A stretch of 64,000 nucleotides of DNA from Bryopsis sp. KO-2023 (Eukaryota; Chlorophyta; Ulvophyceae; Bryopsidales; Bryopsidaceae): assembly GCA_030272585.1 (NCBI GenBank), contig BSYQ01000008.1, forward strand, positions 5,146,001 through 5,210,000, given 5' to 3'. Of the stretch, positions 1 to 64,000 are shown piece after piece. The notes below the pieces were generated by a model. That model did no database searches, had not been told where the DNA came from, and saw nothing but the letters and a program-made list of their open reading frames with translations. Position 1 is the first letter of the stretch; each line of letters begins with the position of its first letter. A program made the translations under genes and the position numbers.

Positions 1-3000
1 AATCAAAATTTATCAGGAATAATATAAGCTTGGACGTGCACGTCGGTTCAATACCTCGCCAGCATGAAGTAGGCAGTTGATCTCTTCCACGAAAGACTCT
101 CCTTTAATTTGCGTGTCGGAAGAAAGGAAGACACAAGCACCCCCAGCTCTCCGCGTCATTTTCTGCAAATCGTCGCGCCACACGATGGCTTTGTGGTTAT
201 CAGATACTTCTAGTTGGAAAGACTCTATACCACAGATATAAGCTCCAAGGCGAGAAAGGCTTTTCCTTCCGGTACCCCCAAGCCCGACGCAGAGCATATG
301 CGCGCCTGTGACACAGACATCCTCCATCGCTACGAAATGCGTCTATATTTTGGACTCCAAAACACCAAAGCAGATATAGAAATACATCAAAGCTGCCAGT
401 TCCTCACCAGGCTGTTTGAGAACCCTGCAAACTCGCGAGACGTGTTTCACCGCGTACAGAAACATTGCTAGATTCATTGCCTGCTTGCTGGTGCTCTTGT
501 GATCGACAAGGCATTCTTCCATTTTTGATATCAATGGCGCGATGTCGATGACCTCAGAACACGATCCCAGGCTTGGTTCTTCGGCCTCCTATAAATTCAA
601 AGAGGTGGTGTGAGGGGCAGTAGCAAGCTTGGAATTTTTTTCCGCATGATTTCTGAGGCGTACCTGATTTTTGTAGTCTCCTAAAAAGCACCTTCTGGTG
701 GATTGTGCGTCCGGTATGTTCGCCTCGTTGGCTACATGCTTGAACAGCTTGTCGAAGTCTGCATTCAGACTGGTGGCTGTTGTCTGCTTTAGTGCCGACA
801 GGAACCATTGCTGGTGTTTTTCATCCACGAGTCGATCGTAGAAAACCTGCAGTATCTACCAAGAAAAAATAAATTCGCTGTTCATAAGCAGGCTGTGCAT
901 GCCGTATGCAATTATATGCCCAAGAAGCACCAGAAGCGCATCACTCGCACCTCGTGGTTCCCCAGTCTCAAACATAGATCCTTGGTAGAACCTTTCTTCC
1001 CGAGAGGTTTCATCATTAGTAGCCCGTTCCCCACCCGCGAAATGTCTCCCAGATTTGATGTGCAGTCAGACTTTGCAGGAGTGGGAAGTAGCTGGCTCAT
1101 GGCCGTGAAGTATACCTCCCATGTCGCGGCAAATACAGGTGGTGAAAGCTCCTGTAGGACACGTTTCATGAAACGTGTCCTACAGGAGCTTGTGATCACA
1201 TAGTGAGCACAAGCTGGGAATTTTGGTACCTTTTCGGAGCATGATTTTTTCTGAAAGTGATCCCATGGTGATCACCTTAAGTATAAAGCACTCTTCTGGT
1301 TGTAATTTCAATTCATTGCAAGCATCCTCAAGTGCCGTCTCCATACTCGCGTAGTCCGCGTTTGGCAAGGCCACTCTTGGGAATAAATTTGACATGTTCC
1401 CTCGGAACAAGGGAACATCATGACTCAAGAACTTGCACAAGTTCACGTCTACGATCGATCGAATGAGCAAAACGAACGCTTCCCCTGATGAGGATCTCTG
1501 CTTGAGGTTTGCCTCCGCCCGCAACGACGCTCTCATTCCTAGATAAACAAGATTCTTCGTCGGTGGAAGGGTAGTTGGGTGAACGTGAACAAAATACACT
1601 AGAACTGAACTGTTACCGTGATCTTGAGAGGAGAGCTGCTCAGAGCACAGCTTGTAGCACCGGACGATTTTCTCTGCACATTGTCGTGGTTGAAGGTATC
1701 CAAGCGAAAACAATCTGATTTCCGAGATCATGGCATAATCCGGAACCATCGTGGCTACCATTCTTAACAGCGCCTTCAGATTGTCAGGAAGTTCAGATCT
1801 CCCAGCGTATCCAGGGTTCATCGTGATCGCACACCTGGCGCTCCACTCGAGTTGTATTTTTTTTCCCTCGAAGGTGAAGACAGTGAGGCGTGCGGCTTTT
1901 GCTTTGTGAATGTCTAGCACCTTTTTATGAACGAGATATAAAATGTCAGTGGTGGCTCTCGTAGTGTTTCGTCTTGTCCCAGCTTGGTATTGCACAGTTG
2001 TTTCAAGAATGTCCTACAGTAGAGTCGTTAGGGATGAGTGGAGGCTCCAGACCCACACCTGTTGAGCGACGACACCGAGTGCTTCAAGATCGATACGATT
2101 AAATGCATCAAAGCATTCCCACGCCCCGGATGAGGCAAGAACTTTGAAGAATTTTCCCATCGCTATGTAATCCAGCGAGTCTGCCCAGTTGAAGAGCACA
2201 CATTGGCGAGCAAATGATTTCGCCAAATCTTTTGTGGTCTCAGTCTTTCCTGTTCCAGCTGGCCATTCTGGCGCTTCTTCCAAAGTCAAATGAATCGCGC
2301 CAAGGAGCGTCCGATAGTATCTGCATTCAAAACCGTACTTCCTATCACAAGAGCTTTATTCCGTCGAACACTCATAAAATGATCTCATGGGACAAAGTCC
2401 TGCTGGAAGTGATACGAGGCCATGTTTTCGGCTCTGATTGGACCCACCTGTCTGTTTGGGGAGTAATGACCAATCTGGAGGAATTCCCCAGATCCTCGTA
2501 GCCGTATTCCAGAGTTGCCCACATCACACACTTGAGCATTGAGAAATCTTTTTCAGCAGATTTGTCTTCATTCCAGTAGCTTCTCAGTTGTGCTTGACGC
2601 TCAAAGTCGGCGATGTTGTCGATTCCCTTCGCTGCCAAGGTCGTCACGACGTCTCGTGCGTGGACGTCCAAGACAACAAGAGCCCCTGCGGAAACACACC
2701 TCTAACAGTTTAATTTTGAGTTCACCAGAGGAGAGAAAACTGCTCAGATCTTTACTTTGTATCCTGTGAGCGACAAATATCCGAATTTGATCCTTGTTAC
2801 CAAGCGTCGTCCTTTGAAGCTCGGTCAGTTTTCCTAGAACTGAATCAACATTCTTCAGCATATCCTGAGTGCAGAATTCCTCATATTCCTTCACGCATTT
2901 CTCTTGAATCGCTACGCCTTGCGTCCAATACAGGGCTGGCACCACGACAGCCACCATTCCTGACCGCTCCAGCACCCAGTTGTTTCGATGCTTTGCTGCG

Positions 3001-3710
3001 CAATTCTCAATTCCAATTGCAGTGGTATTTTGGACGGACTCAAACATGGCAGCCTCGACTTCCAGCGATCATTTTTCAACTGATCCACGATTCTGAAGAC
3101 AAAGGCAGCTAAAAATTTAGACAGTTGGCTAAAATAGGAATCAACAAAGTCCATGAAGAAACTGGTTGAGTTGTATCTCTTACTTCCACAGTATCGACTA
3201 GATTCTCGAATGGCACTTGCTCTTGTTCGACGGATTTTATGCTTGTGTTGATGACGTTCTTTTTGAAATGCAACTCTGCAACTCCCTCGAAGCATTTCTT
3301 GGCATGCGGGTTCTCAGTCTCGGAGAGGATCTAAATAGGAAGCAGTCGACAAGTATTCATCTGCCCCTAATTTCAAGACTGCAATCTGTTGTATTTGTCC
3401 AGTCGATCCCTTCCATCTGTCAGTGACTACGAACCACAACAGAAATAAGAAATCAACACTGCGACCTCACCTCCAGCATTTCATCGTTCGACAAGAAGAA
3501 AAAGCGAGGGAACAAGCACTCTTTTTCTCTGGCAATTCGAATTGCGTGGGAATCTTCGTCAGTCGCTGCCACAGTTTCCCGCCATATGCCATTGACCTTC
3601 CCTAACTTCTCCCCCTCCTCAGGAATTTGCTTCACCGTACAACCCAAACCAAAAACTGGCTCGAGAAATAGCCACGTCGATTGGCACTGGAGCCCATTGT
3701 CCATCATCTC
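1..3710 (-). pseudogene. Degenerate dynein heavy chain (linker to AAA4), continues off left edge
   Basis: Motor protein of axonemes or cytoplasm; ATP-driven microtubule motor in intact homologues. Eleven exons with GT-AG borders and matching phases can be read: 3710-3471, 3330-3184, 3092-2801, 2685-2448, 2320-2059, 1920-1617, 1538-1276, 1151-951, 846-664, 588-408 and 305-55. The linker has FPRFFFLSNDE, and the linker/AAA1 join has DVHARDVV and NSSRLVITP. AAA1 has a P-loop ([10 protein letters not shown]) and MNPGYAGRSELPDNLKAL. AAA4 has GLGGTGRKSL. Defects: an in-frame TGA at 3071-3069 where the linker normally has Trp; the first Gly of the AAA1 P-loop is Trp; the AAA1 Walker B Glu is Ala (CFDAFNRI). 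The AAA2 and AAA3 P-loop cores are absent, because the exon at 1276 joins directly to the AAA3 lid at 1151. No N-terminal tail of about 1,300 residues is seen upstream. I infer a decaying or internally deleted copy. Family assignment is certain; pseudogene status is likely. Confidence 0.85.
1147..1190. repeat. 44-bp perfect palindrome over a dynein splice acceptor
   Basis: The bases from 1147 to 1168 are the exact reverse complement of those from 1169 to 1190, with no loop. The palindrome overlaps the 3' end of the intron between the AAA2-start exon (ends 1276) and the AAA3-lid exon (starts 1151). It therefore lies exactly where the AAA2/AAA3 coding cores are missing. Confidence 0.95.
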
Positions 3711-3967
3711 CTGACCATTACACATAATTATCACAATGCAGCTAGAGTCAGAGTAGCCAATATCCAAGGAAGTAGAAACACTGGACAGATACCAAAAATA
3801 CAACAGCCAACACTCACCACCAACCTCTAGTTTAATTCGACGGTGTCGACCAATTTTTCTAGCTTGGCAATGCCTCTGAGGATCCTGAGCTGCTCAATAC
3901 CATCAAAATACCAATTGTCAGTCCGGGTGCGAAGTCGAGCTCAACAAACAAACAGAACAATACTTAC

Positions 3968-4210
3968 CGCGGCTATGGCCTCGTCCTCTACCCAGGGGAA
4001 AGCAGGTGTCGTGTGGGGGGTCGGCGGCGCGTCACAGGACAGGGAACTAATGGAAATGTCGGAAAATATGTGCGAGGGGTAGCTCTCTTCGGCGACAGGG
4101 AGCTCGACCTCGACAACTTTGTAGGTCTCGGTTTGGCTCGCCTCGACCTCGACGCTCTCCTCCTCGACTCCGAAGCAGCACAAAAACTGTTTTTGGACCC
4201 ACTTCCACAT
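3968..4210 (-). CDS. Candidate short coding exon upstream of the dynein relic
   Basis: An open frame begins at an ATG at 4210 and reads MWKWVQKQFLCCFG followed by an acidic, Ser/Pro-rich stretch. It ends at a strong donor (GCG followed by GTAAGT) near 3968. The product is not recognisable. It might be a new first exon spliced to the truncated dynein exons, or the start of a separate small gene. The stretch from 3711 to 3967 contains a short open segment that I could not join to either side with confidence. Confidence 0.3.
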
Positions 4211-4710
4211 CTTTACCGTCTGTGGGAGTTCATTCGCCGTGTAAATACCCAGCCCCCGTCAAAGCAGGTAAAATTAGTTGAGCCGATCCCATGGGCACTC
4301 ACTGGACAACGAAGTTAACTCCCAGGGGTATCGACTTGTGATACGAACACCAATCGCCGCTACTTTTTTCGAACTGTGTTTTTGAGTGCGGGAAGTCGTG
4401 TGAAGGCGGCGAGTCTGTGGCAAACCAGGCCACGGACAGAGGAAGTTCCCAGCGACTTTAAGTGATGATTTCCACACTCTTTGAGTTTCTAGCGGTTGTT
4501 TTGGGGGGTGGCGATGGTGTTTTGTGTTTTGTTTTTTGCATGCATGCACTGCACAGCTGACACAAATCAATTTCTCTCCAAAGAGACAGAGATACAATAA
4601 TTTCTGGGGTGGAGAGCATTTCTCTGGTGTTGGTATTCCAGTTTTATACAGGTCTGTTGTCCACTGGTTGAAGCACCCCTTCTAGTCTAGTGCACAGCTA
4701 ATGATGGAGG

Positions 4711-5260
4711 CAAGCATTATCAGCAAGTGCTGGACAGGGCTGTGGAAACGCTAAAAAAAACCTTAAATGCTAATCATCTGAAAAAATCAAATCATGGTTG
4801 TGTTAATCCAGGATGAAACGGTGCCACTTGTAATTTGATGTTGTTTCATGGTGCTTGTTGCGGTTGTATTTGTTTTTTTTGTGTGTTTTTTTGACCCTCC
4901 CTGAGCGTCAGCGATAATTTGAATTAGGAATTCTCAGCGAAGCTATATGTCTATTCCTAGAAAGCTTTGGGAATCGAACCCAATCCCCGGGGGGGCACCA
5001 GCGATTTCAATCGAGTCTGATTTGAAAATATGATCCCAGCTTACCTAGATAAACCCCCTCACACGGAAATACTCAAACCCGGTTTTTCTGTAGCTTTTGT
5101 TGGGAAGGTTGGAAAATTGTTCACAAGGCATTCTTCCCCGATGCTCTCTAACAATTTCAATTCCTGCACCACCTACTGTATTTGGCATAAAAATAGACAA
5201 AAAAAAGAGCACAAAAAAACATGATCTTTTTCACATTTCCATAGTTCAGTAGTGGGAAAG
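4711..5260 (-). repeat. Dispersed SINE-like repeat, copy A
   Basis: About 550 bp match copy C (10768-11340), from the CAAGCATTATCA side to the end AGTGGGAAA. A shorter segment matches copy B (9490-9677). Read on the minus strand, 4969-4981 gives GGGTTCGATTCCC, a good RNA polymerase III B-box as in the T-arm of a tRNA. That suggests a tRNA-derived SINE, though no full cloverleaf is visible. Confidence 0.75.
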
Positions 5261-5307
5261 TTCAACATAAACAAGAAGAATCAAGGTCACATCAGAAGTT
5301 CAACCCT

Positions 5308-5500
5308 GTTGGGGTTCTGTTTTTGTTTTTTCAACCCGGGTGGTTGACAGTCCCAGCTTCAGAAGAATTCAGAAGCCCTTGCATCTGTCTGTTGTCGACC
5401 CAATGCAGTTCCGGGATGGCTTTTCAGAATGGGTTTGTAGCACCGTCGCTCCCTGTCGACTTCACAGCACATCGTTTTGGCAAGAGGCTGCCATCATCAT
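5308..5500 (+). repeat. Dispersed repeat D, copy 1
   Basis: It starts TTGGGGTTCTGTTTTTG and shares long blocks with 14619-14835, for example GCATCTGTCTGTTGTCGACC and CTCCCTGTCGACTTCACAGC. The final AAGAGGCTGCCATCA is also shared. Copy 2 has an extra TTG-rich insert before that last block. No coding capacity is evident. Confidence 0.75.
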
Positions 5501-7589
5501 CGTACATCAAACACCTGTTGTTCAACTCCACACAAAAAACGCCCACGAGAAGTGGAGTGCACTCCTCCTTCTCACGATACGATCGAACTGGGTTGCACCA
5601 GCACATCACCGACTCATGGACTTGTTCAGGCTGGGTATGCATTGGTCTGGCGATGGCTCGTTCCAATACCCAGGAGATCGGCCGCCTTCGCCGATAACTG
5701 GCGGAGGCGAGGCACCGTGACAGGCATAGGGTGGAGCGGCTGGTTCCGCCCCACCCCAGGCCCACCACCCAGCTTCCACCTCAATGTGGATTTCAGGTAA
5801 CTATTCACGGCTGTAAACACTACACTCGAGCAATTACACCCAAAGTTTTTCTTGAAAGACTGAATGGAAAGCATTTTTTTTTAAATAATCCCACCTGGCC
5901 TGACTGTTCAAGAGAAGGGTGGTTCTTCCCTGTCAGCACTCTTTCTGTGTTAATTTATGCATGGATCTTAGTGCAACGCATTGAAAATGGCATTGAGTTG
6001 TTGAGGAATTTCTGTTTGTTTGTGTGCCCTGTGTTTGTCTGTCATGTGGAACTCATTTCTTTACTGCTTCTATGAATAAATAAGTGAATGAATGAGAAAA
6101 TATAGCTCGGGAGAGTTAGGAATTGGAAATCAATGGTTTTGTTTGCTGAATTGTGGCAGGGTGTGTGTGTGTGTGTCGGTCTTGGGAAATATGGCTGGTG
6201 AGAATGGAGGTGGAATTACTTCTCATTTTTTTTTGGAAATTCCTCCCTTGTGGGGCGGCACCTCGTGTTTCATTGAGGATATCAAGAGCAAAATTGGAGG
6301 TGATCTTGCAACCAGGTCCTAGTGCAAAACGGTCGAAATTCAAACCGAGCAAGTTCCCACCTCTAGCCTTTTCAAAGTTCAATATCTTCATTCATCTAAT
6401 ATTTGCATGTAGGTGGTATGTACCCGCTCATGAGAGTCCTGCATCAAAGCAAGAGTGCAATGCTCTTGCCGAGGTTTCCCCCCAAAAAATACCAACAGGA
6501 TTTATTCCAGCTGGTGGCAGACTGTGAGTCGACAGCCATCTTTTCTGATTTTCTGGAAAACGGCCATGTTAACCAACACCTCTGTTGGGATTTGGGGGGG
6601 GGGGGTCGTTCCCAATATATGTGTGGGGAGAAAGAGGTTGGTGTTTTATGTGGGAAGGAAGCTATGATATGGGCCTTTTTCTTCAGAGGAATGATTGAAA
6701 ACACATCCAAGGCCATCCATTCATTCATATGGATGTTTATTAGAATGAAAATTTGGGTTTTCCTGTCAGTGGTGCTGTTGTAAAGTGTGGGATGTGGTTG
6801 AAGAGACAGAAAAAAGGAGTGAATAGGGCAAGTATATACGATAGGTCAAAGTAGAGGAAGGAAAAAAATACTGTTGATACTTCGTATGGAGGGGGTTGGT
6901 CTACTGGGTGAGGCAATGAAAACTGATGGTGGTAGGGTGGGGGGAAAACAATGCTTTGAAGGGATCCAGACCTAGACTGCGGAAAAAAAGAAACTCAAGA
7001 ATTCAAGATTTCATTTTTTTTTGGCCAACGTATGTATGTGGATAAAAAGGGTGTTTTCTTCCGTGCAAAGGTGGGTGCTGAAGTAAGTATTCATGTGTCC
7101 TTTTTTTTCCAGACAATTGATTGGAAAAAAAATCCAAGGCAATGCAGTAATTTTTTTGAATGTTTAGTTAGAAACACAACCCCTGCAAAAAGCAGCCGAA
7201 ATATGCTAACGAAAAGAACGAGGAAAAAGCGCATCCTCAAACTAAAAATTTCTGGTTGGAAAGGAAAAGAAATAAAAGGGGAGAAAAAGAAAGAGAGGAT
7301 GGGTGGGTGGGAAGGGGGAGATGGGGGATTCACTACGAAAACTTGAAAAGCAAAAAAAGAAACACCACAGATGATTGCATCGCTTTTTTCCCAACCCTGA
7401 TATGTTCCTTCCCCTTTTCTTCTTGCGACCCCCCCCCCCCAAAAAAAATCCCAACTCCATTTTTAAATAAAAACATGCATACACCACTAAAAGAAAGACG
7501 CAATTATATGTTTAGATACAAGTCAATGATGAGTGTAACCATCTTTGCTCCAGCCAATGGAATCAATCAGAGTGTGTCTGGCTCCGGAC
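5501..7589. other. Gene-poor stretch rich in homopolymers
   Basis: I see no convincing exon here. The stretch holds a (GT)n run near 6162, a G-run near 6594, a C-run near 7428, and many A or T tracts. Open frames are short, lie in several overlapping frames and show no recognisable motif. It probably is intergenic or intronic DNA. Confidence 0.6.
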
Positions 7590-7945
7590 CAGTACCTACT
7601 GAGATTTCAGTAAAAACGGGTGGCAATTGCAGTGGGGAAAGGCGGCGCGAAAATTGTCGAAGCGTTGCTAGACACAAGGCGACGTATTTGATCAACTCGC
7701 AAACTTTCAAGGGATTGCGAAAGAACGCATTCCGTGCTACTGCAAGAGATAGTAAAGCTAAAAATGTCTCAACTTCTCGCCCTTCCACAAAACAGTGCTC
7801 GTCTCAATCGAAATTTCCACGAAAATTTCGGCCAACTCCAAACAGAAATTACCTTACACGACAGAAATTGCCTCCGCCACCAACCACGTGTCAGTCAAAC
7901 CTCCCTCCCTATAAAACAACACAATATACTTGCAATTCTAACTCT
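7590..7945 (+). repeat. Dispersed repeat R2, uninterrupted copy
   Basis: It matches, in the same order, two pieces on the minus strand that now lie 39 kb apart: 61545 down to 61346, and 22337 down to 22140. Shared blocks include GTGGGGAAAGGCGGCGCG, GACACAAGGCGACGT, GCATTCCGTG and CTCAATCGAAATTTCCACGA. It therefore shows the empty site of the large insertion at 22338-61345. It has no clear coding content, and its nature (old transposon or other dispersed unit) is unknown. Confidence 0.85.
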
Positions 7946-8001
7946 GGGTCACTTTGGTTAAGGAGTTAAAAAAGTTTTTTTTTCGTGCGAACGTGCGAAA
8001 A

Positions 8002-11000
8002 ATGAAAAAGAAAATCGTTGGGTTCATCGCTCTTACCGTGGGTGTGGTGGCTTTCAAACGCTGGAGAAAACGTGGAGGACGTCAAAATGGCGGGGTCAAT
8101 GAGGTAGAAGACGTCGAGATCGATCAGGTGGCGGCGAGGGGACTTGTCAATGCCCCATGTGATCTGGCGGACGAACTTCAGGTGAACATTTTCGGGCAGA
8201 TCAGTGGAACAAACTCGTGAAACAAAACTTTCTGAGTTTCATTTCTAGAGAACCAACGTCAGATAAAACTACCAAGGAGAGGTGGAACGCGAAAATCGCA
8301 GGTATCCCTTCCTGAGGATATCGTTTTGTGTTTGGTTGACTTCGCAGGATCAAGCCGACGATGTGGAAGAAATCTTCGACAAGAGCTCGGCGGATTTGGT
8401 GTTGTCGACAGGGGGAGGTCCGGCGAACATACTGTGCATCCAGTTGTTCGACCTGGGATCGTGCTCAAAAGATGGCGCTGGGAATGCTGCGGAGTTTTGG
8501 TCTGAGATTCCACAGGGTGTACGCGATCACATCCTCGAATTCAAGGCTGAGCTCGTCGTGAGAGGACCTGGTTTCTCGATTGAGCTGAGCAGCGACATCT
8601 GGGAGGTCATTAATGATCAAATTGCTTCCATGAAGCCAAACAGAATTGCTTCTGGAGCTTCTTTATTCATCCAGGTAGGCTGACAGTTTCCCTGGACCAT
8701 CTAGCTGAATCAGCATCATTTTGCTGATTGCACCTTTAACCCAGTTCACTATTAGTCATGTTATGTCATGTTATGCCATGTTATGTCTTCGATTTTTCTG
8801 CAGGCAAATTCGTCTTTCGTTGTGGAATCTGGCTATGCAAGGATGGCTAGTTCTTCCAGTGGTGTGCGCAATGTGGGCGCTGCCAACGTGGATGTCGAAG
8901 ATGAAATTCTCAACAACTTTGCAGCAAACATTCTGAAGCAAGCAGCATCATCCCCAGGTTTGTTGTTTTGAATGGTGCATATCATCAAGGCTGCCGGCTA
9001 GAATGAACCTGCCAATATTTACACTTGTCAATGGATTTCTTGCCAGGCATTGCCCTTGCTGGTGTGGAGAACAAAGACATACTTTCTCTGAAGAAAATCA
9101 TCGCTCCGAACATCGTGAAACACACAGATTTGGCGTACAACAAGCTTGGGGTGTGGGTGGAGAGCATTCAAACAGGAATATATGTCAAAATATCAAACAA
9201 ACTGATGGAAGAAATTCTTATGGGAATCATGGGGCATCCAGGAGGCAGCCAAAATTCATTCATTACTACATTCCTGGAGCATGTGAACGAGTTGATCTCA
9301 GGGGGTGACTGCATTGATATTGTCAATGATTTTAAGGCAGCATTTTTGCCATCCCTGTCAAGAAGCGAATACACCTTCAATAGGAGAAATATGTCCAAGG
9401 TGTTGGTGGAAAACATGAGACTTGAAAAGGTTGGTATCATGCGACGAGCTGCACCACAATTTGATGATTATGATTGAGAAAGAATGATCGCGTCAACGAC
9501 AATTTGAATTAGGAATTCTCAGCGAAGCTATATGTCTATTTCTAGAAAGCTTTGGGAATCGAACCCAATCCCCAGGGGGGTACCTGCGATTTCAATCGAG
9601 TTTGATTTGAAAATATGATCCTAGCTTACCTTGCCCGTAGAGAAACCCCCTCACACGGGAGTACTCAAACCCGGTCGGGATCATGGGGCATCCAGGAGGC
9701 AGCCAAAACTCGATCACTACATTCCTGGAGCATTTGAACAAGTTGATCTCTGTGGATGACTTCAATGATTTTGTGATGGCGGCATTTTTGCCATCTTTTT
9801 CGAGAAGCCAATACACCTTCGTTTTGAGAGATCTGTCCAAGCTGATGATGTTACCTGGTCCCAATCAGGATATGTCGAGAATCAATGTTTCAGATGCGGC
9901 CAAAGAATGGAGGTATGGCTTCGCACATGAATATCTGAGCAGAAGGGGGGGAATTTAAAGCATGAAAATAACCCTTTGGAAAAAGTCTGCTGGCATTGAC
10001 CCCTTTGTTTCCACTGGAAAAAATCACACCCTCCATTTTTGTTTGGTTACTAGCTTTAGGGGAAAACCCGAGTCTGGGTCTGTTTGCCTTTTGTGTCTCT
10101 TTTATGTGTATTTGTTTTTCGTTTTTTCGATATCCATAAGAAAGGATGTGTGTGAACAGGGTTGCAGCCAAATTTGATGCCGGGAAAATGTTTCGCCGTG
10201 TGGTGACATTCCCCCCCCAGAATTTCTTGCTGCTTGGTGTGAGTGGCAGTGGAGGGAATGAACCTCAGCATGAAACAGATGCAGATCCATTGAAAGCTGT
10301 CAAAACCCAGGAGCAGGCAAACAAAACAAATGCGCAAGACACGGGAGCTGATAAGGTTGGTATCATTCGACGAGCTGCACCACAATTTGATGATTGTGAT
10401 TGAGAAAGAAACAGTTCAAGCCTCAGGCTAGGCAAAATGTTGCATTTGGAGGTACCAATCATGGCGATTCTGAAAAGAAAAAGAGAGAGTTGAGAAAAAA
10501 AAAGAGTTGAAAAGAGAGAGTCACTTTTTCCTGGTGTTGCAAGAATACAGTAGGTTGGGCAGAAAAAGAAGATGGTTTAAATGAATTATGTGTTTTTCGC
10601 AGAAGTTGTCAACTGGAGCAATGTGCCGATTTGGATATCCAGTCCTAAATTCGAGCCAAAAAGTTGAGGGTGCTGAGGACTCAGCACAGGAATCTGAATG
10701 GACTGCAAAGGTTCAAGAGAAAGCTGATGAGGTGAGGGGTTCTTTCATTTATCCAATGAGAAATAAACAAGCATTATCATCAAGTGCTGGACAGGGCTGT
10801 GGAAATGCGTAAAAAAAACATTCTTTATGTAGCATTTATTTCTTAGCATTTGTAAATGCTAATCCTCTGAAAAAAACAACCCTGACAAACTGACGTTGTT
10901 TAATCACGGTTGTTTTACGTCATTTGATGTTGTTTCATGGTGCTTGTTGTGTTTTTTTTTTGTGTGTTTTTCATCCTCCCTGAGCATCAGCGATAATTTG

Positions 11001-12000
11001 AATAAGGAATTCTCAGCGAAGCTATATGTCTATTTCTACAAAGCTTTGGGAATCGAACCCAATCCCCAAAAGGACACCAGCGATTTCAATGGAGTCTGAT
11101 TTGAAAATATGATCCCAGCTTACCTTGCCTGTAGAGAACCCCCTCACATGGAAACACGCAAACCCGATTTTTGTGTAGCTTTTGTTGGGAAGGTTGGAAA
11201 GTTGCTCAACAGGCATTCTTCCCCGATGCTCTCTAACAAACTCAATTCATCCACCACCCACTGGCATAAAAATACAGGAAAAAAAGAGCATACAATAACA
11301 TGATCTTTTTAACATTTTCATACTTCAGCAGTGGGAAAAATAATTCCACGTCAAAACAAACCACACGGCTCGGTGTACTATTCACGCATCCATAGCCGTA
11401 GCCGTAGCAGCCACCTTTTGACTTTGTTAGCGCCAGAGCTATGCAAATCGTCCAAAAACGAAAATGTGTCCGACTCCAATAGCCTGAAGTAGAATGACGG
11501 GGGTGAAACGCTCTTTGTATGAGAGTAGCAGGGCACATCGCGAGTGACACGTGCGTGTGGGTTGATCGAGGCAACTGGAACTCCACTGGAAAATGGAAGG
11601 AGTGTGTTTTTCCAGTGTCCTAGCGTCGATTTGACGCATGTGATTCCACAGTCAAATTATTGCGCGTAACATCACCAATATTCTTGCATAAATTTTGCGT
11701 GCGTGGTTGAGCAACCCCCTGTGTTTTTTTGACACAAGCGTTACATTTTAACACAAAGGATGTTTTCTAATCAAGAACGAAACACAATTTTTATTTTTTT
11801 ATTTTTTGGATGGTGCTTATTCTCCCTATTCCCTTTTCTCCCAGATGCAAGAGCTCGAGAAGAGGCTACCCTTAAGCCCACTTCGAAACGAAAGGAGACC
11901 TCCCCGATCCAGAATTCCTCGAGCCCCCCGACGATTCTCAAGAATTCCTCCCCCCCCACGACGATCACAAATGCCGGCTACCTTGGATGGAGGTGGTTGA
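8002..12000 (+). CDS. Membrane-anchored protein of unknown function, eight exons
   Basis: Exons are 8002-8181, 8348-8674, 8804-8957, 9047-9429, 9641-9912, 10160-10355, 10603-10731 and 11845-12000. All junctions are GT-AG with consistent phase, giving about 598 residues. The start at 8002 is followed by Lys residues and one hydrophobic segment (IVGFIALTVGVVAF, about residues 4-17), then Arg/Lys. That predicts an N-terminal signal anchor. The body is not recognised. Exons 4 and 5 each encode a related module of about 65 residues (HPGGSQNS, TTFLEH, FLPS-SRS-YTF). Exon 5 begins inside SINE-like copy B, so its first 13 or so codons are exonised repeat. The last exon is Arg/Pro-rich. An upstream in-frame ATG at 7954 is possible. 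AATAAA follows near 12,064. The splice model is well supported; the function is unknown. Confidence 0.7.
9490..9677 (-). repeat. SINE-like repeat, truncated copy B, partly exonised
   Basis: It matches the central part of copies A and C, including the B-box-like GGGTTCGATTCCC (minus strand, 9566-9554). It forms most of the 211-bp intron between exons 4 and 5 of the 8-12 kb gene. Its right end supplies the splice acceptor (CCCGTAG, ends 9640) and the first codons of exon 5. Confidence 0.75.
10768..11340 (-). repeat. SINE-like repeat, copy C, intronic
   Basis: It is full-length relative to copy A and lies inside the last intron (10732-11844) of the 8-12 kb gene. The B-box-like motif on the minus strand is at 11060-11048. 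A short insertion near 10825-10850 distinguishes it from copy A. Confidence 0.75.
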
Positions 12001-12519
12001 TGTGACTTCCCTTATTATAACTTAAAGAGTCCACAAGGGCCTTTATTCCTTGCTTAATAATCACAATAAAGTCTTCACAATAAAGTAAAGTTTACCTTCC
12101 ACTCGCTTATTCACATAAAATTAATGAATAATCAATGAATGATTGAATTGAGGTTAGAAACTCTGTGCAATATCTTATGTGAAATCAGAGCCTCCAAGCC
12201 TCCGAAAGGTCCAAATCTTCCTGGAATTGGAAGAAGAAATTGATTCACCAAGCGAAAATTTGTTGAAAAACGTGTTGAAAAACATGTTATATCAAAAACT
12301 GGAGAAGGAGCTTGGAGAGGGAGGATATTTGTGAGTGTTTGTTGCGGCTTACTGTAAGTTGATTTTTGATTCGACTCGAATGTGTACCAAGAACTACTTC
12401 CGAAACTTAAATTTACAACCTCTTTTCCGAGGAAAAACAAAACAAAACGAATAATAAATCCAACTGCAAAATCCTGATGATAAACTTATCAACTGTCTCT
12501 TAACTTCCTGAAATTTAAC

Positions 12520-14048
12520 TTACAACCCTCCTTTTCCTCTTGGGAACAACACAAAGTGAATTAAAAAATCAAACTTCACATCCAACTGAAAAATCCTTGC
12601 CATGAAATTTCTGCACTCCCTAGAAAGCACCAGAAATGGGGGTCTTTTCTGCCTGGAAAAATATAGAGAATGTATGAAAGGAACAACCTTCTGCTGTTCT
12701 GCGCTTCTGTTATTTTTGGATCATAGAAGAGATTCATCCCAAACAGCATCATAAAGAGCCGATACTGCAGGTCCAGACATTCCCTTTGTGTCTTGGGCAG
12801 GGAATAATCCTGGCCTCTACATCAAATGTTATGAATCCTGCAGACAAAATCGAATAAAAGTCTGAATTCCCATACAAAAACACCAAGAAATCACGAATGA
12901 ACAAAAACAATCCACAACAATCACGTAAGCTTTTCCACTTCGAGCCACTGCCAATAATCCACAGCCAGAATCGATTGAGCCACTGCCACTAATCCACAGC
13001 CAGCATCGAGTGCTGGAGGAACAATCTGGATGGCCAGATCTGGCCTTATGCTCACCAAGAAGTCGCCCCCCCCCCAATCCAACCAGCTTCCATTTATTTT
13101 ACGATCCAAGATTTCGTGCAAAAGCAGCTTCTATCAGTTTTCCAAGAAAACAGTGGTAAAATATATTAATCCAATGCGATGCCAACAAAGAATCTGAATC
13201 ACAACCCCAAATCTGTTGCTATTGTGTGTGTGTGTGGTGATTAAAATTGATCTGTTAAATATTAATAGAAATATTTAATATAAATTCTGAGAACTAAAAA
13301 AAAAAAAACAAAAAAAAACGAGGTCTCTCTCGACACTCACCCAGAAGGAATTGTCCAATACTTTAGCTATCCGAGTGGCATCACAGCACTGATTCATGGT
13401 CAGCATCCAAAGTTCTTGCACCTTGCCAGCAAAAAAAACATAAGTTCGTCAGAATCACTTAATTCTCACAGGAATGTGGCAGACAAATTTCCTCCTCAAT
13501 GACGATTGCACTGGTCCAGCTGGATGCATAACTGATATGCACTTACTTGAAAATGGTGAGGCCAATTTCTGACTGGGGAAAGAACGGGGGAGGGGGCAAA
13601 AAATTGAGAGATAATGGTTCATTTGTTTGGTTAAGCAAATGCAGAAAGCTTTTCTTAAAAGCAAGTTGAAATTTCAAATCCAATCGTTGTTTGATTTTTC
13701 CTCTTGATGTGCAATGGGGAATGGAGCAAACTGGGGAGTAATTTTCGAAAAAATGAAGAGCTGCTTTCACGAAAAACCACAACTGGAGTTAGAACTCACT
13801 TCGTTGGCTTGCAGAGTGCGGTGGTCCGTGACGAAAAACTTGTCCTTTTTGCTTCCCGTCAGACTGGTGAGCATTTCGGATTGCAGGTCTCTGGCAGAAG
13901 CGGGCAATCCTTTCCTTTGGGGCGGGGCAGCGCTCAAGGTCGCTTTCTCGTCATCGACTTGGACAGAGTTAGCGAAAACTGGACAGCCTTTTCTGCCTCT
14001 GCGCGCGGGACTTGTTGCTTCCGCCTCGTCGGCTGAATGAAAACCCAT
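12520..14048 (-). CDS. Unknown protein, six exons, convergent to the 8-12 kb gene
   Basis: Exons are 14048-13800, 13568-13470, 13421-13341, 13130-13056, 12809-12688 and 12619-12520 (TAA). Phases agree at each junction, giving about 241 residues. The start MGFHSADEAEAT lies in exon 1, which ends at a strong donor (GTGAGT). Exon 2 follows a polypyrimidine acceptor. Later exons encode hydrophobic-aromatic segments such as LWMLTMNQCCDATRIAKVL and YRLFMMLFGMNLFYDP. No family is recognised. The donor of exon 5 (GTTGTT) is weak, so the C-terminus is the least certain part. About 0.5 kb separates its stop from that of the neighbouring + strand gene. Confidence 0.5.
12944..13006. repeat. Two-copy 31-bp tandem repeat
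   Basis: GAGCCACTGCCAATAATCCA and the following CAGCCAGAATCGA are repeated once with two changes. The repeat lies inside an intron of the convergent unknown gene. Confidence 0.7.
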
Positions 14049-14618
14049 TCAAAACTTGACAACCTTGCACATTAAGTATCGAAGTCGAAGGGTGCAGCAG
14101 AAACTGCAGACGATAGATCCAGGGATCTTACGTCGCAAACAGCGCAGAAGCATCTATTTCTTCTCAGAACCCGATTTATATTTCCGAAGAGTTTTTTCTT
14201 TGGCCAAAATTCCTTATCGGAACAAAGAAGGAAGTTTTAGCGAATGGGCAACGCGCGCGTCACTGACCTGATGCTCTTCGGGAGGGGCTCGGAAAAATCG
14301 CGCGAAAGACAATACAGCCTCGAGTTGGAGCCGTTTGCGATCTTCATAAACGCCGCCGAAATTGTCGCCGCCAATCTTTCATCTGCTGATATTTTTCCAA
14401 CGGCATGACCAACGAGGCGACGATCGAACGCTGGAAAGCACACCAACGAAACGGTCAGCCAAAAACCACAACCATCGCCAACCCCCACCTTTTTGTCGAT
14501 ACCGCGATAATCGCTGCCGGAAAAAGAAACTACCCCTCGATTGACGCTGGCGTGGTTTCTATGGACGATCGAAAACACTCAGCACTGCGTGTTGGCGATC
14601 GGGGCCCGCCTCTACGGA

Positions 14619-14835
14619 TGTTGGGGTTCTGTTCTTGATTTTTCAACTCGGGTGGTTGAAAACCCAGCTTCGGAAGGATTCAGCAGCCCTTGCATCTGTC
14701 TGTTGTCGACCCAATCAAGTCCTGGGATGGGTTTGCAGCACCGGCGCTCCCTGTCGACTTCACAGCATATCGTTTTCGCGTGCTTTTGTGTTATCATTGT
14801 TGTTGTTGTTGTTTTGGAAGAGGCTGCCATCAACA
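14619..14835 (+). repeat. Dispersed repeat D, copy 2
   Basis: This is the second copy of the unit at 5308-5500, with the same order of blocks. It has an additional TTGTTGTTGTTG-rich insertion near 14790-14813. Confidence 0.7.
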
Positions 14836-14891
14836 GCTGTTTGATGTACGATGTTGTTTCTCCAAGAATCAACATTTTTATAGACGATATA

Positions 14892-14924
14892 TATCCAGAA
14901 TATAACTGAGTTATATTCTGGATA
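14892..14924. repeat. 15-bp perfect hairpin
   Basis: TATCCAGAATATAAC is followed by TGA and then its exact reverse complement. It sits 57 bp after repeat D copy 2. No run of T follows directly, so a terminator role is not supported. Confidence 0.85.
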
Positions 14925-15985
14925 CTGGACTTCCCCATCTATCACTCCTTTGTCGAGGTGGGAGTGAGTTCCTAACCTTTTCACCCCCGCAAAAGAACAA
15001 GGGTGGGATTGAGTTTATGTAAAGAGGCATGACAGGTTTTCAAGGGCAGGAAGGAGAAAAGGGTTGCTGGAAAATTGTGGTTTGAGGCTTTACGAACTTG
15101 GTACTTTTTTATTATTTATTTTATTAATGATTTATTTCTTATTTATTTCTTTATTGCTTACTTTGTTTATTTTGTTCCCCCCCCCCCCCCTCCTCTCCTT
15201 TTCTTTCGACACTGACGGGGAATCGTCACTTATGTAAAATAGGTCGCAAAATTGACGACTTTGGTTCATTTACAAAACAATCCCTTTAGCAACCCCCCCC
15301 CCTTCCTCCAAAAAAATATGATCATCATATGCATATTACATGCATGCAACACAAAACAACCTATCAAATTCGTGGAGCCTGACTTTTCGTTGTAAAATAT
15401 TTTTCTAAGAATATTGTTACAATAGGAGGAATTTTGTTCTTTTCCATGCAGGATCAGTGGAAATATTTCAAAAGAAATGAAAGGATAAGAACTTGGGGTT
15501 TCTGTGTGCTGAAAAGATCTGAAAAACACGAAAACACAATGTTCCAATGTTTCAAGCGTCGATTCTTATACGCAGGGTGAACCTATCGCACTGATTTGTT
15601 TTTTTTGTCTTCTCTAACATTCCGCCACTCTCTTTTTGCTGTTCTGATGTTGGGTTTTAATCTGAAAGAAAGAAAAAAAGTGTAAGTGACTTCAAATTTC
15701 TGTTGCATCAGCAATTCACTCTATTTTTAGAACCTCACCCCCCCTTTTTTAATTTTTCTGATCTCCAATTTTCTTTTAACCACCCATCTCCACTTTTTTT
15801 TCGTTTTCTTGTTTTGTTTCTCCTTCCCCTCCACCTCCCCAACCTCCTTTAAAATTTCAACTCTTTTTTTTCCTGGTTGTCCGCCATTTTTTTTTTCGTT
15901 TCATTTGCCAAGGAATCTTCAGCAATGCACCTCTCTTTTGGGAGGATTTGATTTTGAAAAAAAACTCTTTCTTTGAGGCCTCATG
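14925..15985. other. Non-coding, AT-rich stretch
   Basis: I see TTTATT-type repeats near 15,110-15,170, C-runs near 15,178 and 15,293, and long T tracts. No exon or family motif is recognisable. Confidence 0.6.
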
Positions 15986-16177
15986 CCCAAAGAAAGGAAA
16001 ATATTCTTCTAATGTTTCAGGATCAATTAGGGAATGATAAACACCACCATAACCTAAAACGGCAGAAGAAATCAAATGCAAAACACCAGAAATAAAATAT
16101 AGAAAGGTAACTACAACTTCTCCACCTGGTACAATTCCACAACCTAAACCAGCTAATTGTGGAAGTAATATTAAATT
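15986..16177 (-). pseudogene. psbC: Nuclear copy of a plastid psbC (CP43) fragment
   Basis: The minus frame encodes about 64 residues that follow the CP43 photosystem II antenna protein closely. Visible blocks are [34 protein letters not shown] and [12 protein letters not shown]. It starts and ends in the middle of the protein, with no start codon and no flanking exons. Several changes at conserved positions are visible, for example Asp for Gly before PETLEE. The base composition is AT-rich, as in plastids. I infer plastid DNA inserted into the nucleus (a NUPT) that is now decaying. Similarity may extend a little upstream in another frame. Confidence 0.85.
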
Positions 16178-16910
16178 CCCCAAAATCGAGAATTTTTGGG
16201 GCAATTGGGTAAAGGAAACAAGAAAGTGAATGATTCAACCCCTACTCAGGACATGCATAATGAAAGTGGAATCTGGAATCTTTGCACACAAAAATGGCAA
16301 AAAACAAAATCTGACAGCCAGGAAAAATGTAGTACAACGAGATATGGTTACATAGGATTAGTAATGCACTGGATGCAGACCCCTCGTGGTGGATGTTCTG
16401 TGACACATCCAGCCCACCCTATCTTATGTGGAAGCTTCCACACCAGGTGAAAGTAAGGTTGAACAGCACACATTTTTTTTCGCTTGCTGAGGCAGGCGAA
16501 ACTGGAATGATCAAATCGCAGTAATTCTGATATCTTTCTTCGAGGTAGCAAACACAACATGAATTCACCAGCAATTTTCCTCCAGAAAAAAATAATAATA
16601 ATGCCAATGATGCATGCCTTGAAGGGTTCACCATCTATATTTCATTGAAAAACCAGTTTGGTTCGATCCCTACACCACAAATTTAGAAAAAGATGGAAGA
16701 ATCTGTTCGAGTTGACCATCTCTGCAAATATTACATCGGATTTTGACCCCAAGCAACCACCAAACCCAAACACATTGGAATTTGACCTCCCCCCCCCCTC
16801 CTTTTATCCTTGTAAAAGAGTTCCCCCGTAACAAATATCTAAACGTTCAAAAGCTCGCCCCAGTCAAACAGCTACCCTTTCTCTACACTCACCTTTTTTT
16901 TTTTTTTCAG

Positions 16911-16958
16911 GCCAAAATCTATGAACTCGGGCAGAATTTTGCCTGGGACCGTGGTTAG
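16911..16958 (+). CDS. Possible terminal exon ending AWDRG
   Basis: A T-run followed by CAG (to 16910) is an excellent acceptor. The following frame reads AKIYELGQNFAWDRG and stops at TAG 16956-16958, only 14 bp from the convergent prefoldin stop. I could not find the upstream exons, so the product is unknown and the exon may be fortuitous. Confidence 0.3.
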   Translation, partial: AKIYELGQNFAWDRG

Positions 16959-16972
16959 CTTTTTAATTTTAA

Positions 16973-18427
16973 CTATTTCTTTTCTTGCCTTCTCTTCTCC
17001 ACATCATAGTTGTAAATTCTTGCGATGCTCACCTATCAAAAAAAAACAAAAAAAACCCATTGGAACTTGCTTCTTTGTTGTTTAAACACTGGGGCTTCTA
17101 TCGCTGTTAATTCTTGAGCTACAAATTCTTTATATACAAAGGATTTCACCCTTGATGCAATATTTTTGAAGGGGAAAAACAAGCAACTCATGATGCCAAT
17201 GAAACATTTTAAAACAACAGTACTCTTTTTCGTTGTATTTTTTATATCTGTCCGGTGGAAAAAGGAACAGAGAATTGGAGGGAAAAATCAAAAGAAAAGG
17301 GAAAAAAGAATTCTGGTGACTGGATTGATTGACTAATACCAGGCACATAGAGAGCAACAGACTTGTGCTTGCAAAATCCCCCCTCCCCCTTCTCTCAAAA
17401 AAACAAAAAAACAATGAACAGCATCAATGTCACTAAAAGTACATTCGACATGCTACTTGGTGCCTCAATGCAAAAAAAAAATAAACAAAATACATAAATA
17501 AATGCATCTTGTGAAACAAACAAAAAACAACACACTTTCCCTTACCTCAGTAATAGTTATGTTATCTTTGATCTTCTCCATGTCTGTCTTTATAGAATCC
17601 AGATTTTTTTCACAATTCGATAGGCTGGCCTCTAGAACTGATTTCGCTTCATCCAATGGGTATTCCACCATTACATGGGCCCCCAGCCACAAATTCACAG
17701 TCCTAACATTTCGAAAACTGGCTTTGCCAAACACGCTATCCGAAAGCTCGAAATCGACCACCACCTACATCCAGTCAAAACAAGGAAGAAAAAAATCAAG
17801 ATAGTACTTTGAGAAAAATAAAAATTAGATTGGAGTGATTGAGAACTCCACAAATATTGTTTGGAGAAAGATATCCTGATTCGTGTTATCCTGAATGCTC
17901 TTCGAACCCCAAGAATATATTATATAAAATGATAAATGTGAAAAAAAAAGCAACACCAAAACCACAATAAGAACAAAACAATGCCACAAGCTTTGCCTAA
18001 CCAGAGGCCAGCCATTCTAATTGCAGAATCCCCCCCCCAAAAAAAAATAAAAAATATCGATTCAACATTCAACCTCAATTTTACATCCATCAAACCATTC
18101 AATTATCTTAACCACCAGGTGCAAAAATAAATCTCAAACAATCCAGAAGTTATTTTTTTTTTCTGTAACCTTTTCCTCGTCGCCCTCCGCCTTTTCGGTG
18201 AGCATTTTTACGAGACCCAACGTTTTTTTAAGCTCAGGTAGCTTCCCCAGATTGTACGCTCGCCGTTGAAGGAGCCTGGTTTCCTCCATTTTGAACTGCC
18301 TGTAGTTTTCGTTGAGTTGCTGTATCGCGGAATCGGCGGTGCGGCCTTCTAAATACTTCCCCACATCCTCAATAAACTGTGCTTGGGGCAGCTCCTCGTC
18401 TGCGTTAGTCGACGGTTCTCCAGACAT
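16973..18427 (-). CDS. PFD3: Prefoldin subunit 3 (VBP1 family)
   Basis: One alpha-type subunit of the hexameric prefoldin chaperone, which passes unfolded actin and tubulin to CCT in the cytosol. Exons are 18427-18170, 17764-17546 and 17032-16973, all phase 0. They give 178 residues, close to the usual length of about 190. The N-terminal helix has QFIEDVGKYLEG and the C-terminal helix has the family hallmarks WLGAHVMVEYPLDEA, NCEKNLDSI and the end ARIYNYDVEKRRQ. The first donor (GTTACAG) is slightly unusual; the other sites are standard. It is head-to-head with RlmN. Confidence 0.93.
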
Positions 18428-19141
18428 TCTGTTCCCGTCGATCTTTCCAAAAATTGTGGGGGTGATGCGCAGGAGTATGACGGGTGTGGGTGTTTTTAAA
18501 TAGACGGAATGCGGCCAGGGCTGTATATGTTTGGCGGTACCCCGCCAAATCCGACAGTGCCAGATTCACAAAACTGGATTCGGTTTTTTTGGCGATCCAG
18601 AGTCGGTCATGGTTTCTGGAGTTCAGAGTCTTTCAGGGACGTTCTTGCCAGGGGTAGGTGATGCCGTGGCTGATTGGGTGGATCTCTGAGGTGCTGTGAT
18701 GAAGGAGCGGGTGGATTCAGGTGGCTTATTTTCGAGGCGTCACGTAGTTTATTCGGTTGTCATTGCAGTTGCCCCGGCGGAAGGACAGAAATTGTTTCCA
18801 GAGGAAGTCCATTCAGGCGTGCGAATCAACCTCTGTATCTGAATCACGGTATAGCTCTTATGCTTGCACCCAATGTCTGCGTGCCATCACTGCAGCTGCA
18901 AAAAACAACAGTTTTTGTCTTCCTTTTTCAGCAAATTCTATTTCCTCAGGTTGTTTTTTCGTTGCAAGTGCATATTATTTTTGTCCTGTGCTTCCTGTTC
19001 GATTTTTTTTGGCTGTGTGTTTGATATACTGGGAGTGGCTTGATTCCAGCAGCTCTGAAGAAAAAATGCAATTGTATCAAACTGAGAAGTATCAAACGAG
19101 GGTGTTTTTTGTTGTTAATCCTAGCTTGCTTTATGTACCAG
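18428..19141. promoter_or_regulatory. Divergent intergenic region between PFD3 and RlmN, including unresolved RlmN 5' exon(s)
   Basis: The two genes are transcribed apart from this interval, so their promoters must lie here. No TATA box can be assigned with confidence. The part from about 18,600 to 18,900 has open segments that may be the RlmN first exon and a targeting peptide, but I could not fix the splice sites. Confidence 0.45.
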
Positions 19142-21414
19142 TAAGGGAAGAGTGGGCTTGCACCAGCCAGAAGTCTTGTCCCTGAAGAGTCTGACATACA
19201 GCGATCTGGAGGACTGGTGCCAATCCATAGGTATTGCTATACACCTGGCATTCACCGATTGACATTGTTGGTGTGGAATCATCCTCTGCACCAAACAAAA
19301 GGATTCTACGTATTATATTACGAATTGTTGTTATTATATTTTATTTATTTATATATAACAGAGGAATTATATATGCAATGTTTTTCCGCATGCAGTCTGG
19401 CCATTGATACTGGATTGGTTGAGTTTATTTTGGTTTGAAATAGATGAAAAACCAAGGAGAGCCCAGCAGCTGTGGAAATGGATGTATCATGAAGGCCGGT
19501 TTTTGGAAAACTTGCATGATACCAAAGGTAATTTCCCTTTTCCAGCTTGGGGAAAATTTGCCCCTCAAATTTTGTTCATTGCAGAGCAATCAAAACTTTT
19601 TGCCGTTACACCAATCAGTGGAGCCACAGCTCAGAATCTTTTCAAAAAAAGTATCCTCGGAAAGATATTATAGTTCACAGTTTTATTTTGAAATGGGTTC
19701 CCTGATTGGTGCTGGGTTTCCTTCTGGGCTTTTGTTTAGGGAAGCAAGATGGCTTTTCCGGCGCATTTATCGATAAAGTGCAAAATTTAGCGACGGTGGA
19801 AGGTGGCCTCCGGCTGATAGATGTTCATCAATCCCTTGATGGAACACAGAAGTTGGTTTTCGAGGTGGTGCCTTTTTTGCTAGAGGGAAAAAAACCGTGA
19901 GGCATTTTGCTTTTGCATATTTTGGATCAATGATGCTTCCAACTGTCAAAAAATATTTTTTTTTTAGTAGAGAGAGAGAAAAAAAGAAAAAGAAAACAGC
20001 AGTGATTATCGCCCCCTCCTTTTTTGGTTTTCGATCATTTTTCACAGAAGCACCTGTCGTGATTTCATGATTTTACTTATAATTGATTTGTTTATTTTGT
20101 TTTTGTTTTTCTTCTTTTTTTTGTTTTTAATGGGCAAGAGCATCAGTTGCCAACCCACTGTCGAAAAAATATCCTTTTTTAGTATTGCCCCCCTCCGATA
20201 TTCTAGGTTTGTGGTGCTGGAGAGATGAGTTTCTGAAAGGGCGATTGTTTTTGTTGCGATTTTAGGTTGGGAATGATGGGTCCAGAGTGGAAACCGTTTT
20301 GATTCCCGTTTCCAGGGGAAATCGGGAACGAATCACAGTTTGCGTTTCTTCCCAAATTGGATGTGCCATGAATTGCCAGTTCTGTTACACTGGCACGATG
20401 GGGTTGAAAACGAATCTCTCGACTGCCCAAATCGTAGAACAGGTAGGGATTTAAGTGCAAGCAAAACGAACTGATCCAAAAATATATATGTAGTCGTAAG
20501 GTTTTGATAAATTTCAGAAATTTCTAACTGATCGAAAAAAATAAAAAAAAATAATAATTTTTTATTATTTTTTATTATTTTTTTATTTGGAAAGTTGCAT
20601 CGTGTCTGAATGGTCATTGCACTTCAATGGGGAGCAATTTTTTTCATTGATTAAATCTTGGAAATCATTTCGGAAAATTTTTCTTCGGAAAACTCAGTTT
20701 AATTTTCTTTCTAAAAACAACTCTTTCACCCCAAACTTTCTTCCGCTATTTGATGCTGATCAGGTGGTGGTTGCCAGACGATTAATAGCACAGCAACGAG
20801 GGGACACCACCGGCAGCCCCTCCCCGATTACTAATGTTGTCTTTATGGGGATGGGGGAACCCTTCAATAACCTTTCAGCCGTGCTGCCTGCTTGTGAAAT
20901 CCTCACCGATCCCAGGGGACTACAATTTTCCCCTGCAAAAGTCACTGTTTCGACGGTCGGTTTAGTTCCCCAAATCAGGGAATTCATGACAGAGTCCAGC
21001 TGCGAGCTCGCAGTTTCCCTTCATGCCCCCACTGACGAAATTCGAAACTTCATCGTGCCAGTCAACCGCCGCCACAGTTTAAGCTCCCTGATCAGTGTGC
21101 TGGAAGAGTTTTTCCCTCGAAATGGTCCGAGGTCGGTGTGTCTGGAGTATGTCATGCTGAAAGGTGTAAATGACAGTTTGCAGAATGCACAAGAGCTTCT
21201 GGATTTGACAGAGAGGTTGGAATGTACATACAATTTGATCGAGTTCAATCCGTACAAGGGGGCTCTTTTTTCACCCAGCACCCAGGAAACGATCAACGAG
21301 TTTAGAAAGGTGCTTGTTGAAGAGAACAGAGTGGCTCCGATTCGCTGTAGCAGAGGCCAGGATGAAATGGCTGCCTGTGGGCAACTAGGAAATGCGGGGG
21401 GGTCCAGCGTTTGA
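19142..21414 (+). CDS. rlmN: Dual-specificity RNA methyltransferase RlmN-like (radical SAM)
   Basis: Methylates C2 of adenine in rRNA/tRNA using two SAM molecules and a 4Fe-4S cluster. Visible exons are 19142-19230, 19444-19527, 19585-19650, 19740-19864, 20266-20442 and 20764-21414 (TGA), with consistent phases. The 5' exon is missing from this model. The N-terminal domain has [10 protein letters not shown] and [14 protein letters not shown]. The beta region has DGTQKLVFE and VETVLIP. The radical SAM cluster motif is CAMNCQFC (C-x3-C-x2-C). Then follow [33 protein letters not shown] and the C-terminal [16 protein letters not shown] with the methyl-carrying Cys. Eukaryotic copies usually act in plastids or mitochondria, so organelle targeting is an inference. 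Confidence 0.92.
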
Positions 21415-22139
21415 AATTTGCGTGGTGCCCTTGAATGGTGCATAGGGGGGTGTTCTGGGATGGTTGTTGAACTGGTTTGTCAAAACTGCAGAAACCCACA
21501 AGATATTAATCAAAAAGGAGAAGCTGAAATTTCAGCTTCAAACGAAACTGGGCTAATTTGCCAAAAAAAAGAATTTTATGAAGTTTGTATCGAATAAGAT
21601 TTTCAGCTTAATATTGAGATAGAACCCAAAGCTCGGTTCCCGATATATCGAGTTCTACTTGATGGGTCAGAAACTACAGTAGAAGGACTTTAAACCTTGG
21701 AATCCTTAATTCATTATTCATTGGGGGGTTTTCGTGAGCAAGACAAGGAACAGCAGGAAAAAAGGTTTTTTCATAAAATTTCAGCAGAATTGGGGCAGTA
21801 CAAGCGGGTAGGATTTGGATGGAAGCAGTTTTGATATGCTTGGATGGGCAGAGTGAGCAAAAGGGTCTTTCTGGAGTTCACAAGACATGAGTTGATGAGA
21901 CTGCACTCCTCCACATAATTATTTCAATGTAAAATCAAAGAAAGACCAAGTCTAAAATAGATATGGACAATCAGCCAACAACGTAGCCCTGGTGGTTTCT
22001 TATTTCTCTCTCCACCTAGATTTCACAACAGGAGCCCCCAACAACACCCACCTTTGCATATAACACACCACCCTCTTTCTCCACATTACATACATCGGCA
22101 GGCACCGTCCAAGATCCCTTCAAAGCATCGTCCCACCCC
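21415..22139. other. Intergenic stretch without recognisable gene
   Basis: No exon, RNA gene or clear repeat is visible between the RlmN stop and the left part of the interrupted R2 repeat. Confidence 0.6.
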
Positions 22140-22337
22140 CCCCACTACAAGGATAGTGTGTTTCCTTACAGGAAGGTTTGACACGTGATCGGTGGTGGTG
22201 GTGGCAATTTCTGTCGCAAGCCAATTTGTGTTTGGAGTTAGCCAGAATTCTCATTTCGTGGAAATTTCGATTGAGGCGGGCACAAATTGTTTTGTGGAGA
22301 CACATTTTGAGCGATGTTTCTTGTAGTGCCACGGAAT
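22140..22337 (-). repeat. Repeat R2, interrupted copy, distal part
   Basis: It corresponds to about 7730-7945 of the uninterrupted copy. It ends in TGCCACGGAAT (22327-22337), repeated at 61346-61356 on the far side of the 39-kb insertion. Confidence 0.85.
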
Positions 22338-22380
22338 AACATAACATAATTACACGCGAAGAAGCCACCCAGCTTCTATT

Positions 22381-23913
22381 TTATGGTATTTAGATGACGG
22401 CACCATTGGGGGTCCAGTTGACCAAGTGTCCAGTTTTTTTCAGTTTCTTTGTGATGTAGGCCCCCATCATGGGATTCACATTAATCGTCACAAATGTGAA
22501 CTCTTTTGGCCTTCAGCTCCTTCCGCGGATTCGCTTCCTAGGGAATTGTCACGTTCGTTTGGTACTTGTTGGGGGGCGGATGTGTTGGGGGCCCCGTTTG
22601 GGTCTGATGAGTGGGTTACACCGTTTTTGGATCGTCGATATGAGCAAGTTAAGTCGTTGGTTGAGTGTATTTCTGAGGTTGCTGATTCTCAGCTACAATT
22701 TCTTTTTTTGCGCTCCTGTTTAGGGGCATGTCGAGTGGTGCATCTTTTTCGCACTACTCCTCCTTGTTTGTATAGCAGTGTCCAACACTTCTTGGACCGC
22801 TTTGATGGTTTGTTACGGGATTCTATGGAACAGTTTTTTTGTTTATCTTTATCTTCGATGGCTTGGTTGCAAACCAGCCTGCCGGTTCGTAGTGGGGGAC
22901 TTGGGATTTCGGCTGGAAGTTGGTTTCATGCAGTAGCCTATTTTTCTTCTCTACATTTTGTTCGTCATGATTTGTCGATTCTTTCGGGGGTTTCTTTTTC
23001 TTCAAACCATCCTTCGTGGAGCTTTGCCGCTGTGCAACTTGATGATATTTTGTCGCCAGCAGCACTCAGTTCCCCCGAGGAGTGGTTCGCGAAGGAGCAG
23101 GTTACCCAGAAAGCGTTGACGTTGCTGGTTGGGGAGCGGCGGTTTGATGCTCTTTTGCGTCAAGGGTTCCGGCGGGATGAGGCGCGTTTGCGAAGTCTCT
23201 CTCTTCCTTATTCTGGGGCTTACCTTTCTGCTTTGCCTAATCAGGCGTTGGGGACGGAGCTTTCTTCGGCGGCGTTCAATATTTTATTACGATGGCGGTT
23301 GGGTCTCCCCATGTATGAGGATGGCGCTGTTTGTCCCATGTGTCATTCGTCCATGGATGTTTTTGGTGATCATGCTATCATGTGCCAAGTGGGGGGCAGT
23401 GTTTTGGCTCGTCATAATAGTATCCGGAACTTTTTGTTCCATTTTTCTCGGTCGGCGGGTGTGCGTCCTCGCATGGAGTTGCACGTAGATTCTTCTTTTG
23501 AGCGTCCGGCCGACGTTATTTTTCCGTCTTGGCGGCATGGTAAGGCGTGTGTTATTGATGTCACTGTTTCGCATCCTTTACAGCAAGCCACTTTGGCTCG
23601 GGCTACTCGCGAAGCGGGGGCGGGCATTTTACGTTGTGTGGATCGCAAGGCTCAAGTGGCTGAGAAATGTCATCGTTTGGGGTTTGATTTTATCTGTTTT
23701 GCGGCCGAGTCTTTTGGCGGGTTTTCTTCGGACAGTGGTCATTTGATTCGTTCTTTATCCCGGGCAGTTGCGACTTGTCAAGATCTCCCGGTTTCAGTTG
23801 TTGTTGAAAGAGCGTGGCAGCAGCTCTCTCTTTCTTTACATCGGCCTCAGGGTAACGCTTTTTTGGAGCGATCTTCTTTGTCGTTTGATTCTTTTGCTTT
23901 TGATCGAGGGTAG
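22381..23913 (+). pseudogene. LINE reverse transcriptase C-terminus with restriction-like endonuclease
   Basis: This is the C-terminal part of a non-LTR retrotransposon polyprotein, about 510 codons without a stop. It opens at the RT catalytic motif (WYLDDG at 22384), so the palm and fingers are missing. A zinc motif follows (CPMCHSSMDVFGDHAIMC). Then comes a PD-(D/E)xK-type endonuclease core (RPADVIF and CVIDVTVSHPL). This arrangement is that of LINEs with a C-terminal restriction-like endonuclease (R2/CRE-like) rather than an AP endonuclease. The frame is open, but 5' truncation makes it a dead copy. Confidence 0.8.
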
Positions 23914-23971
23914 ACACAGTATTGGGTTTGAGGTTGATGGATTGTGGACATAAATACGGACTTGTGTAATT
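22381..23971 (+). mobile_element. LINE L2, 5'-truncated, in the L1 3' UTR
   Basis: It is flanked by 10-bp direct repeats AGCTTCTATT (22371-22380 and 23972-23981). The element begins within the reverse transcriptase motif and runs through the endonuclease to a short 3' UTR. It stands tail-to-tail with the L1 dUTPase. Confidence 0.85.
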
Positions 23972-24053
23972 AGCTTCTATTGCGGAAAAATGTACACCAA
24001 TGTGAACAGACGAATGTTTGGAACCAAAAAACAAAAACACAGAGCACCAGGCA

Positions 24054-24473
24054 CTAACTGCCAGTAGACCCAAAACTACCCGAACCACGATCCGTAAGGG
24101 ACAAAGAATCTGCAATAATTACTTGAGGAGTAACAATTTTTTCCAAAAGTAATTGAACCACCCTATCACCCGTTTTAATGTAAAAATCTTCAGAGGAGAA
24201 GTTAAAAAGAACCGCAATCAAAGAACCCCTATAGTCACTGTCAATAACCCCAGCACCCAGAAATAACTTGAACCTGGCACAGAGACCCGAACGAATTTCC
24301 AACCGACCATAATAACCTTGAGGGATTTCAACCGCCACACCCATATCAACCAGACCGTTATTCCAAGCTGGAATAACATAATCCTGGGGCGAATAAAGGT
24401 CATAGCCCGCCGAACCCAAGGAAGCCCGAGTCGGAACTCTAGCAGCATCATGTTTAAGAAGAACCCGCAGCAT
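24054..24473 (-). CDS. dUTPase (dUTP pyrophosphatase), 3' ORF of LINE L1
   Basis: Hydrolyses dUTP to dUMP and pyrophosphate, keeping uracil out of DNA; it acts as a homotrimer. The 139 residues contain all five trimeric dUTPase motifs in order: GSAGYDLYS, GRLEIRSGL, GVIDSDYRG (with the catalytic Asp), GDRVVQLLLEKI and the glycine-rich RGSGSFGSTG. The ATG at 24473 overlaps the last codons of the LINE ORF (stop at 24454) in another frame, so the two are probably translationally coupled. It lies inside the L1 TSDs and so belongs to the element. The frame is intact although the L1 RT carries frameshifts. Confidence 0.93.
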   Translation of the reverse strand: MLRVLLKHDAARVPTRASLGSAGYDLYSPQDYVIPAWNNGLVDMGVAVEIPQGYYGRLEIRSGLCARFKLFLGAGVIDSDYRGSLIAVLFNFSSEDFYIKTGDRVVQLLLEKIVTPQVIIADSLSLTDRGSGSFGSTGS

Positions 24474-24881
24474 TGTCCTCCCGAATACACAAGACAGCCC
24501 TCCGTAAGAGGAAAAAATCCTTCAACATACGTGCAACCTTAATCTGATCAACCCTATTGAAGAGAAAGAAAAGATTGCGACAACGGAAAAACTCCGACCA
24601 GCGAATACGCAAAAAATTATATGCCGGACACACATAAGGAAAATGGAACTCATCCTCCACTACCCCAAAACCACATACCCTGCAGAATCGTAATTCCCGC
24701 ACCACAAGAGGATGTTGTAACCGACCCGAATCTACCTGAAGACCATGAACCCCCGCCCGAAAGGCACAATAAATTTTTCGTAGAGAACTTGTCGAAAGGA
24801 CAGAAAGGCAATCCAAGAATCGAATATTCCGTTTGATTTGACTAAAAAAATATCGAACATGGGACTTCTCCGACGAAAAAG
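24454..24881 (-). pseudogene. LINE L1 ORF, C-terminal part with Cys/His finger
   Basis: It continues, in the same frame, the RT fragment that ends at 59724 once element O and one AAAAG copy are removed. It carries the typical LINE tail motif, CRVCGFGVVEDEFHFPYVC, followed by a Pro-Ala-Tyr stretch. It ends at 24454 inside the dUTPase start. Confidence 0.8.
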
Positions 24882-24907
24882 TGTGACGGGTCGTTCTGGG
24901 TGCGAGG
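24882..24907 (-). repeat. O 3' LTR, first part
   Basis: These 26 bp equal 59537-59562. Element I1 follows directly. The last five bases (CGAGG) are the I1 target-site duplication. Confidence 0.9.
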
Positions 24908-25226
24908 TGTAAGACACGGGAGTGGTATAAGACAATGGAACTTTACAAAGAACACCGAGTCCACCACCACACTACTCTTGTAGTGCGGACCGGTCAAAGA
25001 CAGTTACGGTTGCGGCGGAGGTTCGAATCCTCCCCGGAACCACTTCTCACTCATTCACACATTGTCACACAATTGTCCCTTAGTCCGGTCAGTCACCCAA
25101 CTAACCGTCAGCAACCAACACTCAGCCGAGTGGTTCGGACAGAAAAAGTAAGACTCGCGATCCGGAGATCACGAGTTCGATTCCCACTAAGCCCACACTT
25201 CCACTTCCACTAAGAAAACTGTCACA
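24908..25226 (-). repeat. I1 3' LTR with tRNA-like segments
   Basis: 319 bp, equal to 40948-41266. On the plus strand it contains GGAGGTTCGAATCCTCC near 25018 and, near 25123-25195, GCCGAGTGGTTCGG followed by GAGTTCGATTCCC. These resemble the A and B boxes of tRNA genes and are antisense to the element. Confidence 0.9.
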
Positions 25227-25538
25227 AGACTCCCCCTGACCTTGGGAAGCTGGACCCCCAGTCCTAAGGTCACCATAAGCACATAGTAAAACCCAGCAAA
25301 GAAATAGAACACCCCTCAAAGCAAAAGAAAATCCCCAAAGACTCTCCAAAAAGCAAAAAGGAACACCCCATCTGAAAGACCATCCCAAAGACAGTAGAAA
25401 AGAAAATAGCTGACCTGGTCTCAGCACTAACACCATCTCCCCTGAACCCCCATCAGTCATAGACTAAAATTCTTTTCTCATTCCCTTGTCTCTTCAGGGA
25501 TATCTCTCATTTGTACTCACTGTAGACTTCAATCTCAA

Positions 25539-28500
25539 TCAACTCCATTTCCAAATCCTCTTTTCCTGGATTGATGCCTCCAGATTGTTTTGCTGGAAGT
25601 ATGCTGCTGCAATTTCTGGGCAGTTTTCCAGATTCCTGATAGGCTCCCAACTGTCATGGCCTCTATCATACCCCTGCCATCTGATGAGGAACTCTCTTGA
25701 GGTCCTCCCCCTGCCTCTGCCTCTTCTGATCTCTCTGTGATCCAATATCCTCTCCACATGGAACTCTGTGTTTCCATCAATGATCTCAGGAGGAACTGGG
25801 TTGGGTTCCCTTTCCCCATATTGTTCATCCTGGATGTATCTCCTCAGCTTTGAGATATGGAACACTGGATGTAGACTCCACTGTTGAGGGACTTCCAATT
25901 CATAGGCCACTTGGCCCACTCTCTTCAGAATCTTGAATGGACCCACATACTTTGGACCCAACTTCTTGCATCTATCCCCAGCCAGCTTCAAGTCTTTTGT
26001 ACTCAGAAGGACCACATCATTCACCTTGAACTCATCTTCTCTCCTATGCTTGTCTGCATTCTGCTTTTGTCTATTCTGAGCTCTGGCAATGCATGTCTTG
26101 GCCACCTCCACATCCATTTTCAGATCATTCAAAATTTCATCCACACCTCTGATGGGTGTCTCAATCTTCTTCCTCCCCAACAAGGCTGCAGGCACCAAAG
26201 GTTCTTCTCCAGAATTCAAATAGAATGGGCTATACCCAGTGCTGGATTGTTTCCCTTGGTTGTACACAAATTCAGCTGCACTCAATTTCAAATCCCAGTC
26301 TGTTTGTGAATGGCTGACATAAGCTCTGAGGCTCTCTTCCAGGATTCTGTTGAGCCTTTCTGTCTGGCCATCTGATTGTGGATGCCTGGCAGATGACATC
26401 TTCAATGTGGTTCCTACCAGCTTCATCAATTCCTTCCACAACTCAGAGGTGAATCTGGCATCCCTGTCAGATACCAAATCCTCAGGCATTCCATGATGCC
26501 TCCAAACCTCATCAAACAGCATCCTGGCCATTCCCACAGCTCCAATGGTTCCCTTGGTTGCACAGAAGTGGGACATCTTGGACATCCTGTCCACAAACAC
26601 CACAATAGCATCCATCCCCCTCTCTGTCCTTGGTAGTCCTGTGATGAGATCCAGACTCACTGAACTCCATCTCCTGTTGGGGATTTGCAAAGGCTGAAGA
26701 TCTCCAGCCATCTTTTGGGTAGATGATTTAGTTTTCTGGCATACAGGACAGCTCCTGCAATACTGGGCCACATCTTGAGACATCTTCTTCCACCAAAAGT
26801 GTTGTTGCAGTGTAGACAAGGTCCTCTCCTTGCCCTTATGTCCTCCAATCAAACTGTCATGCCCTTCCTTCATCACCATTGCTTTCAGACTCTGTGGCAC
26901 TACAATCTTCCCTTCCACAGTCTGTAGAACTCCATCAGTAGACATCTTGAACACCCTTTGGGTCTGGATGTCAGAATCCAATCTCTTCAGGATTTCCTTG
27001 CAATGTTCATCATTCATCTGAGCATCAGCAACCTCCTTTGGACTCCCTTGAGCCATAGGTTCCATGGATGACTTCTCCAGTGCATTGATTTGTTCATCAG
27101 ATCTTGACAATCCTTTTCCAGTACCCCATTTGGTACCTCCTCTTGCATCACTTGGCATCACATCTGTTTTCAGTCTCTCAGGCAGCTTTCCAGTTTGGCA
27201 TCCAGTAACCTTCACCAATCTGGAACCCAATGGCTCTCCTGGTTGTTCATCAAACACAAGATCCTGTGGATGATTCTCCCCCCAGGCCCCCAAGCCTTGG
27301 TACCTCTGAACCTTGCCATCATGCTGTACAAGAGTTTTTGTTGTGCCAGTTGGTGTAGATGCCTTCAAATCTCCCCCTCCACTTCCAGAATCCCTTGGAT
27401 CCACTGGATGTGGACATCTTGAGAGTGCATCAGCCACCACATTATCCTTCCCTGGGATGTGAACAGTTTGGAATCGAAATGGAGCCAAAAACTCCACCCA
27501 TCTAGCTTGTCTCCTGCTCAGATGTTGTTGAGAATCCAGCCAAACCAATGACTGGTTGTCTGTTCTGAGAACAAACTCTCTGCCTTCCAAATATGCTCTC
27601 CACTTTTTTAAGCAGTGGACAATCCCCAACAGCTCAATCTCATGTATAGGATACCTTGATTCTGCATCTGTCAGCTTGTGGGATTCAAATGCTACAGGAT
27701 GCAATCCATCTGGCCCTTCCTGCATTAGAACTCCCCCCACTCCTGATTGACTGCCATCAGTAGCCACAATCCAAGGCCAATCCTCCCTTGGATGTATCAG
27801 GACAGGTGCTGAGCAAAGTGCATCCTTGAGATCCTCAAATGCTTGTTTTTCTTCTTCACCCCAGATGAATTGTTGATTCCCCTTGGTCAGGTTGGTCAAT
27901 GCTGCAGCTTTACCACTGAAATTGGCCACAAATCTTCTGTAGAAACAACATAATCCCAGGAAGCTCCTGACATCATGCACATTTGATGGTATAGGCCACT
28001 GCTTGATGGCATCCAGCTTGTCAGCCATAGGCTGAACTCCTTGGTGAGTGACCCATGTTCCCAGAAAATCCACTTCCTTCTTGCCCACTGCAGATTTAAC
28101 CAGCTTTGCATATAGCTTATGCTTCCTGAGGGCCTCCAGTACTAGCTTCATGTGTTGGGCATGCTCTTCAGGTGTAGAGGAATAAATCAGGATGTCATCC
28201 AAAAACACTTGGACAAATTTATCAATGAATGGAGCTAAGATCTCATTCATCATGGACATAAAATGTCCAGGAGATCCACTCAGTCCCATTGGCATGACTA
28301 AAAATTCATATTGTCCATATTTGGTCCTGAATGCTGTTTTTCCTTCTTCCCCTGGAGCCATCCTCAACTGCCAGAATCCTGCCCTGAGATCCACTTTACT
28401 GAAATATTTTGCATGCCCCAGCCTGTCCAACATCTCATCCATCCTGGGGATGGGAAATTGGGTGATCTTGGTAGCCCTGTTTAATGCTCTGTAGTCCACA

Positions 28501-29978
28501 CAGAATCTCAATGCCCCTCCAGGTTTGGGGACAAAGAGTACAGGTGCTCCAAAATTGCTGTGGCTTGGTCTTATCATCCCTTTCTCCAGTAAGTAGTCCA
28601 ACTGCTCCTTTAAGGCATCCAATTCTTTTGGGCTCTGCTTATATAATGGGCCAAAAATTGGTTTTGCATCATCCTTCAGAGGAATCTTCATGTCCCATGG
28701 TCTGTGAGGTGGTAGATGACTGGGTAGATCCATTGGGAAGACATCCTTATAATCATTCAGGACATCCTTTAGCTCCTTGAGTTCATCATCCAGTCCATCA
28801 ACCATGCTTTTGAAATTTGCATCTGTACCATCCTCTGTACCCTTGACTTCCATTGATTCACCAGGATTCCTGATCTGCTTGGCTGCATTGATTTCTCCTG
28901 ATGCTTGAGGATCCTGTGTTTTCCTGACCAGCACCAGGTATGCTTCTCCATCTCTGTTCTTCAGGCATCTCTTAGCTTCACTGGCTGAGAGTAGATTGAT
29001 CTCCTGTGGATCTTGGACTGCTGCCACCTTTGGATGAAATCCTTGAAGCTTGATTGGGACTTTGTTAGGTCTGCAGATGGTAATCACATGACTCCTCCAG
29101 TTGATGTGAGGATTGTGATCCACAAGCCAGGCCTTTCCCAGGATGACTTTATGCTTCAGGTTTGGCACCATCCAGAAGATCCTTTTTATCACCCAGGGAC
29201 CCATCCTGATTCTCACCAATGCCTGTTGTTTGAGCAGTATTCTGGAACCATCTGCCAGTTCCACTGACAGATGTGCATCCTTAATGATTTTCAATGCATT
29301 TTCTTGGGCTGTTTGGACATCCATGAAGTCCCCTGTGGCTCCACTATCAATGAGGCATTTGACTGTCTGTTTGTGCAATTTTCCTGGCACATATAGCAGG
29401 GTAGATCCCAGGTCTCCTTGACCTACTGATCCCAATTTCCCTGTCATCATGTTTTCCACTTTTTCCTGGCTTGGTGTTGGACAATGTATCTCAGCTGGTG
29501 GTGAGAATCTGACTTTCTTGTGAATCCCATGACCCCCTTGTGAATCCCCTGTTGCCTGTGTGGATTTCCATACTCCTGAGGCTGTGAGGACCTCTCTGGG
29601 CTTAGATGTGGATTCCTTGAGTCTCTGTATCTGTGTCTGCACCTCCACTGATCCTTTAGAAGGGGAGGACTGTATTCTGTCCTTTGTTATCCCTTCCTTC
29701 TCAGGGGTTTTCTGTTGTGATTGTCCCAACACTGTGGGGATGGATCCCTGAGCATTGATGCTGTCCGGATCCCCTTTGCCAGCCCTCGAATCTGAGGTAC
29801 TGGATCTGGCAAGCTTCCCTCCCCCAAACCTTCTCCCATAAGATGAAGAAGTATTACATCTGGATCCTGCATTTGCCTGGGCACCATTCCCAGGAGATCC
29901 TTTAGATGTCTCCACTCCAACCTTATCGACCACTAACACCTTCCCATCACTGACAATCCTCTGATTTTCATTCATTCC
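25539..29978 (-). CDS. I1 pol polyprotein (PR-RT-RH-IN-chromodomain), main part
   Basis: It replicates and integrates the element. In order from the N-terminus: a long Ser/Gln-rich linker; an aspartic protease (CLIDSGATGDF); RT with FCVDYRALN and catalytic VFLDDILIY; RNase H (ATDGSQSGVGG and RTDNQSLVW); integrase with an HHCC finger and catalytic SLDLITGLP, SDRDARF and HPQSDGQTERLNR; and a C-terminal chromodomain (EFLIRWQGYDRGHDSWEP). The frame is fully open. Its 5' portion lies beyond the I2 insertion at 39181 upwards and overlaps the end of gag in another frame, so pol is probably made by frameshifting. Confidence 0.93.
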   Translation of the reverse strand, partial: GMNENQRIVSDGKVLVVDKVGVETSKGSPGNGAQANAGSRCNTSSSYGRRFGGGKLARSSTSDSRAGKGDPDSINAQGSIPTVLGQSQQKTPEKEGITKDRIQSSPSKGSVEVQTQIQRLKESTSKPREVLTASGVWKSTQATGDSQGGHGIHKKVRFSPPAEIHCPTPSQEKVENMMTGKLGSVGQGDLGSTLLYVPGKLHKQTVKCLIDSGATGDFMDVQTAQENALKIIKDAHLSVELADGSRILLKQQALVRIRMGPWVIKRIFWMVPNLKHKVILGKAWLVDHNPHINWRSHVITICRPNKVPIKLQGFHPKVAAVQDPQEINLLSASEAKRCLKNRDGEAYLVLVRKTQDPQASGEINAAKQIRNPGESMEVKGTEDGTDANFKSMVDGLDDELKELKDVLNDYKDVFPMDLPSHLPPHRPWDMKIPLKDDAKPIFGPLYKQSPKELDALKEQLDYLLEKGMIRPSHSNFGAPVLFVPKPGGALRFCVDYRALNRATKITQFPIPRMDEMLDRLGHAKYFSKVDLRAGFWQLRMAPGEEGKTAFRTKYGQYEFLVMPMGLSGSPGHFMSMMNEILAPFIDKFVQVFLDDILIYSSTPEEHAQHMKLVLEALRKHKLYAKLVKSAVGKKEVDFLGTWVTHQGVQPMADKLDAIKQWPIPSNVHDVRSFLGLCCFYRRFVANFSGKAAALTNLTKGNQQFIWGEEEKQAFEDLKDALCSAPVLIHPREDWPWIVATDGSQSGVGGVLMQEGPDGLHPVAFESHKLTDAESRYPIHEIELLGIVHCLKKWRAYLEGREFVLRTDNQSLVWLDSQQHLSRRQARWVEFLAPFRFQTVHIPGKDNVVADALSRCPHPVDPRDSGSGGGDLKASTPTGTTKTLVQHDGKVQRYQGLGAWGENHPQDLVFDEQPGEPLGSRLVKVTGCQTGKLPERLKTDVMPSDARGGTKWGTGKGLSRSDEQINALEKSSMEPMAQGSPKEVADAQMNDEHCKEILKRLDSDIQTQRVFKMSTDGVLQTVEGKIVVPQSLKAMVMKEGHDSLIGGHKGKERTLSTLQQHFWWKKMSQDVAQYCRSCPVCQKTKSSTQKMAGDLQPLQIPNRRWSSVSLDLITGLPRTERGMDAIVVFVDRMSKMSHFCATKGTIGAVGMARMLFDEVWRHHGMPEDLVSDRDARFTSELWKELMKLVGTTLKMSSARHPQSDGQTERLNRILEESLRAYVSHSQTDWDLKLSAAEFVYNQGKQSSTGYSPFYLNSGEEPLVPAALLGRKKIETPIRGVDEILNDLKMDVEVAKTCIARAQNRQKQNADKHRREDEFKVNDVVLLSTKDLKLAGDRCKKLGPKYVGPFKILKRVGQVAYELEVPQQWSLHPVFHISKLRRYIQDEQYGEREPNPVPPEIIDGNTEFHVERILDHREIRRGRGRGRTSREFLIRWQGYDRGHDSWEPIRNLENCPEIAAAYFQQNNLEASIQEKRIWKWS

Positions 29979-29983
29979 ATCCT

Positions 29984-30393
29984 TGATACGAATGTGGACT
30001 CTGGAACGAGTACACATTCACCTAAGTCGATCCAGTCGGACTGGATCAGCCTGGTCCGGTAATCAGTGCCTGGTTCGGTACCAGAGCCGGTCCAGCAGTA
30101 CAGTCCGACTGACCCAAGTGAGAGGTGGACACGGTGGCAGTTACCGTGTCCACACAATCCAACCAACGGTCCTGAGAAGGATTTGGTCTGGATCTGTCGG
30201 TCCAGTGGACGCTGGGTCCGACAGCTCTCAACCGTTCCTTTTGCCAGGTTGTCGGTCCGGCCCCATATTTATTGGATCCGGACCGAGGTAACAATGTTCT
30301 AGAGTAAGCTTGTAAGCAAAGACTCTTATCCGTGTTTCCGTGGTTCTAGACGTAACGTCTACCACTACTCGATACTTTCCCGTGTTTTTATCA
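29984..30393 (+). repeat. I2 5' LTR
   Basis: 410 bp from TGATACGAATG to GTGTTTTTATCA, equal to 38771-39180 apart from one visible change. Confidence 0.95.
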
Positions 30394-30395
30394 AC

Positions 30396-30407
30396 TGGTT
30401 TCGGAGC
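30396..30407 (+). promoter_or_regulatory. I2 primer-binding site
   Basis: TGGTTTCGGAGC, two bases after the 5' LTR. It is the same 12-mer as in I1, E and O. Confidence 0.85.
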
Positions 30408-30448
30408 GAGTTCCCGGACTCGCGAACCGCATCACCAAGGAGATCTAT

Positions 30449-30874
30449 ATGTACCCTTCGACACCTTCGAACCTGACCGACGCATCCACTGGCTCGGAGT
30501 TCCAAGTGCCAGTGTCCGCAGCACCTACCGTTCCCGCTCCAGCTACCGTCGCGCATTGGAACGCGTTTCAGGTGGACTACCCAACAAGTTATCGTGGCAC
30601 ACCTCTGACTTTTGTTTCCGGACCCAGCTTGGCCGACATACCTGTACCGCGTGGACCGCGAGACGAAGATTTGGAGAGCGTGGGATCCTGTGACTCCGTG
30701 TTCACGGAGGAACAGAGGAACGACCCCGATTTCCAGGCCTTGTATCTGGAGGTACTCGAGGGTCAACGAGCCAGAGCTGCAGCCAGAGAGACCGCTAGGC
30801 GCCAGGCATGGACCTTATCCCGTACGAGGAAGCCCCAGCCTATCCCGACCATGTGGACGAGGGAGACGAGATGA
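30449..30874 (+). CDS. I2 leader ORF ahead of gag
   Basis: 141 residues, rich in Pro, Ser, Thr and later Arg and Glu ([20 protein letters not shown]). It overlaps the start of gag by 67 bp, and gag is in the -1 frame relative to it. It may be the true N-terminus of Gag, joined by frameshifting, or a separate small protein. No domain is recognised. Confidence 0.6.
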   Translation: MYPSTPSNLTDASTGSEFQVPVSAAPTVPAPATVAHWNAFQVDYPTSYRGTPLTFVSGPSLADIPVPRGPRDEDLESVGSCDSVFTEEQRNDPDFQALYLEVLEGQRARAAARETARRQAWTLSRTRKPQPIPTMWTRETR

Positions 30875-32988
30875 GTTTGGGGACCGAAGACGACCCTCCA
30901 CCACCGGCCCAAGGACCAATGTTCGTGCAGCAGAACTACCAGCACGTACAGCAGGTTCACGTCGAGAACAACCAAGCCGACGTACGCATGAACCAGCTGG
31001 AGGTGGACGCGGGTCAATGGGCGGACCGGACCGTGGCCAACCTACAGGCGGCCCTCGAAGAGGTCCGGGGCCAGCTGCAACAGCAACAGGAGCACGCAGC
31101 CGCTTTGCTGGACCAGCAAGCCGAAGATCTCGACTACCGTCTCGAGGCCCAGAGGAGAGAAGCCGAAGAACGGCAGGCGGCCCTTGTAGATCAACAGGTC
31201 GCGGGTCTCGCCGAGAGATTGGAGGCACAACGCCAAGAGTATGGACAGCTCACCGCGGAGCTGGAGCGCCGTCTCCAACTGAGCCAGGACCGTTTGGCCG
31301 CCAAGGCAGAGGACGATGTCAAGAACCTTGGGGCCAGGACCGAGTATCTCACACATCAGCTCAACGACAACAAGGTCGCTGTAGCTACGCTCGACGTGGT
31401 TACCAAGGAGTTGGAGAAGGACAAGGACCGACTTTGGCGCGAGACAGAAGCCAAACCCAACGTGGAAGAGCTCGTCAAGTTATGGTCCAAGCAGGTGCCC
31501 ACCGGACCGCAACACGTTCCCGTGTACGTAGGAACGCAGACGGTCCAGGCACCAACGGCTCCACCTTTGGTACCCGTGGTCACGACAGGGCTGACCGGTG
31601 TACCGGCCGTGCCACCAACAGTAGCCACTTCGTCAGGGCAATCTCCAGCACCGCTGGTATCACCTATGGACGTCAACGCCGCACCTTTACCTGTGCTCCT
31701 ACCTCCCAGAGGAACCGCCGACCCAGGACCCAGGTTGAACCGCAGACCAGGTCCCGTTATTCGAGACCAAACCACCGACCAAGGCAGACCATGGCCCGCA
31801 GCACAAGTGCCACCAGGAGCCATGCAGCAGACGAGTGGTCGGGGAGGGTTCAACTCCGGATCGGACCCATTCGCTGGGATGGGATCATACGCATCAGTGG
31901 GCCAACAAGACCCAACTGGACAGATGAACCGGCGACAAGGAACGCACCCGGCAGGCGGCGGTGGAGGCGGTGGAGGCGATGACGATGATGATGGACCAGA
32001 CGGATCGAGGCGACCAGGAGGGCCAGGAGGACCCAATGGACCAGGAGGACCAGGAGGGCCAGGAGGACCGGGTGGACCAGGTGGACCAGGACCAGGTGGA
32101 CCAGGCGGACCAGGAGGTCCGGGAGGACCACCAGGACCAGGCGCACCAAACCCACCGGATGGACGCAACCCTCTGCGCCACTTGAAGTTGCAGATGCCCA
32201 AGCCCTACACCGGTGACCACGATGTGTCCGTCACCGAGTGGGTTATGCAGATGGGCAGGTGGTTGCGGGCCCAAGATGTCCCTGAGGTCCAGTGGATCCG
32301 AGTGCTGTCGGCCCACGTTGGAGGAGCGGCCTCGCGTTGGATGAACTTGCAGGAGCTTCGCATGGCTGAGGGGAGACGCCAACCCTTCGCTGATTGGCAA
32401 GAGTGGGCAACGGAGGCACGACGCCAATTTGAGCCTACGACTTCGACGGAACGGGCCCGGACCGAGCTACGTGGCCTCAAGCAGGGAGGGACCGTGCGTG
32501 ACTACGTGCGCCGGTTCCAGCACATTTGTTTTCGCATCCCGGACATGACGGAGGCGGAGATGTTTTCGACGTTCGTCGCTGGGTTACGAGACCCTCTTCG
32601 CACAACTATCGCTGGATTCGTGCGAGGGGATGTGCAGGAAGCGATTGAAATGGCTGAACGACTCGACGGTGTCCGGACCCTACATCCACATTCCGGTGCC
32701 AGAGGCCAAGGAGGCAGACCAAGATGGAACCGACGAAGCCGAGTCAACAGCATTGGCGATGGACCGCGTGAGGACCGACTTGGAGCCATTGGAGACCGAG
32801 GCCGTGGCCGTGGCCGTGGCCGAGGAAGCGGAGGCCGAGGCAGAGGCCGTGGCACTGGAGGCCGACAAGGCGGAAGAGGGAATCCAGGAGGCGGCGGCAG
32901 GGGACAAATGTCGTGTTATCTCTGTGGAGGCAACCATGGAGTGCGATATTGTCCGAAACTGTCCGACGCCAAGAGATCAGTAAATTGA
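30808..32988 (+). CDS. I2 gag (coiled coil, Gly/Pro repeats, capsid, zinc knuckle)
   Basis: 726 residues. An acidic N-terminus is followed by a Gln/Glu-rich coiled coil to about residue 220, then a Pro-rich part. A collagen-like GPGGP repeat tract lies near residues 400-450 (32010-32150). The capsid domain contains [24 protein letters not shown] and [17 protein letters not shown]. An Arg/Gly tail ends in the zinc knuckle [13 protein letters not shown] (C-x2-C-x3-H-x4-C, one residue shorter than the usual C-x2-C-x4-H-x4-C). The last 76 bp overlap pol in the -1 frame. Confidence 0.9.
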
Positions 32989-35900
32989 AGGTCCGAGGCG
33001 CAGGACCACCAGCCTTGGACCAGGAAACGGGTGGTGATGAGGCCAGCGATCCGGGAGATCAAGGGCAAAGGGAAAAAAGAGTACGCTGGAAAGACCAGCC
33101 GGAAGAACCGAAACACAGCTCCAGTCCGCAAGACAGTCCCCAAGATACAGCAGATGTGCGGACCGGGTCACCAGGGACGGGACCCTTGAGAGGAGCCACC
33201 GACGGTCAAGGGCAAGAACAGCCCGTGGGGCCATCGGACCACTCGGAGCGTGATGCATCACTTGAACCAGGGAAAGGTCAAGGAGCTACCGAGGTGGATG
33301 GGGAAGTGCTAGGGCAGGCACTTAGTCGGACCGGTTCTGCGACGGCCGACAATTTTTCTTTTTTAGCTAAGACCGGCGGGGCCGGCAAGAATAGTCGTTT
33401 TACGGGGTTTGAAATAAGGGTTTTTATTAATGACGTGCCAGTAGTGGCTTATGTCGATTCGGGCAGTTGGGAAAATTACCTTTCGAAGGAAGTAGTGGAG
33501 AAAGTGGGTGTAAAGGTTTTCCCCGAACAACGGACTTTGGTTATGGCAGATGGTTCCAGGAAACAGGTTACAGGACGAGCGGACCGGTTACAGTTCCGGT
33601 CCGGATCAGTTAATTTTGTGTCCGATTTCCACTTGTTCCCTGGAATGGCATATGAAATGATATTGGGAATTCCATGGTTGGTTGCCGAAAACCCCGATTT
33701 GTGTTTTCGCACTCGGACCATTAAGGTTCGTCGGGGCCGGAGCCAACTATCATTACCATTAGCTATTTCAACTCAGCCAAAGCCAACTGAAGTCATGAGT
33801 ATTGGGGGATTGGAACCGACATCCGCCACCAACGTTTGGCGAGGGATACGGTCCAACGATTGTGGAGCTTTGATGGTGGTAGTTACGGAAGTGGAGCCAG
33901 AAGACGGACATCAGAAGGACGATGTGGAGCGACTGATTCGGGAGGACACCTCTCGAAAGATTTCGAACCTACTGGAGAGCTATCGGAGAGTATTTGCCTC
34001 GGATCTACCCAAGGGACCACCACCGGTCCGAAACGGGCACGAATTCGAGATCAAAGTTGAGGAGGGGACGAAGCCAATCTTTCGTCCCATGTATAAACTA
34101 TCTCCGGCGGAGCTTCAGGAGGTCCGTAAACAGCTGGACTACATGTTGGACCGGGAGTTGATCCGGCCCTCCAAGAGTCCATGGGGCGCACCGGTCCTCT
34201 TCGCTAACAAGAAGGACGGTGGCCTTCGCTTTTGCATCGACTACCGCTGGCTCAACCAGAGGACCATCAAGAACCGCTATCCACTACCGCTACCCGAGGA
34301 GCTATTGGACCGACTACAGGGAGCTAAGGTGTTTAGCCGGTTGGACCTGCGATCCGGCTACTGGCAGATGCCGATCCGGCCTGAGGACCAGGAGAAGACA
34401 GCGTTCCGGACCCGGTACGGACACTACGAGTACAAGGTGGTGCCATTTGGGCTCACAAACGCCCCTCCGCAGTTTATGGCTATGATAAACGACCTGTTCC
34501 GGGATTTCCATGACCGGTTCATGGTCGTGTTCCTCGATGACATCATAGTCTACAGCAAGAACGAGGAGGAGCATGCGGAGCACCTACGCTTGGTATTGGA
34601 CAAGCTAGCTGAGCACAACCTGTACGCGAAGGCATCGAAGTGTTCTATCGCCGTGAAGGAGTTGGATTTTGTGGGCCATTGGATCTCGGCGAATGGAATC
34701 TCGCCGCATCGGTCCAAGGTCCAGGCGATCCGGGATTGGGAGCCGCTGACCTCTGTTCCTGAGGTCCGAAGTTTTCTGGGGATGGTTTCGTATTACCGAC
34801 GCTTCATTCGACAGTTTTCGAAGGTAGCAGCGCCGATCCAGAAGCTTGTGAAGAAGGACCAGCCATGGGAATGGGGAGCCGAGCAGAAGGCAGCTTTTGA
34901 AGCCCTGAAGGAAAGTCTGACGACGGCTCCGGTCCTGCTGATACCGGATCCGGACAAGCCATATGTAGTTGTCACGGATGCTTCGGATTTTGCGCTGGGA
35001 GCCACATTGATGCAGGAGGCTGACGATGGACTTCAACCGGTGGCGTTCCTCAGTAGGTCCCTCAACTCGGCCGAACAGAAGTACTCGGCCTATGAAAGGG
35101 AGCTTTTGGGCATTTCCTATGCCTTGGCTCAATGGCGCCATTATCTCGAAGGAGCGCCGAAAGGGACCACTGTCTACACGGACCACCAACCCGCTACACA
35201 TTTCCTCCAGCAACGGGTCCTGTCTCGGACCCAAACCCGCTGGTTGAAGGCGGGGTATTTTCAGTCTATTATGCCGAAGATCGTCTACCTCCCGGGCCGA
35301 TCCAATGTGGTGGCTGATGCATTGTCACGCAAGCCTCAGCTCAAGTTGAATGCAATTTTGGAGGCCAAAATTTCGCCCGGGGAGGCGCAGGAATGGACGC
35401 AAGCGACCACTGATGACCCTACTTTGAAGCGTATTCTGGACCAACTGGACCAAGGACGACATGTACCCGGGTATTCTCGGACCGAACCGGGAATGCTTTT
35501 ATATCAAACCGCACCAGGAGTGGACCCAAAACTAGTGGTCCCTACCACAAAACGACAAGTGGTGTTGCACGATCACCACGATGTTCCGATGGCGGGACAT
35601 CCAGGAGTGGCCAGGACGGCCGAGCTCGTGAGCCGAAGATATTGGTGGCGCGGTTGGAGACGAACCGTGACCGACTATGTCCGCTCGTGCCCCACATGCC
35701 AAGTGATGAAGACCGAGAACGCGAAGCCCAAAGGATTGCTGAATCCGCTTCCCGTTCCGACATATAAGTGGGAACAGCTGACAACGGACCTTGTGACCGA
35801 TTTGCCGAAATCGAATGGGTATACCGCTGTAGCTGTCTTTGTGGACCGGCTCACAAAAATGTGCAAGTTCGTGCCATGTACCAAGGAGGTATCGGCAAAG

Positions 35901-36848
35901 GAGTATGCCGAGTTGTTTCTATCTCAGGTGTTCCCTACCTCAGGGATACCCGAAGTGATCGTTTCGGATCGCGATCCACGGTTCACGAGCCAGTTCTACA
36001 AGGAACTGTTCAGGCTCGTAGGAACGGATCTGCGGATGTCGACTGCTCACCATCCACAGTCGGATGGCCAGAGTGAAGTAACGATCCGGACCCTGGAGAA
36101 CTTCCTTCGGCCCTATATTGAGGCCAGGCCGGAGAAGTGGAGCGACTACCTGAGCACGGCAGAATTTGCAGCGAATAACTCGATCAACGCCAGTACCAAG
36201 TACACGCCGTTCTATCTTATGTACGGCCAGCACCCGAAGGGATTGGAGTTGGACCGGCCCAAGAGCAATGTTGAGGCCGCAGAAGCCATGGTGGACCGAA
36301 TGCGGGACGATTTGATGGACGCGAAGAAGAACTACCACGCCGCCCAGGAGCAAATGTGCCAAGTAGCCAACAAGAAAAGGAGGCACGTGGAGTTCCAAGT
36401 GGGCCAAGAAGTGTGCCTACGAAGTGCACATCTTCCTTTGGCCGTGACCAAGCATGTTCCAGCTAAGGTCCGAAGACGGTTCATCGGGCCATTCAAGGTG
36501 ACCAAAGTGATATCACCGGTGGCCTACCGCATTGATCTACCAGAAACATGGCGACTACATCCAACCTTCCACGTCTCCAAACTCAAGGAGTATATACGTT
36601 CCGAGGAATTCAAGAGGGACGATCCTCCAGGACCGGCTCTGGTGGACGAACTAACTGGAGCCGAGGAATTCGAAGTGGAGACGGTTCTACGATCCAAGGG
36701 AGCTGGAAAAAGAAAGAGGTACCTGGTACTATGGAAGGGTTATCCGACCCATGAGGCCACATGGGAACCGGTTGCACATCTGGAACACTGTGCAGAATTG
36801 TTAGCTGAGTTCGAAAGGAAAAACTCAGCCAAACATGGCCATAACTGA
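32913..36848 (+). CDS. I2 pol polyprotein (PR-RT-RH-IN-chromodomain)
   Basis: 1,311 residues in the -1 frame relative to gag, hence probably made by -1 frameshifting in the 32913-32988 overlap. The protease has [12 protein letters not shown], where the residue after Ser-Gly is Ser instead of the usual Ala. RT has FCIDYRWLN and catalytic VFLDDIIVY. RNase H has [11 protein letters not shown] and YTDHQPATH. Integrase has an HHCC finger with CPTCQ, then [16 protein letters not shown] and [12 protein letters not shown]. The C-terminus has a chromodomain ([18 protein letters not shown]). All catalytic residues are present. Confidence 0.95.
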
Positions 36849-37159
36849 GACCGGATCGCATTGGAGCCAGCGATGGGGGAGTTGGATCCAAATGGAGACG
36901 GACCGAGAATGATCCAACCCCGGCTGGTATGGGACAGCTTTAACGGGGAAACATCATCTCAGTCCTGAGGTAACTCCCAGCTGACTACACGATCCGAGGA
37001 AGGCGTGGCTGTACGGACGTACTGGATCTGGAACCGGGAACGACGATAAAACGGAGCGCGAAGACAAGGAACCGTACACCAAGCGCACTTTGGTTTCTGT
37101 TTCCGACTCGCTACTGCAAACCCCGACAAACAACTACTGTTCCTTCGTTCTCGTTCGAA

Positions 37160-38356
37160 ATGGCTGCACCGACTCCTGTCTCCAGCGCCCTTGATGCGTT
37201 AAATGCAGCGTTCACTGAGGAGACAAAGAGGTTACAGGCCACGGTAGCGGCACAAAAAGAAAGGATTCAGCAGCTTGAGAATGAACTAGCCGCTACAAAG
37301 GAGGCACTGGCGAACGCTAGGAAGGAAGCAGAAGGGGACGCGCGAAAATGGGGACGGAACCGTGAGGCGGAAATGGTCACAGGGATAGAGAAGGCAATAG
37401 GAGTTCTGGAAGGAACGTTGAAACAGCTGAGCGTCGCAGACGCAGAGGGAATTGATCAGATGCGCGGAAGGGAAACGGATCGAGCCAAAGAGGCAGAAGG
37501 GGGACAGTCAGAGCAACCATCTGACGAAGAAATGGATGAGCCCCCGAAGTGGAAAACCACCAGACGTCGTAACAAGGTGTTGCGTCGAAGCTCCTTCATA
37601 CTGGACGAAGCTACGGAGGTGGATCTGAGTGAGGGGGATATCGGAAGTGAGGAAGGTGCCGTCGAAGAAATGGTGGATACAGATCAAGAGGAGTGGGACT
37701 CTCTTTACGGGACTGAAAGTAAGATGGACGTGAACCCCCCTTCGCGACCACCCACTACCGAGCCCGAGCCTGCCATCGTTCCACCTGGTCTCGCACCGTC
37801 TCCCAGTATCCCGACGTCACCAACAGCACCGAGCGTCGTAGCCCCCTTCAGTTGCATTGCGTGTGGGGTTACGCGAACGGTCCCACGCCAAACGGACCAG
37901 GTCCTATGCCCCCGCAATCACCTCGTGTGCCGGACCCACCACGCGGGATATCGCATCGCCGTGCGAGCCGCTAAGTTCTACGAGCAGGGCCTCACCCCGA
38001 CAACGGCGCAACTGCTAGCCAATTCGGCAGACCCGGTCCAGGGCGCGGTTGAACTCGTGCCGCAATGGGGTAACCCGTTCCCGAGTTGCCCCATGTGTCA
38101 AAAAGACGTTCTCCCGCTCTGGACCGGGAAAAGCAAAAAGCAGTTGCGAGATTGGAACGCGGCTTACCTCAAGGCCGTTGGGGTGGATCCCGTTGGAAAT
38201 CGACAGGCGAGAGGAACTTCACAGGGAGCGGTATCAGCGGAGCAAACGCAGGAACGGACCCAGGAGCAGCGTGGAGAGCACTCAGGAGGATCTTCGCAGC
38301 AAACGCAGGCGATCCAAGGTCCCAGAACGCGACTTCGCAGTCGTGGCCAGAAATGA
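37160..38356 (+). CDS. I2 third ORF: coiled coil plus RING-like zinc protein
   Basis: 398 residues between pol and the 3' LTR, the position env has in retroviruses. It has no signal peptide or membrane segment. Residues about 15-100 form a Glu/Lys/Ala-rich coiled coil; an acidic and then a Pro-rich linker follow. Residues about 233-320 hold CIAC, 14 residues, then CPRNHLVCRTHH, and later CPMC. This cysteine/histidine spacing resembles a cross-brace RING or related zinc fold. Element E has the same design at 49310-51079. Function is unknown; a role in targeting, assembly or ubiquitin-like chemistry is only inference. Confidence 0.85.
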   Translation: MAAPTPVSSALDALNAAFTEETKRLQATVAAQKERIQQLENELAATKEALANARKEAEGDARKWGRNREAEMVTGIEKAIGVLEGTLKQLSVADAEGIDQMRGRETDRAKEAEGGQSEQPSDEEMDEPPKWKTTRRRNKVLRRSSFILDEATEVDLSEGDIGSEEGAVEEMVDTDQEEWDSLYGTESKMDVNPPSRPPTTEPEPAIVPPGLAPSPSIPTSPTAPSVVAPFSCIACGVTRTVPRQTDQVLCPRNHLVCRTHHAGYRIAVRAAKFYEQGLTPTTAQLLANSADPVQGAVELVPQWGNPFPSCPMCQKDVLPLWTGKSKKQLRDWNAAYLKAVGVDPVGNRQARGTSQGAVSAEQTQERTQEQRGEHSGGSSQQTQAIQGPRTRLRSRGQK

Positions 38357-38770
38357 GTTACAACAGGTCTAACCTGTTGGGACCAGTGGAGTGATTGGTG
38401 TGTTTGTTTTCTTTTGGGTTATTTGGGTGTTCAGAATCAAACATTTGAGTGGATCCAGGCTGGGATCCAGAGGTTACCTTACTTTTCTTTCTAAGGTAAC
38501 AGGGAACTATATCGATTTTGCAGACATTATTGGATCCAGGGGTTTCTTTTGTTTTGATTATTGGATCCAGGGGTTTTGTTTGGTTGTTGGATCTCAAGGT
38601 AACACTGGTCAAGGGGACCAGTGTCGGATGGACCGATAAGAACCTTGTTTGTTTTTGAACACAGACATTTTTGGCATGTAAACAGGTTCGGGGTGACTTG
38701 GGTTGTGTAAACTGATCTCCTCTCATATACGTGGTGCTCGGGACGCGCACTTGATGGGGGGGGGAGTGGT

Positions 38771-39180
38771 TGATACGAATGTGGACTCTGGAACGAGTAC
38801 ACATTCACCTAAGTCGATCCAGTCGGACTGGATCAGCCTGGTCCGGTAATCAGTGCCTGGTTCGGTACCAGAGCCGGTCCAGCAGTACAGTCCGACTGAC
38901 CCAAGTGAGAGGTGGACACGGTGGCAGTTACCGTGTCCACACAATCCAACCAACGGTCCTGAGAAGGATTTGGTCTGGATCTGTCGGTCCAGTGGACGCT
39001 GAGTCCGACAGCTCTCAACCGTTCCTTTTGCCAGGTTGTCGGTCCGGCCCCATATTTATTGGATCCGGACCGAGGTAACAATGTTCTAGAGTAAGCTTGT
39101 AAGCAAAGACTCTTATCCGTGTTTCCGTGGTTCTAGACGTAACGTCTACCACTACTCGATACTTTCCCGTGTTTTTATCA
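38771..39180 (+). repeat. I2 3' LTR
   Basis: 410 bp, the partner of 29984-30393. It is preceded by a G-rich polypurine tract and followed by ATCCT. Confidence 0.95.
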
Positions 39181-39287
39181 ATCCTTGTCTTGAGAACCAT
39201 TCTGACGACTTCCTGACGACATTTCCGACATCACATTTGCATGTCCAGGTTTCTTTGACGCCCCTCCTGGCCTGGTCCAGGGAGGCC

Positions 39288-40853
39288 CTACTCGTTTCCC
39301 GACGACTTGTTTTGGCCACCCTTCTTCTTCGATCGACATTCTCTCGCGAAATGCCCGAACTTTCCGCAGTTATGACATTTCCCTTTCTTGGGTGACGACT
39401 GGTTCCACTTCTCTCCTGACACTGCGCCAATCTCCATCTTATCGTCATACTGCCGGTTTTGTTTTGGGTACCAAGGAGTCTGGTCGTTTCCTGCTCGGCC
39501 TGCAGCCCGATCTGCTTGCAGTGCCAACTGGACGGCTTCATCAAATGTGTGGGGACGGTTTAGGAAAACGTGGGATTTTATCTTCGCCTGTAGAGAGTGC
39601 GTGAAGAGATGCACCTTGTCCTCGGTGCTCATAGTGGGAGTCTTCAGCAGGAGTTTGGCAAACAAAGCGATATGCTCCCTGAGCGTTCCTTTCTTGTGTG
39701 ATAACCGGAACAGTTGGTCTCTGGCGGTTTCTGCTTTGTCGAAGGGGTCGAAATATTCGATAATCTCCTGCCCCAGAGTCTCCCAGCTCGCCAACACGTC
39801 CGGGTTGGACGCTTTCTTAACAGTAAACCATTCCTGCGCAGCTCCTCTCAACACCGTCGACGCCAGTAACGCCCTTTTGTTCACAGGACATCCAGACGCC
39901 ACAAAATAAGTTTCCATACTCTCCACCCAGTCGGATGCTCCTTCTCCCGTTTTCCCAAAGAACTGAGGAGGATTCCCCAGCCGGATAGGCGCAAAGTTCC
40001 ACACATCCGGTATAGATGGCCCTGCAGAACCTCCACTCGTCACTCCACTCGTCGCTCTCACTTGTCGGAACTTTTGCTCCAGTTCGTGTTTTGCTGCCAG
40101 TAACGATGCTTGGAGGTCGCTCTTCTGGGTTGCCATTTGCTCTTGCAGTTCCAGTAGTTTTTTATGCATGCTTGACCCAGCCTCCAAGTTAATGCCCACA
40201 GCCGACTGCGCCGTCGACTGCTGCTCGGTTAGTTCCGTCATAGTAGCCACCAGGGTAGAGATCTTTGCATCCGTATCCGTCCGAAACTCCATCGCCTGGG
40301 TTTCCCGTAGGGTCTGGCTCAACGTTAGTTCGTCCAGCTTCTGCATTAGTTTCTGGTGGTTCGCTTGGCTGTCGAGGGTCACTTTCGACAGTTTCTGCTC
40401 CAGTTTCGTGCCCGCCTGTCGAACTTTCAGCATGTCTGCTCGGACGTCACCCGCCGATTTCTCCAGCAGTTCCAGTTTCCCGGTCGTCTCGACATGTCTG
40501 GTTTCGTTCGTAGTTCCAAGCTCAGCAACTTTCTCCTTTACAGTTTTGACTTTATCCTGTAGCCCGGCCCCAGCTTCATCAAGCTTGCCGACTGCCTTCG
40601 ACAGTTTCTGTAAGGACTCTCCATGCTTATGCGCGAGCTTTTCAACTGCCAAGCCTGCCTTGTGAACCTTTGCGAACTCGTCGCCATGCTTATTCACCAG
40701 CTTCTCCACGTTCTGTCCTGCTTTGTGGATGTTTGCGATTTCTGTCTTTATCTCCAACCCTTCGAGTTCCCCGATTCGGTCTTCCAGTGCTTTGCACCCC
40801 GTCTTGAGTGCCGCCACCGCCTCCAACAGGTTATTAACGTCCTCCGCCGACAT
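39288..40853 (-). CDS. I1 gag (coiled coil, capsid, zinc knuckle)
   Basis: Structural protein of the virus-like particle, 521 residues. The first 260 or so are a long heptad-rich coiled coil with repeats such as KAGQNVEKLVNKHG and KAGLAVEKLAHKHG. A Ty3-type capsid domain follows (ASDWVESMETYFVASG, AAQEWF, LFRLSHKKGTLREHIALF). It ends with one CCHC knuckle, CHNCGKFGHFAREC, and a Lys-rich tail. The ATG lies about 80 bp after the primer-binding site, so the leader is very short. Confidence 0.9.
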   Translation of the reverse strand: MSAEDVNNLLEAVAALKTGCKALEDRIGELEGLEIKTEIANIHKAGQNVEKLVNKHGDEFAKVHKAGLAVEKLAHKHGESLQKLSKAVGKLDEAGAGLQDKVKTVKEKVAELGTTNETRHVETTGKLELLEKSAGDVRADMLKVRQAGTKLEQKLSKVTLDSQANHQKLMQKLDELTLSQTLRETQAMEFRTDTDAKISTLVATMTELTEQQSTAQSAVGINLEAGSSMHKKLLELQEQMATQKSDLQASLLAAKHELEQKFRQVRATSGVTSGGSAGPSIPDVWNFAPIRLGNPPQFFGKTGEGASDWVESMETYFVASGCPVNKRALLASTVLRGAAQEWFTVKKASNPDVLASWETLGQEIIEYFDPFDKAETARDQLFRLSHKKGTLREHIALFAKLLLKTPTMSTEDKVHLFTHSLQAKIKSHVFLNRPHTFDEAVQLALQADRAAGRAGNDQTPWYPKQNRQYDDKMEIGAVSGEKWNQSSPKKGKCHNCGKFGHFARECRSKKKGGQNKSSGNE

Positions 40854-40933
40854 TCTGGTTCTTCCCCCGGTCTCTCACGATGAACCCAATATCACAGGCT
40901 GCCCGATCGTTTGGGTGTAGCCCTGTACACTTC

Positions 40934-40945
40934 GCTCCGAAACCA
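40934..40945 (-). promoter_or_regulatory. I1 primer-binding site
   Basis: On the minus strand it reads TGGTTTCGGAGC, two bases after the 5' LTR. It is the complement of a tRNA 3' end of the form GCUCCGAAACCA. Confidence 0.85.
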
Positions 40946-40947
40946 CT

Positions 40948-41266
40948 TGTAAGACACGGGAGTGGTATAAGACAATGGAACTTTACAAAGAACACCGAGT
41001 CCACCACCACACTACTCTTGTAGTGCGGACCGGTCAAAGACAGTTACGGTTGCGGCGGAGGTTCGAATCCTCCCCGGAACCACTTCTCACTCATTCACAC
41101 ATTGTCACACAATTGTCCCTTAGTCCGGTCAGTCACCCAACTAACCGTCAGCAACCAACACTCAGCCGAGTGGTTCGGACAGAAAAAGTAAGACTCGCGA
41201 TCCGGAGATCACGAGTTCGATTCCCACTAAGCCCACACTTCCACTTCCACTAAGAAAACTGTCACA
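40948..41266 (-). repeat. I1 5' LTR with tRNA-like segments
   Basis: 319 bp, same content as 24908-25226. It is followed by CGAGG and the rest of the O LTR. Confidence 0.9.
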
Positions 41267-41271
41267 CGAGG

Positions 41272-41427
41272 TTTGGTGGTGTGAGTCAGTGAGTGGAGGT
41301 CAAGTTTTTTTACAACGTTGTTCTGTCAAGTCAAAATCGGTCTCCCAAAATACACAGTTCCAGTAAATATACCCACATCCGGGTTCTCCTAGTCGGTCAT
41401 ACACCTAAGTCTCCCAGTCCGACTACA
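41272..41427 (-). repeat. O 3' LTR, second part
   Basis: These 156 bp equal 59563-59718 with one visible change. Together with 24882-24907 they make 182 bp, the length of the intact O LTR. Confidence 0.9.
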
Positions 41428-42152
41428 ATCCCCTCCACATCACGGCTGAAAACACCCGTCAAGCACGTGATGTATCTACCCGGACGTCTCAACTCAAACA
41501 CAGTAATCAATCATTGTTCCAACTGTCAAATGTCAAATCAACTTAACCCTTTCTACTATCCCAGGTTCACTCTCTCCACCGAGTACTAGAAATCACGAGT
41601 TCTCACAAATAACACTCCTGGTTCACTCAAAATCATAGTTACTTAGTCCACCTGAGATCGATTCCCCTTGTCAGCAAATTATACAGCCATAAGACCATGG
41701 CTCAGTCTAAACTCAGTCAGCAACAATAAACACAACAGCCAAGAGACTAATACTCCACCAATCAGAAGTAAAGCCCAGGCTGATCCACATCAAAACAATA
41801 GATACTCCCCTCCAAACTGACCATCTGGGGAGTCCTCCACAAAATTCAAAAATAAAGAATGTCAATTTCCCCCTTTCCAGAACAGAACTTCATTTCCTTT
41901 TTCTTTCTTGTGATTTAGAATCGAAATCCAAAATCAAATTTCCATCAATCTCTTTTCGGACAATCGAATCTTACCCTGCAGTAAGCGCCAGCCTGACGGT
42001 AGTTCTCAACACTCTCTCCCGTAACCGCCCCCTCACTTAGCAACAAACTGTGGATTACTCTCGATCTCGATTTCCGCCCGATTTCGATCGATCATCACCA
42101 TTTCATTGCATTAGCCGCCGAAGGTCAGCTTCCTCCTTCGTAGGCTGGATAC

Positions 42153-43107
42153 AGAGCTGGGCAGTAACCCGTTTGTAACGCACCGTACCGTAACGCACAG
42201 GGTCGGTATAGTAACGTGTCCGGTCGGTGCACGCACCGACCGGACGTTACAACACGTTGCACACGTTACAACAACGACCCAATCGGTACAACAACGTCCA
42301 AGTCCGGTACAACAACGATCCGACGTTACTGTAACGCCAAAGCGTTGTTGTAACGCAGTACGTTATCAGTAACGTCTACACCGGCTGCTATAACATCCGC
42401 ACCGAGGCAAGACGTTACAACAACGATCGGTTGCGTTACGTGTAACGATAACACGTTACAACAACGGCCAGGTCGGTACAACAACGTAATGACGTTGCAG
42501 TAACGTCATGTGGATGACGTACAAAGTGACCCCCGCAGGGTCCCCAGAACCCAAGGGAACCGAGTGGGATTCGAACACCGTACCGCACGGTGCCGAATCA
42601 TCTACACTGAGCGCTAAGCCAAGTGGACCACGATGATTTTGTGGCTGTTGCGATCATATACCTTAATCTGTTTGTAATTCTGTGAAATTAGGGTATATTA
42701 TTGCAACAACCACAAAATCATCGTGGTCCACTTGGCTTAGCGCTCAGTGTAGATGATTCGGCACCGTGCGGTACGGTGTTCGAATCCCACTCGGTTCCCT
42801 TGGGTTCTGGGGACCCTGCGGGGGTCACTTTGTACGTCATCCACATGACGTTACTGCAACGTCATTACGTTGTTGTACCGAACGTCGTACTGTCTGTGTC
42901 GGTACAACAACGTCAGTGACACGTTGCAACAACGACCCGATGTTGGGTGCCGGTCGTTGGCGATAACGTATCGTACCGACCCAGTACCGATGTTGTACCG
43001 TACCGTAAAAAACATTCGTACCGTACCGTACCGTACCGACCCCTTACGGTACGGTACGTAACGTGTCGTACCGTACCGTAGGGGGTCGTTACGGTACTGC
43101 CCAGCTC
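42153..43107. mobile_element. Foldback element MITE-2 with mirrored tRNA-like units
   Basis: The terminal inverted repeats read AGAGCTGGGCAGTA at the left and its complement at the right. The direct repeat TGGATAC flanks both sides. Dense subterminal arrays of the type CGTTACAACAACG and GTACCGTACC lead to a central inverted repeat (about 42520-42637 against 42700-42840). Each arm contains a tRNA-like unit with A-box-like TGGCTTAGCGC and B-box-like GTGTTCGAATCCC. No ORF is present. It interrupts the last codons of the O pol gene. hAT-like termini (CAG...GGGCA) suggest a non-autonomous DNA transposon. Confidence 0.8.
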
Positions 43108-43109
43108 TG

Positions 43110-43886
43110 GATACCAACGAGTTGATGGTATGCCAAAACTGTTTCTGCTGCGTTCGTCAAATGAATCCATGGCTCCCAGGAATCATGTTCCGACCCAAAA
43201 CCCTTCCAGCGAACCAAGTATCGTCGTTTCACAGATCTCCCACGACGAGTCTCCCTGTGATCGAGGATTCTCTCCACCTCGTATTCGAGTTGCCCCTCGT
43301 TGGTCACTGGCGCTGGCGGCTCTGGATTCGGCCTCACGAAATCCTCCGATTCTTTGTATCGACGCATCCTGACGACATGAAAGACGTCATGGATGTTCCA
43401 CGTTTCCGGCAACTCCAATCTGTAGGCAACTTTCCCCAGTCGAGCAAGAACCTTGAATGGTCCTACAAACTTTGGACCCAATTTCGGCGAGATTCCACTT
43501 CCAGCGAACGACAGATTCTGAGTCGATAGCAAAACCCTATCGCCGATCTTAAACTCCTCTTCTCGCCGAGACTTGTCCGCGTATCTCTTCTGCCTTTCCT
43601 GAGCTTGCTTCAACAACATCTTCGCGGAATCCAAGTCTTTCTTCATATTTCCCAAGATGTCATCGACGCCTCTGATCTCACTTTCGATTTCGCGCTTACC
43701 GATTAGCGCCAGCGGAATCAATGGATGCTCTCCTGTGTTAAGATAGAACGGCGATTGACCCGTCGAGCTGTGCTTGCCGTTATTGTATGCAAACTCCGCC
43801 GCCGGAAGCCTCTCGTCCCAATCGCGACGCCTGGCATCAACATAGCATCGTAGGGTTTCCTCCAGAACGCGATTCATGCGTTCCGT
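43110..43886 (-). pseudogene. O pol: integrase C-terminus and chromodomain
   Basis: It begins at the MITE-1 border with the last integrase motif (TDGQTERMNRVLEE). The GPF/Y-like KFVGPFKVLARLG region and a chromodomain (RYLVRWKGFGSEHDSWEP) follow. The natural C-terminus is cut by MITE-2. Beyond MITE-2 the same frame runs about a dozen codons more to a TGA near 42,103. Confidence 0.85.
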
Positions 43887-43894
43887 TTGTCCGT

Positions 43895-44611
43895 CAGTCA
43901 TGGGCTGCATAGGACAGACCCCTGTCCTGTGCATCGCACAGGACAGGGTTCTGTGCGGGTTCTGTGCACCCTGTGTTGTCCTGTCCTGTTTTTCGAAATT
44001 CCACAGGCTAGAACAGAACAGACTGTCTGTTCTGTCCACAGGTCGGACCTGTGCTGCACAGGTGCACAGTGTTAGACTTGGGGGTGCAAGTCTAAGAAGA
44101 GCTAAAAACTAGAACTTATGAGTCCATGACCTTGAAGCCCATTAATACCATGACCCCCAAGGATCCTAGCGTCCCCGCATGGTACCTAGGACAACCATCC
44201 TAGGTGGGCACCCGACATAAGTCTAGTCATCATGACTAGACCTGACTCACATGTCCACGTCAGCATGACTACGCATGACTGTACATGACTGTACATGATT
44301 GGACCTGACTGGATGTAGCTCTTAACATCCCTAACACACAGACTGCACAGCACAGCACAGAAACTGCACAGAATCTGCACAGAATCTGCACAGAATCTGC
44401 ATAGAATCTGCACAGAGTCTGCACAGAATCTGCACAGAGTCTGCACAGAAACTGCACAGACTGTGCACAGACTTGCACAGACTGTGCACAGACCCTGTCT
44501 GTGCTGTGCTGTACAGGTCTGTGCACCTGTGCAGCACAGGTCCGACCCTGTGCACAGAACAGACAGTCTGTTCTGTCCTGTCCTGTGCACAGGGGTCTCA
44601 GCCCATGTCTG
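43895..44611. mobile_element. hAT-like foldback element MITE-1
   Basis: The 717-bp element has 13-bp ends CAGTCATGGGCTG and CAGACATGGGCTG (inverted) and perfect 8-bp TSDs TTGTCCGT (43887-43894, 44612-44619), as expected for hAT. The inverted arms extend inward for well over 100 bp (ACAGAACAGACTGTCTGTTC type). The centre holds an array of about ten 11-bp CTGCACAGAAT units (44350-44480). It codes for nothing recognisable and splits the O integrase. Confidence 0.9.
44350..44480. repeat. 11-bp minisatellite inside MITE-1
   Basis: About ten head-to-tail units of CTGCACAGAAT with small changes (GAGT, GAAA, CATA). Apparent Cys-rich reading frames here are a product of the repeat. Confidence 0.85.
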
Positions 44612-45301
44612 TTGTCCGTCCGTTTGCGGATGAACCGCAGAGCTTAGCTTCAACTCTGTTCCACTCAGCTCCATCAATCGACGCCAGAATGCAGACACGA
44701 ACCTGCTATCACGGTCGGATACCAAATTCGAGGGCATCCCGTGATGTCGCCAAACCTCCCTGAAGAATATTTCCGCCAAATCCTTTGCAGTCGCGGTCGT
44801 CACAGTCGGCACAAAGTGCGACATCTTACTCAAACGGTCGACGAAAACAACAATCGCCGTATTGCCCTTCTCGGTTTCCGGCAACTGCACGATTAGATAT
44901 AAGCTGACGGATTCCCAGCGACGATTTGGAATCGGCATCGGCTGTAATTTCCCAGCCGGAACTTTCGCCTCCGATTTTGCTTTCTGACACTTCGGACAGG
45001 TTCTGCAATATTCGTTCATATCTTTGTCCATTTTCTTCCAAAAATAGTATCGTTTGATGAGATCAAGAGTTCCATCTCTGCCCTTATGACCGGATACATC
45101 AGAATCATGAGCTTCTTGCAGTACCTTCTGTCTGATTGATGTAGGGATCACAATCTGTCCAGATTTCTTTCTGATCAATTTTCCATCCATTTTGAATTCC
45201 TTGCAGACATTTGGATCTGATTCCTTCAACAGTTTCCTTATGTTGCCACAGTATGCATCTTTTCCTTGTGCCTTTTCCAGTTTCTCTGGTGTAATTGTTT
45301 T
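44612..45301 (-). pseudogene. O pol: integrase N-terminal and core part
   Basis: HHCC finger (AHDSDVSGHKG and YCRTCPKCQ) and integrase core with SDRDSRF and HPQTDGQ. The first catalytic Asp of the DDE triad is Tyr (SVSLYLIV, codon 44899-44897; I1 has Asp in the same motif). It is separated from the RT part by an in-frame TAG (45304-45302) and cut by MITE-1. Confidence 0.88.
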
Positions 45302-47428
45302 CTATTGAACTTGGCTCCTTGTTAGAGCATTTGCAGTTTCAGTTTTAGCTCCTCCTTTTTCCATACTCTGTCTCCTCTCTCCTCCCAGGCTGTCAACGTC
45401 ATTTACCAGCCTTGTGCCCAGTGGTCTGTAACTCTCAGGAGCTCCATCAGAGTCATCTCCTGAAGACCACCTGTTTGGATCCTTTTCTTTGGGCATTTCA
45501 TTTTTGATTTCAGGTTCCATAAGACCACTTTCCCCAGTAGTCTGAAATCTCACATCCTTTTTCTTTTGATGTGACTTAACATCTGGAGTAGCATCCCCTT
45601 GCTCCCCTCCAGTCTGCAGTTTCTTGGAAACCTTGGAGAGTTCCTGTGATTCCCTGTCCTTCATAACATTGGAATCATTGTTTGGCAGTCTTTTATTTGT
45701 CGTTTCATTCAATCCTGTGATTCCACATTCCAAATTCGCATGTTGCATTGATTCCGCCTTTGCATTCCATGCGTCGTCGTGATTCTCAGCTTCCGATTTC
45801 CTCATCGATGCATGGCTGGTCGATTCCTTTTTGATTTTGTGAGCTGACGACCCCTGATCCCCTCCTGGACCCAATCCATTACTCCGATTTGGTTGGGGAC
45901 ATCGACTGAGGGCGTCAGCCACCACATTATCTTTGCCTTTGATGTGGATAGTATCGAAATCAAATGGCGCTAGGAACTGAGTCCATCGCACCTGTCGTCG
46001 AGTTAATCCCTTCTGGGAATCCAACCAGACCAAACTGGCATTATCGGTTCGCAATGTAAAATGACGACCTTCCAAATATGTCCGCCATTTCTTCAGGCAA
46101 TGCACGATGGCGAGTAATTCTTGCTCATGGACGGGATGATTTGATTCGGCTTCTGTAAATTTATGCGATTCGAAAGCAATGGGATGCAATCCCGATTCAC
46201 CTCGCTGCATCAACACCCCTCCGATTCCTTCCTGCGAAGCATCAGTCGCCACCACCACCGGCAATCGATCATCAAAATGTCGCAGGACTGGGGCAGATGT
46301 CATCGCGATCTTTAATTTCTCGAACGCATCCTTCTCTCGCCGACCCCAGTACCAGGGTTTTCCAGATTTCGTGAGATTCGATAATGGGGCAGCCACCACC
46401 GAAAAATTTCTCACGAACCGCCTGTAAAACGAGCACAATCCCAAAAAGCTTCGGATGTCATGAACATTCGCTGGCTGGGGCCACGATCGAATCGCATCGA
46501 TCTTATTCGCCATTGGGTATGTGCCATCCTTCTCCATCCACGTTCCTAAGAACTCCACGCCAGACTTTCCGAATTCGCATTTGCTCGCCTTTGCGTAGAG
46601 TTTCTGCTCCTGTAACTTCTCGAGCACCAACCGAACATGCTCGGCATGCGATTCTGCATCTCGACTAAAAATCAGCACATCATCCAGGAATACTAAAACA
46701 AACCGATCAAGGTAGGGCCGCAGCGTGTCATTCATTAGGCGCATAAAGTACGCCGGCGCGTCTGTAAAACCAAACTGCATTACAAGCCATTCGAAATGGC
46801 CGTATCGAGTTCGAAATGCCGATTTTCGGACATGTGCATCCTTGATGCGCACCTGCCAGTAGCCACTCCGTAAGTCTATTTTCGTAAAGTAACGTGCGCC
46901 TTCCACCTGGTCAGCCATCTCGTCCATCCTGGGCAAGGAATATCTCGACCGCACCGTTTGTTTGTTTAGCATTCGGTAATCGATGCACATCCTCAACGAT
47001 CCATCAGATTTCGCTGCAAAGATCACCGGTGCCCCATACGGACTGTGCGACGGCCGTATCATATTGTGCGACAGCAGATAATCTAGCTGTGCGCGCACTT
47101 CCTTGAGCTCAATCGGGCTGAGTTTGTAGATCGGACGTGAGACCGGTTTGGAATCCGGCTGCTCGGTGATTTCGAAATCGTGCATGCGGCGAGGAGGTAG
47201 CTTCTTTGGTAGATCCTCGGGAAATCTCTTTGCATGTTGACGTAACACCTCCTTCAGTCCACTTAGTTCCTCTGGGATGTCATCGATCATTCCATGCAGT
47301 TTTGGGTCGACTGTAACATCACTCTCGTCATTGTCTGTCCCAGAGTTCACTTTTCCAGTTTTGTCCTTTGTCTTGTCTTTTCTTGACTCTGGTTGCGAAT
47401 CTGGTTGTGACATGACCTCCTTATTTCC
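45302..47428 (-). pseudogene. O pol: reverse transcriptase and RNase H
   Basis: RT has MCIDYRMLN and catalytic VFLDDVLIF. RNase H has ATDASQEGIGG and RTDNASLVW. A long Ser/Lys-rich spacer follows. It is in the same frame as the protease ORF, from which an in-frame TAG (47431-47429) separates it. The sequence is close to I1 pol, so O and I1 are one lineage. Confidence 0.9.
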
Positions 47429-48799
47429 CTAGGTGGCATTCAGTTCCATCCCATGTTGTGGTGTATCAGTCAGTTTTTGTTGTTGTTTCCCTTGGAAATC
47501 TCCATTCAGCAATTCCATTATTGTAATCTCCCCTTCACTCTCACAGTCCTTTCCTTCAGTTTGCAGTTCCCATTCAGGTAGCTCTGAGTTTGATTCAGTT
47601 GATGGCTTGATCCATAAAGCAAACAGTTGCTCCTCATTTGCTTTGATCAGTTTTGATAGTTGCTTGGCTGATAGGAGGTTTAATCTCCTTCCACAATTCC
47701 TGGTTTCTGGGTGGTCACCATAATGACCTTGCAGCACCAAATCTGGCTTGCCCATTCTGTTGATCGTCACTTTATGCGTAATCCAATCGATTTTTGGATT
47801 TTCGTCCGTTAGCCACGACTTTCCGAAAATCATGTCATGCATTAGCTCTTTCAGCACCAGAAATTTCCTTTTTGTTCTATACTTCCCGAATCGAACAGTT
47901 GTCATGCAGGTCCCAATCACATGGGCCTTTGAATCATCAGCCAGCGAAACTGGCTTTGCATTCTTATCCGGTCGGTACCTCAATCCCAACCGTTTCACCA
48001 AGCTTTCTGAAACGAAATCAGTCGAAGCCCCGCTGTCGACCAACACTGTAACTGCCTCGTGAGACAGCGAGCCGCGCAACCTCAACAGGGTGGATCGACT
48101 TCCCACTCCTGATGCTGTTAATTCCTCTGCGTTCGACTCCTTTTCCCCGGTCGACCCAACCACACTCCCCTCTTCGTCGGCATCCATTTGGAAATCAACA
48201 TCCGATTTTCCAGGGACTGCATTTCCGACGTCTGTGTGACAACCTTCAGCCTGACGTTCGCCAACTGAATCCTGAGACCTCATGGCGTATGAACTCGTCT
48301 CCGCCTCATTCTGCCCCCCAGGGTGGTCATCAAGCGTGGTCGGCGTCGCCGACTCTTTCTTTTCCGACATGCATGCATCCCGCATGCCGACGTCCTTGAT
48401 TTCTGGCATGACGTCCTCATCCTCCGACGCCAAACTTCCTTCACTATTTCCGTCACCAACCACCGCGTCGTCTTCCTTATTCGACGTCGAACTGTGTACC
48501 TTCTTTGCGATCTGTCTTCCCTGCCGTCGGGATACTTTCCCAACTGTCGGCGGTGATCCTGTTTTCTGGTTACACAATCTGTTTGACGCCAAACCTCGGA
48601 ACTCTTTTAGAACCTCGTTAATTCCTCCGACGAGACTTTTCTGGCTTCCCAGCAGTTCAACAATAGCATTTTCCACCGTCGATAACCGATCACGGACACT
48701 TCCGCGTTTCCTGTTACTGTGATCGTTCAAACTTTCCTTTGCTGATCCAGATCGCGCGTCACCTGACTGCGCTTTTCGTTTGTATTGTCTTGTCGTCAT
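47429..48799 (-). pseudogene. O protease ORF with N-terminal extension, gag missing
   Basis: 456 codons from MTTRQYKRK. A basic, then acidic low-complexity region with a short coiled coil leads to an aspartic protease (TVLVDSGASTDFVSE) and the spacer that in I1 lies between PR and RT. No capsid domain or zinc knuckle is present between the primer-binding site and this ORF; without E the leader is only about 80 bp. It ends in TAG. Confidence 0.8.
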
Positions 48800-48856
48800 A
48801 GTTCCTGTTCCGAGGAAAGACTTTGACGTGCTCCCTCGACCCGTTTCCTTCCCAGT

Positions 48857-48889
48857 TGATAGGGGGTACAGGACCCCGAGACACAAGCA

Positions 48890-48920
<31 letters not shown>

Positions 48921-49023
48921 TCACTGGGAAGATTAATTTTTACGGGAGGGCCCCCTGCCCTATAAACCCTGTCGTACATCCCATTGTACTACACAATCAC
49001 CCTAAACCCGAGTGCTACTATCA
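48857..49023 (-). repeat. E 3' LTR
   Basis: 167 bp from TGATAGGGGGTACAGG to GTGCTACTATCA (plus strand), with internal (CA)n and (GA)n runs. Confidence 0.93.
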
Positions 49024-49309
49024 ATTTGTCCCCCCCCCCCCACGAGAGGGTGTCCACACCCGTCACAACCCTGGAAAGAAAGAAAGAAAAAGGGCGAACG
49101 AGAAGAAAAAGAAACCCCAAACAAACCCACAACAAAAACCCCAACTAAACGTCAAACGAAACCCCAAACAAACCTATGAAAAATCCCAAACCAAACCCAT
49201 GCTCAACCCCACAGAAAAACCCCGTTCTGTCTTGAGGCTTGGTCTCTGGCTTGGACGGTAGCTTGGTCTCCGGCTTGGTCTGCTTTGCGTTGTCACTCCA
49301 GAAGCCATC

Positions 49310-51079
49310 TCAGCCGCCGGCTGGTTGTTCAGCTGGTTCGGCAGCTGGATCATCGACTGGCTCCGCCACCAAGTCGATCGGAGGCTCGTCCTCATCCACA
49401 TCCAAAGGAGGGAAATCCTCATCCAAAGGTGGAGGAAGAGGTCCCAAAGACGAGGGCTCCGAGGATGGACTCCTGCTGGACACGGAAGGACTTTTTCCTT
49501 CGTCCTGTTTTGGGTCTTGTTCTCCTTTTGTTTCTGGTTCGGGTGTTCTCTCTTTTTCCTGCTTCTCATACTCCTCCGCCCACTTTTTCACCAACGGACC
49601 CAAGCGCTTCAGGGCAAGGCCTTTCGGAAAGCCCATGTCCCTTCTCAAGCACTGATAGCACTCGGTGAGAGTCTGGGTCGTGGGTGGAGCCTGAAGGAGG
49701 GGCTGGAAGTCTGGCTCCCGCATGTCCAAACGTAGGTCCTTCAGCTGAACCTGTGGCGGGTCGATTCGCTGTTCCTGCCACACCCCGTATAAGCGCACGA
49801 GGATTATCATGAGGTTCCAGTGGGTCCGGCACACCGTGTGGTTCGTGCATGTGGTGATCACGTAGCTATCCGCCAGCGCCGGCGGCGAATAGCACCACAA
49901 ACAGATCGGTGGCTTTTCCCCACGCCTGTCCTTGAACCTCTTGGACATGTCGGTGAGCGCTTCCTCTTCCTCTCTCTCCTTCCTTTTCTTGGGCGCCGAC
50001 TTTTCGTCGGTCTTTCCCCCGGTCTGTCCCCCGGTCAGGTCGCGGATTCTCCTGGGTTGTGGCTCCGAGATCATATCGTCTGCAACGTCGGGAACTTCAA
50101 AGTGCCCCGGTGCACGATTTCTGATTCTCTCGAGCGTTTTGTCCACCTGCGTATAGTCATACCCGGCTAGCCGGTGGTTAACCGGAACGTTTCCTTTGCC
50201 GTAGTAGACAGGCTCCTCTCCGTCTCTGATCGCAGCAGCAGCTCCAGCACCCTGCTCGATGATGTCGTCCATCGTCGCCCGACAAAGGTTTTCCACATAG
50301 TCCCCAAGGCGTGCGGGAACGCTGTGGAGCAACCGGCTCATCAACCCGGACTGTGCCTCAGACGAGTACACAGCCGTTTGCCAGGCCGACCTTTCGTCTG
50401 TGGACGTCAGGTGCGGCTGCTGTTTCGTCAACTGCGATTGCAGCTTTTTCTGCGTCTGGTTCGCAGTGTCGAGTTCCTTTTGAAGCTGCCTCAGCTCCTG
50501 TTCGGCTGTTCCTCTCGCTTGTTGAGCGATTTTCAGATCGTGTTCAAGTTGGGTTACTTGATTGCATAGCCTTTGAGCTGCACCCTCGAACTTTTTCAGG
50601 TGCTTCTCTGCTTGATCCGCCCGCGCGCGTTGTGCGTCGCGTTCTGCCCGGAGTTCCAACACATCGTCTTGTAACCGTTGACACCTAGCTTGGAGAGTAG
50701 CTGGGTCGGCGTCACGGTCGAGTGTTTTTCCTGTTCTGGAACTAGGTTTTTCCGGCAGTTTTTCCGGCAACTCTGTCGGTGGGCGAATCACGATCTTGGA
50801 GGTTCCTTTCAGCAACGAAGTCTCGAAGTTCCGAAGTTTTGAAAGTACCGAAGGAGGTGGGAGAGTTTTCATGAGTTTCGCCTTAGGTGGGGTGATAAGT
50901 GGTTTGGGTTCCCCTCTGGGTGGGCAAGCGTCGGCGAGAGTTCCACTCTGCCCTTTTCCGCCTTTCTCGCCGCCACTGCCTTTTGTTTTTCCGCTGCCAC
51001 CCAGCTGTTTTCCACTCGACTCCTTTCCCTGAACCGCTTTTTCACCACTGCGCCACATGATCGGGCTGTGCTTTGGCAT
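49310..51079 (-). CDS. E third ORF: coiled coil plus RING-like zinc protein
   Basis: 589 residues between pol and the 3' LTR. A Lys/Gly/Ser-rich start is followed by a long coiled coil at about residues 130-225 (LQARCQRLQDDVLELRAERD and on). A zinc region at about residues 392-480 has CLWC, 14 residues, CTNHTVCRTHW and a distal CYQC. The C-terminus is acidic and Pro-rich. The design and the NH-x-VCRTH core match the I2 third ORF, while the rest has diverged. No membrane segment is seen. A conserved accessory protein of this lineage is likely; its role is unknown. Confidence 0.85.
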   Translation of the reverse strand: MPKHSPIMWRSGEKAVQGKESSGKQLGGSGKTKGSGGEKGGKGQSGTLADACPPRGEPKPLITPPKAKLMKTLPPPSVLSKLRNFETSLLKGTSKIVIRPPTELPEKLPEKPSSRTGKTLDRDADPATLQARCQRLQDDVLELRAERDAQRARADQAEKHLKKFEGAAQRLCNQVTQLEHDLKIAQQARGTAEQELRQLQKELDTANQTQKKLQSQLTKQQPHLTSTDERSAWQTAVYSSEAQSGLMSRLLHSVPARLGDYVENLCRATMDDIIEQGAGAAAAIRDGEEPVYYGKGNVPVNHRLAGYDYTQVDKTLERIRNRAPGHFEVPDVADDMISEPQPRRIRDLTGGQTGGKTDEKSAPKKRKEREEEEALTDMSKRFKDRRGEKPPICLWCYSPPALADSYVITTCTNHTVCRTHWNLMIILVRLYGVWQEQRIDPPQVQLKDLRLDMREPDFQPLLQAPPTTQTLTECYQCLRRDMGFPKGLALKRLGPLVKKWAEEYEKQEKERTPEPETKGEQDPKQDEGKSPSVSSRSPSSEPSSLGPLPPPLDEDFPPLDVDEDEPPIDLVAEPVDDPAAEPAEQPAGG

Positions 51080-51699
51080 TCTCTTTTTCTGGCTGCGCTT
51101 AGTTCTCCGACTAGTCTCCGACTTTTCTGTATGCGCGCCGAGAATAACCAGGACAAAATGATCGCAAGTCCGCTTTAAGATACGCTAGGCGTATTAGCTA
51201 ACGTACCTCGGTAACGTGACACTCTATGGAGGTCGCCGTCACCACACGGGTTCGTGCCTATTTGATTTTACCCTAACTTGCTTATGTCAACTCAGTTCCA
51301 CCTGCGACGCAATCACGTGACCTCCAGGTCGGACATTAACCCATCACTTGATCCAATGTCCCCATCACCTGTTGTCAGTCGCTATGAGCGTGTGAGTTGT
51401 GCGTTAGGTAAACCTCCCCGGAAAGAAAACTGACCCCTAGCCCGTCCTGCGAACCGTTCACAGTTCTGTCACGGGAAAAGATAGCAACCCGTTCGCCGGA
51501 AAAGATGGAAACTTTCCCTAGGAAAAGATGGAAACTTTCCCTAGGCTTTTCCGGGAGTTCTACTTGGTGCTCTTTTCCTAAGTCTTTTTGGTATCCCATC
51601 TGGATAGCGTTCCAAATCGACTTTCTCAGCTTAATATTTTTCCCCCAGCTGGAAGGATAGTATTAAGTCGAGCGTGAACAGAGTGGTAATGATCCCTGT

Positions 51700-54600
51700 T
51701 TAGGTTCGAGTTCTGCGTTGGGCCCTAGTCTTTTTCTTAGACTGGGTCACTTGTTTATTCTCCGGTTTGTTGGCTAAGTACTCCTTAAGCAAGTCCTGGG
51801 CATTGGCCAGGTGGCTTTCTGGCTCCCAGGTGGATTCCATCAAATCGTAGCCCTTCCAAAGGATCAGGTACTCCTTGCGAGTAGTGCCCCGATCTCTGAG
51901 AATGCGCTCGACCTCGAATTCGATGGTTCCATCCACTAGCTCCCCCTCTGGAGCGTCTATCTCTCGCTGATCGTCATCAAGCCGAGAGTAAGCCTTCAAT
52001 TTCGACACATGGAAAGTTGGGTGGATTTTCCAGTGGTCGGGAAGGTCAAGACGGTAGGCGACAGCCCCAATTCGGCTAGCCACCCGGAAAGGTCCAACAA
52101 ATCGCCGGCGGATTTTCGGTGGGATTTTCTGAAGTGAAGCAAGGGGAATATACTTGCTTTGTACCAGCACTTCATCGCCAACCTGAAAATCCACTTCCCT
52201 TCGACGTTTGTTTGCTGAGGTGCACATGCGGTTCTGTGCCTCTGCGTATTTCGCCTTAGCGTTTCGCATTTGGTCGTCCATTCGACGTACCATCTCAGCC
52301 GCCATTTCCGATTCATCGCCCGTCCGAACTCCCTTCCTGGCAACAACTATCTGCCCCATGTTCTGGCCATACAGAAGATGGGCTGGCGCGTAGCCTGTGG
52401 AGACATTCCGTGAATTATTTGCGGCAAATTCCGCGGTCGGCAAATAATCCACCCAACGGTCTGGGTACCGTTCCACATACGGACGCAGGAAATCCTCCAG
52501 CACCCGGATGGTGACTTCCGACTGCCCATCCGTTTGAGGATGGTATGCAGTGCTCATCCGGAGCTGGGTACCTAAAAGTTTGAAAAGGGAGGTCCAAAAC
52601 AAACTTGTGAACCTTGGATCCCGATCCGAAACTATGATTTTAGGCAGCCCGTAGTGTTTGTATATGTTCTCCACGAACAACTTTGCGTATTCTGGCGCCG
52701 TGATAGTTTTGTTACAGGGTACGAACCTCGCATACTTCGTCAATCGGTCTACAAAGACAGCGATTGCTATGAAGCCATGGGAAGACGGTAGGTCGGTAAC
52801 CAAGTCCGTCGTGATCTGTTCCCATTTCTGGTCTGGGATAGGCAACGGCTGCAAAAGACCTTTCTGTCTTTGCAAGTCCGATTTGTTTAGTTGACAAGTT
52901 GGGCACGTTTTCACGTATGCCTTTACGGCTAACCCAACGCCTTTCCACCAGTAATTGCGGGTAAGTACTTCGGTCATGCGGTCTGCTCCAACATGACCTG
53001 CACTGGGAACGTCGTGATGCTCTTCCAGAATCCGTTTCTGGAAAGAAGCAGGGACCACAAGCAAACTAGGACCTGGGTCTGTCTTGGTATAATACAAGAA
53101 CCCGTCGTCCAGCTTGTATTGCGGAGAAACCCCTCGTTCCATCCTTTTAAAGATAGGCTTGAGTTGTTCATCACTTCTCAAAGCCTCTTTCCATGCCTCC
53201 TTCTCTGCCACTTCCCAAGTGGAGAGGTTATTGAGCTGGTCTGGCGGACCAGGAAGGCTCCGGGATAACGCATCAGCCAATACATTGGCTTTCCCCTGGA
53301 TATAGACGATTTTTGGACCTATGGATTGGAAAAACCCTGAGTTTAACCACCGGGTTTGGGTCCGCGACAACGTGCTCTGGTTCATGAAGTGGGTGATTGG
53401 TTTGTGGTCCGTCAACACCTTCACACCCCCATCGCATCCCTCAAGGTAGTGTCGCCACTGGGCTAAAGCATACGCTATTGCCCCCAGCTCCCGCTCATAT
53501 GCGGAGTATCGCGTTTCAGCTGGTTTTAATCGTCTGGAAAGGTATGCAATTGGTTGCAAACCTTTCCCATGATCCTGGGTAAGAACCGCTCCATATGCAG
53601 TTCCAGATGCATCCGTTATTACGGTGTACTCCTTAGCCGGGTCAGGAAGGAGTAAGATCGGTGCGCGGCTAATCCGATCCTTAAGTTCGTTGTAGGCATT
53701 GCGTTGGTTCAGCCCCCATTCCCAGACAGTATCCTTCTTGGTTAGATCTGTCAAGGGACTCGCAAGCCTAGCGAACTCAGGAATGAACTTACGATCGTAA
53801 GACACCATTCCCAGGAAACTTCGCACATCAGTGACCGAAGTTAACTCCTTCCATTGTTGAATAGCCTTAACCTTATCCTGCATTGGTTGAAGGCCTTTTT
53901 CCGACAAATGATACCCCAGGTAGTCCGTCTCTGCTACCCCTACTTCGCACTTACTGGCTTTTGCGTACAACTTATGTTTCCGCAACCGTTCAAAGACCAG
54001 TTTTAGGTGCTCGACGTGCTCTTCCACCGAGTTGGAAAAGACCAGGATGTCGTCGATAAACACCACTACAAACTCGTCAAGGAACTCCCCCAGCAAATCC
54101 TGAACCATGGTCTGGAACTGGGCTGGGCAGTTGGTCATTCCGAACGGACACACGAGAAACTCGAAATGTCCGTATCTCGTCCGGAATGCCGTCTTGGGAG
54201 TATCCTTGGGTCGAACGGGAAACTGCCAGTAGCCTGAGCGGAGGTCGATCTTCGTATAGATCTTCGCTCGGGCGAGACGGTCCATTAACTCCTCAGGAAG
54301 AGGGAGTGGATACCTATTTTTTACCGTGAACTTGTTTATCCAACGGTAATCCACACACATTCTCAACCCTCCGTCTTTCTTGGGAACAAAGAGTATGGGT
54401 GCGCCCCAGGGACTCTCGGAGGGTCGGATCTTCCTTTGCTCGAGGAGGTAATCCACCTGTGTCCTAACTTCGTCCAGCTCGGCTGGAGAGAGTTTGTACA
54501 AGGGACGGTGGATTGGGGTCATTTGTTCGTCCTCCAGGTCCACCTTAAATTCGTGGCCTTTTCTGACTGGAGGAACGCCGGGTGGTAAGTCTTTCGGGAA

Positions 54601-55662
54601 CACATCCTTGAAACTTGTGAGGACAGCCTTGATCCTTGGGTCGAGACCCGAATGCATTACCTTTTCCACATCCGGCTGGAGATAAGCCGGTGTGGTTCCA
54701 GTAGCGTTCAAACGCTCTTCTGGAATTCCCGGATATGGGTACTGCATGAGATGTGCCATATCTTCCGGGGTGGTTGGTCGCACAACCACAAGGTATGCCT
54801 GATCAATTTCTGGACTGTTCTTCACGAGCGAGAATAACTTCTTCGCTGAGACTGTATCAATAGCCAGTGCTAGGTGCTGTAAGTAGTCTGATGGTCGTTC
54901 CTTCATAGGAACAGTTGTCCATCCAGCACCCACTGGAACTTTGAGCGTGCCTGTTGCAAAGTCCAGTTTGGGATTGGTCTGCATCAACCAAGGAAGGCCT
55001 AGTATCATGTCATATGAAAGGTTTGGGAAGACGTCTGCGGAAAGGGTTGTGGTATAAGTACCCATCCTGAGCTGCAAGTCTTCACACCGTCGATCAAGTG
55101 AACACAGGGTTCCGTCCGCCAAAGTGACTCCCTTTTTGCACTCGGTTGTTTCGAGTTTCAGTCTCGTGACTAGTTTCTTGGTAATGTAGTTCTCCGTTGC
55201 ACCACAATCAACATAGGCGGAGATCGGTACTCCTCCTAATCTGGCTCGGATCTCATATCCCATAAATTTCAAATGGTTAGGACCTCCTAGTGGTAACATA
55301 CGCTCAGAAGGTGAATACTGACCTTCATCCACTTTTTGTCCTCTACCTGTTCCCTGAACAGGGGCTGCTGACTCGTCAGTTGGTGGTGAACGAGTGGCAG
55401 GCTTATTTGATTCCCTTGCGGGTTCCCTTCCTTCCGGATTTCGTTTCGTTCCTTGAGGCGGGAACGATACCGAATTCTCAGTTCCTTCAGGACTACCAAG
55501 GTCTCCATGAACAGAGTCGACAGGTTCTGAACTTGATTCTGAACTTGTCCTAGTAAGCGTGCTGCACTTACTGGATCGAGTTTCCAACTTAGCACTCATA
55601 ATCGATCCCTCTGCACCTTGGGTAGCATTCTTTTCTATTTCCCCTTGTGCTCTTTTATTCAC
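51700..55662 (-). CDS. E pol polyprotein (PR-RT-RH-IN-chromodomain)
   Basis: 1,320 residues from the first possible start. The same frame is open upstream to the gag stop (55797-55795), so pol is most simply made by readthrough of one UGA. The protease active site reads AYVDCGATENYI, with Cys for the usual Ser/Thr. RT has MCVDYRWIN and catalytic VFIDDILVF. RNase H has ITDASGTAYGA and LTDHKPITHF. Integrase has an HHCC finger (CPTCQLNK), [16 protein letters not shown] and [12 protein letters not shown]. The chromodomain has EYLILWKGYDLMESTWEP. It is related to I2 pol. Confidence 0.94.
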   Translation of the reverse strand: MNKRAQGEIEKNATQGAEGSIMSAKLETRSSKCSTLTRTSSESSSEPVDSVHGDLGSPEGTENSVSFPPQGTKRNPEGREPARESNKPATRSPPTDESAAPVQGTGRGQKVDEGQYSPSERMLPLGGPNHLKFMGYEIRARLGGVPISAYVDCGATENYITKKLVTRLKLETTECKKGVTLADGTLCSLDRRCEDLQLRMGTYTTTLSADVFPNLSYDMILGLPWLMQTNPKLDFATGTLKVPVGAGWTTVPMKERPSDYLQHLALAIDTVSAKKLFSLVKNSPEIDQAYLVVVRPTTPEDMAHLMQYPYPGIPEERLNATGTTPAYLQPDVEKVMHSGLDPRIKAVLTSFKDVFPKDLPPGVPPVRKGHEFKVDLEDEQMTPIHRPLYKLSPAELDEVRTQVDYLLEQRKIRPSESPWGAPILFVPKKDGGLRMCVDYRWINKFTVKNRYPLPLPEELMDRLARAKIYTKIDLRSGYWQFPVRPKDTPKTAFRTRYGHFEFLVCPFGMTNCPAQFQTMVQDLLGEFLDEFVVVFIDDILVFSNSVEEHVEHLKLVFERLRKHKLYAKASKCEVGVAETDYLGYHLSEKGLQPMQDKVKAIQQWKELTSVTDVRSFLGMVSYDRKFIPEFARLASPLTDLTKKDTVWEWGLNQRNAYNELKDRISRAPILLLPDPAKEYTVITDASGTAYGAVLTQDHGKGLQPIAYLSRRLKPAETRYSAYERELGAIAYALAQWRHYLEGCDGGVKVLTDHKPITHFMNQSTLSRTQTRWLNSGFFQSIGPKIVYIQGKANVLADALSRSLPGPPDQLNNLSTWEVAEKEAWKEALRSDEQLKPIFKRMERGVSPQYKLDDGFLYYTKTDPGPSLLVVPASFQKRILEEHHDVPSAGHVGADRMTEVLTRNYWWKGVGLAVKAYVKTCPTCQLNKSDLQRQKGLLQPLPIPDQKWEQITTDLVTDLPSSHGFIAIAVFVDRLTKYARFVPCNKTITAPEYAKLFVENIYKHYGLPKIIVSDRDPRFTSLFWTSLFKLLGTQLRMSTAYHPQTDGQSEVTIRVLEDFLRPYVERYPDRWVDYLPTAEFAANNSRNVSTGYAPAHLLYGQNMGQIVVARKGVRTGDESEMAAEMVRRMDDQMRNAKAKYAEAQNRMCTSANKRRREVDFQVGDEVLVQSKYIPLASLQKIPPKIRRRFVGPFRVASRIGAVAYRLDLPDHWKIHPTFHVSKLKAYSRLDDDQREIDAPEGELVDGTIEFEVERILRDRGTTRKEYLILWKGYDLMESTWEPESHLANAQDLLKEYLANKPENKQVTQSKKKTRAQRRTRT

Positions 55663-55794
55663 TTCTGCATTTCGAGCTAACCTTTCTTTTCTAAGAAGTT
55701 TCTGGCGCTGCTTATATCTGTGACGGCGTGCCCTTCTGCGTTTCGCCGAAAAAGGTTTTTTTTTTTCTTTCGTTTCGTTTCGTCTGGGCTCTGT

Positions 55795-58659
55795 TCATCC
55801 GGCTTTTTCGTTTAACCATTTCTTGAACTTTTCGCCCTCTGGACACTTACTTTGAATATGTCCAGTTTTTCCACACATATAGCATTTGGGATTTGCGCCT
55901 CCACCTCCACGTCCTTGATTCCTGCCACCACCTCGTCCGCGACCTCGGCCACCACCCCTTCCCCGACCTCGACCTTGGCCAATGTTTTGTGCCTGGTCTG
56001 GCTGAGGTTGCTGTTGGCCACCCATCTGGTTTGCCTTATCAGTCTGGGGTTGGTTTTGCTTTTTATTTTGGCCTCGGCCTTTACCTCCGCGCCACCGTCC
56101 GCGGCCACGAAAGTTTCCTCCTCCGGATGAGGCAATAGCATCAAGACGAGCCGCCGTCTGGATCGCCAACTCAATGCCGTGCGGCACTTGAGCCACAGTT
56201 TGTTGTTTGATATGGAACTTTAACCCGTCCACGAAGAAGAAGTATTGTTCTTCATCTGTCATGTTGGGAATCCTCAGCACCTGTTCTCGGAAAGCAACAA
56301 TGTACTGGTGCACTGACCCAGTCTGTTTCAGGTTCCGTAAGGAGCGCCTGGCTACATCAGACATTCTGGTGGGTTCAAATGCTTGGACCAGTTCCTCAAC
56401 AAACTCAATCCAATTTGTGATTGGATGTCTTTTTCCTTCCCTTGTACGCAGATCCTGAACGTTTCGCCACTGAGCAGCAGCTCCGGTCAGGTTACTGCGG
56501 AAGAGCCTGAACCATACGCTCTCATCGATGTCCAAAGTCTGGCAATAGACCGTCATTTCTAGTTGCCAATCTCTGATCCATCGCTGACCATCACCTGAGA
56601 AGGCCTTTGGGAAAGGAATACGAACGGATGACGGAATCCGTCCGTGGCGATCTTGCGGAGCAGCAAAGCCTTGGTTAGGGTCTGGAGGACCCCCACCTCC
56701 ACCTCCGCCACCTCCACCTCCACCTGGGTGGTACGGCCATCCACCACCCCCACCTCCACCTGGTCCGGAAAGGAAAGATCCCCCTCCACTTCCAGGTGGT
56801 CCTCCTCCGCCTCCGCCTCCACCCCCAGGCCCACCTCCGGGTCCCCCTCCACCACCACCAGATCGATTTCCACCCTGTGGCTGGCTTGATGGAGTTGAGG
56901 GATAAGAACCCCACCCGTAATACGGGTTACTCGCGGAAGGTGCTCCGTATTGATTTACGGATTGTCCCAAACTTGGTTGGGTGCCTGGTTGGTTTCCTGG
57001 TTGGTTCCCTGGTTGGGTACCAGGTTGGGTGTTAAGAGCCGGGATTGGATAGAAGACAGACAGCGGAACTGTCGTCAGTGGTTGTGTTAACATGGATGTC
57101 GTTGGTGGTAACACACTCGTTACAGGGGCACTAAGTATGGGTCTGGCTGTGCCAAGTTGACCCGCTTGGCCGAATGGTGCGCCCATTGCCATAGTTTGTG
57201 GCGGCGCAAGACTCCATGCCGTCCGTGTTCTTGCCGTCCGTGTTCTTGGGGATGTAAATAATCCCCAGGAAGATGGAGAACCTCCACCCACGGAGTCTGC
57301 GACAGTTGTCGATGGGCTGCGACCACCCAATCCTCCTAACGTGGTTAGACCAGTAAAAGTACTCAGATCCGGAACAGGTGGTACCGGAAATGGAATACTG
57401 GTAAGAGGAGTGGATGACACAAAAGGAACGCTTGTGGCTGCAGCTGTCGTGGCCGGCAAAGTGACCGTGCCAGTTCCTGTTCCCATCATACCCACTACAA
57501 CTGGGTCCTGAGCCGGGACTCGAACTTTCTCCCGTTTTTTCCACGCACTCAGTGTTTCTTTGAACTTAGAATCAACATACTTGGATAGGTTACTTTCCAA
57601 AGTCTGCTGTTTCTCTGTCGCGTCTGATAGAAATTTCTCCATCAGTTGCATCGACCTGTGTCCTCCTGCAGTGTCATCAGAACTCACACTGCCTCGGTCC
57701 GCTCTTCTTTGTTTGCGTTGCTCCTCGGCTTCGTGTAAGTCCCGCAACACTTTTAGGCTCTGGCTTACCAGGCCTGAGAGTGTATCTAGCTGGCCTTGAT
57801 GGTCGACTTGCTCGCACCGAGACTCATCAGTAGCCCTCGCAAGGTTATCCAGCGTTGTCTGCTGTAGGCGCATACCTTCAGCAACTTTTGTCAGAGAGGC
57901 TTGCAGAGACAGAATTTGTTTCTCCCTGAGCGCATTGGTCTGATCAACAGCTTCAGCTTGGGTCCGGGCTGATTCCTGCAGCCGATCGAGTCGCTCTTGC
58001 AGAATAGCCTCGTTATCATATTTACCCAACAGATTTCTGTCGATCCGCTCTGTGGACTTTATATTCTGTTCCAGCAGTTTGTGCTGGTGGTCTAACAATT
58101 TCTGTTGTCTTTCTATAGACTCAGTATTGTGTTTGACCAGCTTCTGGGCCTCCTTCCTGACATAGAGCACGAACTGCTCATATTCCTCTTTCAGGTCGCC
58201 TTTTAAGGTCGACTCTGCACGCTGAACCTGCTCGTGAACTTGTCCTTCCAGGTTTTGTGCGACCTCCTGCACATTCGAGGAGACAGCGGCATACACATGC
58301 TCAGCTGTGTCCCTAAGTTGTCCCTCATCCACACCATGAACGTGCACCTCCTGCTGGTGGACGTTTATGTGCTGATGTTCATGGTGAAGGATGTTGGTGA
58401 CTTCTATTGTCGGGATGTCCTCCATATCCTCATCATACTCCTCGTCCCCGGACTCTTCCGACTCTTGTTCGTCGTCTAAGTCTTCGTCCGGTTCCTCAAC
58501 CTGGTCGGGTACATGTCTGTCCCACTGCAAATCATGTATTTGCTGCGCTGGTGGGTGCACCACATCTGGATAGACCACGGGAATGAGTTGGTTATCCTCC
58601 ACCACTTCCTCCTCGGGAGGTGGAATAGGTGGTAGTTGTGGCGGCGTCTGGCCGGACAT
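55795..58659 (-). CDS. E gag (coiled coil, Gly-rich tract, capsid, zinc knuckle)
   Basis: 954 residues. It starts with a Pro/acidic segment and a His-rich stretch (HHEHQHINVHQQEVHVHG). A long coiled coil follows to about residue 380, then a Pro/Thr-rich part. Two Gly-rich tracts with runs of up to ten Gly lie around residues 640-700. The capsid domain has WIRDWQLEMTVYCQTL, AAQWRNVQDL and LKQTGSVHQYIVAFREQ. An Arg/Gly tail ends in the CCHC knuckle CYMCGKTGHIQSKC. It stops at TGA with pol in the same frame. A purine-rich 11-A tract lies shortly after the stop. Confidence 0.92.
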   Translation of the reverse strand: MSGQTPPQLPPIPPPEEEVVEDNQLIPVVYPDVVHPPAQQIHDLQWDRHVPDQVEEPDEDLDDEQESEESGDEEYDEDMEDIPTIEVTNILHHEHQHINVHQQEVHVHGVDEGQLRDTAEHVYAAVSSNVQEVAQNLEGQVHEQVQRAESTLKGDLKEEYEQFVLYVRKEAQKLVKHNTESIERQQKLLDHQHKLLEQNIKSTERIDRNLLGKYDNEAILQERLDRLQESARTQAEAVDQTNALREKQILSLQASLTKVAEGMRLQQTTLDNLARATDESRCEQVDHQGQLDTLSGLVSQSLKVLRDLHEAEEQRKQRRADRGSVSSDDTAGGHRSMQLMEKFLSDATEKQQTLESNLSKYVDSKFKETLSAWKKREKVRVPAQDPVVVGMMGTGTGTVTLPATTAAATSVPFVSSTPLTSIPFPVPPVPDLSTFTGLTTLGGLGGRSPSTTVADSVGGGSPSSWGLFTSPRTRTARTRTAWSLAPPQTMAMGAPFGQAGQLGTARPILSAPVTSVLPPTTSMLTQPLTTVPLSVFYPIPALNTQPGTQPGNQPGNQPGTQPSLGQSVNQYGAPSASNPYYGWGSYPSTPSSQPQGGNRSGGGGGGPGGGPGGGGGGGGGPPGSGGGSFLSGPGGGGGGGWPYHPGGGGGGGGGGGGPPDPNQGFAAPQDRHGRIPSSVRIPFPKAFSGDGQRWIRDWQLEMTVYCQTLDIDESVWFRLFRSNLTGAAAQWRNVQDLRTREGKRHPITNWIEFVEELVQAFEPTRMSDVARRSLRNLKQTGSVHQYIVAFREQVLRIPNMTDEEQYFFFVDGLKFHIKQQTVAQVPHGIELAIQTAARLDAIASSGGGNFRGRGRWRGGKGRGQNKKQNQPQTDKANQMGGQQQPQPDQAQNIGQGRGRGRGGGRGRGRGGGRNQGRGGGGANPKCYMCGKTGHIQSKCPEGEKFKKWLNEKAG

Positions 58660-59304
58660 GTTATTTGAGTGAAATCCGCCGGGAATTGTGTTAGCGAACA
58701 GGAAAGTTCTCGGTTTTTCCGTAGAACTGTTTCCGACTTTTCCGCGGGAAAAGATGGAAACTTTCTGGTGTCAGACAGTGTTTGGGTGTAAGCTACTATC
58801 CGTCGTGAGATTTTCCAGCGCTATTTAGTAATTCCGACTGGAATCAGACGGTGCGGTACTTGTCCTCCGGAAAGAGTGACTGTTAGTAATCGGACGGGGC
58901 GGTGGACGGTCTGGTTTCTGTCAGGTCGTCAGAACCAGAGTCGTCTCGCTCTCGTTTCCGAACTTTCCGAGGTAAAGTCGCACGTTCGTGTTTCGAACGT
59001 CTGCTCACGCGGTCGCCTGCCCGAACGACTGTTTTTCCTGCGCTTTTCCGACGTTTTTCTCTCGCCTGCTACAGATCTATAGATCTGAGAGTCAGTTCAC
59101 TAGTGGACTCCGATTGGTTCGCGCCTTCGCCTGGACGTTGTAAGCGACAACGCGAGAGTATCGCTCACTCTCGAAAGGTATCTTCGCCCTCTCACGCCCC
59201 TTGGAACTAACGAGTTCCAGATCTGTGGGATTTAGTAATCCCTAGGGTCAGATCTTTGGGGGGGTTGCGCGAGTTCGCCTGTGGAGTGCGCCTGGCCTCG
59301 ACCA
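58660..59304 (-). other. E 5' leader
   Basis: About 645 bp between the primer-binding site and the gag ATG. No conserved ORF is visible. It would hold packaging and translation signals, but none can be named from sequence alone. Confidence 0.6.
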
Positions 59305-59316
59305 GCTCCGAAACCA
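59305..59316 (-). promoter_or_regulatory. E primer-binding site
   Basis: Minus strand TGGTTTCGGAGC, two bases inside the 5' LTR. Confidence 0.85.
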
Positions 59317-59318
59317 AA

Positions 59319-59351
59319 TGATAGGGGGTACAGGACCCCGAGACACAAGCA

Positions 59352-59390
<39 letters not shown>

Positions 59391-59493
59391 TCACTGGGAA
59401 GAATAATTTTTACAGGAGGGCCCCCTGCCCTATAAACCCTGTCGTACATCCCATTGTACTACACAATCACCCTAAACCCGAGTGCTACTATCA
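59319..59493 (-). repeat. E 5' LTR
   Basis: 175 bp, the partner of 48857-49023. It has longer CA and GA runs and a few substitutions. Confidence 0.93.
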
Positions 59494-59523
59494 CCAGTGA
59501 CCGCTACCTCGTATGAGGTGCCT

Positions 59524-59535
59524 GCTCCGAAACCA
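59524..59535 (-). promoter_or_regulatory. O primer-binding site
   Basis: Minus strand TGGTTTCGGAGC, one base inside the O 5' LTR. Confidence 0.85.
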
Positions 59536-59536
59536 T

Positions 59537-59718
59537 TGTGACGGGTCGTTCTGGGTGCGAGGTTTGGTGGTGTGAGTCAGTGAGTGGAGGTCAAGTTTTT
59601 TTACAACGTTGTTCTGTCAAGTCAAAATCGGTCTCCCAAAATACACAGTTCCAGTAAATATACCCACATCCGGGTTCTCCTAGTCGATCATACACCTAAG
59701 TCTCCCAGTCCGACTACA
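59537..59718 (-). repeat. O 5' LTR, intact
   Basis: 182 bp starting TGTGACGGGTCG and ending CCGACTACA on the plus strand, followed by the AAAAG target duplication. Confidence 0.93.
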
Positions 59719-61345
59719 AAAAGTCAACCTCGAAAAATGATTCTTAAAATTAGAAGACCACAGCCTAATATCAATAATGCTCTTTCCAGAAAAAGAAATT
59801 AAGTGCTCTTTCACCAAAGACTCAACCCTGACCACCCAAGACGAACCACACCTATGTTCATCCAAAAGACTATTAAATATAGCCTTAGATGGATGTTCCC
59901 CAGGAAGAGAAAAAAGTTTATTCCAGAATCTAAAAATTAGACGCCTAAAAAAAACTCTAAAGGGTAAGTCCCCATATCCGCATATAACACCTCCGTGGGA
60001 GCACGCCGAGGCAAATTTAAACAAAACCGTAAAAAAGCCAAATGAGACCGCTCGAGCGAATCCCTCTGTCCTTTAGTCAAAAACAAATACCAAATAGCAC
60101 TCCCAAAATTTATTGAACCAAAAACGAATTGTTTAAACAAATTATATTTAACCCGAGGATCTTCAATTTTATGTTTCGACAAATGACTATAAAGCAATCC
60201 AAGAGAAGAAGACATTTTACGACCAATATGTTGAAAGTGCAGTAAGAAAATGTTTGACCCAGTACCAAAAAAACCCCTAAATAGCGAAAAGTTTTAGTAG
60301 CCGTTATAAAAGAATCACCAATCTGTACTCCATGAACATTAGGAAAGTTAATCACCACCACACCCCTTTTCGAAACGTTCTCAGCAATCCCCCAACTAGC
60401 AGAACAACCCGCTAAAGCGTCATTAAGACAATTCAAATCTTCCGTATACTGAATCGGAATCATAGTATCATCAGCAAACGCTAACGCCGGAATACATACA
60501 TTATCAAAAGAAATAGGTCTAATCCCAGAATGTTCAATAGCACGAATCAAATTATCATGATAAGCCTTATATAATTCCGGACTAAGAGGACAACCCTGAC
60601 GTACCCCTCTACCTTGAATAAAATTATTCGAAACACCAGAAGTACATCGAACTCGAGATATAGCATTCGCATAAATAAAAGCCAAAACCTTCAAAATCTT
60701 GTCTGGCACCCCAGTCCTTGCTAACTCAAAAAAGAGATGGGGATGAGAAACTCGATCAAAGGCTTTTAATAAATCTAAGAAGATTAAAATTAACCCCTTC
60801 TTAGATTTTTTTGACAGAAAAATAAGAGCCCAAACCGAGAAGACAAAAAATTCCGGTAAGCAAAATTTACCAAAACCCCCTTGACAAACATGTCTAATCG
60901 TAGAAAAGGGATCTTGGACACGATTCAAAAGTACATAAGCAAAAAGCTTGTATATATGAGGACTAATAGTCAACGGCCTAAAACTGGAGGGATCAAGGCG
61001 ACTACCTTTGCCTTTATAGACTGGAACAAGTTCACCTAATAACCAGGAAAATGGAACTGCTTCCTCTTGTAAACATCTAGAAAAAAGGGTAGATAGTACT
61101 TCACACCAAGCTAATCTCAGAGGCTCGCAATCATTTCTAAAGAGAGTAGATGGCCAAAGATCATGACCGGAAGCCCGACCATGTTTTAACTTCAAAATAG
61201 CACTATTAATCTCCTCAATCTCAACTGGCCTAGACAAAGAAACTAATTGAGAAGGGGACATAACCACATCAGGAGGAAAAAACCCAGTAGAATCGGTTCG
61301 AAAATCCCTCAAATCACTCATAGGACTAAAAAAAGTTTTATAATA
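59719..61345 (-). pseudogene. LINE L1 reverse transcriptase, 5' part, frameshifted
   Basis: Non-LTR reverse transcriptase. Visible motifs are KGKGSRLDPSSFRPLTI, FLDLLKAFDRV, GVRQGCPLSPELY and the catalytic FADDT. The frame is open from 61345 to about 60,290. It then shifts near 60,230 and again near 59,965 before reaching NFKNHFSRLTF at the O junction. No AP endonuclease domain is present because the 5' end is truncated at the TSD. Frameshifts make it non-functional. Confidence 0.85.
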
Positions 61346-61545
61346 TGCCACGGAATGCGTCCTTTCGCACTCCCCTGAAAGTGTGTGTATTTTTGGGTCG
61401 ATCAAAAACGTCGCCTTGTGTCCAGTAACGCTTCTGTTCGCGCTTCGACAATTTTTTTTTTTTTTTTTTCGCGCCGCCTTTCCCCACTGTCCTGGGATGC
61501 ATTTGACCCCCGTTCTTGCTGAAATCGCGTTGTATACCCACAGGT
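61346..61545 (-). repeat. Repeat R2, interrupted copy, proximal part
   Basis: It corresponds to about 7590-7745 of the uninterrupted copy. It differs mainly by a run of about 18 A's (T's at 61452-61469 on the plus strand) and a short insertion. It starts with the 11-bp duplication TGCCACGGAAT (61346-61356). Confidence 0.85.
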
Positions 61546-62615
61546 AGCTGGGTATACCGGTATACCTACGCGTAGGTAAAAATGAAACGAGTGGGGAAAA
61601 GCTTTTCCCTACTTAAGCTGGTGAAAGTTTTTTTAAGTCGAGCACGCCTTCAAGGTCTGTGAAGTTCACAGAAAACATGCGAAGACGTTTGTTTTTGTTT
61701 GTTGTCTTTTGTGGTCGATTTGAATCTAAATACATATGTACCTTAATTCTTTGTTGATGCCTTCAGCACTTTGGATGGCTGTACAGCACATGTGTCAGCA
61801 TTTTAATTATCTCAGAGCGTGATCCACACAATCTAACAGAAAAAATGTTACAAGTTCTCAACAACGAAATGGTTGCAGAGGCCGAACAAAGCAGTCCAGA
61901 CAAACAAAACAAGAAGCAATATCTGCACTCGCTTGGGACCACATCATTCTTTTTTTAATGAAAAAAAAAGTTGTTACAAACTGCACATCCTCACAACAGG
62001 TTTTCAACACGTTTCTCGATCACGTGCGTGAAACACACACACGCATTAGAGCTGCAGCGACGGATTATTGCTTCACCAAGACAAATAATTAACAGGAGAG
62101 AAAATCAAGCCACCTCCCTCAATTCCTCCAGCAGAAAAACATACATAGGATTCTACGCATGTAATATTGATTGATTGATTGAGAAAAACATACATAGGAT
62201 TTTTCCCAAGTTCCCAAGTTCTCCCTCTTACCCAAAATACAAGAAAAAAAGGCGGTGGGGGGGAAATCTAAGAATCGCACAGACCACCAGATTGAAAAAA
62301 ACGTTGACCCCCCCTTTTCTTAAGTAAATCAAGTATCCACAGAGTTGAAAAAACTAAAAAATTAAAGAGCTCAATAATGGCCCAAGTAAAAAAAACTATG
62401 TCAGATTCTTGTTTCCCCCCCTAAAAAATTACGGAACAGTCAGGAAAAAGACACACAAACACAAAATACCCTAATTTCTTTTGCCATAACCACACGTTCT
62501 TTGTTTTTCTTTTCCTTTCCCTATGTTTGTGCATCGTCAATTTTTTTTTCTACTTCTTCCAGCAGTGATTGAAACAAAATGAGACTCCCCCCCAAATAAA
62601 AGAAAATTAATCTAT
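61546..62615. other. Intergenic stretch without recognisable gene
   Basis: AT-rich, with A/T tracts and short TTGAT repeats near 62,165. No exon, RNA gene or element end is recognisable. Confidence 0.6.
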
Positions 62616-63772
62616 TCATATACATATATTTTTAACAATAAACGATCGGCAGGGATAGAAGACCACATTTGTATGACTCTGGGCAAAAAAACACACACAC
62701 ACACATATGCACCACGAATTGATGGAAACATTTGAGGGTTTTTCAAGCTGCTGCAAGTTTTCCAAAGGGTTCATCGTATCCCATTTCTTTGCCAGACCGT
62801 CAATAGCGTTTCTCAGCTCGGCATCCTCGTGAATCACTTTTCTTAAAGCAGCCTTGTCAAATTTCCCCTCCGTCATGTGAATACGTGCCTCTTCCGCCAA
62901 AACTTTTTCCGATGTGTTTTGAGAATCCTCGTGGCTGTCGGGTGCATTCTTAATATCATGCTTTTTACCCGACACCCTTTGAATATTATACTCACCTGCA
63001 ACCTAAATGCCAGCAAAACAATAAAAATAAATAAATAAATGAACCAACCAACAAAACCAACCAAAAAAAAAAAATACAAGACATGCCAGGCCAGAAAAGA
63101 AAAAAACAAACAAACCAATGTACTTGGTTCAAACCAAGTTGATTCTTGATAATTACTACGAATTGTAAATAATTTTCAATTGAGGTTCAAGTACCACAGT
63201 CTTTTTCTTGAGTGAAATTTGGTGGTGCTGATCAAGAAAATGTCCTAGGCAAAATAGGAGGAAGCAGTTCACCTCCAGCATTTTTTCCATCGGCACATTT
63301 TTTCTGGATATGTTGATGGTTTCAAACACCCTCTCCAAGGTTCCTTCGTAATCCTTCTGCAGATCTTCGTATCGGATGTTTATGGCTGCAGTTCGATTTT
63401 TCAAATCTCTGTAGTTCCTGGCTGCTCGGAACGCTTCATCACCACTGTTCACTAAGAATTCTGCTTGCAAGCCTTCCCTCACATCCAACTCTTGCAGCAC
63501 CTGAATTTAAATCTTTGAAACTTAGAGAAAAGAGCAGAAACAAGTTTTCTTTTCAAGTGTGTTACTACATCTGGGCTGAAACCCCCTACCTTGTGGTATG
63601 GAACTCCTTTGAAGCGTTCACGAATGTTTTCTGGTAGCAAGTGCGATTTTTCTTTCAGCAGCCACAGTTCCAGCCCCTGTTCAATATTTGCGCTTGCCAA
63701 TTCGCGATGGTACAAATACGCTGAAATAAGCATCTCCAATGGATTTCTTACGACATGCACAATTCCATGGCT
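62616..63772 (-). CDS. Sulfotransferase, C-terminal exons (continues off right edge)
   Basis: Transfers sulfate from PAPS to an acceptor, probably in the Golgi or cytosol. Exons are 63772-63590, 63500-63273 and 63002 to about 62616, all phase 0. The first visible exon has the 3'-phosphate-binding motif in HVVRNPLEMLISAYLYHR. The second has the family block INIRYEDLQKDYEGTLERVF. The third is a hydrophilic C-terminal part (AALRKVIHEDAELRNAIDGL). Its last 35 or so codons run through a CA microsatellite, so the true end may lie on a further exon or earlier. The N-terminal part with the 5'-phosphosulfate loop lies beyond 64,000. The acceptor substrate cannot be predicted. Confidence 0.82.
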
Positions 63773-64000
63773 CTGAATGTTTAAATAAAAAAAACAAAGA
63801 AAATATTACTACACGAACACAACGGTTTTTGATTGGTGGTGGAAGTGAATGAAATCAATCAAAAGGGGGTCTCAGTTCTTTCTCAAAATGGATGGCTGCA
63901 AAATAAAGAAAGGTGCGACTAAACTTTACTTTCCTTTTTCAAATCCTCTCTTGATTTGGATCAAAAGTAACTTCAGAGGGCTGAAAAGAAAAATACTACC

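What the first reader, a model, noticed from the sequence alone, without database searches (positions are those of the whole stretch)
37160..51079. Two chromoviruses share a third ORF encoding a coiled coil plus RING-like zinc protein
I2 (37160-38356) and E (51079-49310, minus) both place a gene between the chromodomain and the 3' LTR. Both products have a coiled coil, a low-complexity linker and a Cys/His core C-x2-C-x14-C-x2/3-H-x2-C-x2-H, containing NH-x-VCRTH, followed by a distal C-x2-C. Outside this core they have diverged strongly, which suggests selection on the zinc fold. The related elements I1 and O lack the ORF. Ty3/gypsy elements with an extra 3' ORF usually carry env-like or antisense genes, and a RING-like third ORF is not something I know as described. 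It could act in chromatin targeting, particle assembly or ubiquitin/SUMO-type chemistry; that is inference.
Basis: partly seen in the sequence, partly recalled or inferred. Interest (0 to 1): 0.92.

Follow-up and report, generated by a model that had tools for sequence, protein, structure and literature searches.

The report
Zinc coiled-coil gene shared by transposons
Two jumping genes in this algal genome carry the same kind of extra zinc-binding protein gene, and the gene turns out to be a widespread, selectively kept and swappable accessory that is also carried by an unrelated DNA transposon.

Summary
In detail: both chromoviruses have an intact third gene between chromodomain-pol and 3' LTR, with a coiled coil, a linker, a core C-x2-C-x14-C-x2/3-H-x2-C-x2-H and a distal C-x2-C. 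It is not two oddities. Own-genome searches gave 104 matches for I2 ORF3 and 145 for an E-type module (lower bounds; genes can be split). In 17 aligned modules, down to 16% identity with I2, all eight ligand positions are filled; position six is His in 14. Within families dN/dS is 0.05-0.12 (module) and 0.11-0.33 (rest). The gene is exchanged as a cassette: one I2-family copy has a near-identical pol end but a 45%-identical ORF3. A homologue (43% module identity) sits, in 6 of 6 copies, beside a KDZ-like transposase that also carries a chromodomain. The host is a green-plastid alga. RING membership is not shown: no Pfam or PDB support, E2-contact residues not kept, low-confidence models. Most likely this is a nuclear, trans-acting chromatin-stage accessory (targeting or anti-silencing) used by chromodomain-bearing elements of both classes; the mechanism is inferred. 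No description was found in the open-access papers searched.

The parts
29984..30393 (+). I2 5' LTR (TGATA...TATCA), left TSD ATCCT
   Evidence: 412-nt self-match 29983-30394 / 38770-39181 with 1 mismatch; 5-bp TSD read from flanks
30808..32988 (+). I2 gag (726 aa, CCHC-like C-terminus by eye)
32913..36848 (+). I2 pol: protease, RT, RNase H, integrase, chromodomain; overlaps gag in another frame (probable frameshift, inference)
37160..38356 (+). I2 ORF3, 398 aa, coiled coil + acidic linker + zinc module + basic tail
37205..37330 (+). I2 ORF3 heptad stretch, residues 16-57 (coiled coil)
   Evidence: p 0.003 against within-window shuffles; weak Pfam coiled-coil matches
37853..37939 (+). I2 zinc core C-x2-C-x14-C-x3-H-x2-C-x2-H
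38087..38098 (+). I2 distal C-P-x-C, ligands 7 and 8
37040..38280 (+). stretch replaced as a cassette in a sister copy (L039); 98.7% nt identity on the 5' side, about 60-75% inside, 92-100% just 3' of it
38771..39180 (+). I2 3' LTR, right TSD ATCCT
59319..59493 (-). E 5' LTR, TSD CCAGT
55795..58659 (-). E gag (954 aa)
51700..55662 (-). E pol with chromodomain (1320 aa)
49310..51079 (-). E ORF3, 589 aa, long coiled coil + linker + zinc module
50504..50629 (-). E ORF3 best heptad stretch, residues 151-192
49820..49903 (-). E zinc core C-x2-C-x14-C-x2-H-x2-C-x2-H
49649..49660 (-). E distal C-x2-C
48857..49023 (-). E 3' LTR, TSD CCAGT; 2 mismatches and 8 gap columns to the 5' LTR; the same block lies about 290 nt behind ORF3 in 5 of 6 E loci tested, this one included

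Best explanation
SHOWN: I2 and E ORF3 belong to one family of transposon-borne accessory genes in this algal genome: an N-terminal coiled coil, a charged low-complexity linker and a C-terminal eight-ligand zinc module (C2-C-H-C-H-C2; zinc binding itself is inferred from the ligands). The gene is the third gene of most tested lineages of one chromovirus clade, is under purifying selection, has been exchanged as a cassette between related elements, and a homologue is carried next to the transposase of a KDZ-like DNA transposon that itself has a chromodomain. INFERRED: the product is a soluble, oligomeric nuclear protein that acts in trans at the DNA/chromatin stage. It most likely docks on chromatin or host chromatin factors so that chromodomain integrases and transposases reach permissive sites or so that the element escapes silencing; the coiled coil multimerises and the zinc module is the binding surface. 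Which of these two (targeting or anti-silencing) is not decided.
For: Family size and conservation: 104 matches; 76; 128 at E<=0.01; 145; these sets overlap and genes can be listed in pieces. 17-row alignment with all eight ligand positions filled. E-type and I2-type profiles align over 105 columns in register (hhalign E 6e-4, probability 28%), and an E-type module finds E ORF3 directly at E 1.7e-8. Position: 79 of 97 I2-type and 45 of 47 full-length E ORF3 hits lie within 2.5 kb 3' of a pol C-terminus on the same strand. RT trees. Selection: dN/dS module/rest 0.045/0.107 (8 I2 copies), 0.103/0.143 (27 E copies), 0.117/0.125, 0.078/0.190, 0.063/0.33 in three further sets; all eight ligands in one open frame in 30 of 30 fetched E loci. 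Cassette swap: with identities. Not retro-specific: homologue 348-359 nt from, and convergent with, a KDZ-like transposase ORF in 6 of 6 copies; its pieces match CxC5 (2.6e-4), Chromo (4.9e-4) and KDZ (3.2e-4), each below Pfam's cut-off but in a consistent order; the module tree puts the KDZ copy inside the I2-side group (100/99). Soluble: maximum 19-residue Kyte-Doolittle mean 1.42 or less in 14 of 14 proteins. Trans action: 8 of 29 I2-family pol copies have an ORF3 lacking the zinc core, 7 of the 8 with a pol frame of 1358 aa, and four share the same deletion limits.
Against: No experiment, transcript or localisation data. ORF3-free families exist inside the clade (F58, F66 and F65; one copy of each read), and copies with a deleted zinc core exist, so ORF3 is dispensable for at least some lineages or copies. 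The chromodomain link rests on two kinds of element and could be coincidence, since the Ty3 elements met here are mostly chromoviruses. The KDZ, CxC5 and Chromo matches are each below Pfam's curated cut-off. Independence of the four insertions with the same deletion was not tested (flanks not read). Basic clusters that could be nuclear localisation signals were not found in 5 of 14 members by a simple pattern, I2 among them.
Confidence: 0.45

Rival explanations
1. ORF3 is a RING-type E3 ubiquitin or SUMO ligase (coiled coil for dimerisation and substrate binding, zinc module for E2), degrading host silencing or restriction factors.
For: Ligand spacing is RING-like: C-x2-C-x(8-20)-C-x(2-3)-H-x2-C-x2-H or -x4-C ... 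C-x2-C, and C7-P-x-C8 in 11 of 17 modules. In the E model a short beta hairpin is followed by a helix starting at ligands 5-6, as in RING or treble-clef folds (fold topology recalled). Coiled coil plus RING is a common E3 layout (recalled).
Against: No significant RING hit in Pfam for any of 17 modules (best RING E 0.051; the best match of any kind was to an unrelated zinc-binding transposase family at 0.0092 in one member) or by PDB profile. Ligand 6 is His in 14 of 17. The residue after C1 is I/V/L in only some modules and C8+1 is Q/R/A/H/T/Y/S/L/N/E. The loop between ligands 6 and 7 exceeds the usual RING limit of about 48 (recalled) in 10 of 17. Models are low-confidence and fold comparison gave no useful match.
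Confidence: 0.17
2. ORF3 is a retro-specific helper: it takes part in particle assembly, genomic RNA export (as CERV of Cer1 does) or reverse transcription.
For: Third gene at the 3' end in a retroelement, coiled coil, charged; a nuclear-export accessory encoded by an LTR retrotransposon is known (Cer1 CERV, abstract).
Against: A homologue is carried by a KDZ-like DNA transposon in 6 of 6 copies, which is not expected to make particles or export genomic RNA. E-like families F58 and F66 lack it in the one copy of each that was read.
Confidence: 0.2
3. ORF3 is an Env-like protein of a cell-to-cell infectious element.
For: Position between pol and 3' LTR, sense strand, where env-like genes sit (PMC7264820 passages).
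Against: No hydrophobic segment of transmembrane strength in 14 of 14 proteins; low-complexity, charged, zinc-ligand make-up; homologue in a DNA transposon.
Confidence: 0.03
4. ORF3 is an element-encoded self-control or dominance factor (for example a copy-number limiter or recogniser of related elements), and cassette swapping changes its specificity.
For: Cassette replacement in L039 with intact flanks. In E copies the median pairwise nucleotide difference rises from 0.010-0.015 in pol tail and gap to 0.025-0.075 over the first 1.1 kb of ORF3, while dN/dS stays low, as recombination between old alleles could give. Copies without the zinc core share one deletion at four places.
Against: The mean differences, unlike the medians, do not rise at ORF3 (0.037-0.099 before it, 0.016-0.073 in it), because a few copies differ strongly in the pol tail. 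Self-limitation is hard to maintain by selection on elements; no evidence of positive selection.
Confidence: 0.15

Closest known systems
Additional sense ORFs (aORF-3S) of plant LTR retrotransposons, review PMC7264820 (passages read)
   Same: Sense-strand extra gene between pol and 3' LTR, kept in most copies of a family, function unknown.
   Different: In the passages read these are described as env-like proteins or proteins of undetermined role; no hit for zinc, RING or coiled in that text.
Bdelloid rotifer ORF3s (GDSL esterase, DEDDy exonuclease), PMC5408684 (passages read)
   Same: Third ORF kept by several LTR lineages and shared between classes of retroelement.
   Different: Enzymes shared between LTR and Penelope-like retroelements; here a zinc/coiled-coil protein without a recognised enzyme domain is shared between retrotransposons and a DNA transposon.
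TET/JBP dioxygenases carried by diverse fungal DNA transposons, PMC12730594 (passages read)
   Same: One accessory gene moving between unrelated transposon lineages, proposed to counter silencing.
   Different: Known enzyme; that paper states that none was found in a retrotransposon.
CERV of C. elegans Cer1, PMC10309623 (abstract and outline)
   Same: Accessory nuclear protein encoded by an LTR retrotransposon.
   Different: Encoded by a spliced mRNA and acting in genomic RNA export; no homology was tested.
RING fingers (Pfam zf-RING_5, Prok-RING_4, zf-C3HC4_2)
   Same: Eight Cys/His ligands in RING-like order and spacing; C-P-x-C at ligands 7-8 in 11 of 17 modules.
   Different: Ligand 6 His in 14 of 17, no significant profile match, variable E2-facing positions.

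Membership tests
Chromovirus (chromodomain Ty3/gypsy), I2 and E | pol with PR-RT-RH-IN order and C-terminal chromodomain | tested here: met
Chromovirus (chromodomain Ty3/gypsy), I2 and E | paired LTRs and short target-site duplication | tested here: met
   5-bp TSDs ATCCT (I2), CCAGT (E), CGAGG (I1)
Additional sense ORF between pol and 3' LTR (aORF-3S) | sense gene between pol and 3' LTR | tested here: met
Additional sense ORF between pol and 3' LTR (aORF-3S) | kept in all or most copies of a family | tested here: met
   I2 family: of 29 full-length pol tails 20 have a full own-type ORF3, 8 a zinc-deleted one, 1 a swapped one. E family: of 66 pol tails 45 have a full-length and 16 more a partial ORF3 within 2.5 kb
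RING finger | eight ligands in order C-x2-C, C-x(1-3)-H, C-x2-C, C-x2-C | tested here: not met
   order and spacing met except ligand 6: His in 14 of 17, Cys after x4 in 3 of 17
RING finger | significant match to a curated RING profile | tested here: not met
   best RING E 0.051 among 17 modules; zf-RING_5 E 2.4 for full-length E, Prok-RING_4 E 0.88 for full-length I2
RING finger | cross-brace RING fold | tested here: inconclusive
   two AF2 models, mean pLDDT 52 and 60, from 2-sequence alignments; no useful structural match
RING finger | conserved E2-contact residues (hydrophobic after C1, linchpin K/R at C8+1; recalled) | tested here: not met
RING E3 ligase | E2-dependent ubiquitin or SUMO transfer | not testable with these tools
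   needs purified protein
Env-like ORF3 | transmembrane segment | tested here: not met
   maximum 19-residue hydropathy 1.42 or less in 14 of 14
KDZ transposon (neighbour of the L052 gene) | CxC cysteine cluster followed by KDZ transposase domain | tested here: inconclusive
   CxC5 E 2.6e-4, KDZ E 3.2e-4, both under curated cut-off but in consistent order, with Chromo E 4.9e-4

The most novel reading that the evidence does not exclude
A class-crossing, exchangeable chromatin adaptor: one zinc/coiled-coil protein family that pairs with chromodomain-bearing integrases of retrotransposons and with a chromodomain-bearing KDZ transposase, acts in trans, and is swapped as a cassette so that elements change chromatin target or escape silencing. 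The zinc module would be a His-variant RING-like fold not represented in present profile libraries.
Probability: 0.25. Interest if true: 0.88.

Novelty: new variant of a known kind. Interest (0 to 1): 0.7.

Why it matters
Extra 3' genes of LTR retrotransposons usually have no assignable function. This one gives hundreds of matches in one genome, shows clear purifying selection in the copies tested, has natural deletion and replacement variants, and is shared with a DNA transposon, so whatever it does must help both a retrotransposon and a DNA transposon. That narrows the search to the nuclear DNA/chromatin stage and makes the open question of how chromodomain elements choose or survive in chromatin testable. 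It also shows an accessory gene shared between class I and class II elements within one genome.

Tried and rejected
Fungal host (my first assumption): rejected. Only two chitin-synthase (PF01644) exon matches, but 107 light-harvesting matches, with sequences I recognise (recalled) as green-type Lhcb.

Splicing read from deleted copies: the two deleted ORF3 copies read (L063, L064) have junctions with several nt of overlap between the two matched parts, which fits template jumping rather than splicing. No splice evidence was found; upstream sequences were only looked at by eye.

Captured host gene as third ORF of family F65: the antisense F-box/WD40 ORF next to that pol (one copy read) belongs to an intronless family with 117 matches, mostly on contig C2, so I treat it as a host family beside an insertion; adjacency to other F65 copies was not tested.

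Relatives elsewhere: none in the 5.8-billion protein set (both ORFs, E<=1e-3) and none in IMG/VR. I take these collections to hold few algal nuclear genes, so this does not show restriction to this genome. No host ancestor gene was recognised, but not every match was read.

Second zinc group (C-x4-C at ligand 6; L081, L092, L093): similar layout, but the profile comparison with the main group is not significant (E 0.22; 0.0033 over 28 columns with the E-type set). Homology left open.

The module tree has very long branches (F57, F60, F59, E); only its main split and the place of the KDZ copy are used. It puts F57 with the I2 side while the RT tree puts F57 with the E side; I leave this open.


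Full report
What was checked. The window is G000:C8:5146001-5210000 of a 91-Mb, 28-contig genome. ORFs at 37160-38356 (+, 398 aa) and 51079-49310 (-, 589 aa) are present as stated. Each follows a pol with integrase and chromodomain. A broad zinc-motif scan of all six frames finds just these two; with the distal C-x2-C required, 2 are observed against a shuffled mean of 0.003.

The elements. I2 has 410-nt LTRs (1 mismatch over the 412-nt match) and a 5-bp TSD ATCCT; I1 has 319-nt identical LTRs and TSD CGAGG; E has an LTR of about 170 nt (2 mismatches, 8 gap columns) and TSD CCAGT. The E LTR block lies about 290 nt behind ORF3 in 5 of 6 E loci tested, the window's own included; in the sixth (L010) it is further away. 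The nest reads: E inside O (O pieces at 41267-41428 and 59558-59719), I1 in O's left end, I2 inside I1; the nesting of O is my reading of these matches. I1 has 312 nt between pol stop and LTR; O has no ORF of 150 aa or more there.

A family, not a pair. Searching the genome with I2 ORF3 gave 104 matches: 21 near-complete at 93-100% identity, and further subfamilies at 30-48%, most of them with open frames of 400 aa or more. E ORF3 gave 76 matches, 47 of them essentially full length at 94-100%. A module from a third subfamily gave 128 matches at E<=0.01, and an E-type module 145, including E ORF3 itself at 36% identity and E 1.7e-8. The sets overlap, counts are lower bounds, and some genes are listed in two pieces. 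The zinc core was seen in 14 of 14 loci fetched as ORF3 hits (L049 shifts frame before the distal pair, and the L039 frame ends soon after it). Among loci fetched to test other families it was found in L053, L054 and L057 (3 of 6) and in L059, L060 and L061 (3 of 8; L063 and L064 are deleted copies, L062 holds only an inserted E fragment, L065 and L066 have none). In the alignment of 17 modules ligands C1, C2, H4, C5, C7 and C8 are invariant columns; C3 is present in all 17 with a one-residue shift in two; ligand 6 is His in 14 and a Cys after four residues in 3. The 8 I2-type modules also share C-P-x-C-x-K, a W, a G and a Y. The I2-type and E-type profiles align in register over 105 columns (hhalign E 6.1e-4, though with a probability of only 28%).

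Position. Of 97 I2-type ORF3 hits (104 less 7 C-terminal second pieces) 79 lie within 2.5 kb 3' of an I2-type pol end on the same strand (median 450 nt); six of the 18 others are the KDZ copies below. Of the 47 full-length E hits (of 76) 45 do so (median 624 nt). Conversely 79 of 96 I2-side pol tails (the first 96 of 150 rows) have such an ORF3 hit behind them. Of 66 E pol tails (66 of 150 rows; the 69-91% relatives left out) 45 have a full-length and 16 more a partial ORF3 hit. Some I2-side tails without a hit belong to families whose ORF3 is too diverged for that query, as shown for F59.

Phylogeny. In an RT-RNase H tree of 17 families I1+O are separated from the other 15 with 100/100; the ORF3 carriers fall into an I2-side clade (7 of 7 with ORF3) and an E-side clade (4 of 7), joined with 85/82, with F62 (no ORF3 in two copies read, both apparently disturbed by insertions) outside. 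ORF3 status of F58, F66 and F65 rests on one copy each. When the lineage F92 is added, it joins outside on a long branch and the I2-E joining loses support against F62. One acquisition followed by losses is the simplest reading, not proven.

Selection. Nei-Gojobori dN/dS from the first Met, module/rest: I2 copies 0.045/0.107 (8 of 21 near-complete copies fetched); E copies 0.103/0.143 (27 of 30 fetched; 3 with premature stops dropped); L043/46/47/48 0.117/0.125; L050/51 0.078/0.190; L039/40 0.063/0.33, the last on few changes. More distant pairs are saturated at synonymous sites. For comparison the pol end gives 0.009 (I2, 8 copies) and 0.237 (E, 27 copies); frames taken from stop to stop, which include non-coding sequence, give ORF3 0.225 and 0.196. 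All eight ligands are in one open frame in 30 of 30 E loci.

Swaps and deletions. Copy L039 has a pol end 100% identical in protein to I2 (rounded) but an ORF3 45% identical. The DNA is 98.7% identical over window 36666-37037, that is up to 123 nt before the ORF3 start, about 60-75% across ORF3, and 92-100% again over about 38280-38400; L040, read only on the 3' side of the pol, shows the same 3' return up to about 38640. In families L053 and L054 the 5' flank is 80% alike up to 114 nt before the start, ending beside a TATA-like site. In E copies the median pairwise difference is 0.010-0.015 in the pol tail and gap, 0.025-0.075 over the first 1.1 kb of ORF3 and 0.015-0.020 over the module part; the means, driven by a few copies, do not show this rise. 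Of 29 full-length I2-family pol tails, 20 have a full ORF3, 8 lack the zinc core and 1 is the swap; four deleted copies share the same limits (two deleted copies read). Copies without the core have apparently been propagated, which suggests action in trans; duplication of one insertion was not excluded.

Beyond retrotransposons. The L052 gene (module 43% identical to that of chromovirus family F51) has six copies. All six are 348-359 nt from, and convergent with, an ORF with a chromodomain and a KDZ-like domain; a CxC5-like piece lies upstream in the copy read. The stretches read from two copies share about 10 kb in all, including tandem repeats and a second coiled-coil/zinc gene, L081, which lies within 6 kb of the L052 gene in 6 of its 7 places. 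The module tree places L052 inside the I2-side group (100/99). A second zinc group with C-x4-C is the third gene of another chromovirus lineage (L092; integrase domains and Chromo 2.5e-10) and part of an unidentified repeat (L093); its homology to the main group is not established.

What it might be. No Pfam family explains the module, no solved structure matches by sequence, and AF2 models from the two window sequences are weak (pLDDT 52 and 60). In the E model a hairpin is followed by a helix that starts at ligands 5-6, which would suit RING or treble-clef folds, but fold comparison gave no support. There is no transmembrane-strength segment (14 of 14), and heptad periodicity is significant in 13 of 14 proteins (p<=0.023; not in L057). 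Because a DNA transposon carries a homologue, functions in particles, reverse transcription or RNA export are less likely. What the two kinds of element share is a chromodomain in the recombinase and life in host chromatin. I therefore favour a chromatin-stage accessory, with targeting and anti-silencing as sub-options (inference).

Host. Light-harvesting genes are abundant (107 matches) and of green type (recognised from recall, three loci read), so I take the host to be a green-plastid alga; the species was not identified.

Literature. Searches of open-access PMC text and passages of PMC12477816, PMC3350952, PMC2864245, PMC5408684, PMC6338049, PMC7264820, PMC12730594 and the abstract of PMC10309623 gave no description of a zinc/coiled-coil third ORF in chromoviruses. 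Of the listings I saw titles and abstract starts only. Subscription papers and repeat databases were not searched.

Noticed in passing
L065, and G000:C2 about 4.0-8.7 Mb: Intronless F-box/WD40 gene family with 117 matches, most of them on one contig; an unusual local expansion, possibly a special chromosome region.
   Followed up: partly
L083, L084, L090, L081, L052: KDZ-like DNA transposon with a chromodomain in the transposase, tandem repeats and two coiled-coil/zinc accessory genes.
   Followed up: partly
L092 (with L094), L093: Third genes with a second kind of zinc module (C-x4-C at ligand 6); one in another chromovirus lineage, with some 35 matches of like score and similar frame length (one read), one in an unidentified repeat.
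   Followed up: partly
G000:C4:2738026, C14:1786592, C12:2343926, C11:3287779, C16:1303498: E-like elements (85-91% pol end) with single open frames of about 1800-2300 aa around pol, perhaps gag-pol in one frame; the two read (L058, L066) have no ORF3.
   Followed up: no
L053 and L054, about 120 nt upstream of ORF3: Conserved intergenic stretch ending at a TATA-like site at -119/-128, preceded by a short inverted repeat (ACAAGT...ACTTGT, by eye); possible own promoter of ORF3.
   Followed up: partly
window 42473-42881: Inverted repeat with 195-nt arms, 98% complementary, 19-nt spacer, in the 3' part of element O.
   Followed up: no
window 22426-23913 and 24054-24473: By eye, a LINE-type RT C-terminal ORF next to a dUTPase-like ORF on the other strand; 20587-21414 looks like an RlmN-type radical-SAM exon.
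   Followed up: no
window 30395-30419, 40923-40947, 59294-59318: I2, I1 and E share the primer-binding-like stretch TGGTTTCGGAGC next to their 5' LTRs; the tRNA was not identified.
   Followed up: no
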